The notes beneath the pieces were generated by a model. It saw only the letters and a program-made list of their open reading frames with translations, had not been told where the DNA came from and made no database searches. A stretch of 64,000 bases of DNA from Branchiostoma lanceolatum. Its lineage: Eukaryota > Chordata > Leptocardii > Amphioxiformes > Branchiostomatidae. Made by a program: the position numbers and the translations under genes. This document shows positions 1 through 64,000 of this stretch, in pieces (position 1 is the first letter of the stretch; the number at the start of each line of letters is the position of its first letter). The stretch spans positions 16,010,769-16,074,768 of the forward strand of contig NC_089727.1 of the NCBI RefSeq assembly GCF_035083965.1, written 5' to 3'.

Positions 1-64
1 TGCCCCTTTCCCTCTTCCATAATAAAACAACAGACTAATACCTGTGCCCCCCTCCCCCTTGCAG

Positions 65-683
65 GTAACACCATCTACCTGTGGGAGTTCCTGCTGGAGT
101 TGTTACAGAACAAGGACACCTGTCCCAAGATCATCAAGTGGACGCAGAAGGACAAGGGCATCTTCAAGTTGGTGGACTCCAAAGCTGTGTCCAAGCTGTG
201 GGGTCAGCACAAAAACAAGCCTGACATGAACTACGAAACCATGGGGAGAGCTCTCAGGTAAAAATAGCTGCTGTTTTTCTGCCTTTTTTCTATCTTGTTA
301 TAGTCAGATCTCTTGCTGCGCTGACTTTGCAGACACCCTATTGCCCTTGAAGCAAAATCAATTCCGATTTGTTCAGAAATTTTAACAGCCATTGCAACAT
401 GTATGTAATCAACCAATGGTAGATGGCCTCTCATCTGTCATGGATGTGAAAATTTGGTAGTGTTGAACTACTAATATGTTTGACTGTTTGAGTTATATTC
501 TTGGTTATGTCGCACATTGTTCTAAGACTATCCTCTGCTCCTTTAAGGTACTACTACCAGCGAGGGATCCTTGCCAAGGTGGACGGCCAACGTCTCGTGT
601 ACCAGTTCAAGGAGGTGCCAAAGAACATTGTCGACGTCGAGGCCCTGGAAACAACCGTAGAGAATATGGTCACCTCAGAGTGA
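65..683 (+). CDS. ELF1/2/4-like: ELF1/2/4 (E74)-type ETS transcription factor, 3' end only
   Basis: Two coding exons are visible: 65-257 (acceptor ttgcag, donor gtaaaa) and 548-683 (acceptor ctttaag, stop TGA at 681-683). Together they encode almost the whole ETS winged-helix DNA-binding domain, beginning with [15 protein letters not shown] and containing [30 protein letters not shown] and [20 protein letters not shown]. The [13 protein letters not shown] and [10 protein letters not shown] stretches are typical of the ELF1/ELF2/ELF4 group rather than other ETS families. The protein acts in the nucleus on GGAA-core sites. The gene enters the window from the left, so the N-terminal part is not seen. 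Only about 20 residues follow the domain before the stop; vertebrate ELF1/2/4 have long C-terminal tails, so this end looks more like insect E74. The family call is firm; which vertebrate paralogue it corresponds to is not a meaningful question if this is a pre-duplication lineage. Confidence 0.93.
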
Positions 684-3190
684 TCCCCCAGCATGTGTGT
701 CCTTTCTCCTACACAGTCTACCCCCAAGTCTGGGTGGAACAGTCCACTGTAGTATAGAATCTGGACTTGTACTGGACTCTACCACTTGATAAGTGGGTAC
801 ACACATATAAATCTTCTTGTAGGTAGGCTACTGTGGAGATGTTTATGATTTCTTTGGGATAGCCTGGACGATTTCTTATCCTGTCTCTGTCTCTGTTATG
901 ACTCTAAGTGAACAGAGAAAGACTTATATGATTGTTATTTGATAATGTGCCTCATTTGGTAGAAAACTTCTAGCTTGTCAATCATTTTCTTGTGCCCAGT
1001 GGCTATAAAGTATTTCTTCTCCATACCATTTTGGTCTTGTAACAAAACTGGGAAGCCTTAGATTTCCTCCAAACAGATGAATCAGTTCATAAATATGCCC
1101 TCATGTATTGATACAAACTGACAAATTAAGTGTTTGAACTACAAATACAAATCAATTTGTTTATAACTTTTTTTGCTTTTTTGTAAAATCATGACAGGAT
1201 GAAAATGAAGTCAGCTTATCCCATTGAAAAAGAAGATGAAACATTCAAAGACTGTTATGTTGACTGTAAATAGAGACATTCTTTGAGTGGTGTATTTTTG
1301 AATGATCTTGCCCAGAATATGATACAGGAGAAGTTTAAAGAAAAAAAAAGTTATTTTTTGTGTTCTCACTATCGTGAAGCTGGTTCCTTCCCACTTAAAT
1401 ACATGTAATACAAGAAAATAGAACAGAAAAATAAAATAATGTAGAAGAATCAATCATGTAGACAGGCCTTATAAGACAAAGAGAAATATTTATTGTTCCA
1501 CATAGAGTTTTGATGCTTATTGTTGCCAGTCTCTTTATGTGTTGGACACAAAGTTGAACTGTTCCTAAACTTGTGCATAAGTCTGTGTAAATACTGGCTA
1601 TTTTGTAAATATGATGGGTGATATCTTTGCTTCAAAAACAAGGAAACTTCTGGGAATGATGGAAAAGAAACTAAATAACTACATCATATGATAAAATTTT
1701 GGGAATCCTCAAAACATTTAAGATGGAGTTGATTTTCATGAAGAGCTGACAGCGAAATTAGAACTGCAGTGTATTGCTTTACTTGGGCATCCTTCCCAGA
1801 ATTCCTCAGAAGCAGGCACAGACAATGCATAATCTCCGCACATTCTGTAACAAGTCGGATATTCCTTAAAGTGAAATAGTTAAATCTACACGCATTGTAT
1901 AAAATAGACCAAGTGTTTCCAACCTGACTAACTTAATTATCACAATTGTAAGTTTGACTCTTGTATGGATTTCTGTTGTTCTTCCATGTTTTATATTATT
2001 AGACTTGTGTGTTTGTGTGGTCTCCAAAAGTTTTTAAAAATGTTGTCCCTTTGAGGGTGCAGTGTGTGTAGTGATGTTTTGTTGTTGTTACTCATATTAT
2101 GGTGTGTCTTGATTCTGTAGATAAGAGACCTACAAGCAATGATATTAACCCATGTTTCATCATGTAACAGCAAAAAGAGGAATATAACGTAGGTATGCCT
2201 TGGAAACGAGGGAATTCCCTTGACAAAAAATTGGTATATATGATGCCAATGTACAGGTAGCTACCATGTGCCACAAATGCACATATCAACTTCAACTCAG
2301 ATTGGGAAATGGCACATTGACTGAAATATTGTTTCCAAAGGATCCATTGTCTACCCTTGTAGTTGAATGAACTTTACAAAAGGACCAACTGCACTCTTTT
2401 TTTCTAGCTAGAAGATTGTTTTACTTGATTAAGAGTCAAATAGGAATGATTTGGTTTTAACCAGACTTCTGACAAATGCTCAGTACTGTATTCTAGAAGA
2501 TCATTTTGTGGGGCTTGGTGATTTTGTGACTTGAATGGTCTTACAATACTTTTTCACTTTTCCTACATGTAACATTTAACGTTCTTCTTGACAAGTCTTG
2601 TCCCATTTTCCATGTTAACAGTATTGTTATACCAACAGACTTAGATAAACTTGTATCTTGACTTCAATTCTTGAAGCAATCTTTGAGACTGTGAGAAAAG
2701 CATCTTTTGTACATTTTGTGATGCAAATCATTCGCCAAGAAAATTGAGAAATACAATCTATAGTATTTATAGTTCATCTTGCACCTTGGTCCGACAAGTC
2801 AGTTGAGCATATGTTGACTTGGTTCAATGTTTAAACAAGAGACCACTCTCCATCAGTATATATCAAATTGAGGTCTGTACAAATAGTGACGTCAATTCAA
2901 AAAGGTATAGGAAAAAAGACAGCAATAGATACTTAAAAGATGTAAGTAAGAAATTTAATATTTTTCCATGTAATGGACTTTCTTTTCACATGAAGTTTAA
3001 AGGTAACCTAGAATTTTGAACTATTTTGAGTGAATTTTTGACTCTAGTTAAGATATTTGCAACCCTGCATTGTACATACTGCTGTGGTAGATAGAACCCT
3101 ATTTTCCTGCATCTTGACTTAATATCTTGGTCTAAGAACATTTGTGTTCTTTTGTTGTTGTTGTAATGTTAAATAAAGAACCACTTTGGT
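684..3190 (+). other. 3' UTR of the ELF-type gene
   Basis: About 2.5 kb of AT-rich sequence follows the stop codon with no further exon-like reading frame. It ends in a consensus AATAAA at 3172-3177, followed by GT-rich sequence (tttgtaagtgttgtg) suitable for a cleavage downstream element. The extent is inferred from the lack of an earlier good poly(A) signal on this strand near the stop. Confidence 0.6.
3172..3177 (+). terminator. poly(A) signal of the ELF-type gene
   Basis: AATAAA in gttaaataaagaacc, with a GT-rich stretch about 25 bp downstream. Confidence 0.6.
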
Positions 3191-3293
3191 TTGGGAAAAG
3201 TTTGTAAGTGTTGTGTAATTACTTACTGTATATGTAGACATAAATAGTGTGGCATGTGTTTCAGGATTGGACTGATAAACCATCCCTGGACTT

Positions 3294-3399
3294 AGCCTGG
3301 AGTCCAGCCTTATTAGCTTTCCATTCGCTACCCAAGGATCGGAGGCGAGGAGCGGATCTTGGGCAGCGAATGGAAAGCTAATAGGCTGGACTCCAGGCT
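3294..3399. mobile_element. Hairpin MITE with AGCCTGGA termini
   Basis: A near-perfect inverted repeat: AGCCTGGAGTCCAGCC at the left is matched by its complement at the right end, and the arms continue through the TTTCCATTCGCT motif with a short spacer. It is flanked by CCCTGGACTT and CCCTGGACTA, a likely target-site duplication. The termini match the 60 bp hairpin at 39553-39612, so the two belong to one family. No coding capacity. Confidence 0.7.
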
Positions 3400-3719
3400 A
3401 CCCTGGACTATCCTGGTGTCCAAACCTATAATAGCTCCTGAGTCTCTTCTGCCCTCTCCGGTATGAAGCATTAACATCACATGATCGTGGACAAAGCTTT
3501 TTTGTGGCATGTTTTGTTCTGGTGACAAAAAATACTTACATTAGACTTACTACGCTGCCGTATGTGCCCTGTATGAAAACCGTGAATATAAAAGCACCGC
3601 GAACATTACTGCATTTACAGGAGCAGGCGAAGACTGGCTAAGCCTGATCGTAGCTAGGCAGTACAAAAGCGCCATCTAGTAAGGTGTGAAAGTACCTCAG
3701 TCTGAGGAAGTTAGTAACG

Positions 3720-4300
3720 AAACAGTTCAGGTGCGCCCCCTAGTGAAGAGTGGCTACCTCACCCACCTCTGGCACAATATAGGATCTTCGTGATATTTGG
3801 TAGGTTAGTAGCGGTTGTAAGAACGAAGGTCAAGTTCGAAAATGGTTCATCTGGCGTTTTCCTACAGTACTGCAGTGGACTTTGTGAATGATTTTTGGTG
3901 GATGCGTAAGTGGAAATGGAGGTCAAGTTCAAAATTGGATCACCTGGCATTTTCCTACGGTACTGCAGTGGGCTGTGTATGTATGCGTATTTGCTTGTAG
4001 ACAGCATACCTCGAGGATTGTTGATGGTTGTGCATGATATTTAGTAGATGGGTAGGTTTCTTGAAGGGAAAGGTCAAGTTCGATGATGGGCCTCTTAGCG
4101 GGTACCTTAGATACTGCAGCGTAGCTTCGAAGTTTGAGGTCAAATTTTCTGCAAGTGCTACGGTCATGATTTTTGAGTGGTTGATAGTTCATGCCATATC
4201 AAGTAAGTTGTGTGCGTTTGGGCCCCCTAGCGGCTTGTTTTGAACTGCAGTGGGTGTTTTTGATTTTTATTTGTTTTGATCTTCGGACATGAATAACTAG
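3720..4300 (+). repeat. Dispersed repeat, several degenerate units
   Basis: Successive imperfect units carry the pattern GGTCAAGTTCGAAAATG then a C-rich stretch then TACTGCAGTGG. The same word order occurs at 50180-50310, 53500-53710 and 59660-59830, where it is preceded by a CATAACTC(A/G)AGAAG start and ATTTGGTAG. A related start is at 11325-11385. This is a dispersed family with no visible ORF. Confidence 0.55.
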
Positions 4301-4509
4301 AAACGGGGTCCACGGATCGTCTTGATGTATGTAGATAGCTTGATTGATTCTTTACATAATCGAATACTAATTATGCAAGTCAGGAGCTAATTTGCATAAT
4401 TAGCAAGGAAAGTTACAACTTTACAAATCCACTGCATTTCATAATAGGACTCTCAAACATGTGACATATATAACTGAACAAGAGAGAGGTATCGATAGAT
4501 ATCAATAAA

Positions 4510-5165
4510 GCAAATAGCTACCTAATTTGCATAATCAATTACTAGTAAAAAAGGCTAAAATACCATAATGGAATAACTCAAGAAGGTGTTGACGGATCGT
4601 CATGATATTTGGTATGTAGACAGCAGTGATGATTGACAACATCGTATGATAAATATGCAAATTAGTAGCTAATTCGCATAATAAATGAGGAATTCTTATA
4701 AATCCGCTGCATTCCATTATAGGACTCTTAAACATGTGACATAGGTAACTGAACAAGAGAGAGGTATCGATAGATATCAATAATGCAAATAGCTACCTAA
4801 TTTGCATAATCAATTACTAGTAAAAAAGGCTAAAATACCATAATGGAATAACTCAAGAAGGTGTTGACGGATCGTCATGATATTTGGTATGTAGACAGCA
4901 GTGATGATTGACAACATCGTATGATAAATATGGAAATTAGTAGCTAATTCGCATAATAAATGAGGATTTTTTATAAATCCGCTGCATCGATTATAGGACT
5001 CTTAAACATGTGACATAGGTAACTGAAGAAGAGAGAGGTATCGATAGATATCAATAATGTAAATAGCTACCTAATTTGCATAATCAATTAGAAAAGGCTA
5101 AAAGACCATAATGGAATAACTCAAGAAGGGGTTGACGGATCGTCATGATATTTGGTATGATATTT
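4510..5165 (+). repeat. Tandem repeat of a ~275 bp unit
   Basis: The unit start (R)CAAATAGCTACCTAATTTGC recurs at 4510, 4785 and 5059 (periods 275 and 274; third copy partial and with one base change at the start). Units also share ATCGATAGATATCAATAA and GGATCGTCATGATATTTGG. A more diverged copy lies just upstream (about 4270-4509). The content overlaps the dispersed repeat family with GAATAACTCAAGAAGG. Non-coding. Confidence 0.75.
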
Positions 5166-5240
5166 GGCTCTGTGTAACCCGCCAGAACCAACCCAAATCC
5201 AGGTGAGTTCACCCCTAACCAACATGCCATTAGGGGCATT

Positions 5241-5990
5241 ATCATAATTTACCCAAATAGCTCTGTCTGCTCTAGATTATGTGATATATCGGAGCAAGAC
5301 AACAACAGGCATGATTTTTATACGTAAAAAACATTATTCGTATTGTTCATTTCTAAGATGTCCAAATATATATGAATTAACCCGTATATCGGGAAGGAAT
5401 CAAACGTACCCTTTGAAACGTTTCAGTTCTAGGACCACAAATGAAAATTCTACAGAGCTACTCCGGGGTTTCAGACAAGACAATTCCGAGTTACGTCGTT
5501 CCTTGTTTGGAATGACGGCCTCCCAGTTTCGGGAGAAGATGTCAGCCCAAGTGGGCGGGCATGTGCGAGCCTCGGACGGCTGAGCTGAGCTGTCCTATGG
5601 CTTAGGAGATCACTAGTTCTCTGTCTGAGAATTTAGTATCTCAAAAACCAGGGCCCTCCGCGGTGCCCTCAAGGCCGGTCTGGCCATGCCAGGCTCAGAG
5701 GCTGTGTCGTAAGACGTCACGTAACACGATGCCGCATTACAGGAATATTTATACCAAACAATCACAAAGATCAGTCATTACAAGTTCATTTTCCCACCAT
5801 TTCCCAGACTCTTCTAGCCCTCCCCTCAATGCAAGGTTTAATATTGCATGGAATTCTAATATCGTTGTTGCGACCTTTTGTAACCCCAGCCCCACCTACA
5901 CCCCCGCAAATCTTTACAGTACCTAAACAACATACATCTTTCGTTCGTGGTCTAGACATTAAAAAGTCAATTTGGGTAAATTATGTTCAT
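5241..5990. mobile_element. Possible non-autonomous DNA transposon with TTTGGGTAAATTAT ends
   Basis: ATCATAATTTACCCAAA at 5241-5257 is repeated inverted as TTTGGGTAAATTATG at 5971-5985. The right end (with TTCAT.TCCACCTGT after it) occurs again at 7844-7880 and, diverged, near 9499-9530, so it is a repeat family. No transposase reading frame is visible between the ends. Confidence 0.45.
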
Positions 5991-8900
5991 ATCCACCTGT
6001 AACACAGGTGAGTGTAATTCATCTGAATACACTATTTGCTATGGCAACTGAGATTCAATCATAAACACTAGTGAAGACGAGGAGTCCTGGGTGTCGGTAA
6101 TTCGATGGTTTAATGCTTTGTGCTTCAAGTAACAATGAGCAAAGCTAAAGACCTGTATAGAAAGATAAAATTTTAAGATGCTAGTTGTGACAATACTCTT
6201 ATTCAACCTCACAGATAATACAGAGAAAACATTCGTGAATGAAACAGCCAGATTGGATCCGACAATGTTGCTTATTCATGCGCGTTTCTGTATTCGTGCG
6301 AAGATCTCTCGGTGCAACGACGTGGATCTCGTTGTCAACCGCATCAACAGCTTTCTTCGGTTCATGAAGACTGAATCGTTTCTTGTGGTGGAACAATTTT
6401 GCAGTAACTGTAAAAGATAATCAACATCTGACAATGTTGTAAGAAAGCACTCTAAAGATTTTACGGCGAAGTCATATGCACTTGCAGGGGAGTCCGAAAA
6501 GGCCTCTTACTCTAATAGCTGCTCTTACATATTTATCATTACGCAGAAGCGAGAAGTCGAATCCACGTAGTTTATAATTCTTGTAGTAATTTGACAATGT
6601 GTAGATGTATCTGTAAACTATTATTTTGTTGTAACCTATACTTAACCTAGTGGGTATACTAGTATGTGGTATGTGTACAATAAGGGCTCCATTAATTAGA
6701 TAATCCTACGAGTGCAAGTTTGAAAGCATGCAGGAATGAGGATTGCTGAACCACAAACGTCACGGCAGAGTGTGAATTATAACAGCAGCTATATCATGTC
6801 TATTTTACGACCATATCAAAGGGTTCTTACCAAATGATGGACAGAATGGCGTTCTTCTGAAACTACCCAAAGCTTCCGTGTTCACCACGTACTATCAGAA
6901 ACATCGCCACTAAGGCCATGTTATGCAGGTCAGTTGTGATCACCTGTGTGGGAAATATCAATAGAAATCACATGAGAAATATTGTTAATTTCATCCCAAC
7001 TATTTGGATCCATAACGTTACAATTATATTTCTAAGAGATAGAAAACATAAATACTGCTGCGAGTTGACGTCCCACCCACCAGTCTGTCAACCACTGCTT
7101 TGGAGAACGTAGGAATAAAATGAAAAAAAAAAAGATTCTGGTGTCTTTCAATTAAATGGCATCGTCGGGCCGAGGATCATTTTGGTTATTTTTACCGACC
7201 CTACATATAGCAGTAAGCACGTTGTGTAGCAATTGGTCTCCCGCGAGGGATTAACAGGGGGCACCACGTGAAGGTTTGCTACTCGCCCCCCTTGTTAGTT
7301 TGTTAGTGTGCAAGTGCAAGTGACACACAAAAAGAGAGACAGACACTTGGATTTCTTTTCCGCTTCCAACCAACGCATGGGGACTTTGCTGTCAACAGAC
7401 AGGCTAAGCCCTCCTTACAAGTCATAGGGCAAGCCCGTCCTCAGCAAATCCGCCATGCCAGCCGATCACCTAGGTATTCGTCGAAACAAATAGCACTAAG
7501 CGAACACAGCCACATGGTTGGGAAGCAACAGGGGAGGGAAGGGGCGTGTGTGAACTGTACAGTAGTTTGCCCATGAAGCGCAGTTCCGTTAGCGAGCAGT
7601 TTTGGTTATGGTAAGAAGCAGGCTTGGATACATAGACCGAAGACCCGATTCCTGCATTTCCAAATGAGTAGCACCTCCGCCGTACGGCTGTGTGCTTTGT
7701 ATACATCTATGCTGATATTATCGGGAACCAAAATTACTTGTTAGTCTCCAATAAAAGAAAAATAGATAGAAAATGAAGCCATAGAGTTGACGCTCGACCG
7801 GTTCTGTATTCATATGGTAACATCGGGCATAAAAATGATCAATGTGGGTAAATTATGTTCATGTCCACCTGTACCAGGTGATCATGATTAAGACTGACTA
7901 AATTGATAGAAATGGAAAACTTTGAGGATTGGCCAAGATTGAGTTAAGGACAGTATGAATGAATGGATGAATGAATGAATTGTTAATGTTTGGATTTTGT
8001 AGCACATCATGTTATTGCTTTAAACATCACTATGTTTAAATGACACAATGATAAAACTTTGTGGATTTGTATACACCTGTTTAAAAGATAAAAGAGTAAA
8101 CGATAAATTTAGTGGTAGCATAGTTTCATATGACTAACTGTTTTGTAGACTAAATATTCGTTGGTAGCATATAGCTTTAGTTGTTTTGTTTGTCCCATTG
8201 TTCACTAGGAACGCTACAAGTAATGATACTTTACCTTTAGCCCTTCATGTGATAGTGAAACATTTAGCCCATGTTGGCAAGAACGTGCAACTAGAGTAAT
8301 CTCCAAGCAGATCTATAGGTTGCATAAAGACCGTATCAAACTGGCAGAGGAAGTACGTTTAGCAACCCAACCCAACTTGGATTGCATTACAGGCTCCTTC
8401 TTCCAGTCGGATACGGTCTTTGCAATCCATTGGGTCGTGGTTGGAGACTACAACTAGAGATACATGTAGTTGATCTGTGACTGAGGATTACACGGCAAAG
8501 GACAATTGGTCTGACCAACATACATTGTGCACTATCTAGATCATCAGGCTATGCTTCGACTATTTTCCAACTTTTATAAAAACATCCTATGATTCTGTAT
8601 GAACTTCGTGTTTCCATTGGAAATATGTCCTGAAAACTCATTCAAAAGTACGACCTAAGTCTGAACTTTTTCTGTCTGAAACCTGAAGCTGCACGTGTCC
8701 CCGTACACTATGAAAATCGGAGAATAAAGACCTCGCATCATCCACACGGTTCAAAAGCGCCCCATGACGGACAAAAATATTATTGCAGCCGACATCTTTA
8801 CGATGAATCACCGGTCAGTCGGCAGACAGTCTGAAAAAGATATTGCTGTTTTGTGTGTACAGAAGACGGGAATCTTCTGAAAACATGGACATTTCAGTCT

Positions 8901-11540
8901 AACTGGCTGGACATTCCCCTGATTAAAACCAAAGATAAAAGTGATTGAAATGACGTTCTTTCTGCAATATTATATTTGACCGTTGCGGGGCGCTTTTAAG
9001 CCGTGTATGTTACCTCCGATATGTAACGTTAAACTTACAGAAGTCTTGACCTCCAAAAGGCTTTTTCCCGACGTTTGTGCTTGCGAAAAACGCGACAATC
9101 GGTCAAAACCATTGGATTTAATGCTTACCGTTTCCTGACCGTTTCCTTACTGATTACTGATGACAAAGTCGGAAAAAAGTCGTAATCAATCCTGATTATC
9201 CAAATGATGAATTGTACGTTGGTTTGTCCTATATAAGGTAAACAACCTAAAACGATCAATTTCTGACTATCTTTATGCTGAACTTGCCAACAAAAGTACT
9301 TGATACATAACATACTACAGCCTAAGTTGTTACACTTCTTTGCTTAGCACATCAACAATTGTTATCAAAAGGTTTGCTTATTTTGGCAAAGTTGACGAGT
9401 GATCAACTACAACTTAATTCCATAGCCCGTGTTCTAATGAGATACACTACTTCCACAGGATGCATCTTTCACTTATGGTCCAAACACACAAAAGACAATG
9501 TGGATAAATTATGTTGATAAGCTTTTCTTACACATGTGATCGCAATTAAGGTTGAATCTATCAATTGTCATCCTGGTGAATTATGAAGTTTCTACAGTAA
9601 CTCCTTTACAGAATTCTTATTTTATTTTCTCATATTCAAGTTTCCATAAGAAACAATGAGATATATATATCTATACCGTATGAAGTTGAAGGGAATTCAT
9701 TTTACAGTTGTAAAACCATAGAAATACGGTATTTCTATCTTTATACATCTGTAAAATGGATTCCGATGAGCTTCTGCACCGGTCCCCGCAGAGAAGGAAG
9801 ATGTCGGCTGTGTGATTCTTCGAACCTCTGCACTGGTCCCCCAGCAGAAGGGAGATGTCGCCTCTAGCCTTGGGTTCACCCAGACAAGCCCGGGGCAACC
9901 AGCACTGCAGAAACTGGGGAAAAGAACTATAACTCACCTTACCATAGTTTTATACATCATTTACTGCTGACATTAGACAATAATCAAACGTTAAATGCAA
10001 AAAAAAAATTAAACACGACCAGATGATGATAGAACATCAGTAACAACAACAACATCAACAACAGTAGAACAAACTCCTCCCCTGCCTCATGATATGTTTA
10101 CGAAACGAGCCAGCAACTGGTATTAAAAAGGCGCCGCACATTATTGAAACGTAAAGTCGGACAACCACAAATCCTTCTAAACATACAAAATAAGACATCC
10201 ACAACAACTGACATTGCATTAGCATTGCATAACTCTCGATGTATCGTACCGATATAACTGGAACAACAAGATACATACCTGCATACCTGGTCCTCTAAAC
10301 TTGCACCGAAAAGCCGCGGAATCGAGAAGTCCTGTCTGAGACGTGCACAGGTAACACACGTCTGCGGACTCACCTGGGCTTAACGTCAACAAACCTGAAT
10401 TTTCTGATCTTTAACCTTAAGTTCACTATGGTACCTGATACACACATAACATCTCGGTATGTTTGACGTACTGTCAAACACGTTTGCAGATGACTCTCAT
10501 TTAGTATGAAAGCTCACAAGCTAACACTAAAACGCTTCTCTTGGACTTTTTTCTAACGTTCTGTCTCCTGTGTACTAACCTACATTCTCCTCCGATCTTG
10601 AACACAGCTACATCTATCCATATTCGTAAACTCAACGGGCCACACCTGAACGTAACATGGTGTTGATAAAGCGCCGCCCAGTGACAGGTGCAGGTACTGC
10701 AGCCGCTGACCTCCATCCACCGTCACAATCGGGCTGCACCTGACCGTGACACCACCATGCTGAAGCGGCGCCTAGTGAAGGGTGAAGGTATCGCAGCTCA
10801 GGAGTGCCCAGTTGAGATAATTAGTACAGAATCAGCTGGAACCCAGGAGAAGGTGTTCAGTCTCGTGATTCAAGGTTTTATTGCATCAAAGTTTTAACTT
10901 TCATTTTCCTAAAAACTAATTACGTCAGACTGACATGTAGCTTTGGACGGGTCTACTGGAGCTTAATGTGAAACACTAAAGGTGAAACCAACTCAATTCA
11001 GTTCTCATCTATCCTTAGTCTAACTTTTGTAACGTTGGGGCGCCACCGAAGATCAAGCAAACAGTTGTCTCCATCCTTCTCGATTTTCTGGTTTTCTTAA
11101 TGTTTCACTTTTTGTCATGCCTGTCCATTATCTGATATCACATCTATTCCATTACCTCTTCCTTCCTCCCTGAACGGCTCCTTGCATGATAGTTTTAGCA
11201 ATGATAGCAGTTTTGGTCTAACCTCCTGTATGTCTGGACTGTTATTAGCCTGCGTTTAAACCATCTCTCGCTGGGTGGGGGCGGTAATTTGGGTAGTGTT
11301 TGTATGTGTGTATGTAAATGACCAGCATAACTCAAGAAGACTTTGGACAACTTCTGTCATTTGGTATAAAAGATGATCAACTGGTATGATTTATAATCGA
11401 TGAGAAACACTCATGATACGTCAGTCAAAAATCATTTGGCGAAGGTATGAGGTCGTGGAAGTCTAGTTTTGTCATGTTGCCATTTTATGATTTTTGTTTG
11501 GAAGACGAGGAAACATGGGACACATAATCAGATAGACCTC
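5991..11540. other. Gene-poor interval
   Basis: I see no supported gene on either strand. Content: repeat-family ends at 7844-7880 and 9499-9530, a MITE at 8297-8450, a short GAATGAATGAATG stretch near 7960-7980, and two imperfect copies of a GAAG(G)AGATGTCG-containing block at 9775-9865. All reading frames are short and lack recognisable domains. Confidence 0.6.
8288..8459. mobile_element. MITE with perfect 9 bp target duplication
   Basis: The element 8297-8450 begins TAATCTCCAAGCAGATC and ends with the diverged complement (GGTTGGAGACTA). The inner arms share AGACCGTATC and its complement GATACGGTCT. The flanks CAACTAGAG at 8288-8296 and 8451-8459 are identical. A second copy is at 60773-60906. 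Confidence 0.8.
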
Positions 11541-11558
11541 CTTGAGTTTGTCAAAGTC

Positions 11559-11564
11559 TTTATT
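11559..11564 (-). terminator. Candidate poly(A) signal of nocturnin
   Basis: TTTATT on the plus strand reads AATAAA on the minus strand, about 820 bp past the NOCT stop codon. The intervening AT-rich sequence is the probable 3' UTR. Other weaker signals could be used instead. Confidence 0.45.
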
Positions 11565-12385
11565 GATCATGTTACATGTCACAAAGATCACAACAGCAGA
11601 TTAAAAGACAGAAGATGAAGGATCTCACAACACTTCAAGCCTCTGACACAAATATTTTAAGAATACATGACTTGAATCAAACTTTTCCATCACTCAAACT
11701 TGAATAAGTCACAAATTGAAGACATAAGTGTAAATACATTTAATCTTTAAGGTTATCTAGCCAATTAGCTACTTGGGAATTCATATATCTGAAATATTTT
11801 ATCTTTTTGAAGAACGTGCCTGAGAAAAAACATATTTGGTTAACAATTGAAACAGAAAATACATAGAAAAGTCACTCTATCAAAAAGTAAAGTATTCCTC
11901 TAATGTTTCAATTTCCAGTTTGACCTGATTCCTGAGTAACTCATGACAAAAGATTAGCTAGTTTGATCCAATAGGAGGTGCTGTCCAACAGGGCCTGTTA
12001 CATCTAGTCCCTAGATGTCAACTGTTAACTACTACATTTTGTATGTTCTTGTGTGTACACTAGCTGCTGTCAGAGGGTTTCTATGTTACTCATTTGTATA
12101 TCATAATTGCTTGTGACATTCTGAATTTGTCTTCACGATCAAAGCCTATCTTTTCTACAATTGTATCATCCTTCTGCTTACTTAAGTAACATTTTGAGGT
12201 AAAATTACATCTGAAACTCTATGGTTAGACTAAATACCTGATTTCACACTTCACAACTTACGTATGAAGAAAGATTTGTTGGACAATATAAATACTTTGA
12301 AGAAATTGAGAATAGATTGTGAAGCCTTATCTTATTGCTTGTTACACTACTTTGGTGGACATCACATTTCATTCATTATGTGTTT

Positions 12386-14859
12386 CTAAATTTGCTTGAA
12401 GTCACACACCAGGGACAGGTGATCAGACGGATAAGTATGAGAAGGTAACCTTGTCTCTCCGACCAACTCCTCGGTTGGAATCTCAAGACAAGTTTCAACC
12501 TGGAACTTCTCCTTAGAGAAAAAGATGTAGTCTAACGTTTGGCGCCATTCCCCGTCCGTCCTGACAGTCCACGTCGTGTAGACCGGTTCTGATGTTTTGT
12601 CCGCGCTCAGACTCTTGTACGCGCTGTTCAGTTTCATCTTACTTTTGCTCATCACACTGTAGACTTCTTCCGCCGGTTGCGCATTGAAGTCCCCACACAA
12701 AATGACAGGCGTACCTTTCCCTGAAAACTTCTGTGTCTGTTTCAGTAAATCCTTACCCTGTTCGGTTCGAAGCCTTTCCCACCCCTTCCTTGCCTTCAGG
12801 TGGGTCACTCCGACAACAAAGGGCTCGGCGCCCCCTGTGGATGGATCTGAGAACTGCAGTTTGGCAAACAAAGCCACTTGGTTTGTTTCAAAACCACCCA
12901 CGGATAGAATAATGCCATCTGCATCAACTAACGAGAATTTTTCCTTCTTGAAGAAGAGAGCGCAGCCATCTGGGCCGTTGTTATTTGGGCAGTAGAGCGC
13001 GGGAGAGTCGGGTTTGGGGTAGAACAGGCCATGGTAACCTAAACTCTTCAGTGCAGGTTCCAGGAAGTCGTGGTAGTGGTCGACTTCTTGGAAACACAGG
13101 ATATCCGAGTTGTAGGCGAGAATCTCTTCCAGGATTCTGTACTTCCTCACATCCCAGTCGAGCGCTGCCGGTGGGCAACGGACAAAACTGTCGTCTGCTT
13201 GGCTAAGTGCTGGAGGACAGAAGAAAAACAGTCTTGGATTACATTTACAAGTAAGTCAAAGGTCTGATAGACAGGGGAGACAAAACAGCCGAGTAAAGGG
13301 TTAAGGAACTAGTGCCATGACACATTTATTTCTTAAGATTCTTTTCTGCTTAAGACCATTGACAACATCACAATATGACATCCTTGAAGAAACTCTCAGG
13401 GAAGTGAGAACAGTTCACCCTGCCTCATGTGAGGCTATGATCCTAGGGGACAGGCTTTTTAGCGAATGCCCACAAATGCCCACTCTGGCGAAGTCCACGC
13501 TGCACGAATCTAATTTTTAAAAATTAAAAATTTTTAAAAATTAGATTCGTGCAGCGCGGACTTTACCAGAGTGGGCATTTGTGGGCATTCGCTAAAAAGC
13601 CGATGCGTGATCCTAGTTATCATTATCATTATCATTGGTCAATGCTAGGACATCATATCTGTGTCTGTACATCATATGATGTCCTTGGTCAATGATAACA
13701 TTTAGGATACTTTTCTGAGGTAGTCAAAATATAGCCAAGGATTTAAGTACCCTTTACACAATGTGGCCAGATTTGGACTAGATCAGAAAAGTATCCTAAT
13801 CCTTATCACTGGCCAATAATAATTGAATGACAAAGTAGATTTAAATCAAGAAAGGTCAACACTCAAATAACAGAATACAATGTAAACAGCAAGGTACAAG
13901 ACTTAAAGGCACCTGCACCTGTTTACAACAGTCATCATGATTATGCAAACATGTTTCCTGTGGCAGGCATGTGTGATGTCATTACACACGTCACACAGTT
14001 TTGTTAAACATGACGCAGAAGCTATATTTGGCCATGCCTGATATATTTGTCCCAAAAGTATGACAATACCCAACCATGACCTATGATTAAGTGTAAACAT
14101 TTCTCTGTAAACAACAACTCTATATGATGTATATATCTGGGAACGTGAATCAAATTTAAGAGTCAAAGACCAATAACAGCACATATGCAACGATTGCTTG
14201 TACAGTATTGAAAAACTTGATATCAAAGCATATTACCAAGTCATTCTAATTTTCTATTTATACTGCAGCATGTAGGACTATGGGCTTCTAGCAGTCTAAT
14301 CTTGACTCAAAAACAAATTTGGTGCCAAAAGGAAGCCCTAGGAGAGAAATTTTCAAGGTTAAGCTGTAATTATAGAAGAGTTTGTTTGTTTGTTTGTTTG
14401 AATCTTGTATCAAAATACAATGTAGTCCTAAAAGATTATTGGATGATTCTGTTTCAGTTATAGAAATTCCTTAAGAGCTCTGCCGTGTGTAAAGTTACAC
14501 TTTTGTTATGATTAATCACTATTGGACAATAAGATGAGCATATTCAAGGAGGTTATGTGGTATATTCAGCTCATCATCATCATCACTATAAATAGTAACA
14601 TTACAATATAATTACCTTGTGCCAGGATGTTCCATTGCATCACGCGAAAAACATTTCCTTCTCTCACCGCCCCCTCCGTTCCCACAACTGAAACTATCGA
14701 CCTCTTCAGTAAAGGAGGCTGGTCCTTCAGTGCCTTCTCACAAGAGTCCAGAAGCTTGTCCTTGGATGTTAAAGACGACGTTGCCATGACAACAGGATGT
14801 CTAGGAGTGGTGTGAGGGTGCGGAAGCAACGGCTGATGTGTCGGACTCAAGATCTCCAT
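12386..14859 (-). CDS. NOCT: Nocturnin (circadian NADP(H) 2'-phosphatase, EEP superfamily)
   Basis: Two coding exons: 14859-14616 (start ATG, donor gtaatt) and 13209-12386 (acceptor cctccag, stop at the left end), 355 aa. The exonuclease-endonuclease-phosphatase fold is complete: MQWNILAQ at 74-81 (Asn), FQEVD with Glu123, HLKARKGWERLR at about 218, CGDFNAQP with Asp255 and Asn257, and PSDHLSLVCDF with Asp344 and His345, the usual metal and catalytic residues. The short linker ALSQADDSFVRCP and the NNGPDGCALFF segment are nocturnin-like rather than CCR4-like. Nocturnin removes the 2'-phosphate from NADP(H) and is rhythmically expressed in vertebrates. The upstream leader is non-coding: the reading frame entering at acceptor 14879 meets TGA or TAG with either candidate 5' exon, which supports the ATG at 14859. 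The N terminus is shorter than in mammals, and no strong presequence is seen. It is head to head with SUGT1. Confidence 0.93.
13439..13616. mobile_element. Palindromic MITE in the large NOCT intron
   Basis: Long inverted repeat: GGCTTTTTAGCGAATGCCC (from 13453) pairs with its complement ending at 13601, closing on a TTTTTAAAAATT core. The 8 bp GATCCTAG occurs on both sides (13439-13446 and 13609-13616), consistent with a target duplication around 13447-13608. Non-coding. Confidence 0.75.
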
Positions 14860-15418
14860 AGAATTTGCCAGCAAGTTTCTGAAAACAGAAAAAAGGAAGT
14901 TGCAGTGACAGAGACAGAGACACAGACATGAGGCTTGACTACAACTATCAAATAAAGGAGCAATTTTAGGGTCCCAATTTCTTTAAACATACAGTATTCT
15001 TTTTCTCATGTCAGAAAACCTTCTCGGCAATATCTATCAGTCAAGCCAAATTATCTTAACTGTTTGAAATCTATTTCAACAACAGGGAGTCAATTTCAAC
15101 TAAGGTTACATAAAAATTATATAAAACCTCCTTGATACAATCAAATGTCATTGCTGGCCTACAACTATAAAACGTAACATGATATATGATTATATATTCT
15201 ACTAGGACCGTGTAGTACAAACCTTACTGATCGTGGTAGCCTCAAAGCACGTTTCGGTACGCTAGTTTTCACTCTGTTATATACCGACTCTTTTATGCAA
15301 TGGGATCCGGGATATCCAAATTATGTTAGGTAATGATGACCAGCTGTTAACGGTTAACTACCAGCTGTGTAAACAATGCAACAATGTATTATGCTGATAA
15401 TCAGAAACGTTTCGTTAC

Positions 15419-15480
15419 CTGGTCCGCAGTGAGTGTACGTGCTCTATGCGAGGCAGCTAGTCTCCAGTATACTATATATA
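15419..15480 (-). promoter_or_regulatory. TATA-like box and candidate first exon of NOCT
   Basis: On the minus strand TATATATAG lies at 15480-15472. About 50 bp downstream there is a good donor (gaccag then gtaacg, exon end 15419), giving a short non-coding first exon that would splice to 14878. A second candidate leader exon ends at 15668 with the donor gtaagt. Both leaders place a stop codon in frame before the ATG at 14859. Which is used needs transcript data. Confidence 0.45.
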
Positions 15481-15557
15481 GCAGTCACGAACATATATAT
15501 ACATGAAACAACGGTTAGGGAATGATTAAGCGGCACGTTACTTGGCAACTCATTTGG

Positions 15558-15783
15558 TTGGCGCGAAAATGTGGGGGTTTCCTGTCTGATGACGTAAACA
15601 TGACGTCAGGACACACCCGCTAGAATTATTTTTAATCTATAAGAATTTCACTGACGTTTCCACTTACCAGGCAAGGTCAGGGAGAAGGTGAAGACGAAGG
15701 CGCATGTCTTCGTTTTCAAGTCTTTTCTTGGTAGGTCAGGAGGTCAGAGGTTAAGAATTGCCCACCGTGCTTTGCGCGAAAGG
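15558..15783. promoter_or_regulatory. E2F-like sites in the shared NOCT/SUGT1 promoter
   Basis: TTGGCGCGAAAA at 15558-15569 and TTTGCGCGAAAGG at 15771-15783 both match the E2F consensus. The SUGT1 start codon sits in AAGATGGCGGCC (15802 onward), a YY1-type element commonly found at vertebrate transcription starts. No TATA box is visible on the SUGT1 side. Confidence 0.4.
15590..15608. promoter_or_regulatory. Paired cAMP-response elements between NOCT and SUGT1
   Basis: TGACGTCA, the perfect CRE palindrome, is at 15601-15608. TGACGTAA, a one-base variant, is at 15590-15597. They lie about 115-130 bp upstream of the TATA-like box on the NOCT side and about 200 bp upstream of the SUGT1 ATG. CREB/ATF-family proteins bind such sites. 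Confidence 0.6.
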
Positions 15784-15803
15784 AAAACTCTAGAACTGAA
15801 AAG

Positions 15804-18800
15804 ATGGCGGCCGATATGTTTGGGTAACTGTTTACCATCAATATACATTGAATTTATGACTTTATTGACTGTTTTGTGTCTCTGAACTTTTGCCCACGCC
15901 ATGCAGATGATTTTAGAGCGTCCTGTTCTTCATTTCTAGCCAGGCGAATGAAGCGTACGTCGATGAGAACTATGAGAAAGCAGTAGAGGTGAGCTGAAAT
16001 TTTCTTCTTTTTTTTTCTGAAAAAAAAAAAATACAAGCTTGTACAAATTTACTACTCTTGAGTTGTTTAAAGCATTTTAAAGTTAATATATGTGGAAACT
16101 AAACATCGTACAATGTAATGATTTATTTTCCTTCCTCTTTGATGACTCAACACAGTTATACACCAAAGCAATTGAGGTGGATGGAGAGAAGTCAGAATTC
16201 TTCACAAAACGGGCTCAGACATATATCAAGTTGGAGCAGTACATGGGTATGTGACAAAGTATCACTGTAAATACATTTAAGTTTGCGTGGTTTTTATTTC
16301 GCGCTGAGGCAAAAATGGAGCGTTCGCGGTGGTTTTAAGTTTGCGGCAGCGCTATAGTCACATACTGCTACAGTATTGGACAGAAATGTTCGCGGTGGTT
16401 TTAGGTTCACTGTGAAACGGTCGCCACGAAAATCGCGAACATAAAACCCACCGCGAACATTTCTGCATCTACAGCACTATCAGTATATGTACCCTTTATA
16501 ACATGGACCATATAAGGTCGTTCACGATTTCAAGAACGCATGCGCAGTGACATGTAGCGACGAGAACTGTTTACAAGTCAGGGGACTTAACTGTCTTAAA
16601 TGCGTACTCGCTACTACTCGGAATAGTGAACGGCCATATTCCAGATCCCTGTGTATGCTGGATTGCAGCTGGAACTCTTTGCATGCTGGGAAAAATAGAG
16701 AATACTTGGTAATGCAGGGGGGGGGGCAAGACAGCCATATTGCCATGACAACATACACCTGACACACATGTGCCAATTACACATTGTCATGGCAACGTGT
16801 GGCTTTCCCCCTGTGTTACACAGTGAGTGAGTGAGTTACACATAATTCTGTTACCTGGAATATGGCCTAGCAGTTTTTTGGCGATACCTCAGGGGCCTAG
16901 GCATTTTTTAAAACAAAATGGTGCAAAGTGGCGTTGAATGGCCGAGTGGTTAGGCAAGCAGACACGAGATTGAGAGGCTGCGGGTTGGATTCCTGGCTAG
17001 CAGTTAACGCGACTTTCCTTATCCAAACCAGGTGTAAAAATGGGTATCTGACTTTGATTGGGGAGGCGAACGGCAGTGGAAGGAGAGGGATGGGCTCTGT
17101 CTTCCAGTACCTTGCCCTAGACACGGTGGATAACAACCCACTGCCTCTAAAGCCTCAAAAAGGCTATCTGGGACTACCTTTACCTTAGTACCTTTTTGAA
17201 TGGTGCTTGTAATATATGATAATGTCATATCTTGCTGAAAATTAATATCTTTTGTTACTACCTGTAGATGCTGTGGCAGATGCTACAAAAGCAGTGGAGT
17301 TAGACCCCAACAGCTCAAAGGCTCACCTCAGAAAAGGGTCAGTTGTTTTATGTATTACAAGGCTGAATTTTGCGATTCACGTTGAATGATTGAAGAAACA
17401 AATACATACTACAGGTATCTAACTCTTTTGTTGTTGTTCTTTGCAGGGTGGCCAGTTTCTCTCTGGATGAGTTTGAGTCAGCAAGAGAATCCTTTGTAAA
17501 AGGACAAGAGTTAGACAGTGGGTATTTTCTTTACATGCATTCCTTTTACCCTTACTGATCCAAATAACAGTGATGGCCCACCTCAGTGGAAGAACTGAAA
17601 TGCGGCGATGATGATGATGATGATGATGATCCAAACATTGATAGATTCTTTTGTAGGCTCCCCTTGTTTACTGGTAGTTAGGATGGGAGTGGGTTAAAAG
17701 TGTTGCACCACCTGTATGGGATGTACTGGTGTACTACATTTAGCTATATTGATACATCATCTGTATTTGTGCATGTTACAAAGGTGCTCATGTCAGGTGT
17801 AATAGTAAATGTTTTAGTTTTTTCTGATCCAATCGTATTTTTTTGCAGGTTCTGAGCCTCTTTTTGCAAGATGGATCAGGAAATGTGACGCAAATTTGAA
17901 CTGTGAGTTGCAAGTTTTGTCTGTAATTCAATGCAATGATACACAGCTGAAGATGTTGCATAGATTTTTGTTATAAGAAAACTATTTGAAAGATTCTAAA
18001 AGTAAACTCTGCTTAGAGCATTTGTGTCATTTGTTTGAATTGCTATTACTAGTTAGTAATATGCTGGCCCTGTATGGTAAAGATGTTTGTGCATGTGTAA
18101 GTTGATAATTTAATGATAAATCTAGATCATAGATGTGAAACTGTTCTGTTGCAGTGGAAGAGAAGGAGGAATCTGGTACAGTGGCTGAAGATGGCAAGGT
18201 ATCAAACTGAAAAAGATTTTTCTTCATTTTCTTTCCGATACAAGTAATTTTTGTGGTGAAAATTGAAGACTTGTCAGTTATTTCCATTCATTAAGTACCA
18301 ACTGATGCTGCAAACGGCACATCATTTTCAGACCTAAAAGTTCGGAAGAGTCCTGTTTAAACGTGTGTGTGTGACTTTTCCACAGCCCCTGGTTGGAGCA
18401 GCAGGGGACAGTAGCCCCGCCCCTCAGCCTGTCACTCAACCCCAGCCACAAGCCGCAGCCCCTCCCCCTGTCTCAAAGAGGTACTGTCAATCATTTTGGC
18501 TACTGCCTGTCATGCTATAGTACCATAGAAATAACCTACAAAATATGATAAGATACTACCTGGGTGCAATCCTGTCTAACTCCCATACAAAGAGGGAGGA
18601 GAACACCCAGGCTAGATAAGATGCTGTAATGCACTTTATCTTCATGGTAGCAAAATTTCACGGTGTAAGGAAAATGGACATTTTCACTGAGTTTTACCTT
18701 CACGGTGGCAGCAGTGTTTCGGCCAGACCGCGACTGAGAGGCCGTCCACTTGGGGAGGGCCATACCGCGAAAATTAAATGACCGTACCGCAAAAATTAAT

Positions 18801-21600
18801 TGACCAGGAAAAGTAACTGAATGTTGTGATCAGAAAAGACTTTGTTTATTTTTCAAAATCAATTTGTTACGAAGGTCGCTATAATCCTTGCTATAATACT
18901 GCTTCAATCGTCACAAAATGCCATCTATATTGATCAGAAACGCCTGAACTGTAAACGGGAACTCCCGCCAATGTGGTCACGTGACATCTTGCTGTCAACC
19001 AATCAGAGCACAGGTTTTATGACGCAAACCAATCAGCGCTTAGAACAATGAGCTAAAAACATGGCGGATGGGACAGGTTGCGACTCGAGCGAGCGTCATG
19101 ACTTATGGGAATTCTTAGCGAAAAATATGATTTATCTACTGTACATACGGAGAATTTTCACGGAAAAATATTCAAAGGAATATATATTGTGTCGAATATG
19201 GCCAGAAATGATGGCAAATCGCAGCAAATCATGGCGTAGAGGCTAAAATGCGCGGGCGAAATTCTTGTTTTGTTTACGTTTTTCCTTTCTGGGATGCCTT
19301 TCTTCGATTTGAGTCTTGAAAAACGGGTTTTTAATGAGATCACCGTATGCCAAAGGCACCGACATCGATTCTTTGCAATTATAACAATAGCAACAAACAA
19401 AAGAGTGTGAATGTCCAAAGATATATAGCGTCCCCACGCCCGCGGTAACAAAGAAAAACAAAGAAATTATGCAGACTTTTCGTATTTTTTCCCGATTTCT
19501 CGGCATTTAGTTTGTCTTTTTTTTAAAGAGGACGCCCTCTGTCTGAGTTCAGGACGTCCAAAGCGACATAAGGCCGTCATTTGACGGGAAGACGGCCCTC
19601 TGGCGGAAACACTGGGTGGCAGCAAGTAATTTACAGAACAGAAGTGTGAAGGAATCATATATAATAACAACAGGTTTTTCACAGTGATGATAAGTTCACG
19701 GTACAGAGGTGACCATGAAAACAGTGAAGATACAGTTAAACTAAAAGGAACAAGAATTACAGTATACAAACATGTTTGAATCTGATGCTCAGAGTGTAGT
19801 TCTTGAGGTAGCTGCCAGGTGGCAGTGTTGAGACCACTGCTGCTGATACTGCTGCATCAATTTCATGTTTTCTTTGTTGCAGACATGACTGGTACCAGAC
19901 AGAGACCCATGTCATTGTCACAGTCATGATCAAAGGGCTGAAGAAGGAAGATGTCCAAGTAGACTATGACGCATCCACGGTATGTGTGACAAGTCTTGTC
20001 TACTTGGAGAACAGATATTAATATTCATGTTGCTCAGATTTGATCCAAAGGTGTGATAGAATCACTCTGTTCAAATACATGTAGTATCCATGCATTTTTT
20101 TTGTTTTAAGTTTCTATTGGTACTTACATTAGCTAAACCTCACTTCAAATGACATGCACATGTAACATTGTAAGATAAAGCATTTCCAATGCCAAAAGGT
20201 CTAACAGTTACAATTAGTTACAAATAATTTACAATGCTCTAGTACTCAAGTAAGAACTTTAGTTTGTACTTTTGCTAGTCTAATTATCTGAAAATTAAAA
20301 GCCAATTCACCAGAACAATGTTGAATGATGGTCAGATTTAGACGTGTTCAATATTTCTTTGTTCAACATGTAGCTGAGTGCTGTGTTTAAACAAGCCAGC
20401 GGGGCAGACTATGTGTTAGACCTGGATCTGGCCCACCCCATTGTGAAGGAACAGTGCATCACCAAGGTGCTCAGCACCAAGGTAGAGATGAAGATGAAGA
20501 AGTCTGAGGGAATCAGGTGGCAGTGTCTGGAAGGGGATGGGAGGCCGTATCAGTACGCACAGTGGGCATCTGGTAAGAACAAACCCTACTTTAAATGGGT
20601 GTTACTGTACCGGTATCATTGGTTGTTTTCATGTGGAAGATTTATTCATTCTATTCATTATATCATGAGCAGAGTATTGCTGAAATGAACAGGATGGTAC
20701 ATTGCTAATCTTTGTTGATGGAAAATATGACTATGCAATAATATGTACAAGGATGGCATGAAAAATTCATGTTACCCCTAGTGTATGCTGCACAGTGATT
20801 TTTTTCAGTGAAGATTTTTGATATGTTGATTCTAGCTCTTGGTCTGAAACATTTGTTGTAGATATTAACACTTGTGCTTGAGGTGTCACTTTTACTCTTT
20901 ACTTTTACTGTCAAGGTTAGTGTAGACATGAGCACCAGCGTAAACACGAGTCCCTTCAATAATGACATCTTTGCCACAGGTAATGAGGGAGCCAGTGGTG
21001 TGACACAGTACCCGTCCTCGTCCACACACAAGAGAGACTGGAACAAGATTGTGGCAGATGTGAATAAGGAGGAGAAAGAAGAGAAAACTGAGGGAGATGC
21101 TGCCCTGAACGACTTCTTCCAACAGATCTATTCTGACGGCAATGAGGAAGTCAGGAAAGCAATGAACAAGTCATTTGTAAGTATTTTCTGTCATATCCTC
21201 ACCTTATCAGTCTCATAGCTATTCAACAGCATAACGTTCAACATAAGTCTTCCACTCCTGGCGATCCTCTGCCATTCTTATTTTGTCATATATTTGAGTT
21301 TAATTGTTCACTTTACCTAACGTTTCTGCTTGAAAGTTCAGTTTGGTATGTTGTAACAAGCTATGTTTGGTATCAAAATTGATAACACTAATTGTAATGG
21401 AGATATTCCCGTGTAAGATATGAGAAGAGTTATTTTGGAGATATGCCAGTTGTAAGTGTAGCTGGTAACAATGTTTTTGTGTGTCCCCCCAGGTGGAGTC
21501 AGGTGGTACAGTCCTCAGCACCAACTGGAAGGACATCGGCAAGAAAAAGGTGGACATGAAACCACCTGACGGTATGGAGTTCAAGAAATGGGAGCAATAA
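15804..21600 (+). CDS. SUGT1: SUGT1 (SGT1), HSP90 co-chaperone
   Basis: Twelve coding exons: 15804-15823, 15940-15988, 16156-16246, 17268-17337, 17447-17517, 17849-17902, 18155-18198, 18386-18480, 19883-19979, 20374-20572, 20980-21176 and 21493-21600. All phases agree and give 364 aa, very close to the human length. Domain order: TPR repeats in the first ~110 residues ([20 protein letters not shown], then [20 protein letters not shown]), an acidic and Pro/Gln-rich linker, a CS domain from about 166 ([18 protein letters not shown]), and an SGS domain at the C terminus ([20 protein letters not shown], then [13 protein letters not shown]). It binds HSP90 through the CS domain and SKP1 or NLR-type clients otherwise, and is needed for kinetochore assembly and innate immune receptor stability in other organisms. 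Exon 5 uses the donor at 17518 (gtgggt); the alternative GT at 17522 would give a frameshift. Intron 3 holds a MITE and a SINE. Confidence 0.95.
16264..16474. mobile_element. MITE of the TTCGCGGTGGTTTTA family in SUGT1 intron 3
   Basis: Begins CTGTAAATACATTTAAG and ends TTTCTGCATCTACAG, with internal CGCGAACATAAAACC blocks in inverted arrangement. The same element, in the opposite orientation, is at 40382-40583 and 42879-43087; a fragment is at about 3579-3620. Confidence 0.75.
16928..17192 (+). mobile_element. tRNA-derived SINE in SUGT1 intron 3
   Basis: The head resembles a tRNA (Ser/Leu-like): a box A TGGCCGAGTGGTTAGGC at 16939-16955 and a box B-like GGGTTGGATTCC at 16982-16993. It is followed by a non-tRNA body (CTTATCCAAACCAGGTG, then CTAAAGCCTCAAAAAGGC) ending near TACCTTTACCTTAGTACC. 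A related copy in the opposite orientation is at 54645-54890. Confidence 0.7.
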
Positions 21601-22686
21601 GCCCCCCTCCCCATCCGTCCCTGTCTGTTCATGTCTACCAAAAGGACTCAACTGTATATGATTTTGCACAATTCCAGTCTACATACAGTTAATAGTTTTT
21701 GCTTGTCCATAGTGAGTCATTTCAGCTGCTGAATTGTTCAGGCTTTGAAACTCGTCAACAACTTTATGAGGGTGTTGTGCCAGGTAGACTTAAGATCATT
21801 CCTGCTGCCTTGTCACATGCTGGAAAGTTTGTGGGACTGACCTTTTTAAACCATTGAAATAGTTATACTATTCTTTTGCACAAATTTCATCCTTGTAACA
21901 TGTTGTACTACATGTAATTATTTTTTTCTACCAAAAATAGGAAAAGGATATGAATACAAATTGTTCTACATCCTGAATGGGCAAAGCAACACTAGTGTTA
22001 AACATACTTTACTAGAGTATACTGTGTTCAAAATGGTTACATTATCTACATTATTGCATTTTCTATGAGGAACATGGGAGAAATGTCAAACAATCCCTGC
22101 GGAATGAATGATGGCCATCAGAAATGGAAAGGGTGTACAGATAACTGCATGGTACAGCCATGGAAGTACAAGTTTGTATGTAGCAAAGATAGGATTGGAA
22201 GAATATTCTTCATCTACAGTCTTGGAAGTAAAGAAAATCACTGGTGTCAAATCTTGGAAAATCTAAAACATTGAAATGCCGCCTTTCTCCATGTGGTCAT
22301 ATGTTTGGTTTGCACATGCAGTTTTAGGTTTAAGGGGAAGGCATAATTGCTTCCTGATCTATCTTGTCATGTCGTCATCTCTTTATGGACTTCATATTAA
22401 ATGATATTAATAGGTATGTACTTGCCTGATTGACTGTGTCTTTTGTATATACTAATGGTCCTCAGCATCTCGAAATAATGCAAATTACACTCGAGGTTTC
22501 TGTACAGTCTTGTTTTCCCTGAGTTTTCCTTGTTTTCAACATATGCACAAGAATAACTGAAGAACTGTTTGTATGCAGCAAGGAATATATGTATTCTTTG
22601 TGACTCTTGCACATGTGAGAATAAGTTAGTTGAGATTGTAAGGCTGACGAGCTATCTGCAGAATTGATAGAAACGTGAAACTTTCA

Positions 22687-22692
22687 AATAAA
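22687..22692 (+). terminator. Candidate poly(A) signal of SUGT1
   Basis: AATAAA in ttcaaataaagtcc, 1.09 kb after the stop codon. 21601-22710 is the probable 3' UTR. The convergent BTB gene ends at 22853. Confidence 0.5.
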
Positions 22693-22852
22693 GTCCAGCG
22701 TCTGGTCTGGAATGCTATAGAAACTCGACAATTTCACTGCTTTGTTTGAATACAAGAGAGGTGTTACCATATATTGTATCCGCCCGTCTAAATTACGTTT
22801 TAGAATCAGCTAGATGAAGTCCTAATGAAATGGGAAAGGATTTCCTACAATT

Positions 22853-23833
22853 TCATCGGGCAAGAATGGACTGTAACATAGCGAAAATTCGGAGCTCGTT
22901 CGCTTTAACATTTTCTCGAGATATCAGGGACAGGGCCTTGCTTTCCAGCCACGTAGCAGAGAATCGTCTAGCCAAGTGCCAGAGAGAGACACAGTTTAGT
23001 TCGTCCAGGTCGGCAACAAGTCGCCGTTCACATTGTTTTTTCAGTTCAGTAAACTGAAACCTGTCAGCAGCTATGAAGAGCGAGGGAACGAGACTAAAAG
23101 GGCGTGGTCGGTCCGCCATCTTGCCATGGAGCTCTCGTTCTACTAACTTCATCCCATAAGCCGCCTTCAGGACGAGCGTCATGACGTCAGGCTCTACGTC
23201 AGGTATCACAGCTGTTTTCTCCCTGCTCTCCTTCCAGTCATTGCCGGTGAACATGTCCCTGTGGAATGGCGAGTACATGTCGGTACTTGATAGAAACATT
23301 TCTAGACGCTTTGCCGACAGGACTTTGTGCCATGAGGACCTCTAACTCGAACCCTAATTCTAAGTTTAACCATGACCTTAACCGCCGACAACACTCTAAG
23401 TTGATAAGAAGACGCCTAACCTTAACCATAAGTATAGAATCTAGCAACAGTGATTTAGACTTATAGACCAATTGTCCGATGGCAAATCGTCCTGGTAGCA
23501 TAGGTAAGTAGCCTGTATTTACACAAGCTCTCGGCCGGAGGTTACAGGCCGGCTGGCCACTAGGAGCGCGATTCGTCAGGCTACATAGGTAAGTCAATTG
23601 CCAAAATACTTTCCTTACCTGAAGTACTGACTTGTTTCTGACAGGACATGCCAGTTACAGCGCAGTTCAACCTTGCGTACTCCCACCACCAACAACACAT
23701 CGTCTACAACAGGTCTCCTCTCCTCTGATTGGTCCTCCTCTTGCTCTTCCCGTTCCCTCTCGTGCCTGCCACTGTCCTTGGCGACCCAATATACCCCACC
23801 AGAGGGGGTGTCAAACATCTCTTTTCTATTCAT
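22853..23833 (-). CDS. Short BTB/POZ-domain protein
   Basis: Two exons: 23833-23619 (ATG, donor gtaagg) and 23258-22853 (acceptor ttccacag, stop TGA), joined in phase to give 206 aa. The join reads SETSQYFR then DMFTGNDWKES, the standard BTB core (compare the kelch-protein pattern SPYFRxMF). Preceding it is VDDVLLVVGVRKVELRCNWHVL, the BTB beta strand and helix; following are VEPDVMTLVLKAAYG, SLFIAADRFQFTELKKQCERRL and the LARRF region at the start of a BACK-like segment. The first ~40 residues are charged (EREREEQEEDQSEE). There are no kelch repeats, and the stop comes soon after the BTB, so this is a BTB-only protein or a truncated relative of a BTB-BACK gene. BTB proteins usually dimerise and often serve as CUL3 adaptors. 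It converges on SUGT1 and is divergent from the next gene. I do not assign an orthologue. Confidence 0.78.
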
Positions 23834-24368
23834 GTTGTTGAGATTAGGTACTACTGAGGTAGGTGTTACTTGTGGACGTGTCTTAGTAATGTTATATTCT
23901 CGAACTGTTCATGATATATTCTGTTGCTGTTTTCTGTAGAGCTGTTGGTGTTGCCAAGTTCTAGAACATTATTTTGTCGTAATAACGCCTGAACATCTAT
24001 CATGCAAAGGTGAAATTTCCATCCCAAGGACTATTGCAGTAATTCCATCCAATTGGAAATTTTTCACTGTACAATACTTAACGCTTTTACGGGAAATAAA
24101 CCATACTATCACCCTAAGAGGATATTCAAAAAAGAATTCCAGACAAGGTCGATGAATGCCGGAAGTTCAAATGCTGACCGGAAATTATGGAACAATCGAC
24201 GATTGTTGTACCCAGGCAACAACTTCTTTGTTGTTGTGGTTGTCAGTTACGACCTGTTTTCTTGCTGAAAACAACGCGCTGATTTGCTTGTTGTCAGTAG
24301 GATAATAATTCTACTAATAGTAAGAGAAACTATTCATTGCGTAACTTCAACAATCTATAAGACTTAAG

Positions 24369-25693
24369 ATGAATGCTGCCAGAGCGGCACTGTCTGTTGC
24401 AGCGAGAGTGTGCCCCAGAGCTTCCCCGGGCCTGTTGTCAAGATCAAGGCCGGTAGCAGGTAAACACATCTAATTCGACGTTCTTTTCAGTCCCACTTAA
24501 GCTACCTTAAGTCAAACGTTCTGTGAAGCACAAGCTATTTGTATACAGCACAGTCGAGATACCATCAGTGATTTACGTTGCTGCCGGTGATAGATGATCT
24601 AACTCTGTACAACTTATTGTTTTACTTGACAATGTCTTGCTTTTCCGACGTAATGAGTAGATACCAGCTTCATCCAAAGTTGGTTCACGTCTTCTTCTTC
24701 TGAAGGACATAAGATTTACAACTCTGTTTTTGATTACTATCTTATGTTATTGGACAATCCAGAGATGGCGGCTGTTTGCACCTCGGCACCCCGTTTTCGT
24801 CCTGAGGGGAGCGGCATTAAAAACTGCCTGAGACCATCCTTGCTGAGACCAAACTTTGGGTACGGTGGTTGCCGACATGCCGGGTGGAGCGGAGCTGGGT
24901 TGGGTGTCGGAGCGGGCGTCATTTTCGCCGCAGGTCTTTATAAGGTGAACTCTTTCGTGGTTTTCAACTCGTACATACCAAACGTTACTGTTTATAAACC
25001 TCATCTTCTCAAGTCATTACATACTGTGTTTAGCAAGTTTGAAGATTAGCATTAAAATGCACCAATTTGCATTGGGAAATAGTATATTTATCACTAGTTT
25101 TCTCAAGGACCGAACGAAACTTGTTCTAGAATAGCGTGGTTTCAGGCGCTAATTTGAAACTGTTTTGCATCCATCATTCATATTTTCTACCCTGGAAAAA
25201 AGCATACTCTATCAACATTGAGTTTCTGTCACATTTCTACCATCAGACAACTCTTGCCAACGAACAGAAAAAGTCAGGTGACACCGACATAGGTGAGAAG
25301 TCGGTGAAGGCCGAGACCCCGACTCCACCCGGAGCCGCCCAGGATGTTGAAAATTCGTCGCCTGAAGTGCACGTGACGGTCGCCGACGACAGCAACGCGC
25401 AGGTAACGTCACAAGACGTTCTCCGGTACCTGCCTAAGAAGAACGACAACGGCACGCCCCGCACCGAGTTTCCACAACAGTCAGAGCCTAATCTTCACGC
25501 CGATCACGTGTGGCTACGACTGCTCATGTACATTCTGTGCTACTTTGGGTACATCCGTGTGCTACCCGCCCGTATTTCATCAGTAGCAACTAGCGCTTGC
25601 CGTAGGGCTGCTGCCGAGCAGTGCGGAAGCAGTCGGCCAGGGGGCGCTTCACACCGGTACCGGTCTAACCAGAAACAGGGGCCAGCTGGCTGA
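24369..25693 (+). CDS. Unrecognised protein with predicted mitochondrial presequence
   Basis: Three exons: 24369-24459 (ATG, donor gtaaac), 24763-24944 (acceptor aatccag, donor gtgaac) and 25247-25693 (acceptor ccatcag, stop TGA), all in phase, 239 aa. The first 30 residues have several Arg, many Ala/Ser and no acidic residue (MNAARAALSVAARVCPRASP), typical of a mitochondrial targeting peptide. A Gly/Ala-rich hydrophobic stretch at about 76-90 (GLGVGAGVIFAAGLY) could be a membrane segment. Then comes a polar, acidic and Pro-rich region (SPEVHVTVADDSNAQVTSQD), and a second hydrophobic patch at about 180-197 (LLMYILCYFGYI). I recognise no domain. The layout (presequence, small membrane helix, low-complexity acidic tail) and the nearby NOCT and ELF genes make MGARP a candidate, but this is inference only. 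Confidence 0.6.
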
Positions 25694-26171
25694 GAAGACC
25701 TGTCCACGAGGAGAGCTCTGAGACAGGGAGCACCACTCCTGAGGAGCACAGCCGGCCCGGACATGTTCGGGACCGACAGGACACGAAGATCTGTCCGCAA
25801 GAGTTCCAGTCCGAGTTCGATCGTCCGATGAAAGAAGAACACACCGCGTGGACGTTGGAAGATCAAGAGCGGACCACTGTAACAGTCTCAAACTGTGGAA
25901 GTTGATGAATTATAAAGACTCACCATTAACGCTCTTCAGAGAGTTTCGGTCTCGATATTTAGAGACAAATTCAACAATGACTTTACAGTTGTAGTGAGAC
26001 GAGTCCGGTACCGGTGTTTACTGCTTAGTTTGTATATGTATATATATGTAGAACGGGGGAGGTGGAAGGTGCTGCATGATCAGCACCAAGGACGGCCCCC
26101 GCGCGGAGGCGAAAAACGACGTTACCATGAAGTTGCCTCACTGATTTCTTCATGACATGCATTGTGGATGC

Positions 26172-26177
26172 AATAAA
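26172..26177 (+). terminator. Candidate poly(A) signal of the mitochondrial-type gene
   Basis: AATAAA in tgcaataaagttg, 480 bp after the stop codon, followed by a T-rich stretch near 26209. Confidence 0.5.
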
Positions 26178-26179
26178 GT

Positions 26180-29100
26180 TGTTTCGCTGCATGTGGCGGT
26201 TTTCAAGTTTTTTTTGTGTTTAATTCCATCCATACTGTTGGTTTCTTTCTCTCCTATGACTGCTGCCGTGTTTATGTTTCATTTTTGAGACCAGTTTAAA
26301 GTGACGTAGTTTTGAGAAACAGTGAGAAATACCATATTGTAAATTGTGATAACGTGAAAAGGCGAAACGTAAACACGTAACTCCCATCAACACAAAAACC
26401 CACCAGCAAAACCACGTGTTGTGATGTTACGCATTTCCCCGGGATGATTATCAACAAACACCGTTCCTTGTCCGTGTGAAGTCGGTGAACAGAAGGTTCA
26501 ATGAGGCACGGTCTACAAGCCACTTGATGAACAATCAGGCTTAATTTGTGGTACAATCTCGACACAAAGGCTGTTCTCTCTCCGATTAAACCTGGAACAG
26601 GACGTGTTAATCACAGAACAGAAGTATAAGACAAAGAAATGTCTTAAGGCAAAAAGCAAATAGCATTTGTGTTAATTTGTTCTGTTCATAGCCTTCGCCA
26701 GGCCTTTCTGTGGAGTTTTGGATAATAGAATCTGTCAAAAATATGACAGGAAAATGTGTCCTTGGTAAGGATAACTGGAGTCTATCGTAGCCAAACTCTC
26801 CTCGTAAATTGTTCTCTCTTTAATCAGCGTCTGGTAGAGAGCTAGAAAGATATCAGACAATGTCAAAATGCTAAAGGATACATTGTGGGATTTTACAAAC
26901 TCAGACACTGCAAATCCATTCGGTAAAAAGTATAGCACTCGTTGTGTGTAAAATATTGTACAGAACATCCTTCTAGATCAACAAGTGTTTGTTGTCCCCT
27001 AAATGACCGACGCTCCTACATCAGAAAGTGCACGTGGGAATGTAGAACACGTATTTAATCATGAGCCCTTTAAATCCCACATGAAGTGTAGACGGAGTTA
27101 TTATTCCCCTACGGCTGCCCCTCCCCGTACACAGTAGCACAAAGGACTGAAGAGCCTGCCCTATACAGGGAAACACACCAGCTCTTCGGCAAACACTCCA
27201 CCACAATTCTCCACCCTCACAAATGCGCTCTTAATAAGGAAGCGGAGGGATGAGTTTGGAAAGCCCGTTATTTTCGTCTTCTTGAACTCTTTGTGCCTTT
27301 GTGGTCAGAAGAATGCACGTGTGTTCTTTGGGCGGGGTGCGCGATGTTCTCACAATGAAAGGGTTACGAATTAATCATCGTATTGTTGTTGGCATTGTGC
27401 TCGTAATGTAGCAGTGAAAAACACGCACTGAATGACATTTGTACAGCATAACGGGATTTTCATACTGTGTTACGCGCATTTGAATCAAACTACCATTACA
27501 TCATTTTTTATGAAACGATTTTAGACGAGAAAATTCGTGATTTTAGACAGTTTGATCTGAGTTTGAAACCAGGGAGTCATTGCCTCAAGTCTCATGCCTA
27601 CTCCATTGTTGGTTCAATTATTTTTTTCCACGACATTTCCAAGATGCGAGTAAAAGTGACGCAAAGACAATATTTGTTCGGCTAAACTTAGAAGACTTCC
27701 TCACGCATCGTGATGGGTGCACCGGCCGCGTGTTGTAACCATAGTAACAAGAGAGGAATATCTAACAGGGCAAAGCCTTTATAGACAATGACGAACTATA
27801 GCCTCCCGGCCTGGCCTTTCTATAGCCTCCTTCGCAGACTTCCTAGAAAGGCGGCGTATATATTTGGGAGAGGGGGGAGGGGGGTGACGCGATTTCTTAC
27901 ACGGGCCAAGGGAGTTATGTTGCCGATGGACGACCCCCTTTCTCCCTCGGCGACATAACTCCCTTGGCCCGTGTAAGAAATCGCGTCACCCCCTCCCCCC
28001 CTCCCCCACAATATATACGCCGCCTTTCTAGGAAGTCTGCGAAGGAGGCTAGCCTTTCTACGGGTCGTACGGATCGTAGAATTCGGCAAAAAATGGAATA
28101 ATTTGGCAGTATAGTCAGTCCACGTGCACCTGCGAATGAAACCCTCCATGGCCAAACTCCCCTGGCAAATATTCTCCCTATAGCCGGCGTGGTTACTCTG
28201 GTAGAGACTAGACGAACTTGGCCATTAAACTCAGGTGCAGAATTTAGTGAAGCAAGATCACACAGTTATGGCAGAAATATTAGTGCGATGTTATAGTTGT
28301 TGTTCTGTTATCATCTATTCTCATCTTCTTTGCATTTGATGGTGACCAACAATAATTCATAACTAAAGCTTAGCTTCCATTTGAATAGAAACCAAAGTTT
28401 CGTTTCGTTTTATCTGCCAAGACACGGCGAAAAGTTCCGGTATGATCGTCCTCTGGGGTCCCAAATATCAGAACGGTAAACAGGAAACAAAAGGCGAGTG
28501 TAGTTCCCACGGAATGTTTTATTTCCATTCGAAAGAAAGGAACAAGTTCATCATGGCTGCTACCACTGAAGAGTTGTTGTTTTCCGGCTCAACCGTACTC
28601 ACGAACAAACACAGAAACAAAAGAACTGTTTAAACCTCACTTCAGATTGAATAACATCAATTATGACGTCGTGAGAGTCGTGCCGATAGGATTTCGTGAG
28701 AAGTAGATATTCATTTAAATAATGCGACACTCAATAAATTCAGAAATACCAGCACATATCACGATATCAAGATTCAGTAATTCTACAACATCATGTACAT
28801 CAAATGGACAACCTCTTTAAATTTCTTACGAGAAAAATATGTACAATCACTCCGCAACAATTGACAATTTCTTACACAATATCAATACAATCTATATCAT
28901 TTTTTTAAATAAAGACATACATTTATCACTGATGACATATATGTACGTTTACTCCTTGTTAAGAATTTTACGTACATGTACAGAAAACTAGTGGACCGTT
29001 CAATGAAGATCTGATTGAAAGAAGTCTTTTTCGCCTACAGAGCGGCCTTGTATTTTAGTCGTACAACAGAATAGGATTCCGACAATACAGTGCGCAATAA

Positions 29101-29250
29101 ATACATGTACATACTGAGATACATACAGATTGTCTCTGACAAATACGACAATGCGTGGACGTACATACTGGCCAGTTAGATGGCGTATTTACAACTAAGA
29201 GGGCCCTTCAGATGGCGTGTTCACACTGAAGCGGGTACTTTCAAAGCATA
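26180..29250. other. Intergenic interval
   Basis: No supported gene. It holds the 229 bp palindromic element at 27823-28051. The right part (about 28700-29250) is AT-rich and may be the 3' UTR of the FERD3L-type gene on the minus strand, though I could not fix a poly(A) signal. Confidence 0.5.
27814..28060. mobile_element. Near-perfect palindromic element with 9 bp target duplication
   Basis: The element 27823-28051 starts TAGCCTCCTTCGCAGACTTCC (first 20 bases diagnostic) and ends with the complement. The arms are about 100 bp each, including a G-rich stretch and GCGATTTCTTACACGGGCCA. The flanks GCCTTTCTA at 27814-27822 and 28052-28060 are identical. No ORF of note. Confidence 0.85.
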
Positions 29251-29286
29251 GCTTCGCTCCGGCTGATTTTTAACGTGTTGCGGGGG

Positions 29287-29377
29287 CGTTTTTGTCGGGC
29301 TTTCGATTTTGCCCCGTTTTCTTTATGGCTGGCGGACGAGAAGAAAACCTGACAAAATGGAAAGCCCGACAAAAACG
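29287..29377. repeat. Extended hairpin just 3' of the FERD3L stop
   Basis: CGTTTTTGTCGGGCTTTC at 29287-29304 pairs perfectly with its complement at 29360-29377. The inner part continues to pair with bulges (ATTTTG with CAAAAT, GTTTTCTT with AAGAAAAC). On the minus strand it lies 74-164 nt after the stop codon, so it is probably in the 3' UTR. Confidence 0.6.
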
Positions 29378-29450
29378 TCTAAAAAGACGCCCAAAACAAG
29401 CCGAACCTCTGCTTGGAGAGTATGTCGCGGGGCCCCTCGGATGGTCGAGT

Positions 29451-32400
29451 TCACACCGACGTGGGTCCCTCGGACGTCTCCGACAACTCGTCGGAAGGCG
29501 AGTCATTCTCCTCCTCCATGTCACCCTCCATGGCCGCGGTCAGGCTCCTCCGGACGCTGCGAATCTCCGCCTCACTGTGGAAAAAAGTGCCGTACTTGTT
29601 ATAGGAAGAACTGACGATCATGACTATATGGCCTTGTCGTATGGTACAAAACTGATCATATTAGATACCAGATTTTTTGCAGAAGGTTGCATAAATTGTG
29701 AAGATTTTGCGTTCTAGACTGGGAACAGATTCGTAGATAAGATACTGCATAACGCATAATGATAATGTACAAATGATAACCAGGCACTTCCACAATTACT
29801 TAAAAAACGCCCAAGTCGGTCGCAGAATTACTAGTGAAGGAAAATACAGTCAAAGCAAGTCGTTACTTCGATTGGTGAAATTGGTTTCTTGTCTTCTACA
29901 TGTTTCTTTAGGAAAAAAAGTACCGATGAAGTTAAGCCAACCATACAAAAACATAGCTAGCTGCAGGAGTTATGTGATATAAACAAGACACGTACCTGAC
30001 TGTTTTCCCGGCCAAGACGTCCTTCATGAAGTGGATGTAGATGATGGCCAGTCTCAGGGTCTCAATCCGGGACAGCCGCTTCTCGTAGGAAAACGTGGGG
30101 ACCTGGAAGAGAGTGTCTTCGTTTAGTTCTAATAGTCGATCACTGGATAAATCTTATCCAAACTAAGATGACAGAGCTTATCAGTATCAGATCCAGATAG
30201 AAATCAGAGAGTAAACATTATCTTATTCTACGCGTTCATTTTTAGTGGCACGTAGGGCAATTCCTTTTTTTTTACTTTTTTCAGTAGCGGGGTATATTTC
30301 TACAGTTAGCAGTTTAAACATTTCCACTCAGCAATTTGAATATTAGCAGGTGAAACATTTTCAGTAAGACTGTATTTTTGCATTTTGTAATTGCGATCTT
30401 TGGGGTTAGCGCGTGATAGCGTAAAAACTATAGCTAAGTTATATCTCTGTCTTACCCTCTTTCTGAGCTTGTCGAAGGCGTCGTTCAGGTTGAACATCCG
30501 CCGCCTCTCGCGTACGTTGGCGGCTTTCCGCTGCGCCAGGGTCGGGATGCGGCGCCGGGTCTTCGGCTTGGTCTGTCCGGGCTGCTTGGAAGGAAAAAAA
30601 ACACACTCAAAATGACTGAAGCCTGGAAATCTACAGCCAGACAGAGTGAAGAAGACTCTCCGACGAGCGCTAGACTGATGATAAAGAACGGACTACACTT
30701 GCGTCTTGCTGCGCAAAAACGAAGATCACTCAAAATAAAATGAAATTTGTCGCACTATTTTACGGAATTGTCCGCATATGCATGATACATTTAAATGTAA
30801 CTTGATGAAGGATCCTTAGCAACTAGTTAGGCCGTCGAGCATGTTTCCAATGTTTTGGAAACCGCAGTGTTTATTCATTCTCAATCACTGACTCAAACTA
30901 ATCCCTTCCTAGCCACAAGGTAGATATCAAACAATTAAGACGCATCAATCCAGGTGTTCCCGTCGTTCTTGAGAAGTTTAGGTAAGCTGATCAGATGTAT
31001 CTAAAGATCCCCTTAAAACCCGACCTGCGTTCAAAGATTTAGCCGCCACATTCGGACAAGACTATTAGATACGACAGGTACATTGTCATAGTTAGCTATC
31101 TATTATTCGGGTACCCTCTGTACGAGACTATAGTATAAGCGGAACTTCCTGTGATTAGTTAAGCGTGTAAGTATCCACGCCTCCCATCTCTTGTATGCCC
31201 CACGCGTGTACTGGAATCCGTACACCGAAGTGCACCACATAACACACATAACAGGCGTACTTCACATCTTTTCCCAATTGCTACTCGATCAGACTTACCC
31301 CAATATCAGCACATTGTATCACAGTTTGATTTGTTTAGAACCACACCCCGAAAATTAGACCATAAGTGAGGTGGAACAGACCTACAACTTTCCGTAAGGT
31401 CTCTTCGTAAGTCTTAACTTTGTGTTGTCATGAAAAGTCAGTTATTCAGAAGTAGACCATGTTCTATGCGATTGTGTTCCCCACTAAAGTCCCTCTTCTA
31501 CTGAGCATGCTTTGCCTTCTGTAGTCTGTCTGTTATCTTCTTATAAAAGCCCGATGCTATCTTAAGTAATTGGTGATATCCTAGGGGTATAGACGATCTT
31601 TGCACCAAAGAAGAAATAGCGCAACTGTTCGGGGTTCAAGCGGTTTAAACATGTCACAGTCTAATCCATATTTCTTCAGTCTATCTCTACAGACTGTTGG
31701 TTTAAGTTATAAGTAGATTACAGCAAAATGTAGTTTTGACTGAAAATAATCTGTTAAGAACAGTTAGTTCTATTCCAGTATAACTGCAGTTCTGGTTTCC
31801 TATGGGAATTTTACTGTTCTAGAAACTACATATATAAAGCACATTGTGTGTACGTATACAACATTTCTGTGCTTAGGAAAAGAGACACGTAGAACTTGGA
31901 AGATTTTGCGTAAATTTGGCAGCATGAAACATTCGAACAAAAAATATGTCCAACCTGTTGTTGCTGTTGAAGGCTTCCCTGTTGAGTCTGCTCGTACCCT
32001 AGGTGTGCTTGGGGCTGTCCGACGAAGTTGTACAGACCTTGGGTGTTCTGTGTCCCGTCGAAGTAGCCGGGTTGTTGCGGTACTTGTTGTGTCCAGCACG
32101 ACCATGTTCCCGTCACCGTGGTGTTAGCGCTGTGATCGTGGCTTCCCCCTGAGGCGTCGTAGGAACCTTGTGTGTAGTTGTTGGGTGTGTAGTTGGACGG
32201 ACTGTACGTGTTGGGGCTGTAGTTTCCACCGCTGGACGAGGAGGGACTGTACGTGTTGACGTCGCCTGGGACGTACCCGGCGTCGCCCGACGGGAAGCCG
32301 CCGCCGTAGAGTGGAACGTCGACGCTGGCGGCCAAGTCCCCGAGGTCGGCCAAGTCGAACGCAAGGCTGGCGAAGTTGTAGGTGCTGTTGTCGAAGTCGC

Positions 32401-32518
32401 TGTAAAAGTCCGGCATGGGCGTCATGTTTTGGTACGACGCCGACGCTCCGTTCTGATCAACGGTGTTGGATGCGCCGTTGAAACTGTATTGATCCTCGTT
32501 ATATTGCACAACTTCCAT
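29451..32518 (-). CDS. FERD3L: Fer3-like bHLH transcription factor (NATO3 family)
   Basis: Four exons: 32518-31955 (ATG, donor gttgga), 30584-30456 (acceptor ccaag, donor gtaaga), 30102-29996 (acceptor cttccag, donor gtacgt) and 29574-29451 (acceptor ttccacag, stop TGA), 307 aa with matching phases. The bHLH spans about 206-262: basic region [14 protein letters not shown], helix 1 [12 protein letters not shown], loop and helix 2 [20 protein letters not shown] then [22 protein letters not shown] followed by [20 protein letters not shown] is diagnostic for Fer3/FERD3L, against [33 protein letters not shown] in PTF1A. Exon 1 encodes a Tyr/Asn/Ser/Gln-rich region ending in a Gln run, much longer than in mammalian FERD3L; exon 4 gives an acidic tail ([14 protein letters not shown]). 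FERD3L acts in floor plate and ventral neural progenitors in vertebrates. The bHLH is split by an intron at KR|VPT. The exon 2 acceptor could be three bases later. Confidence 0.88.
30618..30716. repeat. 99 bp repeat, copy in FERD3L intron 1
   Basis: Ungapped 91 of 99 match to 32623-32721, in the same orientation. It ends 34 bp upstream (in gene orientation) of exon 2. It shares CCGACGAGCGCTAG and CTGATGATAAAGAACGGAC exactly with the other copy. Confidence 0.85.
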
Positions 32519-32622
32519 TGTGAGAAAAAAAGGAAGGATTTTTGCCTTAAAAACAACACTTGTGCTGAAAAGTTTGCTAGCAAAACAGCCGGGAAAGAGA
32601 ATCTGTGAAACAGCTTGTGGCG

Positions 32623-32721
32623 GAAGCCTGGATATCTGCAGCCAAACAGAGTGCAGAAGACTGTCCGACGAGCGCTAGTCTGATGATAAAGAACGGACGA
32701 CACTTGCGTCTGGCTGCGCAA
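32623..32721. repeat. 99 bp repeat, copy upstream of the FERD3L start codon
   Basis: Second copy of the 30618-30716 block, 105-203 bp upstream of the ATG at 32518, probably in the 5' UTR or proximal promoter. Confidence 0.85.
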
Positions 32722-32904
32722 GCTGTGTGCAACAAGTGGTTGCTGTGTAAACGTGGCAAAATTGAACCACAGGCTGGCCCGCGGGTTGACGCACACGACA
32801 AGCTCTCTTCAACCTTCGCCGGCCACGACTCCGCAACTTTCCAATATCTCTGCCTTCCTCTACGACTCTTCGAGGACTGCACCCAACCCACGTTGTCCAC
32901 TCGA

Positions 32905-32914
32905 CTTTAAATAT
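32905..32914 (-). promoter_or_regulatory. TATA-like box of the FERD3L-type gene
   Basis: On the minus strand the sequence reads ATATTTAAAG, about 390 bp upstream of the ATG, with GC-rich sequence (GGCGGAGG) just 5' of it. A start site near 32880 would give a 5' UTR of about 360 nt. Confidence 0.35.
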
Positions 32915-33732
32915 TCCTCCGCCGCGCTATTTACCCAAGTTAACTACTGTGTAATTCCCTGGCCCATTCAGGCAAATTAGAACTTAATTGTTCCGCGCAA
33001 GTCAGAGACAAACGGGGTGGCGTTTGTTGACACAATGTGTGTGAAGTACCGTAAATGGTTTTAATTCAGCCAATTATAATAGTACGGACTGAGCTTCTTC
33101 AGAAAAGCTTCTTTCATGTCACAAGGAGGAAAAGCTGGTGTAGTTTTTGTAAACTGTTATTTTTACCATGTATTTGTGATGCATGCTTTTGCTTATTGTG
33201 AGAGGAAAATTATGCCTACCGCGCTGTTTTTGCTGAACAAAGGCTGCGTATGTATCTCCCTATAATCGACGCAGATATCTTTCTTTCTTATGTTGAATTT
33301 GAGAGATAGAGGGATATTTTTGAATCGCGTTATGCAAAATTGGCGGCCCTTGTAACGCCTCAATTCAGACCTGATTGTCTGCTTGTGTGAGGCCGAACTT
33401 TGCACAAGTTGTCGAGTTTTAGGTCCAACTCGGTGCCAGGGCTGTAATGTATGGAAAGAGTAGACATATCCCATGATACACTTCGCCATGGAAACTTTAG
33501 AGTTGGTTTTCCGTACATGTGAATTTGACATTCGGTGCGATTTTTGCTTAAGGACTTTTGACTGGTAAAGTTTCTGTATTGTTTAATACCCACACGGACC
33601 ACATACTAGTATACCGCCAACTGTTATTGATACGGTAACAATTGTCGCTATAATATGCGTTAGCGAATAGACCACCTTCCCCCCACGCACTCTGTCGAAT
33701 ATGGCCTGGTCTTGATATTTTCAATCCAAACT

Positions 33733-35213
33733 TAATCACACGTTTACTGTGTGCATCATGTGTATGAATTTCGTAAATCTATATGTATCTATATTGCAGA
33801 TTGTTCTTCAGACGTAATATTCAATACGAGTTGTAATTCATGAGTAAGAAACCGCGTGCACCAAATCTGTATCACAGAATAGAACAATGAAGTTCACTTG
33901 AAATTATCACGGACAAAACAGTAATAATCACACGTTTACTGTGTAACGTTGGGTAACATAAATTCGCGGGGTACTTAAATTCGGGATTTTTCGAAAACGG
34001 GGTATTTAGGGATATGTGCTAGATGCAACATAAGTAATACCGCTAGAAATGCAAACCTGACAGACTTACGTATTCAGAACACTGTCTGAAAAGCTTCGAT
34101 AAGCATGCATTATAAGGCGACGAGGTCAAAAACTCTCCGTCCCTTATTGGAACAGTCTGAGGGCTTCGTGGGAGATTTACACAACATGGTTGTCGGCTGG
34201 TTTATAAGAAAAATGTCACATCCGCTTCCTGCTAAACACAATTATTTACAAGACAACTTATTACAATCTCTTTTGCTAACCTGCAACTGGATTCTAAGTG
34301 TGATCAATCATCAAAACTCCTCTCTGTTGCTACAACCTACGGCACGTGTATTTTCCCGCCGCCATATTGTTAACCAGAATCCTGTTGTCAAGCAGACGAC
34401 AAAGGTTTGTGAGGAACACTTTTTTGTCTAAATGCTGCGTGTGATAGTGGACTGAGGAAGATATTTTCCTCAAAGTTTGCTCCTAACACAACAAGGAACA
34501 CATGGACATAGTAGTATTACCATTGCTACGGCATCCAGCTAACTTTCCATGAATAATGTAACGTTACACGTTGCCCGATGATGACGATGGGCCGACTTTG
34601 AGTGAAGTTCTACCGACTCAACACACGGGTTGTTCCCGAACTGGCCTGATGTGTGCGGTACGGCCGTTTTTTCGTGTATTTTTTTTACTTGGACACGTCT
34701 ATATCCATAGCACTCTCCTCAAGCCAAGGATGGAACGAATAGCTGCTGTATAAAATGTGATTAGCGGTAAGATATTCAAGACGAATCTTCTCTCCCGAAT
34801 TAATGTGCCCCCCTGTCCGACAGCACCGTAATTGTGCGTGCGGCGGACGGTAGTTTCTAGTTGAAATATTATGGTGTCAGCACGACTAGAGACAAAATCT
34901 ACCATATATATGATTAGTGCAAAGATAGTACACGATACTGACAGAATTATAGAAAAAAAGGATGGTTTGTTGTTCTGCTAGATTGATTTCAGTCAACCAT
35001 TATCGGAAAAATCCCGAATTTATGTTACCCAACGTTACATCATGTGTATGAATTTCGTATGTATCTTCTTATATTGCAGATTGTACTTCAGACGTAATAT
35101 TTAAGATAAGATGTAATTCATGAGTAAGAAACCGCGTGCACCAAATCTGTATCACAGAATAGAACAATGTGGTTCACTTGAAATTATCACGGACAAAACA
35201 GTAATATTTACTG
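33733..35213. repeat. 192 bp tandem duplication split by a TIR element
   Basis: A block starting AATCACACGTTTACTGTG at 33733 restarts at 33925. The second copy is interrupted after about 20 bp and resumes at 35038 (CATCATGTGTATGAATTTCG), running to about 35213. Both copies share TCATGAGTAAGAAACCGCGT and ATCACGGACAAAACAGTAAT. Confidence 0.8.
33944..35037. mobile_element. Non-autonomous TIR element with TA target site
   Basis: The element 33946-35035 begins ACGTTGGGTAACATAAATTC and ends with the exact complement (21 bp TIR). TA flanks it on both sides (33944-33945, 35036-35037), as expected for Tc1/mariner-like target choice. The uninterrupted first copy of the host duplication has TG at the equivalent position. 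About 1.09 kb, with no transposase visible. Confidence 0.7.
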
Positions 35214-38200
35214 TTACTGTGGATCCCTTTCATTTGTGGCGAGCGAATGACGCTGTAACCAGATGTTGTAGGCGCAGATCAGGGGGACAAAAGACGGGTG
35301 TGCGCCGGGTGTGCGGGCCTTTCTCTCCCGGCAAGGACGCCGTATTGTCCGGATGTGATTATATCGATCCTGGGATGTTTGCACTAATACTGGACGCGTG
35401 TCCTCTGTTTTCCGGTACCCAACGCTCGTGGCGATACAGAGTTCTCTCAAACTGGAATTCCTGTTCTAATTCAGCGATAGAGACAACAAACAAATTATGA
35501 TATCATGTATACATGTACAGACTTCCGTCGTAACTGATGGCAAAAGCTGCCTGACACCCAGTGTCATGGTAGGCCATCAACTTTGTCGAAACTTTTTGTC
35601 TTCTCTTGTGAATGGTATTGATATAGATTTGAATAGAAGTGCTACAACAGTTCTTTAGAGTAGTACCACAGTGTCTATGCAAAATAGATAGTTTAAGATA
35701 TTTATGATGTCTAGATTTTAGATAATTACAACCATGTTATGACCGAAAAGTCTACCTCATGTTCCCCTCAGTTGTTTCTGCGACGGTTATATACCGTTAT
35801 GGATATGTGATTTCTGGGCCATTTTTTGTCGCAAAAAAGGATTGCTTTCTTTCTCTATCTCCAGTTCAATGATAACCAAAATTGGTGCACCGTCGTCTAG
35901 ACTAAGCTTCTTTTGATGTTTGAGGCTTGATATCTGCACAGCGCGTCTTCACTTAGGAGACTTGTACTTGTGTTCGACATCAAAGACTGAACACACTGAT
36001 ACAATCACGCCTGCGGCCACTACACGGGTAATTTCAAAGTGTCTGTTTTTTGTCTGAACGTCGGTAACGGCTGGTGAACAGTGTATGTGTGTGTAGCGTG
36101 CGGACCGGAAGACAGAGCAATGAAAGATGATTTCTAAAAGGGAATAAATGTGTGTCCGTGGTTATGGGTAAGAATTATTCGTGGTTATGATAGGACATGC
36201 AAAAAGGTGTTACTTCGAATCTAAGAATCTAATTCTTCGTGTCAGTCTTTCAGATATAAGCTAGAGTGTTTCAAAATGCTTTCTGATACAAACAAGTACA
36301 AAGTAAGGAAAAACGAATTTGAAATCAATTTTGTTTTGATCATAATCATAGATATTGTAGTAAGACTAAAACACAATTTTGATGGGCCAAGCTGCTACAC
36401 AGTTTTGTGACACATGGATCGATGGACTTACCATCGCAAGCACGGAGCATGCGTAGGTGGCATGGATGTATGATGTACCAGTCTTTGTAAACCTAGAAAT
36501 TATAGATAGTAGACACTATGCAGTGACACTACACTATGTAGAGTGTCAAACGTTACTATAGTTTACGACGATTTCGTGGAATACTGGTCATAGTGGTCCC
36601 TGGTCCCAACTTTGCTTAATACTATAGACATCAAGCATTAGAGTCTAAAAGAAGCCAGTCCAACAGTAGTGTGCATTTTCAGGCAAAACGCAATGCAAGA
36701 TATGACGAATTATTGCAAGACATATATAGAAGATGCATTGATGACTGTTACGTAGATCAGTCTGCAAATATGCTTACTACGAATGGGTGCTCTATCAGTT
36801 ACCGCGGTCTCAACTCGCTGAGCAAAAAATTCTTAGTCTGTGATCTCTGTAAAAGTGTTTGAAACATGCTGCCGACAAATCGCTGTCCTATCGCTAACGT
36901 CTGTCGCGGTATGTGAAAATTAGTAGCTTGTATGTTCTCTATCAATGATGGCGGCACGTTAAGTCCTCGGCAGCAGCTTCGGCTCTTTTCGGCCGTCGGG
37001 TCGGTACTGTGATTACGAAGGCGTTCTATTGGTCTCATACAAAGGAAATTGCCGAAGCACTTTGCTGCTTTGTCTGAGATACTCTGTGTGTAGATTAAAA
37101 GAAGTTAGCGTTGCCAACGACAACAGTACGAAAGAAAGAAGAAAAAAACTGTTTTCTGACTTTGTGTCTCTGTCGTTGTATCTCTCTACCTGTGATGTTT
37201 TCTGGATTTTACATCTTGTCCATGCACTTTATTACTATGATCACGCAGTTATTCGCCCTACTGTATACGCGTAGAAAAGAGGAAATATAGAATTGAACAT
37301 TGTCTCTCCATACTCTTGAAAGCCAGGTCCCTACACGTGTCCTGTTTCTTTCCATGTTGTCATGACAGATTCAAGAAACATGTCTCCGAGCAGTCGGACT
37401 ACACACGAAGAACGAATGTCTGTCAATGTGTGGCAATATTCGATATACACGTATTAGTATGCTCCATCTCAACTTTTCACAATTTTCATGCGAAGACCGA
37501 CGGTTCAAACTTTGCTGCAGGATACCAACTTAGTGTATATTTCTTGTGCATATGTTGTTGCCGTGACTCCAACAACGCCCCCTGGTGTTCCTTCCTTGGA
37601 AGTTCATGTTGTGCATGTCTTTGCTACAAAATTAATGTCAAGTTTTTTTCGACAAATGTACATTGTACCTCCTTGATTGTACTCAGGGATATAATGCATT
37701 AGCAATGCCGTGCTGTGTTTAGGTAGCCTTTATCTTTTAGTTAGAATCATTGTTAAGTATTGTACATTAATTTTAGTGCACATACAGTCTTTATTCTATT
37801 GTGTAGCAGCGATTGCGTTTGTACATTCGCCAAGAAGGTTATGTTTTCATATATCTTGCGGCAATATTCCTCCGTCCCTTGAGGTTTGGAGTTAATCGAG
37901 ACCCGTGGCCAATTTTCTGGTCAGCAGGTTACTTCAGAGGGCGCTCCCGACCAGACTTGGGCAGTCCCCCCGTCAGAAACCCGTCAGAGTCTCCGATGAT
38001 ATCAGTCTGTACCAAGATGGATGAAGCACGTTAGTAAGTCTCGTGTCGTCCAAAATGGGTGTCAATCACCCACAAAAGTCCCAAACAGCGCGCGCGTGTA
38101 CGCTGAATGGACGACTGCAAACTACATACCGCACTGAGCCAGCGCACTTAGCGGCGGAAATCTTGAGATATTTGGGATATTTTGAGGAACCAGATGTCAA

Positions 38201-39541
38201 CAGACTTTCAAACACTATGTAGGACAATGGCTTAAAGGAACGAAAATGAAATATGGGCGATATGACAAGTGATAAAAGGCTAAGGAAAGTACGAGAGATC
38301 ACAGGAAAGGACAACCACATGTTAATGTTGCTTGAAGCGAAACATGTTTTAATCCTTTCAGCCGGCTCTAAACATTCTTGATCCAGCTCTTTCTCTGAAT
38401 CTTCTGTCACCAAGACATGGAATGGAAGTACACAAAGGAACGTAAGGTACACACACTTCAATCTCGCATGAAACTTCACCAAGTGCAGAACAGAAGGATG
38501 CGTTTTGACCTAGAATTCACGGTTTCAGTATAACACCTTTTTTTTGAGGAGTTTAATCTAATCCACGATCGAGCAGGATTAAACACAGAAAGAGACATAA
38601 TCCCCGTCTAACAAACTGGATAGGAAAATGGCGGTCTTTTACAGATAAACCAACTGGTTCTGATGATAACCGCGGATAATTTTGGCCATCGGAGAGTTTT
38701 TGAAAGATAATTGTACTTTTGTTCAGGTTATCTCATAAGTGGGGGTAGCCGGGTGACGGCATTCTTTCAGGCGGCGACACAAAGCGGCATCTCGCCGGCG
38801 GTTTCTGAGGGCGACGCGCTGACTGGTCTGTGGAGTGAGACGGCGCGAAATTGGGAGATCAGGTGAGCACAATCCAGGTGTTTTCCCTCAGAAAGTCGTC
38901 TGCCAACGACAGCGATTTCAAAAGCCGCTGGGACACTTTGAAGTCGCATCGGGAGCCATTGTTTCCGGCATTTTTAAGATTATGGAGAAAATGCGTAGCG
39001 AAACGGCTGGTTCCTCCAACAATTCTATCCCATACGACCTCGGCATTTTATAATCACAGTTGATCCCGCTGATCGAAGTTGAAAGAAAGAGTCGCGTGGC
39101 GCATTGTTTATCACTTTTCACGAAGAACACACAGCTAGGTCAAACTGAGAAACAAAGAATACAAGTCCATCGTGGACAAATACACTGAGAGTTTATGTCT
39201 ATTTATTTATTTGTAGTTGCAAGAGCCGAATAGGGAGTCTTTCTACAAACAGAACATGAATGCGTTTTTATATTCACGAGTGCGGACTAGAAAAAAGAAT
39301 ATTGTTCCAGCTTTCAAAACTATTCCATAATATGTTAGACCGTCCCATTTCTTAAAAGAACGTTGGCCTTTCTATGAATATGCCAGGTTCATAAAATCAA
39401 TTGTCTGATGAAAGTATACTTGTGTTTCAAACTATTACATGTAGTATATGGTCAATCATCTTAGAAGGTTAAACTCGAAGCGATTTAGAACTGGAATAAG
39501 GGGAATTGTCTATTGTCTTGTTTCCTTAAGACAAAGGATAT

Positions 39542-39623
39542 AGCGATATCTTAGCCTGGAATCCAAACCTATTACGAGACTCGGGAGCTATAATAGGTTT
39601 GGATTCCAGGCTAGCGATATCTT
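39542..39623. mobile_element. 60 bp hairpin insertion in unit 1 with 11 bp target duplication
   Basis: The hairpin 39553-39612 runs from AGCCTGGAATCCAAACC to its complement. AGCGATATCTT is repeated exactly at 39542-39552 and 39613-39623. Units 2 and 3 have one copy of the site and no hairpin. It is of the same terminal type as 3294-3399. Confidence 0.85.
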
Positions 39624-40381
39624 GGATATATTACTGGTTACGAAGTCCGAGATAAAGAAACCGTATATCTGTTACAGTTTATCTCTGGGGTTAATCCTAT
39701 TCTTTCTGCTCACTAATCCTGATGCACTCTAACGTAAACAAGTCAGATTATAAAGGTGTTTATTCCTGTTTAAAGCTACGTGGCTAATGACTTAGCTAGT
39801 TGAGATGGCATAGAAAGAAACAATAAAAACAACACATTTAAAACAAAGAAAGACTTTTGAAATTGACACTTGCCTTGAAATCATGATTGTCACTGAATCC
39901 AATTAAATTTTGAGGTAAGCTGGGAGTATATAAGAAGCCGGTTCCAACAGATAAAAAATCTAGTGGTACAAAGCCAAAGCTTACAAGCAAATGTTGCAAC
40001 GGGAGAGTTGGGATTGCATACTCTTCATTGAGCCTTATTCTGAACAGAAAACAAAAAACAAATAGAAAGCCACAGCTGATGTCATATAAATCTGTAGAGT
40101 ATACCATACTCGTCTGTTCTTGATTTTGATTCAATGTCTATTGGCTTAAATTTAAAGGAAATAAATTCAATCCTAAGCCTCAGTATACGGGAACTAAACC
40201 ATGAAACCCATCTGTTGCGATAGCTTTTGATTGTCGACAACTTTACTTATCGTGAAGATGATCCCCGAGTTACTTGTGATGGACCCTCATGTGATAAAAG
40301 CACATTCCTTCATTAGAATTAACACAGGAACGTGATGACTTTGTTATCTTATCAAAATGATGAGGGCCTATTTTGCAATTA

Positions 40382-40583
40382 CTGTGAATGCAGAAACGGT
40401 GGTTTTATGTTCCCGGTTTTCGCGGCGACCGTTTCACCGCGAACATAAAACCGCCGCGAACATTTCTGGCCAACATTATAGTAGTATGTGACTTTAGCGC
40501 TGCCGCAAACTTAAAACCACCGAAACACTTCATTTTCGCCTTAGCACGAAATAAAAACCACGCGAGCTTAAATGCATTTACAG
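40382..40583. mobile_element. TTCGCGGTGGTTTTA-family MITE in repeat unit 1
   Basis: Starts CTGTGAATGCAG and ends TGCATTTACAG. It carries GTTTCACCGCGAACATAAAA and is homologous to 42879-43087 and 16264-16474. Absent from unit 3 near 45375-45385. Confidence 0.8.
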
Positions 40584-41450
40584 CATTGCGTTGTCTTTGT
40601 TCTATATAACGTTGGCCAAACAATTGCAACTTTTGCAATGGCGTAGAACAGCAATAAACAAGCAAACAAACAAGCAAACTACTTCTCCCTCAGATGTTGG
40701 TATTACCAAGTTTTCCTCACTACCATCACCCTACCGCTATTCCCTGTGGGAAGACTAATAGTTTTTCTCCCCTCCCTTCCTCTTTCCGTTCCCCTCTCCT
40801 CAAGGAAAACCTCATCCGTCTTCACCACGAGCGTTCCCGTATCAAAGTCAGGCATCGACAGCTCCAATTCTAACCCCCTAATCACAATCAACCAACTCCG
40901 ACAGGAACTCGATCAAATCGATAACATTTGTGTAATTGATTTTGGGTTCGATACGTGACAATTGTCTCCGCCTATCTGATTTCTAAGACACTATTTCTGG
41001 TTGAAGATAGAATATATACTACACCAGGCTGTTCGCCAAAAGTCTTTGGTTCGTGATCTATAACGAGCTCGAGTACATGACTGTAAATACACTTTTTGTA
41101 ATGCTCTAACTGTTAATTATTGCGCAATTATACATTTGTAGTTTTTGGAAAAATTGTCAACATATGCCGTATGTTCTTATCTTAACTTAGGCAATTACAA
41201 CGTAATTAATCAAATTTAGCCGGAACTCAGTGACAGAAGATTGACAAGACATATTTCTCCCAGAAGGCATCCTCTTTGTTTCAATCAAATAAGACCACAC
41301 CTTAAGAATTTATCTACAAAGAGCACATGTGTAATTATTCAAATTCGCCATGGCTCCATTTAAATCGATACTGTATGCAATGTTACCAACCAATTTATTA
41401 CGTCATCTGATGACGTAGTGATAGCTTTGTGGTCACGTTTTCCTCTCAAA

Positions 41451-41673
41451 TGAATATGTCTACTGCCTACGTGCACAGGCCAGAAACTGGCCCCTTGCTT
41501 TCCAGGTGGATCCTCCAAGAAGTCCTGTCCCCTGCCCTAGCCTCTGCTTCCCGAATGTTTAACCCAGTGTCCTTCACAATCTGGTCTTTCCATCTCTTAT
41601 GTGGGCTTCCCCGGGGTCTGGGGGTAGCGAACTCCTGGTTGTAGGCTTTGTCAGACTAATGTTTGTGAATATG
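41451..41673 (-). mobile_element. Truncated LINE (RT C-terminal end) in repeat unit 1
   Basis: A 207 bp insert (41459-41665) is bounded by TGAATATG on both sides. In unit 3 there is a single TGAATATG (46265-46272) and no insert. The minus strand reads like the C-terminal end of a non-LTR reverse transcriptase (RPRGS, then KDxxLNIREAEARAGDRTSWR), a fragment with several breaks. Confidence 0.6.
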
Positions 41674-42878
41674 GCACAATACTATTCCATGCTCGGTTCT
41701 TCAGCTTGGCTATGCAAATCAGAGCAATTCGATTTGAACTCTCAAAAATTGATAAGAGTAAGGTCCTTGGATTGCCACTTTTCCATATGTACTCACCCCG
41801 ACCCCATAGTTTTAAGCAAATGCGACGTCCCTAAAGTGATTGTTTTATAATACAAAAGGTATTGTTCCGCCTTTTGAAACTATTTCAAAACAGATTAGAG
41901 CGTTCCGTTCCTTAGAAAAAAAGAACTTGGCCTTTCTGTAAATATGGGCTGCAGACCGCTAAGTTTATAAATGAATTCTCTGATAAAAGTATACCTGTGT
42001 TTGAAACTTAATTGTCAATCTTCCTCGAAAGTTAAACTTTAAGAATATTAAGAATATTTCTCATATTGTCTTGTTTCCTTAAGACAAAGGATATAGCGAT
42101 ATATTGGATATATTACAGGTTACGAAGTCCGAGATAAAGAAACCGTATATCTGTTACAGTTTATCTCTGGTGTTAATCCTATTCTTTCTGCTCAGTAATC
42201 CTGATGCGCTCTAACGTAAACAAGTCAGATTATAAAGGTGTTTATTCCCGTTTAAAGCCACGTGGTTAATGGCGTAGATAGATGAGATGGCATTGAAAGA
42301 AACGATAAAAACAACACATTTAAAACAAAGAAAGACTTTTAAAAATGACACTGGCCTTGAAATCATGATTGTCACTGTATCCAATTAAAGTTTGAGGTAA
42401 GCTGGGGTTATATAAGACGTTATCTGTTCAAGGTCTTCTTCGAACGATGAAAAATCTAGTGGCGCATAACGTTAGTTTACAAGCAAATGTTGCAACTGGA
42501 GAGTTGGGATTGTATACTCTTCGTTGGGCCTTATTCTGAACAAAACAAGAACACACAGAAAGCCACAGCTGATGTGCTGTCTTTTAAAGCTACAGAGAAT
42601 ACCATTCTTGTCTTCTTTTGATTTTGTTTCAATGTCTACGCTCGAACTCACTTATATAGCCAAGAAATGTAATCCTAAACCTGAGCATGTGAAAACATAA
42701 AACCCATCGTATCTGTTGTGGTAGCTTTGATTGTCGACTTTCATTATCTTAAAGATGATCCATGGGTTGCTTGTGACGGACCCTCATGTGATAAAAGCAC
42801 ATTCCTTCATTAGAATTAACACAGGAACGTGATGACTTTTTTGTCTTATCAAAATGATGAAGGCCTATTTTGCAATTA

Positions 42879-43087
42879 CTGTGAATGCAGAAATGTTCGC
42901 GGTGGTTTTATGTTCGCGGTTTTCACGGCGACCGTTTCACCGCGAACTCAAAACTATCGCGAACATTTTTGTCAAACATTGTAGCAGTAAGTGACTATAG
43001 CGCTGCCGCAAACTTAAAACCACCGCAAACACTTCATTTTCGCCTTAGCACGAAATAAAAACCACGCGAACTTAGATGCATTTCCAG
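42879..43087. mobile_element. TTCGCGGTGGTTTTA-family MITE in repeat unit 2
   Basis: Same position in the unit and same orientation as 40382-40583. It keeps the complete GAAATGTTCGCGGTGG end that unit 1 has partly lost. Confidence 0.8.
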
Positions 43088-43936
43088 TATTGCTTAGAAG
43101 TCTTTGTTTTATATAACGTTGGCCAAACAATTGCAACTTTTGCAATGGCGTAGAACAGCAATAAACAAACAAACAAAAACGCAAACTACTTCTACTTCAG
43201 ATGTTGGTATCACCAACTTTTCCTCACTACCATCACCCTACCGCTATTCCCTGTGGGAAGAGTAATAGTTTTTCTCGCCTCCCTTCCTCTTTCCGTTCCC
43301 CTCTCCTTGGGGAAAACCTCATCCGTCTTCACCACGTGCGTTCCCGTATCAAAGTCAAGCATCGACAGCTCCAATTCTAACCCTCTAATCACAATCAACT
43401 AACTCCGGCAGGAACTCGATCAAATCGATAACATTTGTGTAATTGATTTCGGGTTCGATACGTGACAATTGTCTCCGCCTATCTGATTTCTAAGACACTA
43501 TTTCTGGTTGATGGTAAAATAAACACTAAACCAAGCTGTTCTCCTAAGGTCTAAACGAAGTCGTGTACATGACTGTAAAGAACAATGTTTTTCATACTTT
43601 GATTAGTGCGCCATTATATATTTGTAGTTTTTGGAAAAGTTGCCAACATATGCCGTATGTTCTTATCTTAATGTAGGCAATTACAACGTAATTAATCAAA
43701 TTTAGCCGGAACTCAGTGACAGAAGATTGACAAGACATATTTCTCCCAGGAGGCATCCTCTTTGTTTCAATGAAATAAGACCACACCTTAAGAATTTATA
43801 GACAAAGAGCGTATGTGTAATTATTCAAATTCGTCATGGCTCCATTTAAATCGATACTGCATACAATGTTACCAACCAATTTATTACGTCATCTGATGAC
43901 GTAGTGATAGCTTTGTGGTCACGTTTTCCTCTCATA

Positions 43937-44163
43937 TGAATATGTCTACCCTACTGCCTACGTGCACAGGCCAGAAACTGGCCCCTAGCTTTCCAGGTGG
44001 ATCCTCCAAGAAGTCCTGTCCCCTGCCCTAGCCTCTGCTTCCCGAATGTTTAACACATTGTCCTTCACAAACTGGGCTTTCAATCTCTTAGGTGTGCTTC
44101 CCCGGGGTCTGGGGGTAGCGAACTCCTGGCTGTAGGCTTTGTAGACTAATGTTTGTGAATATG
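43937..44163 (-). mobile_element. Truncated LINE (RT C-terminal end) in repeat unit 2
   Basis: The same insertion as in unit 1 (insert 43945-44155, TGAATATG flanks). It keeps a longer open frame on the minus strand (RPRGSTPKRLK, NIREAEARAGDRTSWR), clearer for the family assignment. Confidence 0.62.
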
Positions 44164-46535
44164 GCACAATACTATTCCATGCTCGGTTCTTCAAGTTGGC
44201 TATGCAAATCAGAGCAATTCCATTTGAACTCTCAACAATTGATAAGAGTAAGGTCCTTTGATTGCCACTTTTCCATATGTACTCACCCCGACCCCATAGT
44301 TTTAAGCAAATGCGACGTCCCTAAAGTGATTGTTTGATAATAAAAAAAGTATTGTTCCGCCTTTTGAAACTATTTCAAAACAGATTAGACCGTTCGAATT
44401 CCTTTCCTTAGAAAAAAAAGGACTTGGCCTTTCTGTAAATATGGGCTGCAGACCGCAAAGTTTATAAATGAATTCTCTGATAAAAGTATACCGGTGTTTG
44501 AAACTTAATTGTCAATCTTCCTCGAAAGTTAAACTTTTATAAGAATATTAAGAATATTTCTCATATTGTCTTGTTTTCTTAAGACAAAGGATATAGTGAT
44601 ATCTTGGATATATTACAGGTTACAAAGTCCGAGATAAAGAAACCGTATATCTGTTACAGTTTATCTCTGGTGTTAATCCTATTCTTTCTGCTCAGTAATC
44701 CTGATGCGTTCTAACGTAAACAAGTCAGATTATAAAGGTGTTTAATCCCGTTTAAAGCCACGTGGATAATAGCTTAGCTAGATGAGATGGCATTGAAAGA
44801 AACAATGAAAACAACACATTTAAAGCAAAGAAAGACTTTTGAAAATGACACTTGCCTTGAAATCATGATTGTCACTGTATCCAATTAAAGTTTGAGGGAA
44901 GCTGGGGTTATATAAGAAAATATCTGTTCAAAAGTCTTCTTTGAACGATGAAAAATCTAGTGGCGCAAAACGTTAGTTTACAAGCAAATGTTGCAACTGG
45001 AGAGTTGGGATTGTCTAATCTTCGTTGGGCCTTATTCTGCATAAAAGAACGCACAGAAAGCCACAGCTGATGTGCTATTTTTTAAAGCTATAGAGTATAC
45101 AATTATTGTCTGCTCTTGATTTTAACTTAATGTCTACGCTCACTTATATAGCCAAGACATGTAATCCTAACCCGAGCATGCTAAAACTTAAACATAAAAC
45201 CCATCGTATCTGTTGTGATAGCTTTAGGTTGTTGACAACTTAACTTATCGTAAAGATGATCCATGGGTTGCTTGTGACGGACCCTCATGTGATAACAACA
45301 CATTCCTACATTATTAACACATGAACGTAATGACTTCGTTATCTTATCAACATGACGAGGGCTAGTTTTGCAATTACTGCCTAGAAGTCTTTGTTTTACA
45401 TAAAGATAGCCAAAGGGAGGTTTAATCAAACCTTGGTTAGCCAAACAATAAACAAACAAGTTAACAAGCAAACAAAGTCACACAAAAATGTGGAAGCCAA
45501 CAGACCGACTTTCTACTTCAGATGTTGGTATTACCAAGTTTTCCTCACTACCATCATCTTACCGCTATTCCCTGTTGGAAGGCTAATTGTAGTTTTTCTC
45601 CCCTCCCTTCCTCTTTACGTTCCCCTGTCCCCAAGGAAGAACTCATCCGTCTTCACCACGAGCGTTCCCGTATCTCAGGCAAGCATCGACAGCTCCAATC
45701 ACACTAACCCTCTAATCACAATCAACTAACTCCGGCAGGAACTCGATAACATTTGTGTAATTGATTTTAGGTTCGATACGTGACAATAGTCTCCGCCTAT
45801 CTGATTTCTAAGACACTATTTCTGGTTGATGGAAAAATAAACAAGACAAAGCCGTTCTCCTAAGGTATTTGATTCCTGATCTGAATTTCATAAAGAACAA
45901 TATTTTCTTACTCTAAATAGTGCGCCATTATATATTTTTTTTAGTTTTTGGAAAAGTGGTCAACATATGCCGTATGTTCTTATCTTAATTTAGGCAATTA
46001 CAACGTAATTAATCAAATTTAGCCGGAACTCAGTGACAGAAGATTGACGGGACATATTCCTCCCAGAACTGGCAGAAGGCGTCCTCTTTGTTTCAATCAA
46101 ATAAGACCACACCTTAAGAATCTAGTCACAAAGAGCGCATGTGTAATTATTCAAATTCGTCATGGCTCCATTTAAATCGATACTGTATGCAATCAGTTAC
46201 CAACAAATTTATTACGTCATCTGATGACGCAGTAATAGCTTTGTGGACACGTTTTCCTCTCAGATGAATATGGCACAATATTATTTCACGGTCCGGTCTT
46301 CATTCGGCCATGCAAATCAGGGCAATGCCATCTGACATCTTAAAAGTGAATCATTTTGATTTTGATTGCAACCTCTGTGTTCATACCCTGTAGTGTTGAA
46401 CGAATGCAACGTCACTAACGTTATTGATTTGTAATGATTCCTTGGCAACAACGAGATTCTTGTACAAGAATGAGGCCATAGAACAAACTGTCGAACGTCA
46501 GTCAAGATCAAAACAAAACAACATTGTGACGCAGG

Positions 46536-49500
46536 ATGTATCACCGACCGATAGCTTTATGGTTCGTTATGGCCGCAGAAGTTCAACAAAATATCGTCTG
46601 TAGTATCTGTTTGGAACTCTTCCACTGTCCAGTGGTTTTGCCGTGCAGCCATTCTTTCTGTAAGAAGTGCATATCGGACTGGGTGGACATGTCTTTACAC
46701 AGACAACGCGCGGAAAGTTTCACCTGTCCGGAATGTCGAATGCCGTTCAACTTGAACCGGGGTGGAGTCGAGGCTCTTCCGTTCAACCACGCTCTCTCAA
46801 GCATGGTGGGCGCTTACAGAACGTCTGGAAATGGCGGGAATTTTCTGAGCGCAAACGGAAACGCTAGATTGGTTCAGGGAATGGGGACTCAAGGGGTACA
46901 GATGCCCGGCAGGTGTAGGGAGCACGGCAAGAGTCTCTTGATGTACTGTATGGCCTGTGAGGAGGAGTGCTGTCTGCAGTGTATCAAAGAGCCGGGAGGA
47001 AAACATCCGGCCAGCTCACCGCAACACAACGTCAAGAACAAGTACGTGGCGACGTCGTTGAGAAAGGTGCGTCAAGGAGTTTTATGCTAATCAATAAGAA
47101 ATAATTGTTTGATTTTTTTATGATTAAGAATTGGGGGAATTTTATGATAATCAAGAAACAAATGACCGAAATGTGCACCATATGCTTTCCTTCAACCGCG
47201 TACACACGGCGCGACTGATGTGAAGTGTGCACATACATACTTCTTTAGCTTAGAGAATAATGGTTGACAGATGAAATTTATGAAAAACATAATAGTTTGA
47301 TAAAACCCACTTTTTACGGCAAAGTTTTCCTTTTTGTAGGTTAGTTTGATGGACATCTCAATAGGCAGCAGGAAAACACAGGAGAAGATCTCGGATATGG
47401 AGACAGCGTTGTATGTGAGTACTGTCCATCATCTTCCGTTACTATGGTAACGTCTAATGAAGATGAAGAAAGCAACGACTGTTCGTTAAACATTGAACTG
47501 AGGATATAGCTATGTGTTTGGCCCAAGGGATGGACCAAATCTATTCATTCGTTTATTTATTTACAGGGCAGTACTGTCCATCATCTTCCGTTACTATGGC
47601 AACGTCTAATGAAGATGAAGAGAGCAACAACTGTTCACTGAACATTGAACTGAGGATATAGCTATGTGTTTGGCACAAGGGATGGACCAAATCTATTCAT
47701 TCATTCGTTCATTTATCTATTTATAGAGCAATACTGGAAAGGCTATAAACGAAATAAAATCGCAGATGGAAGCCATTAAAAAAGCATTGGACATGAAGAC
47801 GGCACAAATGATGGCGGCGGTACAGTCTGAGAGAGCAGAGAAACAAGAACGGTTAGACGCCATTAGGAGAGGTCTGAACATCATCCGAGACGACTCGAGA
47901 TTTCTGTTGGGGGAGGGGGGAAACTCGGAGAAATTCCTAAAGGTGAATGTGTCTTTTGTATCTATCATTTCTGTTGCATAAACGTTGCATAGACGTTCAA
48001 TTATGTCGTTCAGTTTGTACGGTCTTTCGTTCAAACATACACTACTGGATTGCTACCATTTATCCTTAGTCAACGTGCAAGACTCTGTACAAAACTGATG
48101 CATTTATTTTCATCATCAACAGGAGGCGCACGCTGTCCAAGTAAGGTGAGTATCCGATAGGACTACTGTACGATAGGGCAATATGAAAGGGTTTGTCTTG
48201 ATAAAGGTGATGGTTGTATGCTAATGATAGGATGCCGAAGTAGAGTTGCACTTGTCATGGGTTGTTTGTAAAAGCTATTGGATAGGTCTTTGAGGTTATG
48301 ACTAGCACATGTTTGAAGCACATGCTCTGATATGATTGCGTTAACAAGAGAAGAATATAAGTGTTGTGACACAGTGTGTTTCTAGCTCTCTAGAGTGGCA
48401 ATGATATCATGAGCGGGAGTCAAGAGTAAGACAAAATGAACAGAATGTTTTTCTTCTTCTCGAACATTTAGGGCAGCAGCAATATGTGCAAATCAAGACT
48501 GGAACGACCACAGTTTGGGTCGTGTGCAAAAGATTCCATCAGAGCGACAACTACAGACGGTAAAGCGCGCCATTGACAACATTTTCTGTCAGAAACCCAC
48601 AAACAAGCTTCAAGTACACGGCGATGGATGGCCAAGCTTCGAGCAAGCGAGATCTGAGTTCACACCGAGTAGTGCCCACGATGCTGGGACAAAACAGCAA
48701 CCATCACAAGGCTTTGGTGACAGAAGGAACAGCAATACGAAAGAAAACAAGGCTCCGTTGGTCACTTACGGGGTAAGAGCATGATCTTCATTTCGTAATC
48801 ACGGAAATGGAAATGTAAAAGTAAGGTCATGCACTAACAGGTCCCGATTTGAACGTGGTGTTATTCAAGCACGTAGTCGAGACTTTTCCATTAAAAAAAA
48901 CATTTTTTCCTTCTTCTAACAGAGACCGTATCGGATATTGACAAAACAACCAGAGTCGACAGTTTCTTCTACAGTGAACACACATCTGGCACCAGACCTG
49001 CAGCTTTTCCCGAAACTATCTATTTCTGGTACGTCACCACTTCCGACGATTGCCGAGGAGATCCCGATCGCTGACGACGGCACGCCGAAAATGACCGAGT
49101 CGATGCCCAACGAACCGACGAACGTACACGCGAATTCTGGAAATGCAAGCTTAAGAAGAGGACAAGAAGACATACGAGCAAATACCTTTTCAAAGCTCAC
49201 AAAAGAAAACCAGAAAGAAGAGGAAATAATGTTTCAGCAAACTGCTAAACTGTTTCTTTGGGAGTCGGATCGCACAGACTGGAAAGAACACGGAGCTGGC
49301 GATCTGAAAGTGTGTAACGTTTCATGTAACGTTACTGATAATGGTTATATACTCGCGTACCCTAGCCACAGTAATCCACATACAAAATAACGCTAGTTCA
49401 TGCTATTGTTTCAAAGAATCAATTCAGTAAAAAGTACACTTTTTATATTGTCTTATGTGATAGCTTCGTTACATATGCAATACCTGATTACATGTAGTTT

Positions 49501-50608
49501 CTTACTTAAAACTGATTATTTATCCCATCTATATTTAGTTCAGAAAAGTATTGTAGCCTAAAAACCTCATAATCCGAAATGATGGGTATAGTAGTATTTT
49601 TATTACAATCATTTTGATGAAAGAAAGGATAGCTGGGGTGTCATCCCATTTTTTCCACCCAAAGAAGATGTCAATATCAAATTTATTCAAAGTAAAATTA
49701 GATAAACCAGCAAAATACCACTATACCCATTATTTGGATTATCACATTTCTTTACATTACTTTTCTGAACTGAATAAATGGGTTAAATAATCAGTTATTC
49801 TTACTTTTCAACGAAAATTAACATTAAATCCATGTCAACGATCATTTCGCCACTAATTTCCCTAACTTGTTTAATATTTCCTGGCAGATACTTCGGCATA
49901 ATGTGACGGGTAAGGCCCGTGTCCTGATGTGGAGTGACGGCACGTACAGCGTACAGGCGAACCACTACATCACGGCGGACATGAACCTTGTGGACGACAA
50001 AATCGGTGGGGAGAACGCGCTGGTCTGGTCAGGCATCGACGCGGCAGACGGGTCACGGAAGGTGTCGTCTGCAGAGGCTTTTTTTTATTTGTTTAAACAT
50101 TACTGAAATCATTGCTATTACCTTTACCTACAAGGTTGTATTTTGGTGCCGTTTGTGTCTATCTGTTTGTTTGTTGACAGTTAAACTTGAGAAGCTGTGG
50201 ATGAATCATTATGATATTTGGCAAGTTGGCAGGGGTCGGGAAATAAGAGGTCAAGTTCGACAATGGGCTCCCTAGCGGCTTTCTAGGGTACTGCAGCGAA
50301 ACTTCCGGTTTTGATATTTTTAGTAAATGTTGCTGATTTCACAGATGTAGATGAGATACGAAAGCCTCTATACTTTTGTCGTGTCAATATGCTGCAGTGG
50401 TGCTATAAGCCCATGAAGCACATATATCCTTGCTAAAAATATGTCAATTCAGCTCCCTTGTCGTTATTGCCATGTTCTCCAGGAGGCGTTCTTTGCGGCG
50501 GCTTTTTCTGAGCCTGACGCCGCTATTCTTTACAAGAAGGTGTTTGAGAGATGTGTGGCAAGGGAGATGGCGAAGGAGCGGGCGGCCGCGGCTAGCAGCA
50601 CGCCTTGA
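46536..50608 (+). CDS. TRIM-type RING/B-box/coiled-coil protein with C-terminal RanBD1 domain
   Basis: Eight exons: 46536-47066, 47340-47414, 47727-47942, 48123-48145, 48472-48772, 48923-49309, 49888-50061 and 50483-50608. All junctions are GT-AG with matching phase. It encodes 610 aa from the first ATG, or 599 aa from the in-frame ATG at 46569 (MAAEVQQN), which fits TRIM starts better; positions below use the latter. RING C3HC4: C11, C14, C26, H28, C31, C34, C53, C56. B-box 2: C116, H119, C127, C130, C135, C138, H146, H153. Coiled coil about 167-265 (KSQMEAIKKALDMKTAQ, SERAEKQERLDAIRRGL). A polar linker follows to about 470. The Ran-binding domain is about 473-592: QQTAKLFLWESDRTDWKEHG, ILRHNVTGKARVLMW, QANHYITADMNL, WSGIDAADG and FERCVARE, the RanBP1/RanBP2-type pattern. 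Predicted role: a ubiquitin E3 ligase recruited by Ran-GTP or nuclear transport complexes (inference). The 75, 216 and 23 bp exons after the first match the usual TRIM coiled-coil exon series. Confidence 0.88.
47418..47727 (+). repeat. Tandem duplication of ~153 bp in the TRIM gene's intron 2
   Basis: AGTACTGTCCATCATCTTCC begins at 47418 and again at about 47571; each copy continues through GAACTGAGGATATAGCTATG and ends in an ATTCATTCGTT..TTTA(T/C) acceptor-like stretch. The distal end provides the real acceptor of exon 3 (tttatag at 47726), and the proximal copy carries an equally good acceptor (tttacag). An exon from the proximal acceptor would hit a stop soon. Confidence 0.8.
49499..49806. 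mobile_element. MITE in intron 6 of the TRIM-RanBD gene
   Basis: Inverted ends ACTGATTATTTATCCCA and TGGGTTAAATAATCAGT, with further pairing (TTAGTTCAGAAAAGTA with TACTTTTCTGAACTGAA; GATGGGTATAGTAGTATTTT with its diverged complement). TTCTTACTT flanks both sides (49499-49507, 49798-49806), a 9 bp target duplication. Confidence 0.75.
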
Positions 50609-50669
50609 GCACATCGTGAAGATACAGTGTATTTGAAGATGAGATCGTGATGGGAGTGATACTGGTAAT

Positions 50670-50868
50670 GCTAGGGTCACATTTCCAATCCGGGGCCCGG
50701 CCGGGCAGTCTTTGGGAACGAAAAAAATGATATAAAGGACAACAAAAACACTAAACGTACCTAAAATTATTTAAGAGCATAGCTTGTGCAAATTTATGGA
50801 CATACACTTTGATTTTTCGTTTCCGCAAACAGCCCGGCCGGGCCCCGGTTAGGAAATGTGACCCTAGC
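50670..50868. mobile_element. Palindromic element 3' of the TRIM-RanBD gene
   Basis: GCTAGGGTCACATTTCC at the left is matched by its complement at the right. The next block CGGGGCCCGGCCGGGC also pairs with its complement. About 60 bp beyond the stop, so it probably lies in the 3' UTR, where it could fold into a very stable stem. Confidence 0.75.
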
Positions 50869-51392
50869 ATAAAGATGTACGGAGTATTTCAACAAAACCG
50901 ACGTCCAAAGGTCCATCATCCAATAGCGGTATCATTGATAGTTATAACGGTTGTATTTTTGTTAGACAGCAAAATATGAATGCAGCATGGTGATGGACTT
51001 GGCAGACTTTGGGTGTTTGAATTAATTTCTATTAAAAGAAAGTTGATGAACTATGTCATCAAACGGAAATTCCACAAACATTTTTGCAAGGTGTTCTTTT
51101 GTAACCATACATTTAGTCACACAACACAACACGACAAGTCATAGGGCGACATTTGGATTTTGTATTCCCAAAAGAAGCTAGAAGAATTTAGCTTGTAAAC
51201 TTGAATATTGAAAGTAACTGATTAGATACAACTAAGTCGGTAATGCATACGTCTTCACATGAACAATGCACTATAATTGTCAAATGTCAAAACCCAAGGG
51301 CTGTAGTCTTAACAAGTTACCTGGTTTTGAGTATGGTAGTACATAGTGCACATTAGTACTATAGCTAAATACCATTTCTTTCCGATCCTGTT

Positions 51393-54004
<2,612 letters not shown>

Positions 54005-54059
54005 CTCCAAAGCGTCCTTGCGATATCGACGCCTGGAACAATAATCGTAGAAAATGTTG

Positions 54060-54640
54060 GATACACATGTGTATCAGGGGCGGGCAATAACGATTTCTCC
54101 AGCAAAAGAGCCTGGCCTCGATAGGTTGAAAATCGCAAATGAGACCCCCCGCCCCCAAAAGATAAACGCCGTCGCCGGGCAGAGAAAGCTTGCAAATGAG
54201 ACTATATCATATCAACCCTGAGATTAACAGAACGTTTGGACTTAACGTCAAGCTGAAAAAATGGGAATTGAATGCCCGGGTTGACTACATTCGCTGAGTT
54301 TCTACAATATATACCTCTAAAGACTGGTGAAATAGAAGCCCTTTCGCCCTCTCTCCGATCGACACTCGTGACTGCAAAGATACAGCTCATTGACCCAATT
54401 ACAGGTTTCATTTACCTACGGAGTAATCATTGACTTGGGTTGTATAACTTATAAGACAGAGGTGACTGCTGAGAAGATCTAAATAAGGAGGGGCTGCCTG
54501 CCTTTCTTAACGAAGGGCTACTCGTTGTGCCATTGGTACGTATGAGACGTACCCACCTATATCTTATGTGTAAACGTTCACTAGAAAAGGATGGGTATTA
54601 TTACGAACTAAAAAGGGAGAGAAAGGGAGTCCCATAGCCT
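54060..54640 (-). promoter_or_regulatory. Conserved upstream block of SULT copy A
   Basis: Matches 61120-61690 upstream of copy B, for example CGCCCTCTCTCCGATCGACA (54346 region and 61417 region) and CTGCCTTTCTTAACGAAGGG-type stretches. On the minus strand a GTATATAT motif follows AAGGGCTT(C/T)TATTTCACCAG, which may be a leader-exon donor or a TATA-like box. It is the likely site of the non-coding first exon and promoter. Confidence 0.4.
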
Positions 54641-54644
54641 TTCT

Positions 54645-54890
54645 GAGGCCGTAGAGGCTTATAGTTGTTTAACGTGGGTCTGTGTCTAGGGCACTAGGGT
54701 ATGACATTGGAAGGTGGAGCCCGCATCCCTCTCCTTCCACCACCTTTTACCTCTCTAACCATAGCCAGGTACCTATTCTCTACAACTAGGTGGAGACAAG
54801 TCATTTTAAGGGCCTTTCCCAAGGATACAAAGTGTAGACGGGAACGCCAGGAATTGACCCCGTGACCTCTCGATTTCGTTCCACGCCACT
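54645..54890 (-). mobile_element. tRNA-derived SINE, minus strand
   Basis: Reads on the minus strand with the same body as 16928-17192 (complement of GGTACCTATTCTCTACAACT and CCCTCTCCTTCCACCACC). The tRNA-like head at the right includes the complement of GAATTGACCCCGTGACCTCT. Confidence 0.55.
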
Positions 54891-55533
54891 AGGAACTTTG
54901 TCCCCTCAAATGTGAACTGTATACACATGAGATGATACACATATATTTATATATACTCAAGCATTGTTTTAAGGAATTTCTTTAATCACATTTCATAATT
55001 CTGAACACTAATAACATAACATATTCACATTTGTACACAGCATGCAAAATACATTTAGACCGTATGATATGGCTAATCTAGATTGATCAATTCATCACAT
55101 TTCACAAGCAAACCATTGTTCGTTTGAAAATAAAAACATCGAATTTCATGAATGTGATATGTCGACTAAGTAAACTTACTCAATTGTATTTTGACATCCA
55201 AGCATTGTTGCACATACCAGATCGTTTAAAAGTATCAAAATGCATGCTAAGTAACAGTAGACAGCAACAAATGACTAATAACCTTATGGATTAATGACTT
55301 TGGCGACGACAAACATGTGGTACATACTATATGTAATATAGTATATTAGATATTGGAAGTAACTGAGATACAACCAATTTGGTAATCCGTACATCGTCAC
55401 ATGAACAATGCACTATAATGGTCAAATGTCAGAACTCAAAGGGCTGTAGCCTTAACATATTACCTGGTGTTAGTATTACTACCGATCGGCACATAAGTAG
55501 TACATCTAAAGACCATCTCTTTCCCTTCCTGTT

Positions 55534-56780
55534 TTACTCAAAGTCGAACTGCAGACCGGTTCCCTCCAGCTTCTCCTTGTACTTGGCGTCATAAGCCTCG
55601 CTCTGAGGCACTGTGAAAGTGTTCTTCCAGTCACCGACCACACCTACAATCAAGATCAAAATCGTGCTAGTTTTGTATGTTAGGTAGAAAATGTCCGCAA
55701 TGTGAAAAGAATGAAAACTTTTTGTTTTATTTTGTGACTTACTTTACAAGATTTGGGGACAAAAACTTACCTCAGGTGAAATGTAAACCATCACAACACA
55801 ACACAATATATATAATACAGCACAACGCACAATCACTTTGTCTTGTACACGATAATTGAGTTTGAATTCCCACAATATGTTAAACTATGTATAGATCACA
55901 ACTCACCCACGTATACGAACTCACGTGTTGTATTGACAGAACTCCAGAACTCTCTGTCCAGAGAAGAAAACTACATCCGGGGTATTTGCCCCTGGTACCT
56001 AGTGCGCAGGTGCGAGATACTAAAGGCGGGAAAACTACTAGATAAACACAATACTCCACCTTTCCTGGCGATGAGACTTTTGGTTGTGGCTCCAGATTCT
56101 GTCCAAGCGGCCTTCAGACTGGCAATGGTGCAGGACTCAACAATGTCTGACGTGGTGACGTCATCCAGGGTGATGTCCAAGAATTCCTTCATCTTCCCGA
56201 CGGCACTGGACACGTCCTAGGTGAAATCAATGATATACAACGTATTGCAATAAATCAAAATGCACGGCGATGCATACTAGCATTCATGTATCCATGATAC
56301 ATTTGAAATATAACAGAACTCTCGAAAGCTAGCATCGGTAATTTGAACCCTTCTTACACCTTAAAAATAAATTGCCAAAGTATGAAAATGTAACTATATT
56401 TCTATTAAAAGTCAACCTGGAGACGCACCTTCTTCATATCTTCGTACTTGAGGAAGAGAAAATGGGGGTCGTCTTTCATCTGCCACCAGCCAAGTGCGTG
56501 GTCGTAGAAGTCACCAAACGGAGCTGAATAGAACGAAATTGGCAACGTAAAAAGACGTTGCCATGGCGACGATGGTTTTTACAACCCATAGATCACGTTC
56601 AAATAAAGACCTCATTCGCATAGATTATATAAGTTGATCACCTTCTCTACCCAAATAATACAATTTGTTCAAAGTTTGAAAGTCAAATCTTAGCAAAAAA
56701 GGCTATTGTACTGTTTCCTAATTGATTATGTATGATTTATGTCTAATAATGTCCATACATAATCCGCGAGCTTCATACTG

Positions 56781-56848
<68 letters not shown>

Positions 56849-56855
56849 ACATCAA

Positions 56856-56936
<81 letters not shown>

Positions 56937-59900
56937 ATGTAGTTAACATCCAAGGGCTGCAAGAATGAAATCCCCATCATTAACCACGATGAAATTATAG
57001 TATTTTGTCATTGATCATGTAAATTAGGTATTTATTTGCATAATTGATGATATCGATATTCATCTCTTATATCTCAAGGCATTCTTGAGTAATCGTCCTG
57101 TGGATTGAAATTCCTGTTGACACATTCTTGTACAATTCCTAGAATTCTTGCAGACTGAACACAATACTATACCATCGTCGACGTCGATTGGAAAGTAATG
57201 GCTACAACAGTTTGCAATATGGTTGATATTGATAAAAGACTTCATACTTTATAATTATGCCCCGAAATCACTTCATGGTGAGACATCTTTAAATGTTGAT
57301 AACCCTCGTATCCCTCGCACACCTTGCACGTCGCAAAAAAGTGTGTCTGACAGGAGCAGTAGGCGAAACCAAGAAGGTTCAATAAAAATGAAAAATATTC
57401 ATAAAAAATCAACGATTAGCGCTGGAGCGTAAATTTCAAAACGATTGATAAACAGGCGTCAACCCGCATTTTCTGAATGCAAGTTGCGATGCGTACCTCT
57501 TCCCGTTACCATGGCAACGGACTAGTCTACATTTTTGAGGGGCGTTTTCATTGTTATTTTCATTGTATCATACTTTGCTAGAAATAGAAGCCATTTGAAA
57601 GAAGACTAAGGTATCAGATCGTAATATCACGAAGTCGAGCATTTATTTGTTGTTTGTTTTGCGTTTTGTGCTGGAAAATTAGGTGTCAACAAGCACAAAG
57701 ACACACGTAAGACACTAAAATGCAGGTAATACAGTCTCCCATATTGCTATTAATATACATTTCCAGACGTGAAGCTCCGCTTTTATCAAATTTAAGGCTA
57801 TGGCATACACTTTGCGCGCCCCCCCCCCTTTATTCGTATTTCTTAGAACGATTCAGATGGCTCCCTTTGGCCTGTACCCAGATCGCTTCCTCAGCACTCC
57901 GTCAGAGTCCACCAAGCCTGGGTGCGCACAACAGCAGCACTTTGATTCGTTGTCTAGTCCTGTGTGCCTTTGCTTTGTTATCGGCCAAGCTAAAAAATGT
58001 GCTTGCTGGCCCGCTTGTGCGTAATTTACTGCCAAGAATCCCTAAATTCATCACAATCTGTTCTCGCCTGAACTACATGATAGGGGGCGCTTATGATGTC
58101 GCGACTTGTGATAGGTGTCAAAGGCCAATGCGTTGACGTAAGACATCTTAACTTTTAGGGATGATGGAGAAGATAGTTTTCTTTCGTTTTAACTATTATT
58201 GACATAATGCATTATACATAAGGTCTCATTTCTGTATTACTCCGAGTGGGTAAAGGAATCCGTGCCCCAAAAAATGAACGGCTGCATGGACGTGTGTTTA
58301 TGTCGGTGGGAAATTCTCTTTTAACCAGCCCGACTGATCTCAAGCGTCAAACTGATGAAAGCTTGTTTGTAACGGAAGAAATTAACAGGTAAAGTTTGGC
58401 AGCCTCGCGCGGGGTCGGATGTCCACAGCCGGACATTGGCGGTAATTCGGTCGATCGCGTTCAGCTGGAAAGCGCCTATTTAGGGGGTGTAGCTAAGTGC
58501 CGTTTGTAATTGCCATAAAAAGGTATTGTATGCCAACTGGTAGTTGGCAATTTTTTCACATGATCTAGGGTAGATGAGCTCAACACAGAATGAATGACAT
58601 TGGTGCATTTCTTATAGCTTCATTACGAACGCGCCCATGTAAAACACGTTTTATAACATGTAATTGTAAGCCTATGGGGCGAAAAAACTCATTAATGAGA
58701 CCTTAAGAGACAGATTTGAAGCAACATTCCTTGAAAGTGATGTTTTTTTAGGAAGTGATGGTTTTGGAAAGACGACAAAGATGCCGTCGTCAATCATTGT
58801 GCTGTGATATGACGTACCGAACCCGTCGAGAAAGTCTTGCGCAAACTTGTCCCAGTTGCAGGTTGTGACAGATGCTGTGCCTAAAAGTAAAACTTGATAC
58901 TTCTCGAGATAATGATACAGTGACACCGCCGTGTCTTTTGGGTTCCTCATCACCATGATAACTTTCACCTGGAAGGAAGGGAAAGACAATGCGTTGTGAT
59001 ATACTTCTACACCACATTATCCTCTACATTTTTACAATTTAGATAAACGAAAGGAAGATAAATATGATATCACGAACTCCCGTAAAGCATTTACTCTGTT
59101 GATAAACTATATGACAAGCAAACATAGACATGTCCCTCTAACAAAATTGTAGTATGATAATACCTTGTATAAGGGAGCTTCAGGCATTAGCCTCAAGGGT
59201 CAAACCTCTGCACGTAAAAGAACCCAACACACTTATCGAGAAGAGTAGGGGTGACCCGGTGTGCTTGGCCAAAAACGCGAGCCGTAGCGAAGCCGCATTG
59301 CACTACCACTAGCTACTTGAAAAAGCACCATGCTTCACCTCAAATGAGAATGCCTTGAAACGAAACGAAAATACCTTGCCCGTTGGATTCGAAATCATTT
59401 TGGGGGCCAGGTGCCGCGGGAGGTGCGTGTGAACGATCCTGGGGGAAGGGTGGTCCTTCACGATCACGTGACCTGGCTTGCCAAAATCGGGCAACCTCCC
59501 TTCAATAAACCATGGAATGTCTTTTGCCAGTATGTCCGTTTTTCCTGCTGCCCTCATCAGTTTGTTGACGATCTCAATGGTCCAGTTTGTGCCTGACAAA
59601 ATATAAACCACGTGACAAAAAAAGAATAATTATATAATCCGGAGTCGTTTGTCTGTCTGTGTGTTTGTTTGTTTGTGAACAGCATAACTCGAGAAGCTGT
59701 GGATGAATCCTTATAATATTTGGTAGGTGGTAAGGGGTCGAGGAAACGAGGTTCAAGTTCAACAATGGCCTCCGAGCAGTTTTCTAAGGTACTGCAGTAG
59801 TATTTCCGGTTTTGATATCTCGTGTTCTGGACCAGGTATGGTCGTGATTTTGGAGCGGTTTAGATGTTTTCATGAAATATCTACTAACAAAATGACTCTC

Positions 59901-60090
59901 TTTTTTAAACGCAGCATGGCGGATGTGACGTCACACCCTACTTATCACCCTTACCTGCTTTTGGGTAAGTCAAAATGACGACGTCATCATCGCGTATGAC
60001 GTAATCAGGCATCATGTCGAGGGTCTCTTTGGCAACTGTCAAGGAACCAAAGTATGCTCCCTTGTATTCAAACATTGACAACCATTCCAT
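55534..60090 (-). CDS. Cytosolic sulfotransferase (SULT family), copy B
   Basis: Six coding exons: 60090-59955, 59592-59375, 58968-58818, 56523-56429, 56216-56060 and 55643-55534; 288 aa. All catalytic motifs of copy A are kept: TYPKAGTNW, RIVHTHLP, MRNPKDTAVSLY, RKG then VVGDWKN. Differences: the N terminus is MEWLSMFEYKGAYF in place of MERWFKYKGAYF; exon 3 of the coding set is 151 bp rather than 145 (two extra residues, LLLG segment); and the intron between exons 4 and 3 from the 3' end is expanded to 2.3 kb by a trinucleotide array and other sequence. The gene looks intact. The splice donor after the 218 bp exon lies beside a SINE that duplicated it. Substrate unknown. Confidence 0.9.
56782..56936. 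repeat. (ATC)n microsatellite in SULT copy B intron
   Basis: About 50 ATC/TCA trinucleotides with a short AACATCAACATC interruption near 56845-56856. On the minus strand it reads as a run of ATG/GAT. Confidence 0.97.
59159..59378 (+). mobile_element. SINE-like insertion at a SULT copy B splice donor
   Basis: A 202 bp insert (59168-59369) with a GAAACGAAACGAAA-type tail is bounded by AATACCTTG on both sides. Copy A has one such site (about 53238-53246) and no insert. The body includes ACGTAAAAGAACCCAACACA and GTGACCCGGTGTGCTTGGCC. The right-hand repeat overlaps the donor of exon 59592-59375. Confidence 0.8.
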
Positions 60091-60763
60091 CTTCACAGCT
60101 TCAGGTGTCAATGCCTGGAACAATGTAGACAATGAGAGTTAACAGGTCTTCCATTTTGTATGCCAATCTTTGGAACTCATGACAAAGTATCTTTAATCAG
60201 AACAGTCCGAAACATGATCGAGTGATTGGCTTGCCTTTCTTGTGGCACCTTTAGAGTTTTTTTTTTCAATTGTTTATACTAATATGAATATTTCACATTG
60301 CATTGGGACTGTCTTGTCGGCATAAAAGTATGACAACATTGAAGGGAAGACGCGATGTATTGTAGCCTATTGGAAAACGAAGGCATACAATATGCAGGAG
60401 CATTTATGTGCACCATGCAAAATAACGACCTGCAAGGCGTGATCAACAATAAGGGCCTACCAAAAATTGCTTTTTGAAAAAATAAAGCTGGCATTTCGGC
60501 GGCACAGTTGTTTTTGATTGGTAAGCCTTTCTTGTGTGAAGACGCGATAATGTCATCTTGGAAGGCCCAGACTATCAGCAGGATATTCTTGTCAATAATA
60601 ATTTTCTCAACATTGACAGGTGTATGTCGTTACGAACCAGTCAGAGCATACCCTACAGTCTTTGACAACCTTGTAAATAACACCTCATGATCTGTCAACT
60701 TTAACTCCTTATGGAGTCCTGACTCAGTGACAATAAAAAGAAGGAAAAAAATCCCAAAGACGG

Positions 60764-60915
60764 GTTTCGAACTAATCTCCAAGCAGATTCAACGGTTGCG
60801 AAGACCGTATCCAACTGGTAGAAGAAATTTTTATGGCAATAAAACCTCCTTTTGCCAGTTGGATACAGATACGGTCTTTGTAACCGTTGGATCTGCTTGG
60901 AGACTAGTTGCGAAC
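60764..60915. mobile_element. MITE of the TAATCTCCAAGCAGAT family
   Basis: The element 60773-60906 begins TAATCTCCAAGCAGATT and ends ATCTGCTTGGAGACTA. The flanks GTTTCGAAC and GTTGCGAAC agree at 8 of 9 bases. Same family as 8297-8450. Confidence 0.82.
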
Positions 60916-61119
60916 CTAAGATCTTCGGTTAGCAAGTGTTGGATATAGTAATCTTTATTGTATTTATATGTATTATATTCATTCCCCAGGGGGATGAATG
61001 CATACGAGACCATACATGGTGTAATGAATATGAGAGAATGAATATAATAATGATAACGTTAAAATCCAAACCTAACATAATACTAAACACTACAAAATGT
61101 ACTACCCTATGTCTCAATC

Positions 61120-61700
61120 ATATATCAGGGGCGGACAATTACGTTTCTCCAGCAAAAAAGAACCTGGGCCCGATATGTTGAAAATCGGGAATCAGTTCCC
61201 TTCCCCCACCCCCACCCCCCTCCCCAGAAAATAAACACCATCACCGACCAGAAAGCTTTCAAAGGAAACTATATCAACCCTGATATCAACAGAACGTTGA
61301 GACTTAACGTCAAGCTGAAGCGTGAATTGAATGCCCTGATTGACAAGATTCATATATGATTCGCTGAATTTGTACAATATATACCTCTACAAACTGGTGA
61401 AATAAAAGCCCTTTCGCCCTCTCTCCGATCGACACTCGTGACTGCAAATATACTGCTCATTGACCCCAATGGATTAATCAGTAACTCATTATCATGTTCA
61501 GGGTTATGTCTGGGGTGACTGCTGGCAAGAATGCTTGAAATCCAAATAAGGACGGGCTGCCTACCTTTCTTAACGAAGGGCTACTCGTCGGCACGTATGA
61601 GACATACCCACCTATATCTTATGTGTAAACGTTCATCAGAAAAGAATGGGTATCATTACGAACTTAAAAGGAGGGAAAGGGAGTCTAATAGCCTTTTTGA
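61120..61700 (-). promoter_or_regulatory. Conserved upstream block of SULT copy B
   Basis: Counterpart of 54060-54640; the similarity ends near 61700 (AGTCTAATAGCCTTTTTGAG against AGTCCCATAGCCTTTCTGAG), marking the edge of the duplicated segment. Confidence 0.4.
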
Positions 61701-61840
61701 GCAAAGTTCACCCCCTCAGTTACCAAACTTTAGAAAAGTCCAACATAGGAGACCATCTCTGTTGACTGCATTGTTGTATAATTCCGCTAGATGACGCCGG
61801 CGCTTACGTTTAGCAGGTGACCCAGGGCTGCTAGCTGTTA

Positions 61841-62438
61841 CAAAGAATACATACGAATTTTACAGAATACATACGAATTTTACGGAATACATACGATCCA
61901 TTACTAGAAACATACGATCCGTACGGAATACATACGATCCATTACGCAGAAACATACGATCCGTACGGAATACATACGATCCATTACGCGGAATACATAC
62001 GATCCTTACTAATTTGCTGGCCATCACGCTAGCACCGAATCTAGCTTTGTGTGGTCCTCCTAGTTGGTCTAAGCCTACATCAGTCTTAATTTAGTGCAGC
62101 TTGAGATTTTTAGAGGTTAGCCAGATGGGATACGCCATTATTAAGCTCTTAAAAGGCAAGATATCGTACGAAGAACTGGTTATCCCGAGTCAGCCATCTT
62201 GAATTTGCCACCGGTGTCACGTGATCCAGGCACATTTCTCCAAATTAGTAAGGATCGTATGTATTCCGTAAGGGTCGTATGTATTCCGCATAATGAATCG
62301 CGTACGTATTCCGTACGGATCGTATGTTTCTGCGTAATGGATCGTATGTATTCCGTACGGATCGTATGTTTCTAGTAATGGATCGTATGTATTCCGTAAA
62401 ATTCGTATGTATTCCGTAAAATTCGTATGTATTCTTTG
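61841..62438. mobile_element. Inverted-repeat element built of GGAATACATACGATCC units
   Basis: The left arm (61841 to about 62016) is a chain of units such as GGAATACATACGATCC followed by ATTACG or GTACG; the right arm (about 62243-62438) is its complement in reverse order. CAAAGAATAC opens and GTATTCTTTG closes it. The core is about 225 bp. A CAGGG/CCCTG pair lies just outside and may be the true hAT-like terminus. Confidence 0.75.
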
Positions 62439-63650
62439 CCACCCCTGGTAGAAGAGCATGGGTTGTATGTAGTGTAAATGCGTAATTGTGTCTGGTGGAA
62501 GTAAATGAAGTAGAACAAGTTTGAATTCTGTGACGTCCTGAGATAAGTCAATCACGTTACGAATAGCAACTTGTTCCTTGCATGCACGTCTTACGCCAGT
62601 GGCAAAAATTATGGAAATAACAAACAAAAACAGACAAACAAACAAATAAACAAAATAGTACTATTCTGACTTTACTGCATTTTATTCATATAAACACTGC
62701 GTAACTGTCAAGACATATAGACGTAAGTTCCTTTTTTTGGCCAATAAGGTGTAAATAAGTCTGACGACCACTGTTGTTTACATCCTTTTCATTAGACTGT
62801 CATTAACTACCGTACATTTGGTCACATGACACATTTACTATTTCTTGTAGAGCTAATTTGATACATGTACCTTAACACTTTATCCGATGCCAAACTTTGA
62901 GGAGAACGTCAAATGAAAACAAATATTCTTGCCTGTAGTCTATAATAGTCTAGAAAACAAATATGACAGACCCCCCATGAGAGTGTCGCTATAATTCATG
63001 ATATATGTCATACAATATACATGTATATCATTTTAGGACTAAAAGCAGTAGAGCACGACGACAGAATGGGATCGGATGTAACGTTAGTAATCAGGAAAGA
63101 CAACCAAAGGGTGCAGATGTTTTAAAATATTGAAAGAGGACTACGGTAGACGGGAACCATGCACATCATGTGATGATCACGTCATGGGGGCGCCCCGTTG
63201 TAAGGGGGCGGGCTGTTAAAGATTGACAGGGTAATGGCAGCAAGCCAACATTTAACGACCTCAGTTATGCCATGGGGGTTTCTGTTGGTTTCGTGACCTG
63301 TTAAAATCCCCACCCTGTATCTGGCTCAAACCGGTTCAGACAAGACTCGTTGTTCTGCCTAAGTATCGTGATGGTCGTTTTCATTTCGGAGTTGTCTTGA
63401 GCAAGCTGTTGTAAGTTAAAACACTGATTGAAAACCTTCTTGGTTAGAACTAACGTTACTTGTCTAAGTCTCCCATTATTCAGAGAGCAAAAAAGTGACT
63501 TTACAACTTGCAGAGAATCGACCTTCAAGTGCTGTGACCTCAGATCAGGTGTTCATCTGGATTGACCACTGACTGTGCGGGACCTGACGATTTCTGCTGA
63601 CCAGGTTACGGTAAGTTATGAAACAAATCAAAGGAGCGAGTAGAAACAAG

Positions 63651-63741
63651 TGATCCCAACCGAGATTCGAACCCACGCCGAAACCGGCAGCTCAGATCAC
63701 AGGCACGCACGCCTTAACCACCAGGCTAGAAGGTCGCGACC
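63651..63741 (-). mobile_element. tRNA-like sequence (tRNA-derived SINE head or tRNA pseudogene)
   Basis: On the minus strand box A reads TAGCCTGGTGGTTAAGGC (63728-63711) and box B GGTTCGAATC (63673-63664), with spacing near that of a tRNA. The acceptor stem does not pair convincingly, so it is not called a functional tRNA. Confidence 0.5.
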
Positions 63742-64000
63742 AGTTAGACTGGTCAGTTGGAGGCGCTTGAACCCCACTGTTTTATCCTACGTATTACTAT
63801 TAGTGCCAAGGCTCACACCATTCCATCGTGTCAACACTGCGCAATTATTAATTGCGTATCATAACACAACCATAACATATCGAAAAGTATTAACGTTACC
63901 AATGCGCCAACATTAGCTTCGAACCCGAAGCCCTGTTTTCTCGAATGACAATTTGAATCTTGTACGTTTAGATTTCAGATTTCTGTTCGTTATCGTTTTT

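Follow-up and report, generated by a model that had tools for sequence, protein, structure and literature searches.

Eight Exons at the Locus Join in a Single Open Reading Frame

The window, i.e., the whole stretch of 64,000 nucleotides of Branchiostoma lanceolatum DNA that was analyzed, carries at positions 46536–50608 (+ strand) a chain of eight exons and seven GT–AG introns, joined in phase, which was derived from open frames, splice sites and homology to the RanBD. As exon borders were set by hand from these three sources and a gene finder was not the source, the agreement in phase is partly due to construction. The chain comprises 610 codons without a stop or frameshift. Accordingly, the predicted protein has 610 aa when read from the ATG at 46536, and the 599 aa of the original prediction when read from a second ATG at 46569. 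The features of the locus are the following:

46536-47066, + strand: exon 1, containing both start codons (46536 and 46569); RING and B-box share this exon
46599..46736, + strand: C3HC4 RING finger (Pfam and pattern match)
46914..47027, + strand: B-box 2 (CREH...CMAC....C..C...H...H)
47340-47414, + strand: exon 2, 75 nt, coiled-coil region according to the TRIM3 alignment
47418-47563 and 47570-47715, + strand: direct repeat in intron 2, two copies of ~146 bp, 92% identical, intronic in the model
47727-47942, + strand: exon 3, 216 nt, coiled-coil region according to the TRIM3 alignment
48123-48145, + strand: exon 4, 23 nt, phase 0 to 2
48472-48772, + strand: exon 5, 301 nt, phase 2 to 0, linker, without an in-frame Met
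48923-49309, + strand: exon 6, 387 nt, rest of the linker and first part of the RanBD
49211..49309, + strand: RanBD part 1 (exon 6 alone against PF00638, E 7e-07)
49888-50061, + strand: exon 7, RanBD part 2 (ILRH...GSRK)
50483-50608, + strand: exon 8, RanBD part 3, C-terminus and TGA stop codon

TRIM genes usually have a 23-nt exon at the place of exon 4. The plan of the first exons, where a single RING/B-box exon precedes two shorter exons for the predicted coiled coil (75 and 216 nt), is similar to that described for the zebrafish ftr genes, with exons of 555-594, 96 and 234 nt (PMC2657112). In exon 6, an in-frame TAA lies immediately 5' of the acceptor and the earliest in-frame ATG is at 49091. 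The donors of exons 6 and 7 are poor (GTGTGT and GTGTCG, respectively). The best reading of the sequence would place all eight exons in one mRNA.

A Probable RBCC Module at the N-Terminus and a RanBP2-Type RanBD at the C-Terminus

A TRIM (RBCC) module followed by a RanBD1 in one phase-compatible chain had been proposed for this locus, and the chain of eight exons is in line with this proposal. Pfam searches with the 599-aa form recovered the RING finger as zf-RING_UBOX (PF13445, residues 11-54, E 5.6e-10) and as zf-C3HC4 (PF00097, E 2.2e-08). The B-box 2 and the coiled coil had originally been predicted alongside the RING. All eight ligand positions of the B-box 2 pattern were present, though the zf-B_box score was 17.3 bits for the 599-aa form (19.7 bits with exon 1 alone), under the cut-off of 24.1, and a putative coiled coil follows from the alignment with the TRIM3 RBCC structure over residues 6-276 (phmmer, E 4.4e-19). 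TRIM3 and TRIM2 were the best two of the 23 PDB sequences matched by phmmer and thus the nearest to this RBCC among solved structures. Both are members of class VII, within TRIM subfamily C. The C-terminal recognition domain of other TRIMs is, for instance, SPRY or NHL; a Pfam scan of the predicted protein found no NHL repeats.

At the other end of the 599-aa form, Pfam Ran_BP1 (PF00638) matched residues 468-583 with an E of 1.2e-28 (100.2 bits, cut-off 23.2), where a RanBD1 had been expected. Both the RING and the RanBD matches are far beyond chance. The split of the domain over the last three exons was also borne out: like exon 6, exon 7 matched PF00638 on its own (E 2.8e-10), and exon 8 (41 aa), for which the Pfam scan of that exon alone gave no match, continues an alignment that runs gapless across both introns. 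These two introns interrupt the RanBD at K|I and K|E, each in phase 0.

The closest RanBD was RBD4 of RanBP2 (PDB 4l6e), with 51 of 123 residues identical (41%), and scores were 93.6 bits for RanBP2, 74.1 for RanBP1 and 20.5 for RanBP3. The domain would therefore belong to the RanBP2/RanBP1 group and, judged by its sequence, falls clearly with RanBP2. The possibility that the RanBD is that of an ordinary RanBP1 orthologue was rejected, because the FEP element is lost and RanBP2 scores higher than RanBP1. With RanBD1-4 of RanBP2/Nup358 it shares the RanBD1 domain at 37-41% identity over 115-123 aligned residues. It differs from RanBP2/Nup358 in the loss of the FEP element and of 6 of 11 invariant basic residues, and in that neither Pfam on the protein nor a motif search across the window revealed a RanBP2-type zinc finger.

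The Two Halves Are Probably Encoded by One Gene

We consider it probable that the locus is a single eight-exon gene for a TRIM (RBCC) ligase, whose C-terminal RanBD would have a weak grip on Ran or a new target. A different possibility is that the chain merges two adjacent genes, namely a TRIM gene whose end lies within exon 5 or downstream of it, and a small RanBD gene with its start codon at 49091. Should intron 5 be retained, the TRIM half would stop at the TGA at 48782-48784. False chimeras have been documented in lancelet gene sets, according to the accounts in PMC4967905 and PMC6071037, and exons 5 and 6 are merely 150 nt apart on the same strand. Further, one ATTAAA is located between the halves, at 48890; however, for A[AT]TAAA the expected count in 47943-48922 is 0.90, and 1177 of 2000 simulations contained one.

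The reading frame of the linker bears on this question. Of the six frames of exon 5, one is open, and it contains no in-frame Met; a coding exon 5 would therefore depend on an exon upstream. The sole known candidate for this is exon 4 of the TRIM half, whose phase is suitable, and the phases of exons 4, 5 and 6 all fit, which argues against two genes. Exon 5 was open by chance in 38 of 20000 simulations with flanking composition and in 787 of 20000 with its own composition, while the corresponding values were 4 and 79 of 20000 for exon 6, and 581 and 2407 of 20000 for its 57 codons through the first Met.

The codon score is weak, given a training set of 373 codons: in control runs with left-out exons, 64 of 3000 non-coding stretches scored as high as exon 1, which is surely coding, and 200 of 3000 as high as exon 2. 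By this score, the coding frame ranked first of six in exon 5, in the whole of exon 6 and in exon 6 through the first Met, with equally high scores in 15, 7 and 52 of 3000 non-coding stretches, respectively. The first rank of the coding frame in the Met-less exon 5 and in the part of exon 6 that is open to 49093 speaks against two genes. Past Met 49091, a different frame scored higher (0.080 vs. 0.052 for the coding frame), so that the score is not decisive after this position, which leaves room for two genes. RNY periodicity was highest in the coding frame in four of seven exons (1, 2, 5 and 7, but not 3, 6 and 8), exon 4 being too short for this test. The 204-aa linker had no matches against PDB with E up to 10, nor the exon 5 ORF against Pfam with E up to 0.01. 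Taken as a whole, we regard two separate genes as unlikely.

The Ran-Contact Surface of the RanBD Is Altered

The RanBD was compared with nine RanBDs from RanBP1 and RanBP2, and the outcome was set against the contacts given in PMC3045386 outside the pocket for the Ran C-helix. The numbering used here is offset from that source, in which the motif that begins here at 1210 is at 1154; Q1248 was unplaceable, as residue 1248 of the PDB chain is Ile in the numbering used here, while R1284 is Arg in both numberings.

The conserved WKEHG.GD.KIL and NHYIT signatures had been taken to make Ran binding plausible. These signatures are indeed present, but the conclusion drawn from them is weakened by the replacements elsewhere. 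Of the 37 positions invariant in the nine references, 22 are kept. The domain retains GxGxxKxL, ANHxI and the Trp of the β5-β6 loop. EWKER reads DWKEH, with W, K and E kept and the invariant R changed to H. On the other hand, the N-terminal FEP element, aligned in nine of nine references, is absent, and 6 of the 11 invariant basic residues are replaced. Both Arg of MRR (MWS here) and the K of the KxCANH strand are among the changed residues, and Ala occupies the position of RanBP2 R1284, where each of the nine references has R or K.

The weak Ran binding of RanBP3 has been ascribed in PMC3045386, among other reasons, to lost HFEPVV contacts and to the loss of the basic residue at R1284, and the domain described here likewise lacks both. 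The E and K of EWKER, tested in the same source as another reason, are not lost here (D and K). Compared with RanBP3, this RanBD is far closer to RanBP2 and retains the K of WKE and the β5-β6 Trp. As these two residues are Ran contacts, genuine Ran binding keeps some probability. Because much of the surface that embraces Ran is altered, weak Ran-GTP binding or a different protein target would be expected. Ran binding by the predicted domain thus appears doubtful, and weak binding or an altered target more likely. An E3 ligase that acts at nuclear pores and recognizes Ran-GTP about as tightly as RanBP2 does would fit the RanBP2-group membership and the retained motifs, but hardly the missing FEP element and the replaced R of WKER, MRR, KxCANH and R1284 residues; we consider it distinctly unlikely.

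A TRIM–RanBD Combination Has a Precedent in Zebrafish

It had been assumed that no TRIM with a RanBD1 was known. This does not hold, since the combination is already known from zebrafish ftr52, a finTRIM described as RBCC-RanBD-CypA, transcribed and spliced across the junction (Boudinot et al. 2011, PMC3137616). In a search of mostly open-access literature, ftr52 was the only TRIM-RanBD among the matches listed, and further reports may exist. The comparison relies on the published description of ftr52 rather than on sequence alignment. According to this description, ftr52 resembles the gene model presented here in that several RanBD exons follow the RBCC exons and replace B30.2. They differ in that the RBCC of ftr52 is of the finTRIM type, while the one described here has its nearest solved structures in TRIM3/TRIM2, and in the CypA domain of ftr52: here, the Pfam scan of the predicted protein detected no Cyp family, and four CypA motifs had no matches in the six frames of the window. 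Further, ftr52 is reported to carry an early stop in the N-terminal exon, whereas the frame is open here.

A fusion gene that is degenerating into a pseudogene, with a RanBD surface altered by neutral drift, would resemble ftr52, for which every PCR product obtained from the fish examined reportedly had a premature stop (PMC3137616), and would account for the lost interface residues, but we deem it very improbable in view of the 610 codons without stop or frameshift and of a RanBD core that is kept while basic residues are lost, which seems unlike random decay.

With regard to the preferred reading of an intact single gene, the coiled coil would form a dimer, the RING would recruit E2~ubiquitin and the RanBD would act as targeting module at the place of SPRY, NHL or other TRIM recognition domains. 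The RanBD may bind Ran-GTP weakly, e.g., only inside a Ran-GTP/exportin complex, or another protein target, and the ligase would ubiquitinate whatever it holds. The gene would have arisen by joining RBCC exons to the RanBD exons of a RanBP2-like gene, the origin proposed by the authors of ftr52 for that gene (PMC3137616). More tentatively, and with a low probability, TRIMs could have captured a RanBP2-like RanBD repeatedly (ftr52 and the gene described here). In the present gene, the RanBD would then have given up tight Ran binding and would serve an intact ligase as a novel recognition module, directed against a transport complex or an invader exploiting nuclear pores.

If transcribed as read, the gene would encode a TRIM that is uninterrupted and ends in a RanBD, in contrast with the stop reported in the zebrafish case, and would offer a natural experiment on the behavior of a RanBD with a loosened grip on Ran. 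Should a tree separate the two RBCC–RanBP2-type joinings, this would suggest that tying a ligase to Ran or the nuclear pore was useful repeatedly. For TRIM34, which reaches the same Ran/nuclear-pore machinery by a different route, interactions with nucleoporins and importins were reported in 2026 (PMC13189347). Branchiostoma TRIMs of subfamily C with two MATH domains have been described (Marin 2012, PMC3503706); these lancelet TRIMs come from the subfamily that includes class VII, to which the RBCC described here putatively belongs as well, and they have a new C-terminal domain, which is MATH in theirs and RanBD here.

A tblastn search for paralogues within the window (E up to 1) matched the gene's own exons alone. 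Among viral contigs, a collection not expected to contain such a gene, there were 8 pattern matches for the RanBD and 4 for exon 1, none of them a confirmed relative. A scan of 101 bases for bacterial-type promoters, which is uninformative for this gene, gave no match. The window contains 61 stop-to-stop ORFs of at least 100 aa, and nine of these plus one shorter ORF were scanned against Pfam.

Gene Model and Domain Content

A single frame of 610 codons was assembled on the forward strand (46536-50608) from eight in-phase segments separated by seven GT..AG introns of 150-578 nt. Exon borders were placed manually, guided by homology, splice sites and open frames, so that the phase agreement of the exons is partly by construction. 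The 599 residues of the original prediction, whose numbering is kept here, are the same protein read from the second ATG (46569).

Exons of the predicted TRIM-RanBD gene
46536-47066, + strand, exon 1, 531 nt
47340-47414, + strand, exon 2, 75 nt
47727-47942, + strand, exon 3, 216 nt
48123-48145, + strand, exon 4, 23 nt
48472-48772, + strand, exon 5, 301 nt
48923-49309, + strand, exon 6, 387 nt
49888-50061, + strand, exon 7, 174 nt
50483-50608, + strand, exon 8, 126 nt

The original prediction had placed a TRIM module and a RanBD (residues 473-592) in one exon chain, and this was borne out by Pfam, which detected a RING at residues 11-56 (PF13445, 5.6e-10; PF00097, 2.2e-08) and Ran_BP1 at residues 468-583 (1.2e-28). 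The B-box (residues 114-141) scored 17.3 bits, under the cut-off of 24.1, with 8/8 ligands spaced as in a B-box 2 pattern. Ran_BP1 was matched by exon 6 alone (7e-07) and by exon 7 alone (2.8e-10), while exon 8 alone gave no Pfam match.

Among solved structures, the N-terminal part matched TRIM3 best (residues 6-276, 4.4e-19) and also TRIM2 (residues 6-148, 4.9e-16). For the C-terminal part, the top match among single-domain chains was RanBD4 of RanBP2 (4l6e, 9.6e-26), with an identity of 51/123, compared to 46/118, 45/115 and 43/117 for RanBD1, RanBD2 and RanBD3, respectively. The alignment with RanBP2 was gapless across both intron positions in the RanBD, which supports both splice junctions.

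One Gene or Two

The eight exons probably form one gene. This is the weak point of the model, since lancelet gene sets contain predicted chimeras contradicted by ESTs, as described in sections of PMC4967905 and PMC6071037. Two neighbouring genes, a TRIM and a RanBD gene, could have been read as one; an ATTAAA at 48890 would fit this alternative, but such a signal was also present in 1177 of 2000 simulations. In favour of one gene, only one of the six frames of exon 5 is open, and the exon contains no in-frame Met and has entry and exit phases (2 and 0) that fit exons 4 and 6, respectively. Exon 5 was open by chance in 38 of 20,000 simulated sequences of flanking composition and in 787 of its own composition; the corresponding values for exon 6 were 4 and 79. 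What decides between the one- and two-gene models is the stretch of exon 6 that ends at its first Met (49091); it is short and was open by chance in 581 (flanking composition) and 2407 (own composition) of 20,000.

The 373 codons of the domain exons served to train a codon score, with 36000-46400 plus introns, assumed to be non-coding, as background. The coding frame ranked first of six for exon 5, for the whole of exon 6 and for its part ending at 49093, with 15, 7 and 52 of 3000 non-coding stretches scoring as high, respectively. This test is only moderate, because the coding frame of exon 6 after Met 49091 ranked second (85/3000) and because, when the training exons were left out in turn, 64, 200, 5, 0 and 2 of 3000 non-coding stretches scored as high. 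By RNY periodicity, the coding frame came out best in 4/7 exons, including exon 5 and not exon 6.

Predicted Ran Binding

In an alignment with nine reference RanBDs (RanBP1, and RanBD1-4 of RanBP2 from two chains, one human and the other presumably Xenopus), the lancelet domain kept 22 of 37 invariant columns; in leave-one-out comparisons, every reference kept 37 of its 37-44. The 15 losses comprise all three residues of the FEP element, a second P (gap), three Glu (replaced by Q, K and A), a further Phe (by Y), the Cys that precedes ANH (by Q), and 6/11 invariant basic residues, five of them Arg (now T, L, H, W and S) and one Lys (now S). The N-terminal arm aligns loosely. The position of RanBP2 R1284, basic in 9/9 references, is Ala. 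Together, these changes undermine the ease with which Ran binding had originally been assumed. The glycines, KxL and ANHxI are retained, as are all three residues of WKE (Trp, Lys, Glu), the Trp of beta5-beta6 and the other five invariant basic residues.

According to part of PMC3045386, high-affinity RanBDs use an HFEPVV N-terminal extension and an EWKER motif, hold the acidic tail of Ran through basic residues, and take the Ran C-helix in a pocket. Judged by sequence, the RanBD core and part of the Ran G-domain contact appear to be kept, with changes in the N-terminal arm and over a large part of the basic surface. From the changed arm and surface we infer that the domain would bind Ran weakly or have a changed target.

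A typical TRIM dimerizes through its coiled coil, relies on its RING for ubiquitin transfer and selects the target with its C-terminal domain. By analogy, the coiled coil and RING of this protein would serve dimerization and ubiquitin transfer, and the RanBD would occupy the target-choosing place. The most likely targets would be weakly, transiently bound Ran-GTP/exportin complexes, or some other protein.

Precedent and Related Fusions

The architecture has a precedent, zebrafish ftr52, and the original view of the fusion as unprecedented, with no known TRIM carrying a RanBD, was wrong. As published in PMC3137616, the spliced ftr52 cDNA would encode RBCC-RanBD-CypA (RBCC: RING, B-box, coiled coil) but for an early stop, and its authors derive it from a RanBP2-like gene into which ftr exons 1-4 were inserted; no second paper naming both ftr52 and TRIM was found in the literature searched. 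In contrast to ftr52, the lancelet gene has an open frame, a different nearest RBCC and no CypA, which was absent from the Pfam scan of the protein and of which none of four motifs had a match anywhere in the 64-kb window. Elsewhere, lancelet subfamily C TRIMs with convergent MATH domains are described (PMC3503706, in part), and high domain recombination in lancelets has been claimed (a passage of PMC4284660) and disputed (passages of PMC4967905 and PMC6071037).

Repeats and Neighbouring Sequences

Upstream, a tandem direct repeat spans 39612-46345 (39612-42881 vs. 42094-45379, 89.5%, offset about 2.5 kb), with more blocks matching 45511-46272 and 46265-46345; the repeated DNA ends about 190 bp 5' of the first ATG. 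Intron 2 holds tandem copies of ~146 bp (47418-47563 and 47570-47715) with 92% identity; 11 bp separate the second copy from exon 3. Inverted repeats lie in intron 6, which splits the RanBD (49510-49600/49712-49796, 82%, like a small transposon), and 60 bp past the stop codon (50668-50725/50813-50870, 88%).

Downstream, 51205-61701 on the minus strand comprises two similar tandem sulfotransferase-like stretches (51.2-54.6 and 55.3-61.7 kb, 78-92% DNA identity in blocks; Pfam Sulfotransfer_1, 2.1e-07, at 52559-53089). A dispersed repeat in intron 7 (50151-50317) is 80% identical to 59655-59818 in the second of these. Further Pfam matches were an Endonuclease/exonuclease/phosphatase domain, perhaps of a retroelement endonuclease (12389-13255, minus strand, 4.6e-22), a weak CS-domain match (20374-20685, plus strand, 18.7 bits, under the cut-off of 21.3) and a BTB/POZ domain (22856-23341, minus strand, 2.1e-07).
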